Source: Bactericera cockerelli (Eukaryota > Arthropoda > Insecta > Hemiptera > Triozidae). Taken from it: 64,000 nucleotides of DNA. Under the pieces are notes generated by a model, which was not told the origin of the DNA, ran no database searches, and saw only the letters and a list, made by a program, of their open reading frames with translations. Where the stretch lies: positions 26,560,866 through 26,624,865 of the forward strand of contig CM044964.1 in NCBI GenBank assembly GCA_024516035.1. Direction: 5' to 3'. The translations under genes and the position numbers were made by a program. Positions 1 through 64,000 of the stretch are shown here, one piece after another. The stretch's first letter is position 1. Every line of letters begins with the position of its first letter.

Positions 1-876
1 CTAGCCTACTGAAACAAGATCAAACGTGTCGTAACGCGTCTGCAATACTCTCATCTGCACTTCACGTATCAGCAGGGTAGGATAGGCAGGGAGAGGGGTA
101 GGTACCTACATGTATTGTATTTCTTTCTCTGTTCTCTTTCCTCTCTATTAGTTTTCGGCTGTTTTCTACTTGCAGTGAATTTATTGTGTTTGTAAACGAT
201 TAACTTTTCTACTGATTTTTACTGGAGAAAGGTGTATGCATAACGGATTCTCTAGTTAAAGGAATAGATTATTTTGAGTTTAAAATATAATTTGCATTTT
301 TGACTTAGGTAGATACTAACTTTACAATGCCAGTTGACAAAAGTAAAATTAAGTCCTGGCTGAGTGAGTTTACGGGTAGACATTTTGTTTACATTTTTGC
401 ATATATTGCGCTTTTTGTTTACATTTTTGCATATTATTGGGCATTTTGTTTGCATATGCAATTGCATATTTTAGCCTTTTTTTGCTGCATAAAATCCGGG
501 CTCTAGATGACTTTTAAATATTTTTATATTCATTGAAGTATATAAAAAATTAATCACAAACAATAAACAATATAAGAAACAATATAAAAAATTTGAAAAA
601 AATCTGGTGTAAACATCACACGACTTTCCTTATCATATTAGAAATGGAAACGGGACGAAAAGCCACTGGTGACTCAAAGGTAACAGTTAGCTAAAAATAA
701 ACATCAAATTCGTAATTAGCACCTTAAAATCATTGGATTCGATATGTCACAACCCCCATTTAGGATTAATTATAAAAAAGTTAGTCAGAGGGGTCTCCCC
801 CAAAATACCGGTTAATTGGGGCCGAAGTTCAAAAAGTTCAAGATATCAAAATTCAAAAAAATGATCCTGAAAGATC
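1..876. other. AT-rich intergenic DNA with short tandem repeat
   Basis: No gene is visible. At about 382-460 there are three imperfect copies of a roughly 31 bp unit built on the core TTTGTTTACATTTTTGCAT. The remaining exons of the Osiris gene at 881-1194 (minus strand) would have to lie below this segment; I could not find a convincing DUF1676 exon inside it. Confidence 0.5.
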
Positions 877-880
877 CTAC

Positions 881-1194
881 CTGTTGTCCACCTCACTAGT
901 GGGTTCAGTCTTGACGAAGCTAAAGCTTCCGATGGCCACGGTTTTGTTGGACCTGATCAGTTCGTTCAGATTGACCAACAGCTTGGTTTTCAGACACACG
1001 GAGATGCCCTCTAAGCTGTCGTAGTTGGCGAAACAGTCGTTCTTCAGGATCAGGTCGGCGAGAAAGTGGGCGGACCTCTTGGGCGGAGTCGGGGGCGGAG
1101 CCTCCTGGCTGGAGGCGGGCATGGAGGGGTAGAACGCGCATGCGCAGTGGAACAGTGTCAGGAGGGTGAGGGCGGAGGTGAGTTTGGCGGACAT
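881..1194 (-). CDS. Osiris (DUF1676) family protein, first coding exon only
   Basis: The exon reads from ATG at 1194 to a CAG|GTAGGA donor, with GT at 880-879, leaving phase 2 after 104 codons. The product starts with a hydrophobic signal peptide (residues 1-20), then a proline-rich linker. Next comes the start of a DUF1676 domain with the paired cysteines that mark Osiris proteins (C54, C67, in the pattern DCFANYDSLEGISVCLK). The reading frame stops just after the donor, which is expected for intron sequence. Just upstream of the ATG, TTACAG at about 1218-1223 on the minus strand could be the acceptor of a 5'UTR intron. Osiris proteins are secretory or endosomal membrane proteins of cuticle-making epithelia. 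The middle and transmembrane exons are off the left edge, so which Osiris paralogue this is cannot be told. The family call rests on the cysteine spacing and signal peptide. Confidence 0.75.
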
Positions 1195-1391
1195 GTTGGA
1201 TTGATGGTTGCTTTGGAGATCTGTAAGTGATATGATAAAGAGTTGGATTAGAGACTGTCATTTATTATACTTGCTATAACCCTTATTTATATTTTTATTT
1301 AAAGATATTTATTTATATCCCATTTTTTTAAAAAATAGTAATGTGTTTTATTGTACATTTCGTTTACATTTTTTTTTTTTTTTTTTTTTTT

Positions 1392-1570
1392 TTAAAGGTA
1401 AGTGTGCCCCGGAACCGCTTTCGCATTACTTCAGGGCACTTTACCTTTACATCCATGCCATTCCGGAAACGGAAAATTTCGGTCAGAAATTTCCGCACCG
1501 GCCGGGATTCGATCCCGCGACTTCCGGGTCAGTAACCAATGCTCTTAACCACTGAGCCACGGAGGTCGGC
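1392..1570 (-). repeat. tRNA-derived SINE, family A
   Basis: One of four copies in the window (also 6214, 25678, 55889). Read on the minus strand it has a tRNA-like head: an A-box-like GGCTCAGTGGTTAAGAGC and a B-box-like GGTTCGAA variant. A tail unrelated to tRNA follows, and it ends in poly-A (poly-T at 1370-1393 on the plus strand). Confidence 0.75.
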
Positions 1571-3067
1571 TATTTCGTTTACATTACATAGTTACTTATA
1601 AAATACTTAAGTAAGAGGCCGAGGTCTGCTGAGCAGAAAGACAGGTCAATACCAGACAATACGAAGACATACTAATATAAGTTGGTACATACGATCGCCA
1701 AAAAATAAAAAGTAACAAAGGTAAATTATTAGATTAAAAAAAATGTAAATCAACTCATCTAGAGTAGAGTGCCAATGACATGCTGCATTTGACTTCTGAG
1801 TGGCTATGCTTTTATTCTGTGGTACTGAGTTCAAAATCAAATGTTGGGATTTAAACTCACAGACTCTTCATAATAGAATAGAATAGAATATACCTTGATT
1901 ATACTGCCGAGGTAAGACTGAGAAGTCTCTTTACTACGGCAGTCAAACAGGCTTATATATATCTTACTAGCCGTTTGCCCGTGCTTTGCAACGGGACTAA
2001 ATTTCAAATTTACTAAGGCATGGCCGTACTGCTGGACAGCAATGCCTTTTTGAACTTTTTATAATTTTTCTGGACAAAGCGATAATGGTTTTGGGGGGGT
2101 CAATTCTGAGACATTTTTCGCTATCTCTTACCGTTTCGGCTAAACAACTCCGGACAAACAAACAAACATAGGTAGGTAGGTAGGTAGTCCTTTTTTCTGT
2201 TTTATATATATTTTATAGGATAAACATAACTGTTTGGTAATAATTTAGCTATTACGAATGAGTAGGTTCTGGTCAATCAAGTTATAAATGTGATAAATTA
2301 ATAAATTTGAATAATGATAATAGATAAATCATTTGTTTTATTTTTCATTTCTTTTTTTTTGTATACATAGGACCCATTCTAAGTCATTTTTATTTGGCTT
2401 CTAAGATGTAGTATAGGTTTACTATTTTCTATAATTGAATTTCTCGTTTAAATTTTACCAAAAGCTGGCGGCAGTAAAATTTTGTATGGGTATATTTTTT
2501 TATGTAGGTTTTGCTTGAAATATGCTGGTATCTTTATTTATAATTGTGTATTTTAAGTTATTCACCTCAGTAACTTTTATCGATTAAGTTGTAATCGGAG
2601 ACCGGAGGTTCAAGTCCCAATTAAAGCATTAAAGCATCAGTGTAGATGTATGTATTAAAAAAAAGCAAATATTTTGTATAAAGCGAGTTTGATTAGTTGT
2701 GTTGTCACGATTTTAAGTACACAAATAAGGCTGATACCTTTTTTTATATACAATAAACTAATTTCTTCATTTTCAAAAATCTACATACATACTATTTCTA
2801 CATGTCTAGTAAAGAGTAAGTTATAGTTTACAGAATGATTCAAAAAAAGACTCTTTTATTAGTGCAAACGTCCTACGCTGCGCGCAGGTGGCATGCAGCA
2901 TAAATAAAGTATTTTAAATTATATCACTGTAGTGATATCAATTTGGTTACCTTAAAGTAAATACCTAAACCACACAATTAATTAGAATGTAACCACTAGA
3001 CTAGGCACATGAAAGTATTCCTTACCACCTCATCTTATCATTATGTGGTCATATAAAGCAGTGCATT
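1571..3067. other. Intergenic, dispersed repeat fragments
   Basis: No gene is seen. At 1870-1960 is a piece related to 21310-21400 (core ATAGAATATACCTTG then ACTGCC). At about 1970-2220 is a short element beginning CTAGCCGTTTGCCCGTGC and ending in a TAGG microsatellite and an AT-rich tail, looking like a non-autonomous insertion of unknown class. At 2560-2620 is a tRNA-like B-box sequence (GAGGTTCAAGTCCC), a worn SINE head. The remainder is AT-rich. Confidence 0.45.
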
Positions 3068-3285
3068 CAAGTGCACTGGTAGTCCCAGTAGTCAATCTGG
3101 TAATCCAGGTAGCGGAGGAATCCGTTGGTTCGAATACCACCCAGTGCATGCATTTTTCCTCATTAATTTGAGTTTGTGACCACATAATAATAAGACTCTG
3201 AGGATTAGGTAGTAGAAAATGCTTGAAATATTATCCTCGCCTGGTGCTGGTTACCTTCCACTAACGAGTGTTATTATTATTATAT
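3068..3285 (+). repeat. tRNA-derived SINE, family B
   Basis: The head carries a B-box-like GGTTCGAATACC; the body runs through CACATAATAATAAGACTCTG and ends with CTTCCACTAACGAGTG followed by a TTA/TTAT microsatellite. Other copies lie at 3957-4110, 20476-20688 and 52820-53037, with 3' fragments at 41108 and 52511. Confidence 0.7.
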
Positions 3286-3429
3286 AAAAGGACCTACTTC
3301 TCTCTGGAGGTTAGTTTCCCAATACTGTTGCTAATTATAGGCTCAATTGGAGCACCCATTATAACAGTATGAAGCCCCCATTATAACAGTATTACACCGA
3401 CCTTTATGAGATCCATTTTGTGACCTGCT

Positions 3430-3680
3430 GATTCTATTTGATTTTAACGTCCTGATTTAAACATAGTCAGGACGGGGGTTTTACCCTCCATTCATACCAG
3501 CTACCCACATCAACTTCACCCAGCCTGGGTAGAGGCGGAAATGCCAGCCTCACGTGTTCGGAGGGGACATAATTTTCAGTTCGAAAAGTTTGCCCAACCA
3601 GGAATCGAACCCAGGATCTCTGTAGGTACTACGGGTAGTAGTCACAACCGTTTCACCACGGAGGCTGTCAGTAAAAATAC
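3430..3680 (-). repeat. tRNA-derived SINE, family C
   Basis: On the minus strand it starts with a tRNA-like head (CCTCCGTGGTGAAACGGTTG, then a B box near CCTGGGTTCGATTCC). It continues into the CAGGCTGGGTGAAGTTGATG tail that several different SINE families in this window share. The other clear copy is 14812-15055. Confidence 0.6.
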
Positions 3681-3956
3681 TTGCCTTATTACAGGATAAG
3701 GAAAGTAAAAATCAACGACATGAACTTGTGAGTTGTTGATAGTATAATTATGGAAGAGCAATTAAAAGTTCCCTAAATGTGGTAACCAGTCTTTGGCTTT
3801 CGTCTCAATAAGTTGAACTAAAATAGCTAGTATCATCATGGGTTGTACAGAATAGAAATAGGAAGGTATGACGTATTACAGTTCATAGATATATAGATAA
3901 GTAAGAATCAATTAAGCAAACCTATTCGAAGATCGCTGTCTATAATAGGGAATAAT

Positions 3957-4110
3957 AACAACACTCTTTAGTGGAATTTAACCACCAGGCGAGGTAGTTA
4001 ACTTCCACTAAAGAGTGCTAGCCCTCAGAGTCTTATTATTATGCGGTCACAAACTCAAATTAATGAGGAAAAATTCATGCACTGGGTGGGATTCAAACCA
4101 ACGGATCCAA
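3957..4110 (-). repeat. tRNA-derived SINE, family B, truncated
   Basis: Minus-strand copy. It keeps the CTTCCACTAAAGAGTG end and the GGATCCGTTGGTTTGAAT B-box area, but its head runs out before the A box. The sequence CTCTTTAGTGGAA and its complement-like partner CTTCCACTAAAGAG flank 3964-4020, suggesting a small internal rearrangement. Confidence 0.55.
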
Positions 4111-4127
4111 ACTATACTTGGTTCATC

Positions 4128-4275
4128 ATCATAGGATGACGTCATCGTTCATCGTGAACGATGGTAGCCAGACAGTGGAGGAATGACTCAGCACTTCTAC
4201 CACTGTCTTTACAAGGAGGCTAATAATTGACAAAGGCCCCCAGAACCAAGCCTATGCTGGTCTACTCCCTATTTA
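4128..4275 (-). repeat. Dispersed element carrying 38-bp repeats, short copy
   Basis: The minus strand matches 22055-22395 and 56775-56960. It has one or so 38 bp unit (core AGGGAGTAGACCAGCA), then GGCTTGGTTCTGGGGGCC, an arm pair around CCACTGTCT / AGACAGTGG, and a CACGATG-rich end. It has no coding capacity. Confidence 0.6.
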
Positions 4276-5270
4276 TAGTCCCCCAGATAAAGTATAACAT
4301 TCATAGTGATTTACATTTTTTATTTAGACTGTCAGCGCAAGACAGGTAGGCCTATGTTTTATAAAAAGAGTTCACTGAGCAAAGCTGACATTTGAAGAAG
4401 ATACCACTGTTTCCGAGAAAAAAAAAAAAAAAAAAACTAATAGGTAATTATAATTAATTTATAATCTAACTTTAAACCTAGGTTTTAGACTAGATAGCAA
4501 TTATCCAAGAGAGATATCTAAAAAGGTGATCAGATATGAAAATATTCACTACTCTATTAGTAACTACAAACTAAAATTCTTTTTATCTCAGCATTTTGTT
4601 TAGGTGTCATTCTTAGGAATGGATTTGGTCACCTTTAAATTTGTAGAAGCTATTGGTAAAAATATGCCTAAGAACACAACAAACATATTCAAAATCCCCA
4701 AAAAAAAAAAAAGGTAAAATCTTATGCACTTACAGACAGACAATAAGGGATCCAACTAACGAAGTAACAATAAACTCAAACACTGTTGGAAAACAAAAAA
4801 AAATTCAAGAAAAGAAAACACGTTCAAAATCGTTGATATTGAAACGAAAAAAAACTGGTAAGATCGCGTTAGTGAAAAAATGATAAAACCAAGTCACAGT
4901 AGCACTAAGTAATATTTAAGACACAAAAATGAAGACCGAAGAAAAAACTTTCAGTTCCAAAATATATTTTTTTTTTTCTTAGCTGAAAAGATGTTTGACT
5001 GTTTTCCGTCAAGTTCAGGTGAGGAATAAGCAACAGATTCCGGAACAGGCTAATCCGGGACGCGCTACCAGTCAGACGGAACTCACTCGGGACACTGATG
5101 ACAGACCAGCAGATGGAGACGATAATATACCACACGAGGTACATGAGAATGAAGAAAATGGAAATGGAAGAACAGATATAAGGCAGTGGAAGTATGAACG
5201 GAAAGTATGAAGGATAGACAATTAGATGAGGATTGCAAAGAAAGGAAGAACAACCGAAAAGAATATGTAT
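4276..5270. other. AT-rich intergenic
   Basis: Contains A-runs at about 4420-4436 and 4700-4712. Short open frames here are low-complexity Lys/Asn strings without family resemblance. I see no gene. Confidence 0.5.
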
Positions 5271-5277
5271 TTTATTT

Positions 5278-5715
5278 TCAGATATAGAGGGAGAGAGAGA
5301 CACACAGAAAGAAAGAGACACAAAGAGAGAGAGAGAGAAAGGCACACACAGAGATAGGGAGAGAGAGAGAAAGAATAATATGAAAATTAGATGAGGATCG
5401 TAAAGATAGAAAGAATGAGACAGAGAGAGTGGGAGATGAAGATGATAATGTACACGTCAAAATGGAAATAAGCGAAAAGGAAATGACAAAATTAATAAAC
5501 TGATTGATGGGAAAAGGTAAAGAAAAAGAAACGAAAGGAAAATGACAAATTAATAGACAAAAAAATAGAGGGAGTACAAATTAATATAAAGAAGCAAATA
5601 GATGGGATTACAACAAAAAATATAAGAGAAGGATAGGGAGAGATAGCGAAGGAGGGAGAGAGAGAGAGAGAGAAAGAGAGAGAGATACGAAGAAAGAGAT
5701 AAAAAAACGCATAGG
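5278..5715. repeat. Purine-rich (GA)n low-complexity tract
   Basis: Long runs of GAGAGA and GAAAGA on the plus strand. The Ser/Leu-rich frames on the other strand come only from this composition. Confidence 0.8.
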
Positions 5716-6213
5716 TAAGTTCAGGCAATGGAGATGCCTAATTGGATGGATGTAGGATAAAACTAATGATGAAAATAATAGTCTGTTAGTAGTCAAAGTG
5801 TGGGTCGAGGTACTCATACATGTAAATTGATCTAACTACTGTTGAATACATTAGTAGAATCATAAGTATAAATATAAGGAGAAAAGATAGCATTATGGAA
5901 CTTATTAAAAACAATTTTGGTGAAATTTTGGTTGGACGAATGGAATTTTCAGAAGTAATTACACAGGAACATGGGATACATTTTGACTTTCAATTACTTA
6001 CCTCGATAGGTAAAAAAAGACTTGTGTTTTCTATGTTCTTTGACTCGTTTATTCCTAGTGCCTATTATTTATTGAGATGTGTTAAACAGTTTGAATAATT
6101 GACATATGCAGGCTATGAAAAACGGAAGAAAGATGGTAATAATAGCAACGATTATAAATAGACACTGGTGGATTAACATGGGTGGGTTCTGCCATTTCAT
6201 ATGCATAGGACTA
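5716..6213. other. Intergenic, no feature seen
   Basis: A 67-codon frame starts at 5895 (product rich in Phe/Leu) but lacks any family signature or homologue within the window. It is probably chance. Confidence 0.4.
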
Positions 6214-6388
6214 GCCGACCTCTATGGTTCAGTGGTTAAGAGCATTGGTTACTGACCCGGAGGTTGCGGGCCGGAGCGGAAATTTCTGACCGAAATTTTC
6301 CGTTTCCGGAATGGCATGGATGTAAAGGTAAAGTGCCCTGAAGTAATGCGAAAGCGGTTCTGGGGCACACTTACCTTAAAAAAAAAAA
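6214..6388 (+). repeat. tRNA-derived SINE, family A
   Basis: Plus-strand copy with a head at 6214-6285 and a poly-A tail ending near 6388. Its B box is damaged (GTTGCGGGCC followed directly by GGAGCGG), so part of the tRNA-like region is deleted. Confidence 0.75.
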
Positions 6389-6529
6389 TGTAATCGCCTG
6401 TATGCCTGACTTACAGTTACTGGGTGAATTATTCATTGCACATACATAATTTCAATTTCATTTAATTATGCTAGACAATTTGCAATCAGCACGGAGGTTT
6501 GAATTTGAATCTATACAAGTCACATCATA

Positions 6530-6599
6530 ACCTAGCTGGACGTTGCTTAACTTCAGTAACTGAAAGAGAACTGGTGTGTTCAACGTGCAATCGAAGTCG
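6530..6599 (-). repeat. 5S rRNA-derived SINE head, fragment
   Basis: The minus strand contains AACACACCAGTTCTC and CTGAAGTTAAGC, matching the 5' half of insect 5S rRNA and the SINE head at 6630. It lies inverted to that copy, 30 bp away. Confidence 0.6.
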
Positions 6600-6629
6600 T
6601 ATTTTTCTTTCTAACTAAAAAAAATTCCA

Positions 6630-6893
6630 GCCAGCGTCGATGGCATGTTGAATACACCGGTTCCCTTCAGAACACCGAAGTTAAGCGACATCCAGCGAGG
6701 TTAAGACTTGGATGGGTGACCATTCAAATTCTAATTCTCGTGACGCTGGCTTTTCCCGGCCCCACTCAGGCTGGGTGAGGTCAATATGAGTAGCAGGTTT
6801 GTGAGTTTCCTGCGAATGGAGGGTAAAACCCCCGTCGTGATATGACCATGGCAGTTGAAAGCGACGTTAAAACCCCACTTAAAAAAAAAAAAA
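6630..6893 (+). repeat. 5S rRNA-derived SINE (SINE3-like), long copy
   Basis: Positions about 6645-6755 follow 5S rRNA: GAATACACCGGTTC, ACACCGAAGTTAAGC, then the internal-promoter-like CTTGGATGGGTGACC. The 3' part is the shared tail GGCCCCACTCAGGCTGGG ... GAATGGAGGGTAAAACC ... GCAGTTGAAAGCGACG, ending in poly-A. It is not a working 5S gene because it diverges and is fused to the tail. Pol III transcription from the 5S internal control region is the family's usual mode. Confidence 0.75.
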
Positions 6894-7510
6894 ATTCCTG
6901 GTTAGGTTTTTTCCAAATATTTCCATTTTATTCCAAGGTCATTCGTGAAAGAAAAATGCGTTTGGTTACTTTTAAAGTTGTTAATATTTGTGTATTTTAT
7001 GTAAATCGTAATTATATTTGTAAAGTTAATTTTTTTGCACAAGTGAACGTTTAAATCACTGAAATCCATAAAGTAGAAGTGAAATAAAGTGCAAATATCC
7101 TACCAGTTAGCAAGCAGAAGATAAGTTCCTTTGTCTTGAAGTTACTTTTGTGATTTTTGAGAGTTCGGACACTTCGAAGGGTGCTTTTCTATAAATATTG
7201 AACTGAGCGGTGTTTTTTGGGTGCGAGAGTGCTCCGAAGCCAAAAGTTTTGTCACTGTTTTGACCATTCTAAGGATCATTTAGGATTTTTTTTCAGAACT
7301 TTTAAAAATTCTCAACCGTCGTAAATTTAAAATTTCCGCGGTGGCCTAGTGATAACAGAACAGCTGACGCAACACAGTGTTGTCGTTTGTATCTGTACGG
7401 AATAGTGATATTCGTGATCCGTACGGAAATCGAGTAAGACGGTGGTACACGGTCAGGTTTCTTGAACCCATCAATCAGGAGTCGGTCTGCAGAACGCCAA
7501 GATTAAAAAT

Positions 7511-8365
7511 ATGGGAAGTTCAAATGATATTAGCATGTCAGTGCTGCTGAATGAGATTAAAAATATAAGAAAGGATTTTAAAGAAGAGAACAAGAAGACT
7601 AAGACTTTCATGGAGGAGAAATTCGCCGTACTGATTGATGATTCCAAGGACATAAAGAATAAAGTGGAGCAGCTAGAAGGAAAATCCTACATGATGGAGA
7701 GGGAAATGATAAGAAGAAATCTGATTATCTATGGAATGGAAGAGGGAACTGAGGAGACTCTAGATACCTTGAAAAATAAATTAAATGAAATTTTCAATGA
7801 AAGGATGAAACTCAATATTGCAATGCAGGAAATCGATCAATTCTTCAGGATGGGTAGCAAAGGGGAAAAGAAGAGAAGACCGGTCATGGTGAAGATGGTA
7901 GCGGGATGGAGAAAGTCGGAAATCCTAAGAAACACGGAAAAACTCAAAGGTTCCAAGTTGTTCATTGAAGTAGATCTGACAAAGGAGGAGCAGGTGGAAA
8001 GGAAACGTATGGTGGATATAATGCACGAGTACAGAGGAAGAGGAGATTATGCGGTGGTGAGGGGATGCAAGTTGTTTGTTAACAAAGTACAGGTTACGAA
8101 AGAAGATTTAGCCAAATACAACCTGCAGCCCTCTCATTTCGAGCAGCCTAGAGGAATCTCCGTTGGAACACAAGATAAGCCAGGAGGGGTCAAAAGACAA
8201 CATATGTCTCCAACCAAAGCAGACCAAGAAAGAATAAGTGAAGAACAACCAAGAAAGAAGAAAACAAACAGACTATCTGAAACACATTCGTTCTGGCAGT
8301 TTGATTTTGGAGCAGACCACGATGGAGAAGTACCTCAAAGAGCTGGAACAAAAGAAAGAATCTGA
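7511..8365 (+). CDS. LINE ORF1 protein (coiled coil + RNA-binding-like domain)
   Basis: The 284-codon ORF starts at an ATG preceded by AAAAAT. Residues about 10-70 form a heptad-rich, Glu/Lys-rich coiled coil. Residues 70-200 (RRNLIIYGMEEGTEETLD, then RPVMVKMVAGWRKSEILRN) resemble the RRM/CTD layout of L1-like ORF1 (Transposase_22) proteins. This type of protein binds LINE RNA as a multimer and acts as a chaperone in the ribonucleoprotein. The last 40 residues change character. The overlapping frame 8238-8465 continues with a Lys/Glu-rich C-terminus ending at TAG 8463-8465, so a frameshift at about 8240-8290 probably replaced the original tail. That alternative frame is also the ORF2 frame. 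Confidence 0.75.
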   Translation: MGSSNDISMSVLLNEIKNIRKDFKEENKKTKTFMEEKFAVLIDDSKDIKNKVEQLEGKSYMMEREMIRRNLIIYGMEEGTEETLDTLKNKLNEIFNERMKLNIAMQEIDQFFRMGSKGEKKRRPVMVKMVAGWRKSEILRNTEKLKGSKLFIEVDLTKEEQVERKRMVDIMHEYRGRGDYAVVRGCKLFVNKVQVTKEDLAKYNLQPSHFEQPRGISVGTQDKPGGVKRQHMSPTKADQERISEEQPRKKKTNRLSETHSFWQFDFGADHDGEVPQRAGTKERI

Positions 8366-8465
8366 AAAAAGTGAAGAAGGAGAGAAAGAGAAAGAAGATA
8401 TTGAGATGGTGATTGATGAACAAGAAAATCAGGAGCAAGGAGACAAAACACAAAAAGAAAAATAG

Positions 8466-9767
8466 CAAACAAATGGCAAACATAATACGTTAAGAAAAGA
8501 TGTTTTTGATAGGAATAGTACAAATTTAGGATTTCAAAGCCCAACAAGAATTTTAAATAGTTTTAGGAATAATAGAGAAGTAGAACGAGTAGGTCTGTCT
8601 AATAGTATTAGTCGGGAAAATGTAGTAGACGTAACTCATTATGATTTCATCACATACAACTGTAGATCGTTAAAGCAAGAATGGAGGTTGAGAGAACTAC
8701 AAGAGGAACTAAAGAATGTGTCATGGAGAGTAATAGGTCTGAGTGAAGTGAGAAGGAGAGGAGAAGAATGTGTGATACTAGATAATGGAGATATTTTGTA
8801 TAGCAATGGTGGGGAAGGGGTTGTAGGAGGTACAGGGTTTTTGGTAAATGCGAAATTTATAGATCAAAAAGTTTTAAAATTTGAAAGTTTTTCTAGCAGA
8901 GTATCTTCCCTTTTAATAGAAATAAATAATTATAAATTCCATTTAATACAAGTGTACGCACCAACATCTGCCTCTACTGAGGAAGAACTGGAGATCTTCT
9001 ATACAAATCTACAAGATGCAATAGATAGGAATGATAGTTTAAGTCGTAAGTTTTGTATGGGAGATTTTAACTCTAAAGTGGGAAAAAGGAAGATGGAGCG
9101 GTGCATGGGCACATTTGGGTATGGTGATAGGAACGATAGAGGTGAGCGTTTAATTGAGTTTGCAGAGGGAAATGGTCTGAGAATTATGAATACTTTTTAT
9201 GATAAATACGAAGAGGACAAATGGACGTGGGTATCACCGGATGGGAATGTAAGAAACGAGATAGACTTCATACTGAGCAAAAAATGGGATAAGGTTAAAC
9301 TTGTAGAGGTAGTTAAAAATATTGATACAGGAAGTGACCATAGGCCAGTAGGAACTATTTTGATGGAGGAATTAAGAAGGAAATATATTAAACCGAAGAA
9401 GGAGAAAATTGAGTTGAAATCAAAAGATCTGATAGACAAAGGGTTTGAAAATATATTAAAAGAAAAGTTACATAGTGAAAACAAAGAGAAAAATATCGAA
9501 ATTCTGAATAGAAAACTAAAAGAGACTGCTGAGGAAATAGAAAACCAAACGACAAAAAATAAACATAACTGTAGAAATTTGCCAGCAAATGTAAAAAGAT
9601 TAATGGAGAAAAGAAGGAAGTTGAAAAGATATGGAATAGAAAAAGTAGAATATTCAGAAGTGTCTAAATTATTAAGGAAGGAGTTGAAAGAATGGTTAGA
9701 ACAGAGAAAGATAGAAAGAAAGGTGGATGCGGTGGGAAAATGGAGGAAAACTAAAGGAAATGGATAA
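8466..9767 (+). CDS. LINE ORF2, N-terminal part: APE endonuclease
   Basis: The frame is open directly after TAG at 8463-8465, with no ATG before the endonuclease core. The apurinic-endonuclease (EEP) fold is seen from YDFITYNCRSL (about 8640) onward: catalytic Glu in GLSEVR, GDFNSKVG near 9060, the NEIDFIL segment near 9260, and GSDHRPV near 9340. It nicks target DNA for target-primed reverse transcription. The frame ends at 9767 by a one-base shift; the reverse transcriptase continues in the next frame from about 9727. The missing start codon suggests translation after termination-reinitiation or at a non-AUG codon, or loss of the ATG in this copy. Confidence 0.8.
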   Translation, partial: QTNGKHNTLRKDVFDRNSTNLGFQSPTRILNSFRNNREVERVGLSNSISRENVVDVTHYDFITYNCRSLKQEWRLRELQEELKNVSWRVIGLSEVRRRGEECVILDNGDILYSNGGEGVVGGTGFLVNAKFIDQKVLKFESFSSRVSSLLIEINNYKFHLIQVYAPTSASTEEELEIFYTNLQDAIDRNDSLSRKFCMGDFNSKVGKRKMERCMGTFGYGDRNDRGERLIEFAEGNGLRIMNTFYDKYEEDKWTWVSPDGNVRNEIDFILSKKWDKVKLVEVVKNIDTGSDHRPVGTILMEELRRKYIKPKKEKIELKSKDLIDKGFENILKEKLHSENKEKNIEILNRKLKETAEEIENQTTKNKHNCRNLPANVKRLMEKRRKLKRYGIEKVEYSEVSKLLRKELKEWLEQRKIERKVDAVGKWRKTKGNG

Positions 9768-11436
9768 AGCCAGGAAAATGATTGTGAGTTTAAATGATAA
9801 TCAGGGTAAGGAAATTAGGGATAAAGAGAGCTTATTAGAAAGAGTGAAGGAATTTTATGAAGAACTGTATCGAGGCATAGATAATAGAGACGAGAAGGAA
9901 TCAGAAGAGATAGAGAATAGTGAGGAATGGTTGGAAATAATGAAAGAAGAGGTGATTAAAGCGATAAGAGATACCAAGGAGGGGAAAGCGTGTGGAATAG
10001 ACAGAGTGACAATGGAAATGATAAAAGCGGGAGGAGAAACAGTGGCAGAATACTTGACTGAGATTTTTAATAAGTGCATGAGAGAAGGGAAATTACCAAG
10101 GGGGTGGAACATAGCAAAACTTGTATTGTTGTTTAAGAAAGGGGACCCAAGAGAACTAAAGAATTTTCGACCTTTGAGTCTTCTAAATGTGGAATATAAA
10201 TTGCTATCCAAAGTCATTTCAAAGAGACTACAAAGTTATTATAACAACTTCCTGTCAGTTGAGCAAGCAGGTTTTAGAGCAAATTTTTCCACTATAGATC
10301 ATATCTTTGTCTTAAATGACCTACTTAGAAAAGCTGTGGAATATAATTTTGCTTTAGTATACTTGTTTATTGACTTCGAAAAGGCCTTTGATCTCATTTC
10401 AACAAAAAAATTAATAACAATGCTAAGACAGATAGGGGTTGATGAAAAAATTGTGAGATATATGGAGGAGGTTTATGGAAAATCAAGTTTGGAGTTTGAA
10501 CTAGAAAAAGGGTATAAAACAGAAATAAAAGTTAGGAGTGGGGTAAAACAAGGAGATGTTATATCTCCGACTCTTTTTATTGGAGTCCTACAGGAAATTA
10601 TGAATAAGATAGACTGGGAGGAAAAGGGAATCATGGTGGAAGGAAAAAGGTTAAATAGATTGGCATTTGCAGATGACATAGTTTTGATAGGAAGTAGAGT
10701 TGAAGAAGTAAGGAATATGTGTGAAAAATTGTTAAATGAATGTGAGAAGTATGGAATGAGGGTGAATGTTAATAAATGTAGATTGATGATGACAGAGGAA
10801 AATGCAGAGGATAAGTTGATGATAAAAGGAGAGGAAGTGAGAAGAGAAAAAAATTTCATATATTTGGGACAATTATTGAGTGTGGAAGGTCAGTGGGCAG
10901 AAATTTGTAGACGGTGTGCGATAGGATGGAGTACTTTGATGAAAAACAAAGAAGTATATAAATCAGGGGTAAAAATGGAAGTAAAAAGGAAACTTTGGGA
11001 AATGACGGTCTTGCCTAGTATGACGTATGGATGTGAAACATGGGTGATGAGTGCGAGAGTGAGAAATAAATTGAGAGTTACAGTTAGAGCAATGGAGAGA
11101 TATATGTTAAGGAAGACAAGGAGAGATAGAATAAGGAACACAACAGTGAGATATATGACAGGATTTAAAGATATTGTAGGTATAGTGATTAAAAGAAAAT
11201 GGAAATGGGCGGGGCATATAGCTAGAACAAAGGATGATAGGTGGACGAAAAAGTTAATGGAGTGGTATCCCAGAGATCATGGGCGTGGAAGAGGTAGACC
11301 AAAAGATAAATGGGATAAGGAAATGAGGTTAGTATGTGGAGGAGTATTATGGAGGAGAGTAGCTGAGGAGAGAAGTGAGTGGAAAAGAATGGGAAAAGTG
11401 TATAGAGAAGTATGGTTGGAGTATCAAAGAGATTGA
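9727..11436 (+). CDS. LINE ORF2, C-terminal part: reverse transcriptase
   Basis: 569 codons in the frame following the shift; its first ATG is not a real start. RT motifs run in order: KKGDPRELKNFRPLSLLN (about residues 137-154), IDFEKAFD (215-222), GVKQGDVISPTLF (272-284), the catalytic LAFADDIVLIG (FADD at 314-317) and FIYLGQLL (near 378). The C-terminal third has KWKWAGHIAR and GRGRPKDKW, a pattern found at the end of many insect LINE ORF2 proteins. It copies LINE RNA at the nicked target. The ORF is open to the end, so only the upstream shift breaks ORF2. Confidence 0.85.
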   Translation: MRWENGGKLKEMDKARKMIVSLNDNQGKEIRDKESLLERVKEFYEELYRGIDNRDEKESEEIENSEEWLEIMKEEVIKAIRDTKEGKACGIDRVTMEMIKAGGETVAEYLTEIFNKCMREGKLPRGWNIAKLVLLFKKGDPRELKNFRPLSLLNVEYKLLSKVISKRLQSYYNNFLSVEQAGFRANFSTIDHIFVLNDLLRKAVEYNFALVYLFIDFEKAFDLISTKKLITMLRQIGVDEKIVRYMEEVYGKSSLEFELEKGYKTEIKVRSGVKQGDVISPTLFIGVLQEIMNKIDWEEKGIMVEGKRLNRLAFADDIVLIGSRVEEVRNMCEKLLNECEKYGMRVNVNKCRLMMTEENAEDKLMIKGEEVRREKNFIYLGQLLSVEGQWAEICRRCAIGWSTLMKNKEVYKSGVKMEVKRKLWEMTVLPSMTYGCETWVMSARVRNKLRVTVRAMERYMLRKTRRDRIRNTTVRYMTGFKDIVGIVIKRKWKWAGHIARTKDDRWTKKLMEWYPRDHGRGRGRPKDKWDKEMRLVCGGVLWRRVAEERSEWKRMGKVYREVWLEYQRD

Positions 11437-11759
11437 AACGGAAATGGATGAGGAGGAGATTAGATTGAGAGAGAGTGTATGTGTGTGAAAGAAAAGAGAG
11501 AGAGAGAAAAAAAAAATATATATATATATATATATAAGTAATTATTTAATTTAAATCTAAATTAAAGTAATTTTAATTTTATTTTATTTTAATCTGTAAC
11601 CCGGGTTTGGACCAATTGGTCACATGCCTCCTTATAAGGAGAGGCCTCAGATACCAATCTGATTTTGTACAACTTTATTGTGTTTTATGTATTTATGTTA
11701 AAATGTGTAAATTTAATTGTACAAATAAAGGCTATTTACATTACATTACATTACATTAC

Positions 11760-12067
11760 TTTTAAAGATAAACAATGGACTTAACCTATAAAAGAACTGG
11801 AAGCAAGAATTTTCTACTTCCACTTTGGTTAACTTTGGAAGTGGAAATTTTTCCTCTTCCAAAAGAAAAATGACTTGCTTCCAGTTTGGTTCATTTTATT
11901 CCCGTTTGGTTAACTTTGGTTAGAAAGAAAAATACGGCACGAGACTGCCTCTTAATGTAATGTTCGTTTTTAGTGCATTTTTTCATTCATCAAGCTCGCC
12001 GGGAGGCGAGCGCTCGCCAAGTAGCGCCATCCAACCGACCCATATTAACACGAAACAGAGTTTTATA
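11760..12067. other. Intergenic, no gene
   Basis: AT-rich; contains TTCCACTTTGGTTAACTTTGG repeated in degenerate form at about 11815-11930 (GGTTAACTTTGG twice). Nothing else is recognised. Confidence 0.4.
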
Positions 12068-12754
12068 CAGGGTGGCGCAGTGCGCATGACCACATTTGAA
12101 ATTGTTGCCATACGTTTAATATTTGAGTTAAGATATTAAAATAAAAATTATTTTGTAGAAAAAATGTGGAAGTTTATTTTACATGAGTCAGTTTTTCAAG
12201 TTTGAAAGATGATGTCCGACAAATGACGTCCTTGTTACACATTCTGCGATACGTCCGCTAAAGTTGTGCATCACGTTCAGCAACATCTCGTCAGGATCCG
12301 AGCAATTTCACGGTGGATAGAGTCCTTTAGGTCAGCAACGCTACGAGGTTTGTCGACATAATTCCTAGACTTTAGATATCCCCTAAAAAAATCATACGGA
12401 GTGAGGTCGGATGAGCGTCGGAGCCACGTCGGGGTCACCATTCGGGGAAATCACACGACCGGGAAAAATTTGACGCACAAGATCCATGGACACTCTTGCT
12501 GTGTGTACAATGGCACCGTCTTGTTGGACCCATATTATGTATTGTGTCTTTAGCGAACGTCTCGAAGAAAGTGCGTCTCGAACACGACAAGAACGTCATT
12601 TGTCGGACATCAACTTTAAAACTTGAAAAACTGACTCATGTAGAATAAACTTCCACATTTTTTCTACAAAATACTTTTTATTTCAATATCTTAGCTCAAA
12701 TATTAAACGCATGGTAACAATTTCAAATGTGGTCATGCGCACTGCGCCACCCTG
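12068..12754 (-). mobile_element. Tc1/mariner-IS630-like derivative with ~165-bp inverted repeats
   Basis: Begins CAGGGTGGCGCAGTGCGCAT and ends with its inverse. The two arms (12068-12236 and about 12588-12754) match for about 165 bp with under ten differences, and TA lies on both sides (12066-12067, 12755-12756). The central 350 bp, read on the minus strand, holds a remnant of a DDE_3 transposase C-terminal half: a QQDGAIVHTA-like block, a FPGR segment, and PTLIRP / GYLKSRNYVDKP blocks. It is truncated, so it would need a transposase supplied in trans. Confidence 0.75.
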
Positions 12755-13759
12755 TATTTATGTATTTTGTTTTATTATTTTCGCCCACTTCCCACTAACT
12801 TTTATCAAGACATATAATCCGTTTCCTAACAATTCCAATAGACACTACTATTATTTTGAGGCACTTCTAAAAAAAAATAATTTGTGAATAGAATTTTGAT
12901 ATCGTTACTAACCATACTTTTTATTTTACTATTTCATTTAGAGATCTTAAAAATCTCGGAGGATGATCTCTCCAACCAAATCTTTGCTTTATCTAACCAA
13001 GGTCTATTACATGCTAACCAAACAGTTTCTTTGAAAATTAATTTTAGAAAAATATTAATTGCATTGCGGTGGAGACTTTCGGAAATTTAATAAATTATTT
13101 TCGGTGTTCTTTTTTTTGTACCATTTATGTTTCTTTTACATACATATGCAATTATACACCTCTTCAATTCCTTTTGAATACACATGTATAGTTTTCTAAT
13201 GTGGATTTTTTAAAGAATAGATGAATTTTAGGTGAGATGTCTTGGTGATTTTTAGTTGAGTCTCTGGTAAGATCTGATCAATCCTCCAGCACATACAGAC
13301 GGACTCAGACTGTTAGATATTCAGTTATTAAGTTTAAAAAAATATTTTCGTATAATCTAAAATATTTGAAACTATACTGCTTGCGGTCTAGAGATCTTGG
13401 GTTCGATCTTTGGTTTGGGTAGAATTTTCTGCAATTCGTTGGCTAATATCAGGATTTTAAATGAGAGTAGGTAACTACTCTCTTTTATCAGGAATTTTCT
13501 CGGGTACATGACTATAAATTACCGAATAACTATGTTATGTATGTACTTATTTATGCTTTTCTTTACAATTTACGTTATTTTAATTAGCATAGAGAAATTA
13601 CCCACTAGAAAGTGATCATATATTTATTATAAGTTAGGAGTCTCAAAGTTTTAATAACAGGACCAACTATTATAGTAGTTTTTTGGGTGCTATTCGGTTG
13701 GGTGATCAACAGGAACTGTTCAACTATTCCTAAGAGGTCTGAACTGTCAATTACTCGCC
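12755..13759. other. AT-rich intergenic, no gene
   Basis: A 68-codon frame at 12884-13090 has a hydrophobic start but no family signature. A tRNA-like B box fragment (CTTGGGTTCGATC) lies near 13405. No other structure is seen. Confidence 0.4.
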
Positions 13760-13902
13760 AGATTATTAAACTGGATCAAAGTTAAGACTCGTAGGGCCAG
13801 ATTATCAAACAGGATCAAAGTTAAGACTCGTAGGGCCAGATTATCAAACAGGATCAAAGTTAAGACTCGTAGGGCCAGATTATCAAACAGGATCAAAGTT
13901 AA
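13760..13902 (+). repeat. 39-bp tandem repeat, about 3.7 copies
   Basis: Units start at 13760, 13799, 13838 and 13877, with core AGATTATCAAACAGGATCAA. The last three copies are almost identical, pointing to recent expansion. Confidence 0.85.
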
Positions 13903-14811
13903 GGCTTTCCCTTAAGTCGGAGTTTCAACCAATGATACTGCACGATAGCCCGACTTGAAGGACAGTCTAGTTTTTCTGAACTTCCACAAGTGAAATATTT
14001 TTTGTGCACAAATTGACATCAAAATCAAACAAAATTCATAGTATTTTAAACAACACTACTCAGGACATGGAAGGAGCCCAGAGTATTGCTTCTGGGTGTT
14101 AGAACATAGGTATATGTTTTGTATATGTATATTTCTTTTTTATATATATATTGACAATTTTGTATTTTAATTTTACAATTATTTATTTGTATGTAGTTCT
14201 ACTAATAAAGAGTTTCTAAATAAATAAATAAAAAAGTACGTTTTTCATAGGTAAATCTTGCTATAAATTCTGTTAAAAGTTTATGGTTTCACCGCAAAGC
14301 AAAGAATAGAAAATATATAAAAAAAAACATATGTCCTAACTAAAGGGCGGGGTTATTGCCTATGGCAATCTCTTCCACCCAACCCTTACCATCGACAAGC
14401 AATACCATGGACGCTGCTCTACTCTTGTTTTAATTGAACTGACCCATTATGGAGAAACATCTGCTTCGGAGCTAGTGTCTAATTACCCCTTCAATCAGAG
14501 ATAAGAAAAACTCACTCTGGTATGAAATTCGTTTCTGGTTCAGAACAGTAACCAAGTTGATGAGAGTGGGTTGTATTTAATTTGTTTTTGTATATGTATA
14601 TAAATGTTAATCACGATTTATTTAAATTGTACAAATGATTACCTGTGTACCTACTTACTATTACCTACTTAATATTTATGTAGATCAGGCGCGGCCGGTG
14701 CTAAGGAGCTGCGGAACTGCAGCACCCCCAGACAAGAAGAAAAAAAAAGATTTTCTCAAGTCCTAGCTCGTACACAGTGAAAATTATCACACATTTCTAG
14801 CATAATAATAA
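13903..14811. other. Retroelement 3' tails and AT-rich DNA
   Basis: 14100-14235 ends with AATAAAGAGTTTCTAAATAA, like the inverse copy at 57285-57320. 14330-14400 carries CTAACTAAAGGGCGGGGTTA and CTTCCACCCAACCC, the tail E motif on the minus strand. A CAGGCGCGGC stretch near 14688 recurs near 56600. There is no gene. Confidence 0.45.
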
Positions 14812-15055
14812 CAGCCTCCGTGGCGTAATGGTTGTGACTACTGCCCGTAGTCCAGAGATCCCGAGTTCGATCCCCGGATGGAGCAGACTTTGCGAAGAAA
14901 ATTCTGTTCCCTCCAAACACGTGAGGCTGGCATTTCCTGCCCTACCCAGCCTGGGTGAGGTTAATGTGGGTAGCTGGTACGATTCCCAGCGAATGGAGGG
15001 TAAAACCCCAGTCCTGTCTACCTCAAGTTAGGACGTTAAAACCAAATAGAATCAA
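14812..15055 (+). repeat. tRNA-derived SINE, family C
   Basis: A tRNA-like head (GCCTCCGTGGCGTAATGGTT and CCCGAGTTCGATCCCC) is followed by the shared tail (CAGCCTGGGTGAGGTTAATG, GAATGGAGGGTAAAACCCC, GGACGTTAAAACC). Confidence 0.7.
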
Positions 15056-15169
15056 TGGACATGATAGGAGCGTAGACATTGGATCTGGGCGTCCATATAA
15101 TCCTCTCACCACCGTGATTTAGGTATCTGTCCCTATCTCACGGACACGGAATTATTAGCATAATAATTA

Positions 15170-15360
15170 TTATTATTATTCAACACTTTATTAGGTATAA
15201 ATGGACATACCTATGTAAAATACAAATAATTCTTTTAACAATGAATAATATGGAACACAATATATACAACAAAAATGAAAAATAATAGAAAAATATATAA
15301 CAACATATGTCCAAACTAAAGGGTGGGGTTATTGCCTACGGCAATCACTTCCACCCAACC
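15170..15360 (-). repeat. Retroelement 3' tail, family E
   Basis: The minus strand runs GGTTGGGTGGAAGTGATTGC, GGCAATAACCCCACCCTTTA, AT-rich sequence, then TACCTAATAAAGTGTTGAAT and a short microsatellite. The same tail occurs at 24010, 24449, 34990 and 57300, so it is the 3' end of an abundant retroposon with an AATAAA signal. Confidence 0.6.
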
Positions 15361-15457
15361 CATAATGCACGATTGTAATGATTGACATGGTAATTGAACT
15401 CAAGCTCTTTAGATACTGAAATAGTGACTGTATAAACTCCATTTTAGTCCGGTTTAA

Positions 15458-15612
15458 CACATTGACTGCCATGTCACACTATATGTGTGACACAATGTTA
15501 AACCTATACGCCACGTCACACATATTGTGTGACAGTCGATGCTACTTTGAATGAGTGTCAGTAACGTGGCGTACTGGTGAAGTGTCCAAAAATGACCTTG
15601 GCAGTCAACGTG
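15458..15612. mobile_element. piggyBac-type MITE, 155 bp
   Basis: TTAA lies at both edges (15454-15457 and 15613-15616). The terminal inverted repeats are CACATTGACTGCC on the left and CACGTTGACTGCC on the right, one mismatch. The inside has GTCACAC/GTGTGAC palindromes. TTAA target choice and this size match non-autonomous piggyBac elements. Confidence 0.8.
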
Positions 15613-15734
15613 TTAAGTCGCGGCACTCTCAAAACATTTTCCCACCAGCCACGCTTGATGTAGATTTCGTAGTGTTTAGCTGTCTTGGTTAGCCGCATAG
15701 TTTTAGTGCGGTGAGTAGGTAACTAGGTAGTCAC

Positions 15735-15905
15735 CGTGCCCTCAGCAAGAGGGTAGCCCACTAGGCATGCAAGCACGGAGACCTGGGTTCAAATCCCAGC
15801 GGAGTCGGAAAATTTGCGACTCTGAACTTTCGATGTCTCCGGATCCACTCATACCTCGGCCCTCGTGAGGAAAAATGAATATTTACTTGTATATGAGTAA
15901 CGACC
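15735..15905 (+). repeat. tRNA-like SINE
   Basis: Has the B-box-like CTGGGTTCAAATCCCAGC and a tail with CTCGTGAGGAAAAATGA, also found in the SINEs at 50800-51043 and 57480-57715. Confidence 0.55.
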
Positions 15906-15954
15906 AGTACCATTTTTTCAGCAGTAACACCATAATTTTGTGGTGGAAATTGCA

Positions 15955-16048
15955 AATGGAAGCATAACTTGTCATGTCCCAGCTAGGTTTTAAACCCGAA
16001 CTCTGGATAACAAGATCGATGCCATAACTACTGAGCTACCGGGACTGG
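15955..16048 (-). repeat. tRNA-derived SINE, family D, partial
   Basis: The minus strand gives a CCCGGTAGCTCAGTAGTTAT head and ACATGACAAGTTAT. It is shorter and more worn than the copies at 23760, 25222, 54388 and 56130. Confidence 0.55.
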
Positions 16049-16206
16049 TCCCTTCATAGCCGATCTGTTTGATGTGCCATCCTATCTGTTCTAAGTAACA
16101 TCCTATACACGTAGCCTATATTTCCTATAATTCATTATGATCAATTAATATCTACAAATTGCATGTTTTTATAGTCTTCCAGACATCTTGCCTATACATT
16201 ACATAC

Positions 16207-16387
16207 TGAAATGAAAAATAGATGTGAACGTTTGTACATTATTTTATTAGGACTTGGGTAAAGTTTTAAAGTACAAGAATGATGTGTAGCTGAAGAGTGT
16301 CAGTTGGAGAATGGGATCGTTGGACCAGTCTGCTCAGAGGAAGACTGGCCGAAGTAACACTGGTTCAAATTCTCCAATATTATCACA
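16207..16387 (-). repeat. 3' LTR, 181 bp
   Basis: Starts 13 bp past the gag-pol stop codon in element orientation. Contains CTAATAAAATAATG, a polyadenylation-like signal, on the minus strand. No TATA box is obvious. Confidence 0.9.
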
Positions 16388-16400
16388 TTCACCCCAGCTT

Positions 16401-19400
16401 TCAGAAGTTGAGATCTGCGAAACGAACGGGTGCCCTCTTGTTCCGAGTTGATCTTCTGGGGTTTGGATTGTCATCATTCTGTTGGTCGTCATAAGGAATA
16501 TCATTGTTTGGAATATCGTCATTCGGAATTGAATTGTTTGGAATATCGTCATTGGGAATATCGTCATTGGGAATATCATTGTTTAGAATATCATCATTTG
16601 ATTGGTTTCCAGCAGGAGCCAGATATCGAGTCGAAACCGTAGTTTCTCTCCCATCAGGTAGTCGAACATGAGCATACTCATTGTTGGCATCTAAAAGTTC
16701 AACCTCCTCGACCATAGAGTCATATTTGCTTCTTCGGTTTAAACTCTTCATTAGAACGGGTCCTGGTTTTGTCAGCCAAGTGGGCATTGAGCTTCCATTG
16801 AATGAACGACGCGGATGATTGAACATACGTTCATGGGGAGTTGCGTTGGTTGCTGTGCAAAGAAGAGATCGTATACAATGAAGTGAATCACCTAGCACTT
16901 CTTCCCAGTCTTCTGTCTTCGAGTTGCGTGATTTTAGAGCCAACATTATTGTCTTCCAGATGATGCCATTGTATCTTTCGCACTGTCCGTTGCCTTGAGG
17001 GTTGTAGGGTGTTGTGCGACTTGTAGCAACACCTAGTGAAGTGAGGAACGTTTTTATTTCAGAGGACATGAATGCAGTCCCCCTATCAGAATGTATATAA
17101 CTTGGGGTACCAAAAAGAGTGAATAAGTTTGTCAGATTTGTGATAACAGTATTTGAAGATACATCAGGGCATGGAAAAGCAAAAGGAAATCTTGAATATT
17201 CGTCAATAACAGTTAGTATGTATCGATTCCTTGTCTTTGAAGGTAGAGGTCCTTTGAAATCAATGCTCAATCGTTCAAATGGAGCTGAAGACTTGATGAG
17301 CTGGCCTTCATGTTTGTGATAGCGTGGTTTCAGTTCCGCACAAACTCGACAGGAATTAGTCACTTGTCTAACTTCTTCCACAGAGAATGGTAAGTTCTTA
17401 GCTCGGATCCAGTGAGTCATCCTTGTTATACCGGGGTGGCATAGATTATTATGCAAATAAGTCAAGTCAGGTCGAGAGTTGATAGCTGCACTTATGCGGG
17501 ACAGCGCGTCTGCAGGAGCATTCTCACAACCAGGACGATACACTATGTCGAAGTTGAAGCATGCCAGTTCGAGCCTCCATCTCATTATTTTCTCGTTCTT
17601 TATTTTGCTCTTGTGTTTTTGATTGAACATAAAAGATACGGAGCGTTGGTCAGTGATTATTTTGAAAGGTCTTCCAATGAGGTAGTGACGCCAATTCTTT
17701 AGACTCTCAACAATTGCATATGCTTCCTTTTCAATTGAAGCGTGTTGAAGTTCTGACTTGTTCAGAGTTCTCGAGAAGAAAGCGATAGGTCGTCCTTGTT
17801 GACTTAGCGTTGCAGCTATAGCAAAGTGAGACGCGTCCGTTTCAACAGAAAAAGGTACATTGTCTTGAATAGCAGCGGTTGACGCTTTCAGTATGTCACG
17901 CTTCAGATTTTCAAATGCGGATACTTCGTTATCTTGAAAAGGAAAGTTGTTCTGTAAAAGTGGCCGTACTTTCTCTGAGAAATTAGAGATCCACTTACTG
18001 TAGTAAGAGAACATGCCTAGAGCACGTTGAAGGGAAGCTTTGTCGGTTGGAATGGGTAATTCAACAAGTGGCTTCAGACGCTCGGGGTCAGGTTTTATAG
18101 TGTTATTGGATATAGTATAACCAAGTAAACTGACGGCAGTAATGGAAAACTTGCATTTTTCCATATTAAGTGTAAGATTGTACTTCTCGGTGGCTGATAG
18201 AAATTTCTTCAGATTTTCATCATGCTCCTTCTGATCTCGTCCACAGATTGTGACATCATCAAGATAGGGATAGGTGCCTGTGAGTTTCTCATCTTCAACG
18301 ATGCGGTCTATTGTACTCTGGAAGCTTGCTACACCATTAGTAACGCCAAAAGGAACTCTAAGAAAATGATAGAGTTTTCCTGAGGCTTCAAATGCTGTGA
18401 AGTGTTTTTCCGAGTCCATGATAGGTATCTGGTGATACGCACTCTTGAGATCAACCACACTGAACACTTGGTTTGTTGAGACTTTAGCAATGACATCTTC
18501 AATCCTCGGCAAAGGATACGCATCTAGATGTGTGAACTTATTGATGGTTTGAGAATAGTCAATTACCATACGAGGTTTATGTCTTCCATCTCGTACAACG
18601 AATGCTTGAGCGCGCCAGGATGAGTTGTTTCGTTCAATGATTCCATCTTGTAGCATGCGTTCTACTTCGGTGTGGATAAATTGTTTGTCTTCGTCTGATT
18701 GTCTCCTGCTTTTTGTAACTATAGGATAGCAATCTTGTGAAAGGTTAGAGAATAGTGAGACAGGTTCAACGTTAACAACAGCCAAGTTGCAAATTTTCAA
18801 TGGTGGACGTGAACCGTGGAATTCTATCTCAAGTGAAGAGTGAGCTTGGAGCAAGTCATGTCCAAGTATGACGTCACAGCAGAGATTGGACATGATCAGC
18901 AAAGTAACATTCTGGTAGGTGTTGTTGAACACTTGTAATGTCACTTTACATTGTCCAGAAATGTCCGTGGACAAGGAAGAGTTAGCCATACTTATTTTAC
19001 CAGAGTAAGGTAATGGTTTGATTTTACATCTGGACACTAGAGCTTGGCTTATGAAACTGAGTGTTGAACCAGTATCGACAAGAGCTTTGAGAGGTATATT
19101 GTTGACGGTGATATCAATAGTAGACTTTTGTAAACTGTTGGGTGACGCCGCAGTAACAGGAGCAGTATAACATGTCAGAGCAGCAGAAGTCTTGTTGTGT
19201 CGCGGCTTATGTGCTGATTGAGTGAATAGCTTTGACTGACAGACTTTCCCGTAATGTCCTGTCTTGGAACAAATAGAACATTGTGCCTCCTTGGCAGGAC
19301 AAGACGACCGGGGATGCCACTGTTTACCACAAAAGTAACAAGTCTTGGAAGTAAAGGCCACAGTATTGTCAGTGGATTTTAAATTTTGAGATGCAGTGAC

Positions 19401-19949
19401 ATTGGGCACACAACTAGTCTGGTAACTAGACGATTGAAATTCAGCCAGCTCCATAGCTCGGGCTTGATTGAAAGTTTCATCTAGAGTGAGAGTATTGCTC
19501 TCAAGGAGGCGCTGTCGAATGCGGTTGCTTGATAACCCGCTGATAAACGCATCACGAACATACTCTTGTGTGTAGGTATCAGCTGTGACGGCTTCAAAAT
19601 TGCACTCCTTGCTCATTTGCTTCAACACTTGTAGGTACTGGTCGACAGTTTCACCAGAGTTCTGTAGACGCGTTGCTAAGCAATGTCGGGCATAGATGAC
19701 ATTCTTAGGTTTGACGTATAATGATTCGAGAGCGGCAAGGGCTGTAGCGAACGTAGATTTGTTGTCAATGAAGGCGTAGACGTTAGGTGCAAGAAAATTT
19801 GTCAGAAGAGTCAGCTTGTCTTCACTCGTCACGTCTTTGATTTTAGCGACAAAGTTCTGGAACGTTTTCTTCCAGTGCAACCATTGCTTGTCTGCTGATG
19901 TAGAAGTAGGCTCTACAGCAAAGCGTTCGGGTTGTAGGTACTTCTCCAT
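16401..19949 (-). CDS. Gag-pol polyprotein of the Ty3-type retrotransposon
   Basis: 1,182 residues from the ATG at 19949 (the frame opens 18 bp earlier at a TTG, rejected). Order: a gag-like capsid region (1-190); two zinc knuckles, CYFCGKQWHPRSSC and CSICSKTGHYGKVC (about 204-237); aspartic protease with DTG (292-294); reverse transcriptase with VVDLKSAYHQIPI and YLDD (562-565); RNase H (VETDASHFA near 702-712); integrase with an HHCC zinc site (H833, H838, C867, C870) and DD35E triad D897, D955, E991. The spacing D-x57-D-x35-E is regular. The tail holds a degenerate NDDIPN repeat (about 16490-16600), then a basic stretch. No stop or frameshift is present, so the protein looks functional. 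Gag and pol are fused in one frame, without a visible shift signal. Confidence 0.93.
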   Translation of the reverse strand: MEKYLQPERFAVEPTSTSADKQWLHWKKTFQNFVAKIKDVTSEDKLTLLTNFLAPNVYAFIDNKSTFATALAALESLYVKPKNVIYARHCLATRLQNSGETVDQYLQVLKQMSKECNFEAVTADTYTQEYVRDAFISGLSSNRIRQRLLESNTLTLDETFNQARAMELAEFQSSSYQTSCVPNVTASQNLKSTDNTVAFTSKTCYFCGKQWHPRSSCPAKEAQCSICSKTGHYGKVCQSKLFTQSAHKPRHNKTSAALTCYTAPVTAASPNSLQKSTIDITVNNIPLKALVDTGSTLSFISQALVSRCKIKPLPYSGKISMANSSLSTDISGQCKVTLQVFNNTYQNVTLLIMSNLCCDVILGHDLLQAHSSLEIEFHGSRPPLKICNLAVVNVEPVSLFSNLSQDCYPIVTKSRRQSDEDKQFIHTEVERMLQDGIIERNNSSWRAQAFVVRDGRHKPRMVIDYSQTINKFTHLDAYPLPRIEDVIAKVSTNQVFSVVDLKSAYHQIPIMDSEKHFTAFEASGKLYHFLRVPFGVTNGVASFQSTIDRIVEDEKLTGTYPYLDDVTICGRDQKEHDENLKKFLSATEKYNLTLNMEKCKFSITAVSLLGYTISNNTIKPDPERLKPLVELPIPTDKASLQRALGMFSYYSKWISNFSEKVRPLLQNNFPFQDNEVSAFENLKRDILKASTAAIQDNVPFSVETDASHFAIAATLSQQGRPIAFFSRTLNKSELQHASIEKEAYAIVESLKNWRHYLIGRPFKIITDQRSVSFMFNQKHKSKIKNEKIMRWRLELACFNFDIVYRPGCENAPADALSRISAAINSRPDLTYLHNNLCHPGITRMTHWIRAKNLPFSVEEVRQVTNSCRVCAELKPRYHKHEGQLIKSSAPFERLSIDFKGPLPSKTRNRYILTVIDEYSRFPFAFPCPDVSSNTVITNLTNLFTLFGTPSYIHSDRGTAFMSSEIKTFLTSLGVATSRTTPYNPQGNGQCERYNGIIWKTIMLALKSRNSKTEDWEEVLGDSLHCIRSLLCTATNATPHERMFNHPRRSFNGSSMPTWLTKPGPVLMKSLNRRSKYDSMVEEVELLDANNEYAHVRLPDGRETTVSTRYLAPAGNQSNDDILNNDIPNDDIPNDDIPNNSIPNDDIPNNDIPYDDQQNDDNPNPRRSTRNKRAPVRFADLNF

Positions 19950-19983
19950 GTTGAAAGAATACGACAATTTTTGTACTTTAAAT

Positions 19984-20164
19984 TGAAATGAAAAATAGAT
20001 GTGAACGTTTGTACATTATTTTATTAGGACTTGGGTAAAGTTTTAAAGTACAAGAATGATGTGTAGCTGAAGAGTGTCAGTTGGAGAATGGGATCGTTGG
20101 ACCAGTCTGCTCAGAGGAAGACTGGCCGAAGTAACACTGGTTCAAATTCTCCAATATTATCACA
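19984..20164 (-). repeat. 5' LTR, 181 bp
   Basis: Matches the 3' LTR along its full length as far as I compared it by eye. The CATAC duplication follows at 20165-20169. Confidence 0.9.
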
Positions 20165-20169
20165 CATAC

Positions 20170-20460
20170 TGTCTGGCTGGGGGACGTTAAACAGGGAGAA
20201 GATCAGTGTCTCACTAGAGGACTATAAACAGAGAACAAACTAGCCAACCCTTACAAGCCAGGCTAGCTTATATAGGAAACTGCAAGCTAGCTAGGGTTTA
20301 ATGGCTTGTACAGAAAAGTCCAAGTCCTCATGATGGTTGATCGCACATAGAAATATGTGTTTCAGGACGAGCCAACTTTGAAATAAAGTTGGCTGATGAC
20401 CATCAATCACCCCTCCAGTTGTCGCCAAGTTGGCTATAACAACACAACAACAATAACAAC
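20170..20460 (-). repeat. LTR-like or repeat fragment with TATA box
   Basis: On the minus strand it begins TGTTGTGTTGTTATAGCC and contains CCTATATAAGCTAGCC, a good TATA box. It ends in GTCCCCCAGCCAGACAG, which is related to the 38 bp units at 22055. It could be a solo LTR or promoter-bearing fragment of another element into which the Ty3 element jumped. I could not find a second copy to set its ends. Confidence 0.35.
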
Positions 20461-20475
20461 AACATACATTACATA

Positions 20476-20688
20476 TAATAATAACACACTTTAGTGGAAG
20501 GTAACCAACAGGCGAGGTTAATGCTCAAAGTATTTTTTAACACCTAACCCTAAGAGTCTTATTATTATGTGGTCATGAACTCAAATTAATGAGGTAAAAT
20601 TCATTCAATCGGTGGGATTCGAACCAACGGATCCCTACGCTACCTGGATTACCAGGCGAGCGCCTTAACCACTTCACCAATCCATGTT
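20476..20688 (-). repeat. tRNA-derived SINE, family B
   Basis: Minus-strand copy with the B-box-like TTGGTTCGAATCCCACC and the CTTCCACTAAAGTGTG end next to a TTAT microsatellite. Confidence 0.7.
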
Positions 20689-21597
20689 ATTTACCAACAA
20701 GAAAATCTATTCCTCCATTGGTGCTGATACCATGTGCAATTATTTTACCTACATACTTCATACATCACTTTCCCCAACATAAACCAACTTACCAACCAGT
20801 CAGGCTACTTTCTCTTCTTTCAACAAATTTAATTAGTGGTAACACACTAGTACTTAAAACGATTGTATTTTTTCCAGTAGCATTATTGCTTTATTTGTCA
20901 TCTCAAAATTTTGGAAGTGTTATATCATAAGGGGTATGAGGATTTGAGGAAGTGTATTAGAGTGTTAATTTTTATTATTTTTGCTAACATAAAACAATTT
21001 TATTTGTTTTCAATAGCAATGTCTTCAGTAACATCATAATAAACAATTTATTCTTCCGCAACTTCGTACCAAATATTTCGGTATTTAGATGTCACTAGTC
21101 GCTACATGGGAATAGACAGAGACATGGCCAATACTGGCTACGTCTGCATATCCAATGCCATAGCATTGCCACTGTTTTAGAGTTAGCAATTATTAATAAA
21201 GAATACTTCAATATTTTCAATAAAATTTGCTATGGCAATACACTGATTATTGAAGTTTTTATTATTATTGCCTAGTTTTGTCTAGGTAAAATTTGTCTAG
21301 TGAAGATTTAAGCAATGGAATAGAATATACCTTGTTCATACTGCCATAAAGGTAAGACTTAAAATTCCCTTTACTCCAGCAGTCAAACTGGTCTTATATA
21401 TTTTATCGTCCACGATGGCTACCATCGTCTGGCTACCATCGTCCACGATGACGCCACCCTATGATGATATAAAAGGAGAAATGTAAAATTCTATCGTGTG
21501 AACCTGAATTTGTCTATTAATTTCGCTTCAAAACGGGATATTTCCAAATCGCTTTTCCCAAAACGACACTCTTGCGTCAAATGAAGAGAGCGAGAGG
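20689..21597. other. 3' flank of Osiris gene, repeat pieces
   Basis: AT-rich. 21310-21400 resembles 1870-1960. 21405-21465 has CACGATGGCTACCATCGT palindromes and GACGCCACCC, the end of the 38 bp-repeat element family. No gene is seen; the polyadenylation site of the minus-strand Osiris gene should lie here. Confidence 0.45.
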
Positions 21598-24500
21598 CTA
21601 CGTCCGTTTCCACACCACCCGCTTGCCGCTCCTATCCGCACTCTCCTTTTTGAATCCCGGCTTGTGGAAAATCAGCTCCGGTTCCGGACTGTAGTCGGAT
21701 CCACTCGAGCCACTACTTCCGAATCCACCCGACGCGCCGCCGAGTCCACCCGAAGTGATTCCCCCCGATCCGAGGATGCCCGATCCTCCCGCCGAGCCGG
21801 GTTTTCGATAGCCGAAACCATCGTCGCTGACCAGCCCCCCAAACAAGGAGCCGCCACTCAGGAGGGAATCTTCGAATCCGTGACCTTGGAATCCGCCGGG
21901 GCCGGCGAAACCGCCGCCGCTATAACCACCACCGCCGCCGCCGGCGTAGGTGTAGCCGGTGCCATGATGGTGCCCGTGGTGTAAGTGTGTGCCTTTGACG
22001 CCGTGAGAGAGAATCTGGAAATTAGAAACGGAATTTCAGGAATAATTTCAGACTTTAAACAGGGAGTAGACCAGCAGTCTGGCTGGGGGACTATAAACAG
22101 GGAGTAGACCAGTAGTCTGTCTGGGGGACTATAAACAGGGAGTAGACCAGCAGTCTTGCCGGGGGACTATAAACAGGGAGTAGACCAGCAGTCTGGCTGG
22201 GGGACTATAAAAAGGGAGTAGACCAGCAGTCTGGCTGGGGGACTATAAACAGGGAGTAGACCAGCATTGGCTTGGTTCTGGGGGCCCTTGTCAATTATTA
22301 GAAATTAGCCTCCTTGTAAAGACAGTGGCAGAAGTGCTGAATCATTCCTTCACTGTCTGGCTACCATCGTTCACGATGACGCCACCCTAATGAATGATGA
22401 TTTCAGATTGATGTTTTTCTAAAGAGCGAGGATCAATTTTTTTGTTCCTCTTTGGCTTGACGATAAGTTAAAAGAGACTAAGAAGATGAGTTATAATAAA
22501 CGAGTTGTCTTTGACACTATCTTGAAACGGTCTTTGCCCCGAGTTATGCCAATTGATTTACAAGCCAGGTATGTATGTGTGAGTGTTTTTCAGATTTACT
22601 ACCTTCGTCAAAGAAGAGATTTTTTTCATCGCACATTGCATATTCAATCTGAATAACAGGCGCATATATGAGTATAAATAATTAGTACGCATGTAGAACT
22701 GTAGGTTCTAATATCCAAATAGGTAGTTGGTATATCAAAGTAGGTACACAGTAAATTTTAAGATAACTAATTGAAGTTATAATTAATTTTTTTAGGTTTT
22801 ATGAGGAAAAAGATGTTACTTACCTTAGCAATGGAGCTAAACCCCACAAAGCTAGTCACCGGAAGGGTCAGCTTACTCAGAATCATGGCTTACTGACTTC
22901 TTAGTGAGGAAATTATGTTACTTACCTTAGCTATGGAGCTGAATCCCACAAAGCTAGTCACCAGAAGGGCCAGCTTGCTCAGAATCATGGCTTTCTTAGT
23001 GAGGAAAAAGATGGCGGCGAATACGATGGGTATGATGCTGATGATGGAGATCTTGAAACCCAGAAGTATAGGCAGGACGTTGCGTTTGATGAGTAGACGA
23101 CCTTAAGAGACATATTAATAATGTTAAACTCATTTGAATAAACTTTATTTTCAATAAGTTAAATACAGTGGAAGACAAAATATATAGGTATACAAGAACA
23201 GCATTATCTATCTTTTATTCTGTTTAATTGAATGCCAAATGCATTTATTTAATAAACAATTCACTTCTCAGGTACTTCTGCTGAATCCAGGAATCGAACT
23301 ACAAGCAGTAGTCAGAACCGTGACTCTACGGTTGGATAAATTAACAGTTCACACAACTACCTATACACGTTATGTCTAAGGTAGATAAGAGCCTTTTGTT
23401 GTATGGCACATTGCAGAATCATTTTGTTTTTCACGGCGCCATTAAATCATTCAGATTTTGAGAACTCGGTTGGTTAATTCAAATTTGAATCGCCAAAATA
23501 GTGATTTTGATAGTTTATAAAAGGCGTTTTTTGAACGATCGTTTGAGGGTTATTTTGATAGTTTACAAAAGGCGTTTTATGAACGATCGTTTCAGAGTTA
23601 TTTTGATCGTTCAATCATTTGAAGCCATTAGTGCATTGATTATTTGCAATTTTTGATCAATGCAATTGATTTCATACAGTTAATTGTCCAAGTGCTGCTT
23701 GGAAGTTATCCAGGGATAAATTTAAGGGTCGAATGACCGAAATTCACACTTCATAAGAATAAATAATAATAATAATATCGCCTTATTTATACTGCCCAAT
23801 TAAGACTACTAAAGTTCCAGCGGTAAGCCCAAGACATATTATTATGTGGTAAAAATCCCAACTGGGAGGATAACTTGTCATGTCCCGGTTGGGTTTCGAA
23901 CCCACGACCTCTGGAATCTCTGGATTCACAGAGTGCCGCCTTTACCACTGACCTACCGGAACAGACAAATAAAGCACTGATGGATCACCTTTAATGTCAG
24001 GTAGGTACATCATAAGGTTTGCGTGGAAGAGATTACCGCAGGCAATAAACCCGCCCTTTAGGTAGGACAATAGAATTATTTTCTTCTTTGTTATTTATTT
24101 ATTTTTCCAACTATTTCATCAGTTATTTATTACTTCAGAGAAATTTCTAATATTGAAAATCGGCAGTACTGTGTTTGTTTTAGTAATAAAAAAATAATAA
24201 TATTTTTCTTAATTTTATAGTGTAAATATTGTACATTGCTTTGTCCTCCTAATCAGTGGCGTATCAAGACCCAAAATTTGGGGGGGGGGACTACGTATAT
24301 TCCATCGTATTTATTTTGGAGGGGTTTCTTGAAAATTTTGAGGGGGGGGTTTCCCCAATACCACCCCCTTTCTACGCCACTGCTCCTAATAAATATTTAT
24401 GTAACAATAATAACATTGGACCTTCTGGGTAGTAATTTCAAAAAATAGGCAATAACCCCGCCCTTTAGTTAGGACTTATGTTTTTATATATTTTCTATTC

Positions 24501-27046
24501 TTTTTCATTTTCATTGTATATATTGTTTCCATTTTTTTCATTGTTAAATTAATTATTTGTACGTACATAATGTCCATTTATACCTAATAAAGCGTTGAAA
24601 AAAAAGAAAAAAAAAATCAAAGAAAAATTTCAGTGTTGACTCGACGCTCACCCGTGCTTAGTTGTCTCTCGTCTAGACTACTCCTCGGGTCCAGTTGGAA
24701 CTCTATGACTCCCTTGCCGTTATAGGAGGGATTCACCACAAGGAACAGGCCCGGATACAGTGCCTGCAAGTGGTAGCGAATGGTGCGACGCTGAAGAAAC
24801 GTCGAAATGGCTTCCAGCCCTGTGCGATAGTCCGTAGGGTCCTCGCCTGAAATGTTTGGAATATTTCGTGAGGAAAAATGAGATAGGTAAGGTTCCCTCT
24901 ATGTTATATGATCTCAGTGAGTAATACACATTATTGCCGTGCAATAGTCACCGTGGCAGAGTGAGTTAGCTCAAATTTGCTACATATTTTGCTCAAACAG
25001 AAAATCTCAACAACTTTTTTTTGGTTACAAACTTTACATGTTTGGATTTATTAAGTCAATTCGATTTTTTTTTTTTTTTTCCGTCACGAAGTCTTTTGCT
25101 GATGTAATAATTTTATTTGTCCTATTTTAATATACCTAGTCTCCATGAGTACACACAAACACTAAAGTACGTCCTGTGTAACTTATATTACTATCTATCC
25201 AGACTACGTTTGGAGAGAAAATAATAATAATATCGCCTTATTTATACTGCCCGATTAGGACTATTAAGTCCCATTATTCCAGGAGTAAGCCCCAAACGTA
25301 TTATTATGTGGTAAAAATCCTAAATTGGAGGATAACTTGTCATGTCCCGGCTGGGTTTTGAACCCGCGACTTCAGGAATCTCTGGATTCACAGAGTACCG
25401 CCTTTACCACTGAGCTACCGGGACAGATGTTATCATATCATATTATCATATTTGTGTTAATCACACAAGATATGTCGGAATTACACAAAGTCACTCTGCT
25501 AAAATTTTGCCGAGCTTCGAAATCGAACCACTGACCTCCAAGTTACGAGTCTATCGTCTTGTAGCTCGAGCGACGTTGGTTACTTCACGCGACAATTAGG
25601 AGAATTGGAAATCACGGTTATGATTTGGTAATCACCCTTATTCCTGGGCGTTTCTTTATTATAGTGATCTCTAAGAGCCAACCTCCGTGGCTCAGTAGTT
25701 AAGAGTATTGGTTGCTGATCCGGAGGTTGCGGGTTCGAACCCCGGCCAGAGCGGAAAATTCTAACCGAGTTTTCCGTTTCCGGAATGGCAGGGATGTAAA
25801 GGTATGTCCTGAAGTAATGCGAAAGCGGTTCCAGGGCACAATTACCTTTAAAAAAAAGTGATCTTCTAAGAACTAGTTTATGAAGACGCATAGATGATAT
25901 TTTACTTATTCACTTTACCAGTGAATCTCAGTAGCTCGATAGATGAGGCAGTGAGCTCGTAACTTGGAGATTGGAGGTTCGAGTCCCAAGTAAGTCAAAA
26001 ATTTGGTAAAGTAAATTTCAGTAATTTGTAATAATACTATTATGGTTCACACAATTATGATTACCCTAAAAACTTTTAACCTATTTGAGTATCCAAATCA
26101 TCATCACCAGCTTTCTAGTTGCATTACCTTACAGGAGAAGCTTTGGTCTTGCGAAAAAATTTGAACCTATTGTTGAGAGTGTTTTTTTTTCTCGATCATA
26201 TTAGGTCCATAGAAATTGATTCGCTTATTACTCACCCACTGGTATAAGGCGGGAACTTTGGTGCTCGTCCGCTGGATTTGAGCTCAGAATCAGATTCTCC
26301 TCAATGTTAATATCCTTTGCAGAGTGACTATAGCGTTCTAGGAAGTTCACCGTCTTCTGACTAATACAAGGCAAAATCCCAACACTGCCATCCCTGATAC
26401 ATTGCTCCAGGACATTGCCTACGTCACCATTGCTGCTGGTTCCTTGAAAGGTGTCCTCACTTGGAGGTCCATTCTTAGTTCCACGAAAGTTATCTTTGTC
26501 GCTGAATTCACCATTGTGTGTATGAAAGCTATCTTTATTGGAAACGCCATTTGTCATTCCATGAAAGCCGTCCTCATTGGAAGCCTGGAAACTCTCTCCG
26601 TCAAAGCTACCGTCATTGTTGAAATTGGTTTGTTGAATGTTTCCAATGAATCCGTTGTTGGCATCTTCATTTTCAACCGATGCAAAACGATCATCACCAC
26701 CGAATCTGTTGGGGGCAATGCCTCCGTTCTCGTAGTGTTCTCCACTTTCTTGAACATTCCCGCTAGTTGCTTTGTCATGAATGTCACCACTGTGGTTAAC
26801 TTTCTTCACATTGTTTTCACTGGCAGAATGCGCATAGTGCTTCTTTCTCCTGACATGTCTGGTTCCTGTCAGAATTCTTCCATCGACGTCATCAAGGCTT
26901 TCTATACTTTCCAAGTTTGTTTTCGTTTCTTCCATGATGGCTGTAGGACTTTTGAGTGGGTCTTCAAGAAACTTGATGGCTTCAGTGTTCTCGAAAATGA
27001 AGACAGTTGTTAATATGCATCTGATCATGTGAAGTTTGGAGACCAT
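21598..27046 (-). CDS. Osiris (DUF1676) family protein, complete, four exons, 532 aa
   Basis: Exons: 27046-26236, 24846-24652, 23101-22926, 22014-21598. All junctions are GT-AG and the phases join (1, 1, 0) without stops. Residues 1-23 form a signal peptide. Residues about 25-205 are an unusual polar insert with a degenerate 14-15 residue repeat at about 150-206 (pattern S-x-D-x-F-x-G-x-x-N-G). C216 and C227 are the Osiris cysteine pair. Exon 2 continues DUF1676 (EDPTDYRTGLEAIS). Exon 3 (residues 336-394) is the hydrophobic segment after RLLIKRNVLPILLGFK. Exon 4 (395-532) is Gly/Ser/His-rich, with HLHHGHHHG and GGSG runs, and ends in a basic WKRT. It is about twice the usual Osiris length. 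The role is probably membrane-associated, in cuticle or apical-matrix secretion, known for the family and inferred here. Confidence 0.88.
22055..22395 (+). repeat. Dispersed element with five to six 38-bp units
   Basis: Lies in the last intron-to-exon region upstream of exon 4 of the Osiris gene. The unit core is AGGGAGTAGACCAGCAGTCT followed by GGCTGGGGGACTATAAAC. After the array comes the unique end (GGCTTGGTTCTGGGGGCC ... CTACCATCGTTCACGATGAC). Copies at 4128 and 56775 have one or two units, so array length varies between insertions. Confidence 0.75.
22801..22905 (-). pseudogene. Tandem partial duplicate of Osiris exon 3
   Basis: Repeats the second half of exon 3 (22926-23101) with its donor. 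The exon-like part is 22890-22824 and the donor AAG|GTAAGTAAC is kept. A 7 bp insertion (TACTGAC at 22891-22897) separates it from matching upstream sequence. The reading frame used by exon 3 meets TAA just before the conserved ATG codon, and the product differs at several residues (Leu to Pro in the TSFVG region). It is probably not an alternative exon, although it brings a second donor 100 bp downstream of the real one. Confidence 0.7.
23102..24245. other. Osiris intron 2, upper part: repeats
   Basis: Within the intron 23102-24651. 23509-23610 holds about 2.3 copies of a 48 bp unit (core AAAAGGCGTTTTTTGAACGA). 23760-23965 is SINE family D. 24005-24070 is a tail E fragment (GTGGAAGAGATTACCGCAGG). 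The rest is AT-rich. Confidence 0.5.
23760..23965 (-). repeat. tRNA-derived SINE, family D
   Basis: The minus strand starts with a tRNA-like head (TGTTCCGGTAGGTCAGTGGT and GTCGTGGGTTCGAAACCC). The tail runs through ACATAATAATATGTCTTGGG to an AT/AAT microsatellite. Inserted in an Osiris intron. Confidence 0.75.
24254..24382. mobile_element. hAT-type MITE, 129 bp
   Basis: Terminal inverted repeats CAGTGGCGTA / TACGCCACTG, flanked by a perfect 8 bp target duplication CTCCTAAT at 24246-24253 and 24383-24390. The inside is G-rich (runs of 8-10 G). TIR start and 8 bp duplication are hAT hallmarks. No coding capacity; inserted in an Osiris intron. Confidence 0.88.
24449..24610 (+). repeat. Retroelement 3' tail, family E
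   Basis: GGCAATAACCCCGCCCTTTA, then an AT-rich stretch, TACCTAATAAAGCGTTGAAA and poly-A. It ends about 40 bp from the Osiris exon 2 donor. Confidence 0.6.
25222..25425 (-). repeat. tRNA-derived SINE, family D
   Basis: Head TGTCCCGGTAGCTCAGTGGT on the minus strand with GGGTTCAAAACCC. Body as in the copy at 23760. Confidence 0.75.
25678..25857 (+). repeat. tRNA-derived SINE, family A
   Basis: The best preserved head of the family: GGCTCAGTAGTTAAGAGT and GCGGGTTCGAACCCCGGC. Ends in AATTACCTTTAAAAAAA. Confidence 0.78.
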
Positions 27047-27999
27047 TTTGATTAGTTAGATTCCAGAAGTAACGGACTTCTTTTGGGAACAAATTGTACA
27101 GTATTTTTTCTGGTCTCTACAAAAAGTTTTTAATTTTTTTTCACGATCGAAAATTACTTTGCTTTCTACTTTGTGAAATAGATATAATTTCCTTTTCAAA
27201 ATAGGTACTATTATCACTAAAACCTAGATTTCTATAAAGTATTGTACTCGGTCACTTTATTTAGCTGCACTTTTCTCTATAAAATTAACTGGTACTTTAG
27301 AACTTCTATATTTTCTGAAAACTCGAATTTGAATTATGAATCTTTGTAGAAAAATGATTAGTGTGTATGGGGTGGATCATTAATTATCTAAAGCACATTA
27401 CTTCATACACATTCGATAAATCTTGAATTTAATTCTGTTACATTTCGATTTTATTCCCGGGTTTGATGAAAATATATTTTCAATTAAAAAACTCCGTTTG
27501 GACGATAAGGACAAATTTCGACGCGGATTTTGTTTCTGCAAAATCTTGGACTCAACTGGCAAATTATTTTGTTCGGCGGAAGAACAGTACAGGACTTACC
27601 TATAAGAATAGAATAAAAAACTTACCTATTGTTAGCGTGTAGAAGAGCTTTCTATCTATTGTTTTGGCCAGTATAGGATGCAGTAAAGTTGTTCTTCAGG
27701 GTTCCGTACCAATTATAAATGTTCCCATGCTGATTATGTCATGAGAATGGCAGCTGAGATTTTGCATCCGTTTCGAAGGAGTGTTAAAGTTAAAAAGTAA
27801 AATTCCGTCCTCATACCTAGTGAATGAAAAATTGAGCTTTTTGGACCCCTGCATTTATTTCCTTATTTGGTCCTTAGGATTTTTATCAAAAAAATGTATT
27901 TACTTTAGATTTTTAGTAACTTCGTGGCTGCCCATACCAATGTGACAAATGTTCCTCATAAGCTCACGAGTTAATGCGAGAAATGATCCAGTGCTTCAG
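27047..27999. other. 5' flank of the four-exon Osiris gene
   Basis: AT-rich DNA that should hold the promoter of the minus-strand gene starting at 27046. I see no confident TATA-initiator pair. A 60-codon frame at 27423-27605 has no family signature. Confidence 0.4.
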
Positions 28000-28222
28000 A
28001 CAGGGTTGATGACGCATTGAATACACCGGTTCTCGATAGATCACCGAAGTAAACAAACGTCCAACGAATTCAAAACTAGGTGGGTTACAACACTCACATT
28101 CAAATTCTCGGAAGTAAATGAGAGTAACAGGATTGTGAGTTTCCTGCAAATGGAGGGTAACACCTCCGTCGTGATAAAAGCATGCAGTTGAAAGTGACGT
28201 TAAACGCAAACTAAAAAAGAAA
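28000..28222 (+). repeat. 5S rRNA-derived SINE, worn copy
   Basis: GAATACACCGGTTCTCG and GATCACCGAAGTAAAC match the 5S head. The tail has GTGAGTTTCCTGCAAATGGA and GCAGTTGAAAGTGACGTTAA, ending in an A-rich stretch. Confidence 0.65.
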
Positions 28223-28424
28223 ACTTACTCTAGTGCACTTGTCTGAAAGAAGAACTTACTATCTTCACTTACGTAACATCAAACTTACTCCTACATACAA
28301 ATTACAGTACAACCATACAACCGGATCACGAGAAAAGTAAAAGTCCATTTCCTATATTTAGAACAGTGATTACTGCGATTGATCTACCTATCTCTATTTA
28401 AATTTCACCTATAAATAATAATAA

Positions 28425-28559
28425 TTCCGGCCCCGCTCAGGCTGGGTGAAATTTTGTGAGTTTCACCTGGTTTGTGAGTTTCTAACGAATGGAAGGTAAA
28501 ACCCTCGTTTTGATATGACCATGCAGTTGATAGGTACGTTAAACCCAAAAAAAAAAAAA
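28425..28559 (+). repeat. Shared SINE 3' tail without a head
   Basis: GGCCCCGCTCAGGCTGGGTG through ATGACCATGCAGTTGATAGG to poly-A. Similar headless tails lie at 34352, 49875, 54898 and 58436. Confidence 0.6.
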
Positions 28560-28569
28560 TGTTATTAAT

Positions 28570-28796
28570 TTGTTGGCCGTGATAGACACCGATAATATGT
28601 ATCTCACGGTAGTGGAAGGATTATACCTAGGAAGGATCTGGGTGTTACTTTCTCTGAGGACCTATCTTTTAAGACTCAGATAAGTTACACTGTTGGATCC
28701 TGTTACCGTACACTTGGTTTCTTAATGCGAACATTCAAAGGTGTGGACAATCCTGATCTTTATATCCTCCTTTTCAACTCCCTCATCCTATCGCGG
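28570..28796 (+). pseudogene. LINE reverse-transcriptase fragment, left part
   Basis: Translates with motifs DLGVTFSEDLSFKTQIS and LYILLFNSLILSR, typical of the segment after the RT core in CR1/Jockey-like LINEs. It is cut at CGCGG by the Transib element and continues at 31521. Confidence 0.75.
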
Positions 28797-28835
28797 CACA
28801 TACAAAGATTTGCCCAATCTGGGGGGACAAAATTA
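28797..28835 (+). other. Transib left end, RSS-like signal
   Basis: Heptamer CACATAC (28797-28803), 23 bp spacer (28804-28826), nonamer-like ACAAAATTA (28827-28835). Against the vertebrate nonamer ACAAAAACC, six of nine positions match; the heptamer keeps the essential CAC. Confidence 0.7.
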
Positions 28836-28877
28836 TTTTATGCATTTAATCATTTGGAAACAGGGTAAAACTAGTTT

Positions 28878-31248
28878 TTATTCTTCATCAGAGCTGATAA
28901 AATCATGAAGAGCATTAATTGGGGTTTCAAGACTCTGAGGGCATTGGAGCATGGATATGGTCTCTTTTGAAAATGGTTCTGAGGTTCTCCTATTGCTTGG
29001 TGGTCTCATCCCTGTCATAAGAGGGTCAGAATTGATCAATAACCTGTTCAAAATGTCCACATTACATTCAGTACGTGTGAATTTTCTAGCGAAATTCTGT
29101 CGATATTGACGAATATACTTGTTCCTAGCTTCAGCTGCCTCCTCCGATAGTTGCCCAATTGGCAATAGAGCTTTCTCTATTACTTGCGGTCCATGGATGA
29201 GGATTTTATGGAGGGTTGGAGTCATAGGATGCCATCCGTACAGGTCAACATAGAGCTTTGCAGTTTCTTTCGCATATACTGAGAACTGTTCCACGTTGAT
29301 CTCTAGCCCACTAGACAACACTTCTAAAATAATTTTAAAGCGATAGATAAGGTTCACATCTATTCCAGTAATTTCTGAAGCGAGTTCATGGTCCGCAAAA
29401 AAACGTCTGCTTGTGTTGCCGTCATTAGTGTTCCCGAAGTTAGCCTTTGGGACATCTACGATAAGGCCCGTTTTCCTATGGAATTCCTCTTGAATTTCTT
29501 TTTTTCTTTCTTGGACTCTTGCTTTTTCTTCCTTACTTCTGAGCTGCCATTTTTTGACTGGGGCTTTATACGCCAGATGAAGAATGGCTTCAAAGAATCG
29601 AATCCTTGCATGCAATATTGACAAGCCGAAATCCAAAGTGCCATCTTTTACAGGTAATGTTGTTTCAAGAGAGCTGTTGAAATCTTTAGAAGTTAATCCG
29701 CATATATAACATCTCATTGTGGATGTCGTGTTAGTGGCAGAGTTACATACTTTACCATCAATCATAGTGAGCATCATGATATGTGATACTTTATATGTGA
29801 TTTCGTTCTTCACCACTGCTGTTTTTTCCAAATTATTAGCAGCATCTTGGATGTGCTCTATTTCCTCTCTAGTGACATCTGCGGTTTCCTTTATGAAACG
29901 AAGCCGTATTGGCCGACAATAACGTGGAGATGATGGTGTTGGGTTTTGCCATACAACTTTATTGTTTGTTGAACACAGGAGACGTAGGGGCACGAACGAA
30001 CTCTGAAAGAGATTCCCATCTGATAAGTTCGAGTCGGAAATGAACTTTTGTTTGAACTGAGCTTGCTGAGCCCCATCACAGCCCCACTTGGATAACAAAA
30101 CCAATGAACTCCTCTCATTTTCGTTAAGGCTGGACAATAACTCTTCAAGATCTGTTAACAATCTGGAGGCCGTGTGATCCATGAGAGCTTGCAGTTTTAT
30201 TTCAGCTGAAGTTTCGGTAACTGTGATTGAATCTTGCTGAGGATAACACTCTTTCTTTGCTTCTTGAATCTTATCATAGCATGGAAGCATATTTGGTATA
30301 TAGCCACGTATGATGTTATATTGTCTAGTTGACAAGTCGGCTTCAATGAACATCGAGAGAGCTTCTCGTGATGTTAATTGCTTGCTTTTCTTCTCAGTTT
30401 GGCTATTACTGAATGCTTTTTTATATTTTGTAGCTCGTTTAGGAGTTGATATTGATTCCTTGAGCACAAAGGCTGCATCACGTTTTCCTTCAGTAGCTAA
30501 TTTCGATTGAGTGGCATATGTCAGAACATCTAAATCAATGGTTTTTCTTAATTCTTCTGTTCTTCTGCGTTTGTTTCTTTCTGTCAAATTCTGGAACAAC
30601 TTCTTTGGACGACCGGGACCGGATCCGGTTGGTGGACTCAGAGGTTTAGGAATATGTATTTTGCCATCCAACCATTTCTCGTTTTGTTTTTCAAAAAATT
30701 CTTTTCTATAACGGGAAATAGTAAATCTTGTCTTCAAATCTGACTTTATTCTTCGAACATCTCTACGAAAATTTTCAGTGTCCTTGTCAGAAAATGGTCC
30801 AAAGTTGAATAAATAGGTTTCCAGGTTCTCCAATTTTTCTCCAAAATTGTAACCTTCTGAATTCATGACATATGTGAACAACTGTTTTCGAGTCATTACC
30901 TGACAGCCAGATGTACCTAGAACCAAAAAAAGTCATTATCGAGCAAATTCAAAATTATGGTGCTTTGAGGTACCCTCAGTTTTTTAGCTCTAAAACAAAA
31001 AGTGACTAAAAGTGACTTCTAAAAATCACAGGATTAAAAGATGAGAAAAAAGACTTTCGAATGATACTGGATTCAATGCCGGGCAAAGCCGGGCACACTA
31101 ACTTTTGTACCTTTGAAATTTTTATTTTAGGAAAATGAAGGTTCAAAAAGGAACTTTTTTGAAATAGCCCCAGAACCCGAGGGAGCACTTGTAGAAATAA
31201 AAGAAAAAGTGAAAAATGTTCTTACTTACCTTCTCCATCGATATCCAT
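28878..31248 (-). CDS. Transib transposase (RAG1-like recombinase), two exons, 685 aa
   Basis: Exon 1 is 31248-31230 (MDIDGE plus one base, donor G|GTAAGT); exon 2 is 30916-28878 after TTCTAG; the 313 bp intron is removed in phase. Without splicing there is no good ATG at the start. Residues follow RAG1 order: a GRPKK AT-hook-like motif with a basic helix at 108-128, where RAG1 has its nonamer-binding GRPR region; the catalytic aspartates D287 (WGCDGAQQ) and D393 (LTMIDGK); zinc ligands C409 and C412 (CYIC) and H576 and H581 (HKILIH); and catalytic E602 (EEAAEARNK, RAG1 SEGNESGNK). The D-D distance (106) is near that of RAG1 (108). The predicted role is hairpin-type cut-and-paste transposition. 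No stop or shift is present, so it may be active. Confidence 0.9.
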
Positions 31249-31481
31249 CGCGACTTTAACTCGGAAAAAATATTATGACACCTTAGCTGTAATTAGAAAA
31301 TTGTCTACTGTTGTGTTACGTAGAAAGTCTTATTATACACTAACCAATGGGTCAACTTTTAAATCGCCTAGCAACAAGAATAATTAAACAAGGAAAAAAA
31401 TGTTGGTTGATAATAATGTATTAGGGTCTTGAGTACCTGAATTTACCAATTGGAGGGTTCCACGTTCGATTTCAGAAAATA

Positions 31482-31520
31482 CCTATTTGTCCGCCCAGAT
31501 TGGGCAAATCTTTGTATGTG
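31482..31520 (-). other. Transib right end, RSS-like signal
   Basis: Read on the minus strand from 31520: CACATAC, exactly 23 bp, then ACAAATAGG. Both ends therefore have 23 bp spacing. This fits the known resemblance of Transib termini to 23-RSS. Confidence 0.7.
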
Positions 31521-31640
31521 CGCGGTTAGAATATTGTCCCCCTATCTGGTCTCCTAGTACCGGTGTGGACACGAAGATATTGGAGGACGTGCAGGCTTCA
31601 TTCTGCAGGGGACTCTTCACCTCTACATAATTCAACTGTC
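31521..31640 (+). pseudogene. LINE reverse-transcriptase fragment, right part
   Basis: Continues the frame cut at 28796: LEYCPPIWSPSTG, then TKILEDVQASFCRGL, and a stop near 31616. This is the common LEYxxxIWSP block after the RT domain. The rest of the LINE is gone. Confidence 0.75.
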
Positions 31641-31880
31641 AGAGCCACTTTTCAGATTATTATTATTATTTCTTGTGAATGGAGGGTAAACTTTGCAACT
31701 CGAATGATTTCTTTGAGACGTTTTCACGCATTATTCAAACAGATTCTTTTTAAAACAATACCTATTTTATTGAAAATAAATAACATCAATGTTAAAATAA
31801 ATAAATAAATAAAGTAATATATTAAATAAATAAATATTTAAACATAATAATATGAGTTGGTGAACATCTAAAATGTGTTC
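31641..31880. other. AT-rich, no gene
   Basis: A TTA microsatellite near 31660 and AATA repeats near 31795-31830. Nothing else is recognised. Confidence 0.4.
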
Positions 31881-31899
31881 AATTTAACATTTTACGGCA

Positions 31900-32588
31900 G
31901 TGAAAGTTAGTTGCTCGTGTTCCAATAGGTGTTTACAGGCGTTGTCAGTCGCAAAGTCATTGTCTAGTCTAAAATGTTTTTGTCTTGTCGAAAATGTCTT
32001 CTCTAGTCTAAAATGTATTTGTCTAGTCAAAAATGTCTTTGTTCAGTCAAATATGCCTTTTCAGTCAAAAATGTTTTTGTCTAGTGAAATATATTTTTTC
32101 AGTCGGATATGTCCTTTTGTCTAGTCAAAAATGTCTTTGTCTAGTTGAAAATGTCTTTGTCTAGTTGAAAATGTCTTTGTCTAGTTGAACATGTATCTGT
32201 CCAGTTGAAGATGTATTTGTCTAGTCGGAAATGTTTTTGTTGTCCAGTTGAAAATGTCTTTGTCTAGTTGAAAATGTATTTGTCCAATTGAAAATGTATT
32301 TGTCTAGTCGGAAATTTATTGTTGTCCAGTTGAAAATGTATTTGTCTAGTCAGAAAAGTTTTTGTTGTCCAGTTGAAAATGTATTTGTCTAGTCGGATAA
32401 GTTTTTGTTGTCCAGTTGAAAATGTCTTTGTCCAGTTGAAAATGTATTTGTCTAGTCGGAAAAGTTTTTGTTGTCCAGTTGAAAATGTATTTGTCTAGTC
32501 GGATAAGTTTTTGTTGTCCAGTTGAAAATGTCTTTGTCCAGTTGAAAATGTGTTTGTCTAGTCGGAAAAGTTTTTGTTGTCCAGTTGA
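31900..32588 (+). repeat. 21-bp minisatellite, part 1
   Basis: About 30 degenerate units with core AATGTCTTTGTCTAGTYGAA. In the later part, units alternate between GTCCAGTTGAAAATG and GTCTAGTCGGAAAAG with a TTGTTG spacer, giving a higher-order period of roughly 65-70 bp. Long open frames in it (both strands) are only repeat translations. The array resumes at 34227. Confidence 0.85.
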
Positions 32589-32592
32589 AAAT

Positions 32593-34222
32593 CGGCCATT
32601 CCACGAAAAAGAGGAATTCAAAAGTGAAAAATAAATGTTATGACTGTGTATCCTAATTGCTGTCAGAAGATAGTAAATATTTTATAATTAATAAATCCAT
32701 TTTGATTTTTCGATTTTTTTATTTTTTTAACAAAAATTCAGTAACTTTTTGAGAGGTCGGAAAAGAAAATTTTTGGTTGGCATTCTGGAGCTAATTTAGA
32801 GAAGTCAAATGAGCTGTTTTTATGGATGGGACATAAACAGCTGTTATAACTTCAAAATAAACATGCTTTCAATTTATTATCCTTTTCAGATTTTTTTCTT
32901 AGAAGTAAACTGTTTTCATGAAATTGAAGGATGAAAATTTGAAAAGTTAATGTAGTGTCCGTTACAAAATTTATAGTTTTTTTTAGGTTAAAAAAGCAGT
33001 GAAATAAATTTTGATAAACCATTTCGGCTAAAGTAAAACCAAAGGTTTTAGGTGAGTGAAATACATTTTCTTGTTTTTTTCATTATTCTCTTTATAGGTT
33101 TTTTTAGTGTTGCGGACACTACTGTTACGGACACTACTATAGTATATGTAGTGTCCATACATCCTGTATTTGCCAGTTTGAAGAGTATAAGTCAACCTAC
33201 TACTAAATATGTAGTAGATATGTTGTTTTATTATTCAGTACGATCTATTCATCAATCAACAATCTAAAACTAGAATTGAAGAATTTCATGCAATTTGTCA
33301 GAAGGCGAACTTAAAGTTATGTTTTTAAAGAAAGCTAATAATCTCTATATTGCCGATGCCACAGATGAGAAGTATGTCTCATTTGATCAAGTGATAAGAG
33401 TATTACCTGCTCCTGACATGATTAAGAATATTCTACAAATTCTAAGCAATATGTACTAGGCATAACTACCTATATGTCACAATTCACAAGTAGGTATACC
33501 TGTCTGGTTAACATTCTTTACCCATAATTAGGTATTCATGTTTAATTTTGTTACTTTTCATGTTTCATTTTAAAAGATTCAAGTGAGAAAATTTATTTTA
33601 TTTTAATTACGACTCCTATCCCAAATTTTTTTTTATTATACAAGTACTTAGTACGTACCTAATTGATCTCAGAGTTTTCATTTTTTCTAATTAAGTAATA
33701 AATATTTTTTGTACTAACATTTCTCATTTTGTTTTTATTGCTTTAGAGTATCTCTAGTTCATGTGTTTTCATCAAATAACCGCATAAGAGTGAAGATAAT
33801 TACTATAGAACTTTTTGTAGAGTCCGCGATGTAGTGTCCGCAACATGACACATAATTTTTGGAAATGCAAAACTCAAAAATTACTCTACATAAAAAAATG
33901 AACAATACATTATTTTAAAGTAAATATTTTCCTCTTTAAAAAAAATATGGCACTTTGAAGGTATTTTTTCCATAGGGACTGAACTTTACATTTAATTATA
34001 AGGTTCTCAAAAAAATCAAATAGTAAGGTAGTGTCCGCAACGGCAACAAAAAGTGGAATAACAGCTAATCCAGGAGTCTTTGAGAAAAAACCTACAACTA
34101 GTTTATAAACTATAAAAATAAAGAAATCATATGAGCAAAAAAAAAATTCTATCTCTTTTTATTGTTCCACAAATTTGTTTTGAAGAGTAAAAATGTAGTG
34201 TCCGCGACATATGGAATGGCCG
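32593..34222. mobile_element. DNA transposon derivative, 1,630 bp, inside the minisatellite
   Basis: Terminal inverted repeats CGGCCATTCCA / TGGAATGGCCG, with a 4 bp target duplication AAAT at 32589-32592 and 34223-34226. The motif GTAGTGTCCG followed by YRAC or a close variant recurs in both orientations at about 32952, 33109, 33124, 33148, 33831, 34028 and 34195, as expected of sub-terminal transposase sites. The superfamily is not identified. The only coding trace is at 33292-33459. Confidence 0.8.
33292..33459 (+). pseudogene. Possible transposase C-terminal relic
   Basis: A 55-codon open stretch (GELKVMFLKKANNLYI ... YVSFDQVIRVLPAP) ending in TAG. The pattern of a KVMFLKK strand, then a loop, then a VSFDQVIRVL strand resembles the C-terminal tail found in several insect transposon proteins, but I cannot name the family. 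No upstream frame continues it. Confidence 0.4.
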
Positions 34223-34226
34223 AAAT

Positions 34227-34348
34227 GTATTTGTCTAGTCGGATAAGTTTTTGTTGTCCAGTTGAAAATGTCTTTGTCCAGTCGAAAATGTGTTTGTCCA
34301 GTCGAAAATGTGTTTGTCCAGTCGAAAATGTCTCTGTCTAGTCGAAAA
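34227..34348 (+). repeat. 21-bp minisatellite, part 2
   Basis: Continues the array split by the 1,630 bp element. The last units have AATGTGTTTGTCCAGTCGAA twice in a row. Confidence 0.85.
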
Positions 34349-34351
34349 AAA

Positions 34352-34485
34352 TTCTCGGCCCCCCTCAGGCTGGGTTTGGTTTATGTAAGTATCTGGGTTG
34401 TGTGCCCAGCGACTGGTAGGTATAACGCCCATCGTTATATGACCATGATGTTGTGAGTGATGTTAAAACCAAATAAACAAATGAA
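34352..34485 (+). repeat. Shared SINE 3' tail without a head
   Basis: GGCCCCCCTCAGGCTGGG, then TATATGACCATGATGTTGTG and ATGTTAAAACCAAATAAACA. It is more diverged than other copies. Confidence 0.55.
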
Positions 34486-34989
34486 AAATTTACTGTCCAA
34501 TAAAAGTTAATACTTTACTAATGAAATGAGGTTACCGTTGTTATGACTGTGGTCGGAAACATGATATTTTCAAACATTTCGTTGCCGTGGTAACAAGACA
34601 ATAAAATATACTGGTCAATAAACGTCCTTGAACTTGGGTTGTAACTCTCGAGTATTTCATTTCTTGTCTTCTCGTTAAATGAAGTCATTGCAGCCAGTAT
34701 TTTATTGAGTAGGTCAGTTTGAGGTCATTGCTGTAGGTATTGCTATGCTATAGGACTGTTAATTACAAGGTATTAGTTTGTAGATCAAAACAGAGTTAAA
34801 TGATTGTGGTATTCGAACATTTGGATTTGTTAGATCATTATTTTGTCAGTTAAAATAGTTACATTCAGGTAAGTATAAGTGAGTGAGTTAGTTAAAAGAA
34901 TCAGTATTTGTGCGTTATTGAGTTAGAATAATTGAAGTCTGATGGTCAGTATAAGTTTGTCAGTCATAATAGTTGAAGTCTGGTCAGTA

Positions 34990-35180
34990 TAGGTGGAAGA
35001 GATTGCCACAGGCAATAACCCCGCTCTTTAGGTAGGACTTTAGCTTCTTTCTCTTTTTTGTTCTTGTTTCTTTGGTCAATTTATTTAATTTTTCTTTATA
35101 ATTTCATTGTATTTTACTGTATAATATATATTTGTTTTACCTAATAAAGCATACTAAAATAATAATAATAATAATATAGG
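34990..35180 (+). repeat. Retroelement 3' tail, family E
   Basis: GTGGAAGAGATTGCCACAGG, GGCAATAACCCCGCTCTTTA, AT-rich filler, then TACCTAATAAAGCATAC and an AAT microsatellite. It splits an early, degenerate part of the 34 bp array. Confidence 0.65.
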
Positions 35181-35880
35181 TAAGTCAGTTGGAATAGTTA
35201 AGTTTAATCCAGTACACGTTAGTCATTTAGAATAGTTGAGGTTATAATCAGTTGGAATATGTTTAGTCTGGTAAGTATAAGTCAGTCAGTTAGAGTACCT
35301 AATTGATGTCTGGACAGTATTAATCAGTTAATATTGTTGGGTGTTGGTTGGTAATTCAGTTAAATACTTAGTTTAGATTGGAGTAGTTAGTTGAGGTCAA
35401 CTCGGTTTGATTTAGTTACATTAGTTACTTTCAATCTTTGGCGTCAAGTTCAAGCCGAAAACGATTTACGGTAATGCTTCATTTGTAGAGAAGGATTAGG
35501 AAAAACATATAGGACCATGACTAAGTTAGTTGGGTAGACCTAGTTTGAATAGGTAAGGTTGCGTCAGTATGAGTCAGGTATCATAGTTGAAGTCAAGTCA
35601 GTATAAGTCGGTTTAAATAATTGAAGTCAAGTCAATACAAATCAGTTAGAATATTCACATTAAGTGATTATTATTTCTAGCCAGGCACGCACCGGTATGG
35701 CTGCATAAAGTCCTGCTAGAATTTTACAGTTTTAAACATCAAAATTTCAAGTCAAAGTTATTGAAATAAAGTGATATCCATCCAAGGTCTTAGAAGGACT
35801 AGTGGACAGACTCAAGAAGAATGTGGATTAAGAAAGAGAGAAAAATGTTGCAAGGCAAAATGTTTGCGAAATAAAAATTA
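35181..35880 (+). repeat. Degenerate 34-bp repeat region with an insert
   Basis: Scattered AGTCAGTTAGAATAGTTGA-like units. At about 35675-35875 unrelated sequence (CCAGGCACGCACCGGTATGG onward) interrupts the array. There is no gene. Confidence 0.55.
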
Positions 35881-37030
35881 ATAATAATTCAGTTGAAATA
35901 TTTAAAGTCAAGTAAGTATAAGTCAGTTGGAATAGTTGAGGTCAAGTTAGTATAATTTATAATCAGTATTATTTTGAAGTCAAGTCAGTATAAATCAAGT
36001 AGAATAGTTGAGGTCAAGTCGGTATAATTCAGTTAGAATAGTTGAGGTCAAGTCGGTATAAATCAGTTAGAAAAGTTGAGGTTAAGTCGGTATAAATCAG
36101 TTGGAATAGTTGAGGTTAAGTCGGTATAAGTCAGTTAGAATAGTTGAGGTTAAGTCGGTATAATTCAGTTGGAAGAGTTGAGGTCAAGTCGATATAAGTC
36201 AGTTAGAATAGTTGAGGTCATGTGAGTACAATTTAGTTGGAACAGTTGAGGTTAAGTCATTTTAAGTCAGTTAGAATAGTTGAAATCAAGTCAGTATAAG
36301 TCAATTGGAATAGATGAAGTCAATTCAGTTAGAATAGTTCATGTCAATTTAGTATAATTTATAATCAGTATAATTTGAAGTCAAGTCAGTATAAATCAAG
36401 TAGAATAGTTGAGGTCAAGTCGGCATGATTTAGTTAGAAAAGTTAGGTCAAGTCACTATAGGTCAGTAATAATGGTTGAAGCCAAGTCGGTATAATTCAG
36501 TTAGAATAGTTGAGGTCAAGTCAGTATAAGTCAGTTAGAATAGTTGAGGTCAAGTCAGTATAAGTCAGTTAGAATAGTTGAGGTCAAGTCAGTATAAGTC
36601 AGTTAGAATAGTTGAGGTTAAGTCGGTATAAGTCAGTTAGAACAGTTGAGGTTAAGTCGGTATAAGTCAGTTAGAATAGTTGAGGTTAAATCGGTAGAAA
36701 TCAGTTAGAATAGTTGAGGTTAAGTCGGTATAAGTCAGTTAGAACAGTTGAGGCTAAGTCGGTATAAGTCAGTTAGAATAGTTGAGGTTTAATCGGTATA
36801 AGTCAGTTAGAATAAATGAAGTCATAGTTGAGGTCATGTGAGTAAAATTCAGTTTGAACAGTTGAGGTCAAGTCAGTATAAGTCAGTTAGAATAGTTGAG
36901 GTCAAGTCAGTATAAATCAGTTAGAATAGTTGAGGTCAAGTCAGTATAAATCAGTTAGAATAGTTGAGCTAAAGTCGGTATAAGTCAGTTAGAATAGTTG
37001 AGGTTAAGTGGGTATAAGTCAGTTGATTCT
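35881..37030 (+). repeat. 34-bp minisatellite, about 33 units
   Basis: Core GTCAAGTCGGTATAAGTCAG followed by TTAGAATAGTTGAG. The units at 36480-36820 and 36860-37030 are the most regular, with single-base variants (GGTCAAG/GGTTAAG, AATAG/AACAG) that suggest a higher-order pattern. Confidence 0.9.
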
Positions 37031-37154
37031 AACTAATCATTCAATTGTAATGTTGATTGTTTAGAATCAGTTTATCTATCTAGAAAAGCTAGTCGCAATT
37101 TAGATGTCGTAAAATGTTATCACTGAAGTCCAAAGCCTTCGGAATGGCATTATG

Positions 37155-38470
37155 TGTATGGTGAGTTTGTCATAATCCGTCTATAGATATGTGAAAGTCA
37201 CAGTCATTATTTTTTTTATTTTAGTTACTAAGGTAATGGAAGATGTCAGGTTGGTTCAGTCATTCAGTTGTTGCAGTTTTGTTATTTGTGTAAGTAGAGG
37301 TCAGTTTGTCATAAGTCGTCTATACATGTGGAAAAATCACAGTAATTTTTTTTTTTTTTTTGTTACTAAGGTAGTAAAAGATGTCAGGTTGTTTCAGTCA
37401 TTCAGTTGTTGCAGTTTTGTTATTTGTGTAAGTAGTGGTCAGTTTGTCATAATCCGTCTATAGATATGTAAAAGTCACAGTCAAACATTTTATTTTTAGT
37501 CACTAAGGTAATAGAAGATGTCAGGTTGGTTCAGTAATTCAGTTGTTGCAGTTTTGTTTTTTGTGTAAGTAGAGGTCAGTGTGTCATAATCCGTCTATAG
37601 ATATGTAAAAGTCACAGTCAAACATTTTATTTTTAGACACTAAGGTAGTAGAATATGTCAGGTTGGTTCAGTAATTCAGTTGTTGCAGTTTTGTTTTTTG
37701 TGTAGGTAGAGGTCATTTTGTTAAGTCGTCTTTAGATGTGTAAAAATCGGTATTTTTTTTTTTTTTTTTTTTTTAGTTACTAAGGTAATGAAACATGTCA
37801 GGTTGGTTTCAGTCATTCAATTGTTACTCTTGTTAGTGTGAGTAGAGTTAATTTGTCATTTAATTCGTCTATACGTAAAGGTTTGTCATTGCTAAGGGTA
37901 ATGAAAGATGTCAGGTTGACTACGTCATTCCGCTGTTTCTTAACAGTTTCGTTTTTTGTGTAAGAAGAATCTGTCTGTATTAAATTTTATAAGTCTTTTA
38001 TATGTTTGTAAAAGTCACTGTGAATTTTTTTGATATAAGTAAATAATTAATTGCAAAATGTCATGTAGGTTGTTCTTCAGTTGTTACGTTTTTGTTTTTT
38101 GTGAAGTCAATTTTTCAAAATTGTCATTTGAGTTGTCTATAATATGTTAGTAAAAGTCACAGTCTATCATTTTAATATTTGTTATTTATGTAATGAAAAC
38201 TGTCAATTAGGTTCAGTCATTCAGTTGTGATGGTTTCGTTTTATGTGTAAGTAGAGTCAGTTTGTGAGCTAAGTTGTCCATATATGTTTGTAAAAGTTAC
38301 TGTCAATCAATGTATATTGATCATTTGGCACGGAAAATATTAGTAATTTTATTAATCATTTTAATATTAGTAATACGGTTTCGTTTTGTGTGAAGTCCAT
38401 TAGTCATAGTTGTCATTTAAGTTATCTTTATTAAGTTTGTAAAAGTCACAGTCTATCATTTTAGTGTATT
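37155..38470 (+). repeat. ~138-bp tandem repeat, 8 to 9 degenerate units
   Basis: Units begin near 37163, 37301, 37438, 37576 and 37711 at GTCAGTTTGTCATAA and include GATGTCAGGTTGGTTCAGT. The first five are well matched; from 37,800 they decay. T-runs (up to 23) vary between units. Confidence 0.8.
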
Positions 38471-38499
38471 ATGTTACACTGTCCATCATGTTACATTTA

Positions 38500-38702
38500 G
38501 TTTAGTTTTTAGGGTCAAGGAAATTGGAAAAAAGCTTATAGAAAAAACTGGAAACAGCAGAGCCAGTGAATTTTTAATTCAACAAATCAGCATTGCCACT
38601 CAAAGAGGCAATGCTGGAAGCATACTGTCAGTGCTTCCAATGAAAAAAGATGACACCTTATTTTACATATTAATAAAAATTATATTATATAAAAAAAAAA
38701 AA
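38500..38702 (+). pseudogene. Coding-like retroelement 3' end
   Basis: An open stretch translates as KEIGKKLIEKTGN, SRASEFLIQQISIATQR and GNAGSILSVLP. It is followed by a stop-rich AT stretch and an A13 run at 38690-38702, the form of a truncated retroelement 3' end. The family is not identified. Confidence 0.35.
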
Positions 38703-40650
38703 ATGAATTTAAAAAGTTTAGTTTTAGAGTCAGACTATCATGAAGGTCTATCGAGATGCAGAGGTCACAGTATTGTCACAATATGTTAATAAAGTCATTC
38801 AAGTTCAAAAAAGTTCTAACTTTTACTTACCTGTCAAATCTGGTCATGTAGATATGTTAGATGAATTCACTTAACCGTTTGAAGTGCTTTCAACGTGGAT
38901 TTTTTTTTTTTTTTTTTTTTTCAATTGCCTTCAAAACGTAAGAGAAAAACTTGATGAAATGTAAAGCCAAAATATATAGGTATGTCTATCTATTGCTGTC
39001 CAGTAAAAAATATTTCCAATAAAATTACAAATATGACATTTTATACAGTATGCGATAAAAAAAAAACCTAAAAAGTCTTGAGAATTTTTTGGCTTAAAAT
39101 ATTGTAGTTGTTGGACAGTTAATATGTTCAGTCACTTCAGTCACTTGCTTGGATAAATCAATTCATTTGTAATCGGTCATTTCAATTTGTGGAGAGGATA
39201 GTCAATATCTATCGATTACCTAGTTGCCTAGTTAAAAGTCAGCAAGTATATGGGTTTAAAAAAATATTCAATAATATCCCTTTGTTCAAGCTCTGCAAAG
39301 TCATGGTCAAGTAAAGTAAACCACAATCAATACATCATCGATGTAAGCTATTGTGAGTTTCACTTGAAGTCTGTTGAGTAAGTAAGGAGAGTCAAAAGTC
39401 AGTCCAAGTAAATATTTCGTGTCAACAATTTTTTTTATGTATTTTTGTTCTGTATGAAACACTTGCAGGAATAATATAAGTAAAAAACGAACATATGTAC
39501 AAGTGAGTTAGAAATAAGTGCTGAAAACTTATAACTAATTTTAAAGCATATGTACAAAAGATAGATAGCTAACAGTCAGATAAGCAAAGAGGAAGAAAAG
39601 CATAAGACAATACAAACTAAGAAAGAACACAAAAGGAGTAGAAAAACTCATTGATACAATGCACGATGAAAAATTATAAATTTTTGAGTTTTTAAAATAT
39701 TGTATGTATGAACATAAAACTAGCTAACTAGCAACAACCGGATGATTTCCCAGAAGGCTCTCAATCCGATGTTGGTTATGCCATTTTGTGTATGAAGAAA
39801 ATCGAAGAAATATAACTGTAAATTTAAGTTCAACAAAAATGGCATAGGTAATGGCACGATAAAGCGGATGGCGAATCTGAAAGATTCTTAAAAGTTAAAA
39901 TAGTCAGTCTTTTTTAAAAGTTTGATTAACTGAAGAGGGGTTGTTATTGAGTATGAAGTAGGTAACCTAATTATAGATTAGTACTAATGGAAGAGGAGAC
40001 AGGAGGAATATCTAAAATGAAATCTTTGGTAATACTATAAACTATAGCAGAGAGAATGTTAGTGGAAATAAAGTAGGAAATGATAAATGAGGAGGGGGAA
40101 TAAAAAGTGTAACTCAGTTGAGGACACCCTAAATTCTGAAAATGGGTTAGTTAGTTCAGCGAATGAAACAGAATTCAGGTAACATAGTAAACCACGTCTT
40201 TGTTATTGTTTATATGTACAACTAAGCTAAACAGAGGAAAGGAATAGCGTGTTTTGTACAAAAATCTCATCATAGGAAGCTACAGAAACAATGAGAGTCA
40301 AGGAAAAGGTAAGAGGACGCAAATGGTGACAATCAAACAGAGAATCGTTCACCAAGGTCCGAGAAAAGTAGAAGGTATTTAAGAACAAAAGTCTAGATAC
40401 TGGTTATTTCGATTGAAATAAAGGTTTGGAAAAACAATCGCACTAGGAAGAAGAATCTCTGGTGAGACACTTCCTCTCAGAGACAATCATAGACAAAAGG
40501 CGAGCAAAACTTTGCACCACCGCGAGGCTTTGTCCTACATTAACTAAAATATAACGAGGGTTTTGTACAGGTTCACATCAAGTGACGATGAATTCGTCAA
40601 AGGGTCCATGGGCGAATGAGGCAAGTGTCGATCTGTCAAAGACGGACGAC
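38703..40650. other. 3' flank of two-exon Osiris gene, no gene seen
   Basis: AT-rich with T- and A-runs (38900-38921). It lacks the SINEs seen elsewhere. The 3'UTR of the minus-strand Osiris gene should start at 40650; no AATAAA is obvious within 150 bp. Confidence 0.45.
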
Positions 40651-43600
40651 TTATTCGGTTTTCTGGTGGGCGGCGTAGGCCAGTTTCTGGGCGGGGGCGG
40701 CGTCTAGACTCCTGGCGGCGGCGTAGTGTCCATGTTGGTGTTCCTCAGAGTAGTGAGGGTGGGCGACCACCTCGTAGCTCTGGGTCTGAGCGTGCTTGTT
40801 GGCCAGGAGCTTCTGGACTCCGATGATCAGAGCGAGGACCAGGGCGATCTTGGAGATGATGATGGCCTTGAAGGAGAGGAGAGCCAGGGCACCGAGAGCC
40901 AGAGGGATGAGGGCAGCAGCCTTCAGCTTGAAGAGGAGGAGGAGGGGCAGGAGCATCTTGATCTTCTTCTTCTTGCCACGGCCTGGGAACAGAGAGATGA
41001 TGACAAAGGTTATAACAGTTGTTTACTAGAGAACTTTGTTAAAGTCCTTCCATTCATTTAAAATGCATACCAATCATTTAAGGTTAGATTTTAGAAAATG
41101 CTTTGAGCATCAAACTCGCCTGGTGGTTACCTTCCACTAAAGAGTGTTATTATAATAATTAATTATTATTATAATAATTAAAGAATCAAGAGATCACGAG
41201 TTAATTTCGTATGAACTAGCGACAAAGCTCATAAACTCTTTTACTAAGTATTCTAAAACAACAAATTAGGATAAGTAAGAGACGTTGTTGAAAATAATCA
41301 AGTAACAAAAACTTGTAGCCCCACCAGAGTAGAACTTTGCCAATATTTGTGAACAAACAAAAAGTCAAAAAAGAAACTTGAAGCATAATATGCATGATCT
41401 TACATAGATTGAGGTCAGATCTACACTGGTGTAGTCCCACATTCCATGCACCTGTCTCATCTGTTCACAAGCATCGGAATCAATAAATAAAGTAATGGAC
41501 AAGCCAACTCTCACAAGCACACCCATTTAGGGGACTGGATTGTAAACCACACCGAACCGGGCTGAACGACAACTTTCTTTGAAGCAAATGAAACTTGATT
41601 CGATATAAAAAAAAAAGAAAAAAAAAATCAGTAATCAGAGCCGAAGACCGGTTTCTTTTGGCAACCAACTTTTTCATTGATTTTGCTGAAGAACAGACGT
41701 GAATGGGGATTGGTTTTGAAAAATGGAGTTGGTCCAAAAATACCGAAGGAATCCATGTCAATTGGAAATTTTGTATTCATGTCGAACTGAAAGTCGATAA
41801 ATAATTCTATTTCTACCGTTGTACCTAGTCAATATTGTCTTTCTCATGTGAGTTTCGTCAGTTTCTCTTTTACTAACCTCGTGTTTAGAAATTCTTGAGC
41901 AAGAATCAATTAATCGTTGTAGCGGCAATATTTTTTTTATCAATGTAGCGACATAACAATTTGGCCAAATCAATTGCCAAATGGAGGTACCTATGATTCG
42001 CACCTGCAGAGGAGACATTAGCTCCTCAATGCGTCAGTCAGTAGGAACAGTAGGAAGTATTATTGTTTCATTACAATTCTCACAGCATGGGTGTAGTTTC
42101 AGCAAAATGGTATCATGCATCTAATTATGACTTGGAGAGAACGATTCATAAACGTTTTCTGTGACATCATTTTCATAGCCAACAAAGAAGCCATGAATGA
42201 GCGTCTGAATAGAATCGTGAATATTAAATAGGTTGAAACTGTTGAAAGCAACAGCGAAATTTAATAAACATTCAAATAGAGGACACACTCACGAATGAAT
42301 TCATTAAATCTGATCGGAGTCATTTGATACAACACCTAGAAGAGTTAAACATAGAAGTCCAAAATTGTTGTTCTATAGAACATTTTTTTTTCAAATCAAC
42401 TTCGTCACTAATAACTAGATAACAAGTTATATTTTAGGTACTTGTTTAAACTGAATTTTCAGTTTGTTGAGCAAAATGTATAATTTTAGTTATAGATGAA
42501 AAGTGAACAAAAAGTTTATTCAAGCCTTGAATAGATACGTTGAATTGATACCATCCTTCTGCAAACATATACAAAAGAAAGAAGAAGATTACCTACTGCA
42601 AATAAAAATAATGCAAGCACAGGTGTGCCGGTTGGGTTTGACTACATACATTCAGTCCACTCTCTCTCCAAGGAAAGTACATTTTGTCTAAACTATGAAG
42701 TGGACATTATCGGACCTCTACTTGGTCATAAATTTACAACGAGCTATGTCGAAAGTTTTGGCGAGGATTCAAAAACATACATTCATCCATGTAACTTGAA
42801 AAAAATTCATCATCATCGTTAGTTTCTTCCTTTACTTTTAGAGTATTCACCAGATTCTTGAATGCTTCAATCACTTTTTCAGTCATTTTGGTTTACTAAA
42901 AGTAAGCCAAGTATTTACACGAATGCAAAACTCACTTGTGAAATGTAGAACATACTTGATTATATCTTGAGTATGTTTCTGTGAAAGACAAGTATCAGGT
43001 AAGGTGTAAACTCGTACATGTATCATTCATAAAACCTGAACATTATCTACGTTGAAGGAATTCAAGAATACGAATTGCTGGGACTACCATTAGAGTCCAC
43101 TTTAATGTCCAATAACCAGACAGATAACTCGTAAATTTCTAATTGCATGATACTTCACATTCATGCCCAGATATGTAGACGGACCGTTGTCAGAGTCCAA
43201 CAAAGAATTTCTTCTGTAATGACCAAGTGATACAAGAAGCTCTTCATACCAAAGAAAGTTTCACTTGTGGAGAAAATAGATCCTAGTTAGGTTGAAATAT
43301 AACTAGAAATCAAAGATGAATATCCTGAATATACATGATAGGTCAGATCTGAAGATAATAATATATATTGCTTCGGCAAATGACCAATTGACCACACTGC
43401 CCGGTAGAAGTTGTACAGAAGACGTAATTGATCCAAGTCCATAACCATATCTTCTTAGATATTCTTGGTATTGCTATTAATGGTACAGATCTTGAAGCAC
43501 GTACGTGAGGCTACTAATAGAGAGTACTGCATCCGGTATCTCAAATGAAAGTTACCAGGTAATTGAAGTCATAATGCATTTTGAAGTGGGTCTGATTAAT

Positions 43601-46600
43601 AATACTGATCGATCGATAGCTGATCGGGGATGCTAGAAAAAATAAAGACTTGGGCTGAACTATACAATACGAGTAACAAGAATTTAAGAACCCTCCTTTT
43701 TTACTGTTTTTAAAGTGAAATCACTTTGGACTTTTTCAAAAGATCAAAGTTTTTAGTTTCTCTCTAGTGTCGTAGGATGTAATAATAGGACTTTTGTATC
43801 TCCAGAAATGCATCAAATTTTGCATTGTTCTAAACTACATCAAAGAGCAGTTGGATACAAAAGGGAGAATGGTAAGATTTCACTCAGGTTAGTATCACAG
43901 GAAAACTTCACAGATACCTATTATTTCTAGATCAATTTTTACATTATTTTTCTAATAAGCTTTGTCAGTTTCTCCACAGAGGTCTACATCCTATTCAAAA
44001 GATTAGAAACCCTATTACAAAATTAGGAACTACTGAATGAATATGCCAGTTTGTTTGCTGTTATCTCTAGGTAAATGTATTGTACTAGTCTAATGTCTTT
44101 GCAAAGTTATATCTTTGATATTAAATACGTTATGTATTTTAATTTGTGTAGATCTAACGCTAACCGAACAAGTGGGTTTTCAATTACAATGACTCAGTAA
44201 AATTCTACGCTCTTATGATGGAATGGGCTGGTATTGAAAAACTTTCACAGTTCTTCGATTAGCTAGAGACAATTAGCATGATCTTGTTTCTTGACCGAGC
44301 CATTGCCCATTCACAATATTCACTTTTCGGCTTGTGTTGTGCGGCGAGTGAATGTTGCAATATTTGAGAGCAATATTTCTTCTTCTAAACGTTTCCCATG
44401 GAATAGTCTTAAACATAATCAAACCATTTCATATTTGAAAGCTGATATCGGGCTGAAATATACTAAGCAGGAATGAAAGCATTTTTTTGATATTTTTACG
44501 TCATCTGTGTATCATGAAACAAAACTAAACTTACACTTTGTTTATATAAGTTATTTTATGGAATTCGGGTTTCTCCATAAAAAAATTAAAAGAGTCGTAT
44601 AGAAATTCTGTTGCTGAACTGTAAGTGGGAAAATACCTTTTAAAACTATCTCTTAACCCCTTTGAAAAAACTCCTATATCATAAACCAGTTCATAAGATA
44701 AATTGAACTCCCAAATTTCTAAATCTTGAGCCACCATGTTTAATACAATTTTATTCTGGACCTTGTTTATTCGAGATGAAAAAAAAAAGTGATTTGAAAG
44801 TAAGCAGCTCGACCTGCCTCTGATCAAGACCGGCTTTAAATGGTAAGAGCCAGGTGCGGCACTTGTTTCGAGAAATTATCGATCCAGATGAAAGTAGAAT
44901 TTTTACCTTTTAGGCTGCGTCGGCTAAAACCAGTCAGTCCGTTTCTATTAGTTTCGTTTTCTTTTCAACTCAAATTTAAACGTGTCAACTTTCTGCGTTG
45001 AACAGGTTTTTGTTTGTTTGAAGTATTGCTTGTAAAAGTATCAGTGTCAGCTTGAAGAACATGTCGTATTAAATTTTACTTTAAGATGACAGACTTCTTA
45101 AATTTGAACATTTCATATCAACTTATACCTAATGGGCATTGAAGGATACACGATGGTAGATACAAATAGGGCACTACTAGTACACATTTTTCCTCAATTT
45201 AAATTTGAAATCTACTTAAAAGCTGGCAATAAAGTATTGCGTCCAATGAATTATGTGCCACATGCTAGTGCTATAGGAGAACCACACAAGGTATGCGGTA
45301 TTTAAGCTATTTGGCACAGTCTCGGTGTTTCAACCAAATGTACACAATAAGTAAAATAATGAAGATACTAATGTCGATGGTCATGATGATGCAGAATTAC
45401 ACATGCATGTCGCATGGTTGGGAGTCGCATTAGGTTTGAGCCAAATCTCACACGACGCGTAGGCCAAGACACATTGGACTTGTTGAACCTAACAGTCTAG
45501 ATTCGAGCATTGAGCGATGGGACCTGTCCGGAATATTGATGAGAGAGACCCAGTGAGACGGTTTGGTGATGCTAAGAACGCTCCGAGTTGACCAAATAGA
45601 ATTTGGTCAAGAAAAAAAAAAAAAAAAAAAAAAAAACGGAGGAATTATCAGAGGGGAAGAGAAATAGAGAGATTATTGAGAGGGACAAAATTATAAGATG
45701 AACTCACAAAAGAAATGATGTAAGATGTCTCACATTATCTCAATGAATTTGTTGAGAAAAATAAGAAGAAATGGTTTGCACAAGAAAGATGAGCTGAGAT
45801 GAACTTTCGGGAAATAAAATAGTAAGAGAAATGGTGAAAGCGAAAGGGAAAGAGTTAGAGCGCGAGAAAAGTGATTAATTAGGCCTCTTGTTCAAAAATA
45901 GATAGTGTATGCACTGGTCCACTCAGTCAACTGAAAGATCTAAATGCATTGATGAGCACATTAGAATTGCATATTGTTTGCTGATTAAGATAACTATCTG
46001 TGATGTGAGAATAATTATTATTATATGATATATGAGACTACCAGTGGAACCGTAGTTGTAGTTAGCAGACAGCGTTAAAAACAAATGAAAGTTAATTACA
46101 AGAGAGTGTGTTACCTTGTTAATAAAATAATGTAATGATTAAATCAGATTAGTATCTTTGTTTCAATCTTTAAAGTAAAGCTTGTAAATTATTGTAACGA
46201 ATGATAAAGATCTTGATAAGATATGTCAAACATGTGATAATCTAAAACTGCTTTCGCTAGAACAAGTAGTTGATGGAATTACACTTCAGATAATAAAGGT
46301 TAATTAAACCTTGTGATAAAGAAATGAAAAGATAATTGAAGATTCTATTTGTTCATCATATGGAAATATTATAGACAAAAAAGTATGTGCTAAAACAGGT
46401 AGTGTGTGATCTCCACCAAAATATCCAGAACAAAACCTTGGGAACCATTACAATCCTTGATGTGAAAAATGGTATTGAATCGGTTCAAAATTGGTATCTA
46501 TTGAAATTCAAGACCTAGATCCCTAATCGAACTTAATGACTTTCGAATACAACCTGGTAGTGGATCGGCTAATTCATTCGCTATACTTGGCCATTTAAAA

Positions 46601-48952
46601 ACTAGTTTACCGGACCGTTTAGAAAACGAATAGGTGGCTTCAAATTTGGGCCAAGATGCCTGAAGACATTTCGTCTAACGGACACACAGGAGATAGGAGA
46701 GAAACGAGTGTAATAAATCAGTAAATTGGAATTCTTGAAGAAGGCTAAAAACACTTAAAAATGGGAGCAGGTAATCTGTTCAGTTTTGAAATGGGATACT
46801 GTTCTAAGTGCTCCTTTGCGTGAATGAGCTGAAGATAGCTATTAAACTGTGAATATTATTTATATTATGCATTCCTAATAATTACACATTTTATGCATCA
46901 ACTTGAGCTCACTGTTTCGAGACCAAGGAAGCATTGCCTCTTCAGAAACGGATTGATATTATGTTGAGTTTCTTTGAATATGCTCTTAATTATAATAATT
47001 ACATTATTGTAGGGTATGCTTTCTAGTTATTATACGAGTACTTGAACCTAATTGTAAGATCACCTATTTAAAACTGAGGATCAACTCATAAATTATAAAG
47101 AGAAAGACGGAAGACATGTTGCGATATATGGATGAGAAAACACTGGTCATGGTACATTTTTTGTTGTGATTCTTTTTCTCTAAACAAATAATTCCTCTGG
47201 TCTGAATCCTATCAGAGGAATCAGAGTAAAATCATGGACATAAACCACATTTACATTATAGTTTACCTTGTTGGAGAAATTCATTTTTATAGGTGAATAC
47301 TTTTAAATATATGACTCAGTATACCCAAAGAAATTACTGAGAGAAGATAAAGTTCATAATATTTGAACAAAGTTGAAGGGAAGATACTTACTCTAACATC
47401 AATATGTACGTATTTTAAGCATGATTTGCCTAATTTTTCAAAGAATACAGAATCACTTCCATACCGTAGAAAATGCATCAAGAATTCAAGTAACAGAAGT
47501 TAGAAACAAATTCACCTCAATCACGAACCGGAAACATGATCTTGAGCTATTACAAGAAGTGGAAACAACTCTGACTTAACATTAAACTAAACTCACTAGG
47601 TTAAGGACCAGTATATTATCAAAGAGTTGAGATCATAGATAGCAAGAACCACATACCTGTACATCGCTAGACTACAATGGAGTCAAAGATCATCAACATA
47701 GATGAGAATTGTGAGGATAGGTCTGAAAGAACGTCAAGTCTAAACCATGTACGTCTCTATTGTGAGATTCCATTGTACTTGTTCTGGGCTATTGTTATTA
47801 TTTTTAACATGGTAATGTGGGATTTACATAATTATCTCATCACACTTATACATATGAGCTAGTTGAATAATTAAACAGGTATCTACTAATTGAAACATAG
47901 GATGAAAGACACTGAATGTTTTTGGACCTTTTTATAGATTCTGTTTAATACTACTGTGATTTATAACTTGTTACCGTCTGAAATGACCTAATACGACTTT
48001 ATGAATTACATAGTTGAGGTTTGAGTATTCTAAATCGATTCTATGGAACAAAAAAAAAAGAAATACTGAAGAGAATAAGATGATAGGCACAAATAGTTAT
48101 GTAAGTATGAATGGTTTAATTTGGAACCGTTTAATTTGTAGATTATCAAAAGATATGAAGCCAAATTCAATTAATTACAATGAGACGAAAGAAGAACTTT
48201 ACTTTTAATTTTGATTCTTTACTAGATAGTAGAATAAGTGAGTATGAATTAAAAGTCATACCTATCAAGATGTAAGTTAATTCGATCAATATTCAAATTA
48301 ACAAAAGAACTTAATCAAATACTAGAAAATTTTAAATTTGTATGCCACTTTTAGCAGCAAGTCAATTTTCAACGGTTGTTCAGATACTACTTAAGGGTCG
48401 TTTGATTCAATTGTTCTGAACAATAGTTTTGAAGAGCCTGAAAAGCCCAGAGAAAATTCCTCTTGGCTATTTTAAAATAAAACTTGGGATAAGTTTTCTA
48501 AGCTTACCTTCATCGAGGGATCTCTTCATTTCGTTGACGGCGGTGGTTGGCATCTTGAACTGAATGACATGGGAGGACAGGAATTTGGCGACTCTGTCCA
48601 TGAACAGATTCTCAATATCGTCTTCGGATTTGGTGGCAAAGTCCTCCTCAGACAAGGCACGCTGGTCTCTCAGGGAGCTCTTGTCTTCGTTGCTGACAAT
48701 GGTTAATCCATCAACAATTGGGATTTCGTTCTTTCTCAGCATTTTGTCGACGTAAGTCAGAGAGCGCATCTTCAGGCATGATGTCAGTTCCTTATCGCCA
48801 CAGCTCTTGACAAAGGTTGTGACCTTTTCGATGTAGCCAGCAACGGTGGAGTCGCTGTTAGGCACAACCTTGTTTTCCTCCGGCTGGGAAGGGAAACAAC
48901 TGATCACTTGTATCGATATCAAGAGGACGGATAACTTCAAAAAACGATTCAT
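40651..48952 (-). CDS. Osiris (DUF1676) family protein, complete, two exons, 258 aa
   Basis: Exon 1 is 48952-48508 (donor GAAG|GTAAGC), exon 2 is 40982-40651 (acceptor TTCCCAG). The split glycine codon joins in phase 1. Residues 1-19 are a signal peptide. C51 and C59 are the Osiris cysteine pair; DUF1676 runs through LFMDRVAKFLSSHVIQFKMP. A basic RGKKKKIK precedes the long Leu/Ala/Ile-rich segment (about 158-205, with two hydrophobic runs and a single K between). The C-terminus is His/Tyr-rich and ends with AQKLAY (246-251), the conserved Osiris AQxLAY motif. Length and layout are typical. The 7.5 kb intron is very large for the family. Exon 1 is present again, inverted, at 59522-59966. Likely a membrane or endosomal protein in cuticle-secreting cells. 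Confidence 0.92.
40983..48507. other. Large Osiris intron, 7,525 bp
   Basis: Mostly unique AT-rich DNA with few SINE traces (only a family B 3' fragment at 41108-41156). The poly-A run at 45613-45636 is the main simple repeat. Paired open frames shared with the inverted copy (44531-44827 and 63634-63915) shift frame between copies, so they are not conserved as protein. The low SINE load contrasts with the other intergenic parts and may mean a functional intron or chance. Confidence 0.5.
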
Positions 48953-49095
48953 TTTGAACGTTTTAAAATTAAACTAAAAGTTTAAAAAATAAAAATAGAA
49001 CACACGAGATCACACCGCGAGTTTAGAAACACTCGCGCTCGAAAACAACTAGACGCGATGACTTTTCAATGTGTCCACTTCAAAGTCCGTTGATC

Positions 49096-49132
49096 AACTG
49101 AAAGATCTCAATATTTTGTAATCGTATTTATA
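49096..49132 (-). promoter_or_regulatory. TATA box and initiator of the Osiris gene
   Basis: TATAAATA (49132-49125) and the arthropod initiator TCAGTT (49101-49096), with the initiator A 33 bp from the first T of the TATA box. This predicts a start site at 49099 and a 5'UTR of about 146 bp. Both elements are unchanged in the inverted copy. Confidence 0.65.
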
Positions 49133-50800
49133 ACTTCTATTTTTTTCCCCAATAAAAACTTTTGATTTTCGGTTTCAGATCAATTAGAAGGGGTGTTTGT
49201 TGGATTTTTTTCTACTGATCCAATGTGTTTATAGTTGAGACACTACTAAGTATTATTTTATATGTACCTCTCAATATAATAGTACCCGCTGTTCTTTTCT
49301 CCTTTCGTCTCTTTCTTCTCCTCCTCCTCCTCTCCTATCTCTGTCTGTCTTTATGATCTTAATTTTACGTAACTCTTGCCTGTGGTCATGTTTGGTTTCA
49401 TTTTCTTTTTCATTCATAAAGTCAATTTGTTTGACACACATCAGTTCCGACAGTTAGATTTAGATTTCGTTTACAATGTCTGAGAAACTTTAGGGAACTC
49501 ATGAGCGTCTCATGTTTCATGTACAATTTTCTTATTGTACAAATAATTTTATTTAAAACAATTGACATTTAAAAATATTGAATGGGACATGTTTTTTGTC
49601 GAAGAAAAAGAGATTTTTCAGTCATTATCTGTATTGTACATCTTTCATAGGGCAGTATGACTCTTTCAAATAAACAAGAAGAAACACAGAAATTTTCATT
49701 TTTGTGAAACGCTATTATTATGTGGTGATATACTCTGGTGGTCAATTCCACATTTAGTTTGCTAACAAAAGAATGCTTTAACCGCATTTTAACCAAATGA
49801 ACAAATCATGTTTTTTTTGTGGCTCTCTTTGAAGTGGCAGGGTTCTCACATGTGAGCTCTTCCACTCAACCACTTTAAATGTCCCGCCCCTCTAAGGCTC
49901 AGTGAGGTTATTTGTATAGCTCGTTTGTGAGTTTACATTGAATGGAGGGTAAAACCTCGTTGTGCTATGACCATGCAGTTGAAAGTGACATAAAACCCAA
50001 CAACCAAAAATGCTCCTACCCGCAATCAGACTTTTATAGCAGAACAAAACCGTTACAAGTTACAAAAACATTTTTAGTATTTTTCAACAGGTATCTTTTG
50101 AAAAAGTTCGATAGTTTATGAGCCAATCTCCATCGTTGGTTGTGACTTCTTCTCGTGGTTTAGAGATCTCGAGTTTGATTCCTGAGTTCTGCAGAATTTT
50201 CTAACAAAATTACACATATTTACACCACAACCTATACCTATTCTGGGTCCTAACACTTGCTTTTATCTCCTTATTGCTTTTTTGTCTCTCATGACTAGGA
50301 ATCTTTACACCACAACCTATACTGGGTCTTAACACTTGCTTTTATCTCCTTATTGCTTTTTTGACTCTCATGACTTTGTGGTGAAGCAATAGTCTCGTCA
50401 TATGTTTTGTGGGTAGCACAGCATCATTAAGGGTCTCCTTTGCTTTTCTGATTATTTAAATTATTTTCTATAATATACTACGGTTAATATCGCCACTTGT
50501 TTTTACCTACTCATACAAGTAACTGCTCATTTTCCCTCAAAAGGTATATGCATGGTTCACTACCAAAGTAGTTACACAGTAGAAAAAATCGTTTACATTA
50601 TTTTCTTTATAGTCTGGTAATGCCGTCACTGGTACTTAATAATAAGACTCATAAACTAAATAGGTACTCTTTTTTTTTAAAGCATCTTTCTTTATATTAG
50701 ACATTATATTTGTAAATTTATGAGATAATGGTACGACTAGGATTCAAATTTAAAGTTTACTTACATTCAAAAATTGAATCTTGTTCATTTCATCATAAGC
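49133..50800. other. Upstream region of Osiris gene
   Basis: A CT-rich stretch at 49297-49345 (CTCCTCCTCCTCC). Headless SINE tail at 49875-50010. A roughly 80 bp tandem duplication at 50218-50380 (unit core CACCACAACCTATACTGGGT) that the right arm has only once. A tRNA-like fragment near 50150-50190. There is no gene. Confidence 0.5.
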
Positions 50801-51043
50801 GTTTTCTCTCATTTACTCATTTTTCCTCACGAGCATGGTGACATTCCAGACAACACAAATTTCAGAGTGGAAAATTTTCTAACCCAGTCGGGTTCGAAAC
50901 CCAGGCCATCGTGTGTGCAGCTCAGACCACTCGACCAGGTGACAGGTTGGAAAGTACCTTGCGTAACGGACCTAATGTAGGTCAACCAGGCGTCATCAGG
51001 GATCAAAAATACATGAGAATTGTTCGATACAACTACACAGTAA
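50800..51043 (-). repeat. tRNA-derived SINE at contig end
   Basis: The minus strand has A-box-like CTGGTCGAGTGGTCTGAG and B-box-like CTGGGTTTCGAACCCG. Runs to the gap; the right arm has the counterpart at 57480-57715. Confidence 0.65.
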
Positions 51044-51143
51044 NNNNNNNNNNNNNNNNNNNNNNNNNNNNNNNNNNNNNNNNNNNNNNNNNNNNNNNNN
51101 NNNNNNNNNNNNNNNNNNNNNNNNNNNNNNNNNNNNNNNNNNN
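51044..51143. other. Assembly gap, 100 N
   Basis: Exactly 100 N, the usual placeholder for a scaffold join of unknown length. The left contig ends inside a sequence that continues, inverted, below 57480. Confidence 0.98.
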
Positions 51144-51212
51144 ACAGACCACAAGCGTCTACAGTAGCTCCTGTTTCATGGCTACGAAACAAAAAAGGCT
51201 GTGAAACACTCA

Positions 51213-51256
<44 letters not shown>

Positions 51257-52725
51257 CTGATGATGATGATGATGATTACCCCATTGACAGTATTGACACC
51301 CTTGAGAGTAGGGGCTTTCTTTGTGAGCCTTGTTTTTATAATATATCTAATAATGTATTTCATAATAATAATAGAAATGTACAAGGCAAGTTCCACAGCT
51401 TATTTGAATCAACAAACTTTGCGTCATTCGATTCTCTCCCAAATCGGTAGACACTACCATACTTAAGTCTTGAGTCTAGCTTGAGAAAGAAAGTTGCTGA
51501 CGTAATCGACTTCCTTCCTCACCTTACATGTCATTACTGCCGCCATGACGTAACATTGCCTCTTAAGGTGAGTGGTAGGATAGTTGTTTTTTAAGCTTGT
51601 GGTCTCGGGTTCGATCCCCAGATCCGATGAAGAGTTTTGTGTAAAAAATTTTTTGGTTACATTTGACATAATATGTAATATTACCTATATTATGATTTAT
51701 ATTTTATTACTAGGATTATTTAAAAAATTACAGAATCCGGGAATTATCCGAAAGTATTTCCTTCTGGAAAATGGATTTATTTATTATTTTTTTTTAACTA
51801 CAAGACAAAACTTCATTCAGAGAATTTGTGAAAGAGAATGAGCTCGCAATGCTGGCTGCATTCCCCCTCTGAATGGCCAGGCTCAAACGTTGGATGAGGT
51901 GTGATCCGTATGATGGGAATAATTTAAATTATAACCTTTCAAATAAAACATTATACCAAATAACGATGACCCTTCCCAACACCTAAATGACAAGTGTCAC
52001 TTCTCGCTCATCAGAGGGGAGCCATACTACAAGACGGCAAGCTATACGACATGGACCACAAGCGTCTACGGTAGCTGCTTTTTCATGGCTACCAAATAAA
52101 AATGGTTGTAAAACAATAAAGATAGTTATAAAAAAGAAATAAAGTGTTCACTGTTTGACGAAGAATTAATCATATTAACTCGATAACCCAAGGTAGAAGT
52201 TGCTTTACTAGAAAAAAAGTTACATGTTAAATGTTAGAGTTGAAGAATTCACAGCTCGAACCAAGAAATCAGAATTGTTAAATTTGAAAGTTGAGAAGCT
52301 AGAGCAATCTGTAACTTTCCCAATTTTTTATACTCTCGCGTATCACTGATCACTGCTGAATCTGATGCTATTTGAAACTGAAATGTCATAGAGACATAGA
52401 CACACAGTAGACAGGCTGGGTGGAGCTGGGCGGACTGACCATATGACACAGGACGTCGAAAATATGTATGTACCTGTGTATGATTTTATTTGTGGTGAAG
52501 CACAAGGCCTGTGCCCACATAATAATAAGACTCTGAGGGTTAGGTGATAGAAAATGCCTTGAGCATTAACCTCGCCTGGTGGTTACCTTCCACTAAAGAG
52601 TGCTTTTATTATTAGTGATAAAACTGATTAGTCATTGATTAGAGATACCTATTACACATTCGTAATAAAGAGTTGTAATGATTCAGGGCGAAGAACTTTC
52701 ACTGAAATGACTCATTGTAAATATC

Positions 52726-52756
<31 letters not shown>

Positions 52757-52819
52757 TATTACCTATTACTTATTATTATTTCATTGTTTTTTAAGATCCT
52801 TATGATCACCCAGAGCACA

Positions 52820-53037
52820 CGAGCGAAGTGCACTGGTAGTCAACTGGTTAAGGCACTAGTCTGGTAATCCAGGTAGCCTAGGGATCCGTTAGTTCGAATC
52901 CCACCCAGTGCATGAATTATTCTTTATTAATTTGAGTTTGTGACCACATAATAATAAGGTTAAGGTGGTAGAAAATGCTCTGAGCATCAAACTCGCTTGG
53001 TGGTTACCTTTCACTAAGGAGTGTTATTATTATTATT
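52820..53037 (+). repeat. tRNA-derived SINE, family B
   Basis: The most complete copy: CACTGGTAGTCAACTGGTTA head, GTTAGTTCGAATCCCACC B box, and CTTTCACTAAGGAGTG end with a TTAT microsatellite. Confidence 0.75.
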
Positions 53038-53555
53038 AAAATGTGGAATTTTGCTCGACTTTTATTTACCAGCTAGTTTCTGATGCTCCATTGCAAAAAA
53101 ACCTAGTCGTAGGTAGATAGCTAGTTAGGTACCATTACATTAGAATTACTAGAAACTAGAACTCGGTAAGTATACTTTGCTTTTTTCCTCATGCCTCAAG
53201 ACAAGGATAAAGCACTTGTGGTTTCGCTCCTGGACCACTAGAAGAACTAGAGTGCGGTGAATGGTGGTTCCAACCTGTGTGGGATACACTTTTATCAGTG
53301 AGTGCGACGTGCGCATGCGTCACCAAATAACCTTTTTTTTAAAAGATGATTGTTTTACAGCCTTTTTTATTTCGTAGCCATGAAACAGGAGCTACTGTAG
53401 AAGCTTGTGGTCTGTGTTGTAGCCTGCCCATCCCGTAGTATGCCTCCCCTCTGACGGGCGAGAAGTGACACAATACTTCCCATTTAGGATGCTGGGTCAA
53501 CCTTATTCAACTGTTAAACTTATCACTGGATAACCTTAACTTCCTAGTAAACCAG

Positions 53556-53660
53556 TGTCAATGGCACGATGAAAACACCAGTTCTTATTCAGTCACTGAA
53601 GTTAAGCGACGTCCATCAAGACTAGAAGTTGGATAGGTGACCATTAAAATTCGGAACCTC
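53556..53660 (+). repeat. 5S rRNA-derived SINE head
   Basis: CACCAGTTCTTATTCAGTCA then CTGAAGTTAAGCGACGTCC and GGATAGGTGACC. The shared 3' tail is missing here. Confidence 0.6.
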
Positions 53661-54387
53661 ATGATGGTCATGATTCAAATTCGAAATCGACCCCAGTAGT
53701 TTGATAGACAAGGCGGCGGATTTGTAATCTGGAGGTCGGTGGTTCAAGTCGCAAGATAAGCAAAAAAATAGAAAAGAGAGTTTGAGTAGTTGTGATGTAT
53801 GATGTCACGATTGCAACTATCACAAATAATATAACTAAAAAAACATCAACAGAAGGGGCGATCTCTTTCATCCAACCCTCACTGGCCGTGGTCCAGAGAT
53901 CCTGAGTTCGATCCCAGGTTGGATATAATTTTCCAACAAAAAATCTGTTCGATAACCACCCTGTATAAGTGGGTAAGGTAAGTACTTAGTGTCCCACCAG
54001 TATAGATGATAAATAAAATAACATAAATAGGTAGTTCTCACTCATACTTTTTCTTTCGGTGTCAGACCGTACTGTGCGGTTCTGATTAGGAGGTGCGGGT
54101 TTAACCGCATGCTGATGATGAGAAACCGCACATTTCTCACATTCCATTGTCTCGAACGTTATGTCAACAGAAAGTTAATAAAAAAAAACTATACTAGAAG
54201 TATTTGCGTCCATGTCAAGTCTAGGCATGTAGTCATGGTGCTGCGATGGCTCGCCCCACAACTTTCTTTTCAAAACCTATCGGATTGCTGGCTATTCCCG
54301 GCATCACTCAGGCTGGATGAGGTTGCAACTTTCTTTTCAAATTTGAAACCTATCGGATTGCTGGCTATTCCCGGCATCACTCAGGCT

Positions 54388-54634
54388 GGATAATAATAAT
54401 AATAATATTTATACTGCCCGATTAGGACTCTTTAAGTCCCATTATTCCAGCAGTAAGCCCAAGACATATTATTATGAGGTAAAAATCCCAAAAATGGAAG
54501 GATAACATATTATTATGTGGTAAAAATCCCAAATGAGAGGATAACTTGTCATGTCCCGGCTGGGTTTCGAACCCACGACATTTGGAATCTCTGGATTCAC
54601 AGAGTGCCGCCTTTACCACTAAGCTACCGGGACA
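54388..54634 (-). repeat. tRNA-derived SINE, family D, with internal duplication
   Basis: The minus-strand head TGTCCCGGTAGCTTAGTGGT. The segment ATATTATTATG(T/A)GGTAAAAAT occurs twice in a row (54465 and 54507), a tandem duplication of about 42 bp. Confidence 0.7.
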
Positions 54635-55888
54635 GACTTTGAGGTTACCTTGAGTCCCTGAAGTTATGGCCCTGGTAGTTCCGGGGTGCTTTCTCCTTTC
54701 ATCCGAGCTCAGCGATGGCTCAAACACCATCACGAGTCATCTTTCGGAGGGAAGTCCTCACTGAGAGAGTATTATTCGATCGGCAAAAAAAGAAAAGAAG
54801 AAAAAAAAAAAAAAAAGGTTAACTTGAGAAGAGTAGCCCGTTTGTGAGTTTCCTGCCCAACCACTTTCTTTCCAAAATTTGAAACCTGGTGATGCTGGTG
54901 ACTATTCCCGGCCCCACTCAGTCTGGGTGAGATTAATTTCTATCTGGTTTGGGAGTTTCCTGCGGATGGAGGGTGGAACCCATTTTTTAGGTTGAGTGTT
55001 TCAATAGCCTTCTTATTTCGTTGCTAAGAAACAGCCGCTACATTAGAGGCCGCTTGTGTTCTGTGTTGTATCTCACCCATCCCGTAGTATGCCTCCCCTA
55101 CGATGGACGAGAAGTGACACAATACTTCCCATTTAGGTGCTGGGTCAACACGAGCGCACCGGAAGGTATATCTTACAAACAAAACCTAAATTCAAATACA
55201 TTTTTTTGTCAGAACTGGGCATCGAACCCGAAACCTTCCGCACTTCCGCATTGCAAGCGAGTATCTTACCACTGAGCTATTCACGTGCGCTCGAACAATG
55301 TAAATAAAGTACTATAATAATTATAATTTATAGCACTTTATTGTTTGAGAGTCATGGCCATAAAATTCTCACGGACTTACCGCAAAGCGGCTGTGAGTAG
55401 CTATTTCATATTTGTCATGAGAAAGTGTTTGTCACTCCAAAGTAAGTAGCGCTATTAGTAAAGTGGTGTAGCAAGCACGGTGACTTGGGTTCGAATCCTA
55501 GGGGACTCGGAATTTTATTTTATTAAACATGTTGGATCAAGTTTTATTTACAATAAAGTAGGTACATAGAATATTTACATAGAATTGAAATAAACAAAAC
55601 TTGATCCAGGGCGGTGCTAATGCCAACGGCATTCTCTTCATTTTTTTTTTTTTTTTTTTTTTCGGAATTTTTCGGCTCTCTACTCAGACTCGGATGTCCG
55701 GGGGGGTCTCATATCCTAAAAAAATCTAAGAAGGTCAAAATTACAAAAGAAAATACATACGAACTAGGTTTAGCGTAAGTATGGCACGCTCGTTTTGTTT
55801 TTCTAATTCAACTTCTAATCTAATGTGGAGCAACAAAAATCAACCATTTGAAAATCAACTTTATTAGAACAAATTAAAAAATAAAAAC

Positions 55889-56059
55889 TTTTTTAAATGG
55901 GTATTGTGCCTCGGAACCGCTTTTGCACTACTTCAGGGCACTTTGCCTTTACATACAAGCCATTCCGGAAACGGAAAACTCTCTCCGCTCCGATCGGGAT
56001 TCGAACTCGCAACCTCCGGTCAGTAACCAATGTTCTTAACCACTGAGCCACAGAGGTCG
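55889..56059 (-). repeat. tRNA-derived SINE, family A
   Basis: Minus-strand copy; head GACCTCTGTGGCTCAGTGGT and TTGCGAGTTCGAATCCCG. Confidence 0.72.
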
Positions 56060-56129
56060 AAATAAATACCTATAAAAATATAGGATGAGGAAAAAAATAG
56101 AAAAGAAGTTTGGACAAGAACAAGGAACT

Positions 56130-56356
56130 ATAATAATAATAATACTATCGCCTTATTTCTACTGCCCGATAAGGACTTTTAAGTCCCATTATTCCAACAG
56201 TAAGGAGAAGACGTATTATTATGTGGTAAAAATCCCTAATTTGTAGAATAACATGACATGTCCCGGCTGGGTTTCGAACCCACGACCTCTGAGAACTCTG
56301 GATTCACAGAGTGCCGCCTTTACCACTGAGCTACCCCGGTAGCTACCCGGGACAGA
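56130..56356 (-). repeat. tRNA-derived SINE, family D
   Basis: The head end carries a small duplication (GCTACCCCGGTAGCTACCCG at about 56331). The rest matches the copies at 23760 and 25222. Confidence 0.72.
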
Positions 56357-56774
56357 CAGAGAACTAGAGAAATGATAGTTGAAGAAACAGACTTGTTAGA
56401 TGAAGAAGAGGAGATCAACAAGATACCAGAGAAAAAATATTCCACGAATCATCCTGATCCCGGTGTCCTTGACTTAGAGAGAGACCAAGACGTAATCCCT
56501 GACCGACGCTGTTATCGAGATACAATCCTTTGTCCGTTAGACCAACTTTCTCTTAATCGATCTAACAGGTAGATCCTGATCAACTGTGTATTGTGTTCAG
56601 GCGCGGCTTGCCATTGGGAAACTTTTTTGGGGATGCTGCCACATAAACCGAACCAAAATGAAGTTTATAGTGTCGCTCTCTCAGTATCTAAAGAGTTTGA
56701 GTTCAATTTTTTAAAAAGTTTTTTTAAGAAGTATAGGTAGGTAATTCATGTTTTATTTTTTTATAATATAGCTG

Positions 56775-56960
56775 GGTGCGGGAATATAAACAGGGAAGAG
56801 ACCAGCAGTCTGGCTGGGGGACTATAAACAGGGAGTAGACCAGCATTGGCTTGGTTCTGGGGGCCCTTGTCAATTATTAGCCTCCTTGTAAAGACAGTGG
56901 TAGAAGTGCTGAGTCATACCTCCACTGTCTGTCTACCATCGTTCATGACGCCACCCCATG
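56775..56960 (+). repeat. Dispersed element with 38-bp units, short copy
   Basis: One and a half units, then GGCTTGGTTCTGGGGGCC and the CCACTGTCTGTCTACCATCG end. It lies in the same orientation as the longer copy at 22055. Confidence 0.7.
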
Positions 56961-59337
56961 AATATATAAAAAACTTGTCCCAGGGACCGTCCTTCCGGAA
57001 GGTAACCGAGGATGCAAGAAGCATTTCCTCTTTGAATGAGTAGACCAATTTTTTGGTAAAGAAAATGATTGGAACAGTTATCACCCAAAATTCCAATCAA
57101 TTTCTTTCCCAAAATGGTCTAACCATTTCTTAGATTCGACATTTGAGTTCAATTACCATGCCAGTTATCATAATTATGCATTAATTACTCTAGAAATATG
57201 TGATAATTTTCACTGAGTACGACCTAGGGCTTGATACTCGTAAAATCCTCTCCTTTTCTTTTTCAACGGGGCGTGCTGCAATTTATTTATTTATTTAGAA
57301 ACTCTTTATTGGTAAGTAGAACACATATACAGACAAATAATAGTAAAAATTAAACATAAAATTGACAATATTAATAATATAAAGAAGAAAAAAAAAATAT
57401 ATATATACATATGTCCTAACTAAAGGGCGGGGTTATTGCCTATTCCGCAGCTCTTTAGTACCGTCCGCGTCTGCTTGTATTACTGTGTAGTTGTATCGAA
57501 CAATTCTCATGTATTTTTGATCCCTGATGACGCCTGGTTGACCTACATTAGGTCCGTTACGCAAGGTACTTTCCAACCTGTCACCGTGGTCGAGTGGTCT
57601 GAGGCCTGCACACACGATGGCCTGGGTTCGAAACCCGACCGGGTAGAAAATTTTCCACTCTGAACTTTGGTTGTCTGGAATGCACCCATGCTCGTGAGGA
57701 AAAATGAGTAAATGAGAAAAACGTTTATGTTTATACATGTAAGTATCACCAGGATTCAATTTTTGGATGCAAGTAAACTTTAAATTTGAATCCTAGTCGT
57801 ACTTATTATAGTATTTTTCTCATAAATTTACAATATACATATATTATGTATAATATAAAGAGAGATGCTTAAAAAAAATGAGTACTTATTTAGTTTGTGA
57901 GTCTTATAATTGAGGACCAATGACGGCATTACCAGACTACAAAGAAAATAATGTGAATGATTTTTCTACTATGTAACTACTTTGAATGTGCATGGTTCAC
58001 TTATATCTTTTGAGGGAAAGTGAGCAGTTACTTGTATGAGTAGGTAAAGACAAGTGGCGATATTAACCATAGTATATTATAGAAAATAATTTAAATAATC
58101 AGAAAAGCAAAGGAGACCCTTAATGATGCTGTGCTACCCACAAAACATTTGACGAGACTATTGCTTCACCACAAAGTCATGAGAGACAAAAACGCATCAA
58201 CAAGGAGATAAAAGCAAGTGTTAGGACCCAGTATAGGTTGTGGTGTAAACATGTGTAATTTTGTTAAAAAATTCTGCAGAACTCAGGGATCGAACTCGAG
58301 ATCTCTAATCCACGAGAAGTAGTCACATGAAGGTTGGCTCATAAGCTAAAGAACTTTTTCAGTACCTGTTGACAAATACTAAAAATGTTTTTGTAACTTG
58401 TAACGGTTTTGTTCTGCTAAAAGTCTAATTGCGGGTAGGAACATTTTTGGTTGTTGGTTTTTATGTCACTTTCAACTGCATGGTCATAGAACAACGAGGT
58501 TTTACCCTCCATTCAATGTAAACTCACAAACGAGCTATACAAATAACCTCACCGAGCCTTAGAGGGGCCGGGACATTTAACGTGGTTGAGTGGAAGAGCT
58601 CACATGTGAGAACCCTGCCACTTCAAAGAAAGCCATAAGAAAAACATTATTTGTTCATTTGGTTAAAATGCGGTTAAAGCATTCTTTTGTTAGCAAACTA
58701 AATGTGGAATTGACCACCAGAGTATATCACCACATAATAATAGCGTTTCACAAAAATGAAAATTTCTGTGTTTCTTCTTGTTAATTTGAAAGAATCATAT
58801 TGTTGTATGAAAGAGGTACAATACAGATAATGACTGAAAAATCTCTTTTTCTTCGACAAAGAACATGTCCCATTCAATATTTTTAAATGTCAATTGTTTT
58901 AAATAAAACTATTTGTTCCATAAGAAAATTGTACATGAAACATGCAACGCCCCTAAAGGAATGAAACATGAGTTCCCTAAAGTTTCACAGACATTGTAAA
59001 CGAAATCTAAATCTAACTGTCGGAACTGATGTGTGTCAAACAAATTGACTTTATGAATGAAAAAGAAAATGAAACCAAACATGACCACAGGCAAGAGTTA
59101 CGTAAAATTAAGATCATAAAGACAGACAGAGATAGGAGAGGAGGAGGAGGAGAAGAAAGAGACGAAAGGAGAAAAGAACAGCGGGTACTATTATATTGAG
59201 AGGTACATATAAAATAATACTTAGTAGTGTCTCAACTATAAACACATTGGATCAGTAGAAAAAAATCCAACAAACACCCCTTCTAATTGATCTGAAACCG
59301 AAAATCAAAAGTTTTTATTGGGGAAAAAAATAGAAGT

Positions 59338-59374
59338 TATAAATACGATTACAAAATATTGAGATCTTTCAGTT
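59338..59374 (+). promoter_or_regulatory. TATA box and initiator, second Osiris copy
   Basis: TATAAATA at 59338-59345 and TCAGTT at 59369-59374, the same 33 bp spacing as the left copy. The predicted 5'UTR differs by small changes, including a CT insertion near 59432. Confidence 0.6.
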
Positions 59375-59521
59375 GATCAACGGACTTTGAAGTGGACACA
59401 TTGAAAAGTCATCGCGTCTAGTTGTTTTCTCTCGAGCGCGAGTGTGTCTAAACTCGCGGTGTGATCTCGTGTGTTCTATTTTTATTTTTTAAACTTTTAG
59501 TTTAATTTTAAAACGTTCAAA

Positions 59522-59966
59522 ATGAATCGTTTTTTGAAGTTATCCGTCCTCTTGATATCGATACAAGTGATCAGTTGTTTCCCTTCCCAGCCGGAGGAAA
59601 ACAAGGTTGTGCCTAACAGCGACTCCACCGTTGCTGGCTACATCGAAAAGGTCACAACCTTTGTCAAGAGCTGTGGCGACAAGGAACTGACATCATGCCT
59701 GAAGATGCGCTCTCTGACTTACGTCGACAAAATGCTGAGAAAGAACGAAATCCCAATTGTTGATGGATTAACCATTGTCAGCAACGAAGACAAGAGCTCC
59801 CTGAGAGACCAGCGTGCCTTGTCTGAGGAGGACTTTGCCACCAAATCCGAAGACGATATTGAGAATCTGTTCATGGACAGAGTCGCCAAATTCCTGTCCT
59901 CCCATGTCATTCAGTTCAAGATGCCAACCACCGCCGTCAACGAAATGAAGAGATCCCTCGATGAAG
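59522..59966 (+). CDS. Osiris (DUF1676) family protein, first exon, inverted second copy
   Basis: The protein is identical over all 148 residues to exon 1 of the gene at 40651-48952 (signal peptide, C51 and C59, DUF1676). The donor GAAG|GTAAGC is kept. By eye I find one synonymous difference (GAC at 59678-59680 against GAT in the left copy). Exon 2 would lie near 67.5 kb, beyond the window. It is either the other allele placed in inverse orientation by scaffolding, or a true duplicate gene. Confidence 0.85.
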
Positions 59967-62900
59967 GTAAGCTTAGAAAACTTATCCCAAGTTTTATTTT
60001 AAAATAGCCAAGAGGAATTTTCTCTGGGCTTTTCAGGCTCTTCAAAACTATTGTTCAGAACAATTGAATCAAATGACTCTGAAGTAGTACCTGAACAACC
60101 GTTGAAAATTGACTTGCTGCTAAAAGTGGCATACAAATTTAAAATTTTCTAGTATTTGATTAAGTAAGGTAATTTGAACATTGATCGAATTAACTTACTT
60201 CTTGATAGGTATGACTTTTAATTCATACTCACTCATTCTACTATCTAGTAAATAATCTAAATTAAAAGTAAAGTCCTTCTTTCGTCTCATTGTAATCAAT
60301 TGAATTTGGCTTCATATCTTTTGATAATCTACAAATTAAATGGTTCCTGGAATACCTTGATCATTAATACTTACATAACTATTTGTGCCTATCATCTTAT
60401 TCTCTTCAGTAATTTTCTTTTTTGTTCCATAGAATCGATTTAGAATACTCAAACCTCAACTATGTAATTCATAAAGTCGTATTAGGTCATTTCAGACGGT
60501 AGCAAGTTATAAATCACAGTAGTATTAAACAGAATCTATGAAAAGGTCCAAAAACATTCAGTGTCTTTCATCCTATGTTTCAATGAGTAGATACCTGTTT
60601 AATTATTCAACTAGCTCATATGTATAAGTGTGATGAGATAATTATGTAAATCCCACATTACCATGTTAAAAATAATAACAATGGCCCAGAACAAGTACAA
60701 AAGAATCTCACAATAGAGACGTACATGGTTTAGACTTGACGTTCTTTCAGACCTATCCTCACAATTCTCATCTATGTTCATGATCTTTGACTCCATTGTA
60801 GTCTACAGGTATGTGGTTCTTGCTATCTATGATCTCAACTCTTTGATAATACTGGTCCTTAACCTAGTGAGTTTAGTTTAATGTTAAGTCAGAGTTGTTT
60901 CCACTTCTTGTAATAGCTCAAGATCATGTTTCCGGTTCGTGATTGAGATGAATTTGTTTCTAACATCTGTTACTTGAATTCTTGATGCATTTCCTACGGT
61001 ATGGAAGTGATTCTGTATTCTTTGAAAAATTAGGCAAATCATGCTTAAAATACGTACATATTAATGTTAGAGTAACTATCTTCCATTCAACTTTGTTCAA
61101 ATGTTATGAACTTTATCTTCTCTCAGTAATTTCTTTGGGCATACTGAGTCATATATTTAAAACTATTCACCTATAAAAATGAATTTCTCCAACATGGTAA
61201 ACTATAATGTAGGTAAATGTGGTTTATGTCCATGATTTTACTCTGATTCCTCTGATAGGATTTAGACCAGAGGAATTATTTGTTTTGAGAAAAAGAATCA
61301 CAACGAAAAATGTACCATGAGCAGTGTTTTCTCATCCATATATCGCAACATGTCTTCCGTCTTTCTCTTTATAATTTATGAGTTGATCCTCAGTTTTAAA
61401 TAGGTGATCTTACAATTATACTCAAGTACTCGTATAATAACTAGAAAGCATACCCCACAATAATAATTAATTATTATAATTAAGAGCATATTCAAAGAAA
61501 CTCAACATAATATGAATCGGTTTCTGAAGAGGAAATGTTTCCTTATGTACTTGGTCTCGAAACAGTAAGCTCAGGTTGATGCATAAAATGTGTAATTATT
61601 AGGAATGCATAGTATAAATAATATTCACAGTTTAATAGCTATCTTCAGCTCATTCACGCAAAGGAGCTCTTAGAAGAGTATCCCATTTCAAAACTGAACA
61701 GATTACCTGCTCCCATTTTTAAGTGTTTTTAGCCTTCTTGAAGAATTCCAATTTACTGATTTATTACACTTGTTTCTCTCCTATCTCTTGTGTGTCCGTT
61801 AGACGAAATGTCTTCAGGCATCTTGGCCCAAATTTGAAGCCACCTATTCGTTTTCTAAACGGTCCGGTAAACTAGTTTTTAAATGGCCAAGTATGGCGAA
61901 TGAATTAGCCGATCCACTACCAGGTTATATTCGAAAGTCATCAAGTTCGATTAGGGATCTAGGTCTTGAATTTCAATAGATACCAATTTTGAAACGATTC
62001 GTTTCCATTTTTCACATCAAGGATTGTAATGGTTCCCAAGGTTTTGTTCTGGATATTTTGGTGGAGATCACGCACTACCTGTTTTCACAGTATTCTCTAT
62101 GAGTCAAATGTATGATGAACAAATAGAATCTTCAATTTTTTTTTCATTTCTTTCTCACAAGGTTTAATTAACCTTTATTATTTGAAGTGTAATTCCATCA
62201 ACTACTTGTTCTAGCGAAAGCAGTTTTAGATTATCGCATGTTTGACATATCGTATTAAGATCTTTATCATTCGTTACAATATTTTACAAGCTTTACTTTA
62301 AAGATTGAAACAAAGATACTAATCTGATTTAATCATTACATTATTTTATTAACAAGGTAACACACTCTCTTGTAATTAACTTTCATTTGTTTTTAACGCT
62401 CTCTGCTAACTACAACTTCGGTTCCACTGGTAGTCTCATATATCATATAATAATTATTCTCACATCACAGATGGTTATCTTAATCAGCAAACAATATGCA
62501 ATTCTGATGTGCTCATCAGTGCATTTAGATCCTCCAGTTGACTGAGTGGACCAGTGCATACACTATCTATTTTTGAACAAGAGGCCTAATTAATCACTTT
62601 TCTCGCGCTCTAACTCTTTCCCTTTCGCTTTCACCATTTCTCTTACTATTTTATATATTTCCCAAAAGTTCATCTCAGCTCATCTTTCTTCTGCAAATAA
62701 TTTCTTCTTATTTTTTCTCAACAAGTTCATTGAGATAATGTGAGACATCTTACATCATTTCTTTTTTGAGCTCATCTTATAATTTTGTCCCTCTCAATAA
62801 TCTCTCTATTTCTCTTCCCCTCTAATAACTCTTCCGTTTTTTTTTTTTCTTCTTGACCAAATTCTATTTGGTCAACTCGGAGCGTTCTTATCATCACCAA

Positions 62901-64000
62901 ACCGTCTCACTGGGTCTCTCTCATCAATATTCTGGACAGGTCCCATCGCTCAATGCTCGAATCTAGACTGTTAGGTTCAACAAGTCCAATGTGTCTTGGC
63001 CTACGCGTCGTGTGAGATTTGGCTCAAACCTAATGCGACTCCCAACCATGCGACATGCATGTGTAATTCCCCATCATCATGACCATCGACATTAGTATCT
63101 TCATTATTTTACTTATTGTGTACATTTGGTTGAAACACCGGGACTGTGCCAAATAGCTTAAATACCGCATACCTTGTGTGGTTCTCCTAGCACTAACATG
63201 TGGTACATAATTAATTAGACGCAATACTTTGTTGCCAGCTTTTAAGTAGATTTCAAATTTAAATTGAGGAAAATTGTGTACTAGTAGTGCCCTATTTGTA
63301 TCTACCATCGTGTATCCTTCAATGCCCATTAGGTATAAGTTGATATGAAATGTTCAAATTTAAGAAGTCTGTCATCTTAAAGTAAAATTTAATACGACAT
63401 GTTCTTCAAGCTGACACTGATACTTTTACAAGCAATACTTCAAACAAACAAAAACCTGTTCAACGCAGAAAGTTGACACGTTTAAATTTGAGTTGAAAAG
63501 AAAATGAAACTAATAGAAACGGACTGACCGGTTTTAGCCGACACAGCCTAAAAGGTAAAAATTCTACTTTCATCTGGATCGATAATTTCTCGAAACAAGT
63601 GCCGCACCTGGCTCTTACCATTTAAAGCCGGTCTTGATCAGAGGCAGGTCGAGCTGCTTACTTTCAAATCACTTTTTTTTTTCATCTCGAATAAACAAGG
63701 TCCAGAATAAAATTGTATTAAACATGGTGGCTCAAGATTTAGAAATTTGGGAGTTCAATTTCTTTTATGAACTGGTTTATGATATAGGAGTTTTTTCAAA
63801 GGGGTTAAGAGATACTCTTTTAAAAGATATTTTCCCACTTACAGTTCAGCAACAGAATTTCTATACGACTCTTTTAATTTTTTTATGGAGAAACCCGAAT
63901 TCCACAGGAGTGTAAGTTTAGTTTTGTTTCATGATACCTACACATATGACGTATAAAATTTGTAGAAAATGCATTCATTCCTGCTTAGTATATTTTAGCC

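Follow-up and report, generated by a model that had tools for sequence, protein, structure and literature searches.

A full-length Transib transposon with a predicted RAG1-type DDE transposase in Bactericera cockerelli

RAG1, the antibody-gene recombinase, is thought to descend from the Transib family of transposons. A RAG1-like reading frame in the window (the whole 64,000-nucleotide stretch of Bactericera cockerelli DNA analysed here) raises the question whether it belongs to a complete Transib element, whether that element may still move, and how far its ends and its protein resemble the RAG1 system. We are highly confident that it is part of a full-length Transib with a single, probably spliced gene for a predicted 685-residue RAG1-type DDE transposase, which would act by cut and paste.

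The element occupies 28797..31520 on the minus strand (2,724 bp inclusive), with boundaries based on its ends, its other copies and an end-pattern search. Comparison of the two ends confirmed the 35-bp terminal inverted repeats with one mismatch that an earlier note had described (left, 28797..28831, plus strand; right, 31486..31520, minus strand). Both start with the heptamer-like CACATAC, which agrees with the RSS heptamer CACAGTG in the first four letters only. Immediately outside the repeats, the perfect GC-rich duplication CGCGG claimed in the same note was read directly at 28792..28796 and 31521..31525 (5 bp each). Documented Transib target duplications are 5-bp and GC-rich, with CGNCG preferred (excerpts of PMC4735498), and the CGCGG of the window is one letter off this target. 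Inverted ends starting with CAC and a GC-rich 5-bp duplication are both characteristic of Transib, and the element possesses both.

The gene is read from the minus strand throughout. Predicted exon 1 (31230..31248) encodes MDIDGE and the first base of the next codon, a predicted GT-AG intron of 313 bp follows (30917..31229; borders GTAAGT...TTCTAG), and exon 2 (28878..30916, stop included) encodes residues 7-685, codon 7 being split by the intron. The spliced 685-residue frame proposed earlier was reproduced with its sole stop at the end, the splice itself being a prediction, and exon 1 cannot simply read through the intron because a stop intervenes. The predicted spliced N-terminus, MDIDGEGTSG, has lookalikes in three of the ten relatives inspected, all of them named insects: P0028 (MDLSEPGTSG), P0045 (MDFQEPGPSG) and P0010 (MSVNTSVQTPGPSG), the last being a looser match than the other two. 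A scripted motif scan near the starts of 83 aligned relatives, an alignment that does not include P0045, also found three (P0010, P0028 and P0053). In P0053 the motif TPGASG comes after a stretch resembling intron read as protein, and many of the remaining aligned relatives, predicted on short contigs, start further in. We regard the 313-bp splice as a good prediction.

The residues D287, D393, E602, C409, C412, H576 and H581 lie in the spliced protein at the positions given in the earlier note. We take RAG1 D600, D708, E962, C727, C730, H937 and H942 to be their counterparts. HMMER alignments bear out this equivalence for the three acidic residues and both histidines, while the two cysteines fall in a short, unsure part of the RAG1 alignment. 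Both C409 and C412 are conserved in HzTransib, the Transib of Helicoverpa zea, in the protein alignment.

When the genome (1,032 contigs, 565 Mb) was searched with the element, ten full-length copies emerged, distributed over contigs C1, C2, C3, C7, C9 and C10. Of five further insertions, the one on C132 has no left end, the one on C1003 is truncated where its contig stops, and three are interrupted by other sequence. The exact end pattern has 28 matches (0 for a reversed control), all of them in the 15 insertions, of which 13 retain both ends and two a single end; short derivatives sharing these exact ends therefore do not form a population of their own. Over 2.72 kb, any two full-length copies are separated by 1 to 11 substitutions. 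Five changes are common to L008 and L010 and all others are private to single copies, in a star-like pattern. The 685-residue frame is kept in seven of the ten (L003, L009 and L010 are frameshifted), and nine carry a perfect 5-bp duplication, the two duplication copies of L007 differing at one position. Among all copies with both ends the duplication is perfect in 11 of 13, with L007 and the interrupted L035 copy as the exceptions. Eight of these 11 perfect duplications fit CGNCG and, read in the orientation of the element, every one of the 11 starts with CG and ends with G. The genome search that the earlier note had proposed as a check thus returned near-identical full-length copies with differing GC-rich duplications, and for this reason its suggestion that the element may still be mobile is well founded. 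The spread of the family was probably recent and started from one source copy or a small number of them. In copy number the family departs from what is described in excerpts of PMC4411706, where an autonomous Transib is usually present as a single copy or a few at most.

The three interrupted copies are each broken differently: in L034, 76 bp are replaced by 383 bp; L035 has a 1.8-kb palindromic-looking insert; and L040 has a 5.2-kb insert with inverted ends. L034 and L035 are both broken at element position 1524 by unrelated inserts, perhaps by chance.

Sites without the element were searched genome-wide for three copies, L001 (the copy in the window), L002 and L010. The joined flanks of L001, with one CGCGG, have 22 matches. 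Nineteen of them run across the junction (16 along all 175 bases, the others over 3-175, 1-126 and 45-175); the remaining three are the two halves of L001 itself and one right-side fragment. All six empty paralogous sites that were read contain a single CGCGG and no gap. These matches show that the repeat surrounding the window copy is multicopy, and from the flanks we read it as a LINE-like repeat in whose reverse-transcriptase part the copy seems to have inserted. For L010, all 47 matches listed cross the junction by match extent, at 72-92% identity (40 of 1,219 candidates scored). The flanks of L002 are unique sequence, and the genome-wide search with them gave only the two filled halves and no empty allele. 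In a comparison limited to a set of retrieved sequences, four of the ten copies have spanning matches, L003 and L004 via neighbouring tandem units and L005 and L008 via repeats elsewhere. For L003 and L005 the match extends only 16-17 bases beyond the junction. The best spanning match of L008 is window 6629-6890 (98% over 262 bases). Taken together, the duplications and the empty sites demonstrate precise insertion with target duplication. The window segments 28427-28559, 28111-28225 and 6629-6890 are copies of one dispersed repeat, and another copy of that repeat, at L008, was a target of this Transib, at CGACG.

With an intact frame and near-identical copies, the element may still move. It is possible, if on balance improbable, that the family is instead recently dead, having spread not long ago with no copy now making a working transposase, either through silencing or through defects that escape notice, for instance among the substitutions that each intact copy has to itself. 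Every full-length copy is altered, three of the ten are frameshifted, and the substitutions among them comprise 7 synonymous, 12 nonsynonymous, 0 nonsense and 14 noncoding changes, besides 8 indel columns. No insertion polymorphism was seen at L002 and, according to excerpts of Kapitonov and Koonin (PMC4411706), autonomous Transibs are often damaged and active copies seldom survive. Against such a loss stand the whole frame with both ends in seven of the ten full-length copies and the seven intact motif residues of the window copy. The share of coding changes that alter residues (12 of 19, versus 79% of possible single changes) involves too few changes to claim selection.

That one or two real insertions were multiplied by assembly error appears very improbable. 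Some copies do lie on small contigs (C132, C781 and C1003), and in the window an inverted near-copy of 5.9 kb adjoins a gap of 100 Ns, so that haplotype duplication may exist in this assembly; however, the ten full-length copies lie on six contigs with different flanks and differing duplications, and except for the pair L008 and L010 their substitutions are private. The intact frame and the predicted intron would also suit a host gene derived from Transib, a domesticated RAG1-like protein that is no longer mobile, but we can practically dismiss this, given ten near-identical copies at different sites with inverted ends, exact 5-bp duplications in nine of them, and 19 places that are unfilled across the insertion point.

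As a mobile element it clearly groups with Transib. In one and the same protein search, exon 2 matches HzTransib (PDB 6pqn/6pqr/6pqx/6pqy) with E = 1.5e-113 and RAG1L with E = 1.4e-4. The best profile matches are to Transib and not to other DDE superfamilies, and the predicted fold is that of HzTransib and RAG1, with the catalytic residues aligned in sequence; none of the three outcomes that the earlier note had named as contradicting its reading was observed. The alignments and the predicted fold agree on an RNase H core with D, D and E, into which a zinc region (CxxC, HxxxxH) is inserted. HzTransib 6pqx has the same fold as the predicted protein and 40% identity to it over 470 aligned residues, compared with 16-18% for the vertebrate RAG1 core (RAG1 rows of the fold comparison), and the sequence match to ProtoRAG/RAGL (amphioxus BbRAG1L, PDB 6b40) is far weaker than that to HzTransib. 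By sequence comparison the transposase is therefore closest to the Transib transposases, and the element belongs to Transib with a predicted RAG1-type DDE transposase. A Pfam search of its protein gave a RAG1 match below threshold and no other. Two of the four relatives tested pass the Pfam RAG1 cut-off, and PF26100, precomputed for many relatives, is absent from the Pfam output for the element's protein in the copy used. Among rejected candidates, other DDE superfamilies were ruled out by the fold comparison, and the best matches were not to Hermes (hAT) or P transposase.

Besides the transposase, the only frame of at least 80 residues in the element is one of 85 residues, which shares the strand of the transposase but not its phase and lies within the transposase region. 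No RAG2-like gene is found inside the element among frames of this length or more and, at this resolution, the element has a single gene, as Transibs do. RAGL elements are described as carrying RAG2L. A RAGL element whose RAG2-like partner was lost or overlooked would explain the RAG1-type core and the possible nonamer-binding-like domain, but we give it hardly any credence, because HzTransib is so much closer than RAG1L and the sole additional frame of 80 or more residues is the 85-residue one.

The RAG1-core-like part (28881..30383, minus strand; exon-2 residues 179-679) comprises the RNase H core, the zinc residues and the C-terminal part, and is preceded by a possible nonamer-binding-like domain with a GRP motif (30432..30614, minus strand; exon-2 residues 102-162). 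This motif is present in 81 of 84 aligned rows, the window's protein included. Foldseek with the N-terminal model gave no row reaching E 0.001, and the first 100 residues are without an assigned fold. A Transib with a RAG1-type nonamer-binding domain has been reported (excerpts of PMC9435367). The long-form insect relatives P0003-P0121, whose named rows include Osmia lignaria, Anticarsia gemmatalis and Ceutorhynchus assimilis, are 49-65% identical to the window's protein and, with the closest distinct relative at 66%, the element constitutes a separate family. The read-archive contig P0002 (2,730 bp), which we take to be this element as seen in read data, encodes a protein with a single difference from the window's across 679 residues. 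At that position P0002 has N94 (spliced numbering), the majority state among the ten copies, whereas H stands in the window copy. The near-equal lengths of P0002 and the element may arise because assembly graphs break at the borders of multicopy elements.

HzTransib belongs to the same superfamily, and its ends are RSS-heptamer-like as well (PMC8289069, in excerpt). Its duplication, GCTCG, is likewise 5-bp, whereas HzTransib itself is 3,518 bp long with a deduced protein of 489 residues (both from excerpts of PMC1852546), versus 2,724 bp and 685 residues here. Its chain of 497 residues in the solved structure can be aligned from exon-2 residue 178 onwards only and hence lacks nearly all of the N-terminal GRP part. 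The Transib transposase structures found derive from this short protein, and the practical merit of the present family lies in its seven intact frames of the long form, which are nearly identical to one another and come with matching ends. Compared with vertebrate RAG1, the element is without RAG2, has symmetric ends instead of 12/23 and is still a transposon; the family would allow a direct look at the role that the nonamer-binding domain had in the time before RAG2 and the 12/23 rule.

HzTransib cuts DNA in vitro (excerpts of PMC6941560) and, by analogy with it and with RAG1, a transposase dimer would pair both ends via their CACA start. It would then nick at the element boundary, with hairpins forming on the flanking DNA and the element being freed, and the freed element would be joined to a new CG-rich target through cuts offset by 5 bp, from which the duplication would result. 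Further related literature includes PMC7204232 and PMC11844651.

Both ends continue from CACATAC through a spacer of 23 bp to a nonamer-like sequence, ACAAAATTA on the left (28827-28835, extending 4 bp beyond the inverted repeat) and ACAAATAGG on the right (31482-31490, minus strand, spanning the inner edge of the inverted repeat). In contrast, the ends of HzTransib are described as having little or no nonamer similarity (excerpts of PMC8289069). Each of the two sequences agrees with the RSS nonamer ACAAAAACC in six of nine letters, the best among spacers of 8 to 33; about 2% of the 9-mers of the element score at least 6, and the scores of the two ends are not independent because the inverted repeat includes the first five letters. 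RSS-like Transib ends with symmetric spacers of 20-22 bp, and some with a 12/23 asymmetry, have already been described (excerpts of PMC8355894), so the 23-bp-spaced ends are a variant of something known. The element is a member of a known superfamily, and both of its RAG1-like extras have precedents. We infer that the possible nonamer-binding-like domain may bind the ACAAA motif at this spacer, holding it 23 bp inside each end. A bolder proposal, which we consider doubtful, is that the family is a living single-protein 23/23 RSS system that is still jumping, with a recently active RAG1-core transposase that has kept its nonamer-binding domain and reads heptamer and nonamer exactly 23 bp apart at both ends. 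If true, RSS architecture and spacer could be studied without RAG2 in a mobile element.

A second, diverged Transib-related repeat occurs in at least ten places of the same genome, including L036, L037, L038, L039 and L041, and shares the right-end region and part of the intron with the element's family at 73-86%. Read by eye, its ends consist of CACAGAG, 23 bp and either ACAAAAAGG (two of five ends) or ACATAAAGG (three of five). Relative to the ACAAAAAGG form, the element keeps five of the seven heptamer letters, five of the next ten and 17 of 18 at positions 18-35, which include the beginning of the nonamer-like part.

Several other features of the window were observed. An open 1,188-residue frame on the minus strand (16401-19967) has a Ty3/gypsy-type domain set (aspartyl protease, reverse transcriptase, RNase H and integrase). 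A LINE-like element on the plus strand (7511-11436) has a 284-residue frame and endonuclease and reverse-transcriptase frames, the latter two overlapping in different phases. The inverted near-copy relates 44451-50296 to 58175-64000 (94.9% identical over 5,902 alignment columns), continues for 0.78 kb at 89% and adjoins the 100-N gap at 51044-51143. It is probably an uncollapsed second haplotype, or possibly a real inverted duplication, and both arms hold the same 161-residue DUF1676 frame. Osiris is an insect gene family, and Osiris-like genes (DUF1676, PF07898) at 40651-40956 and 48467-48952 match Pfam. The segments 877-1194 and 26228-27046 have no Pfam hit and are perhaps Osiris-like by resemblance, and the translation of 59522-60007 is identical to that of 48467-48952.
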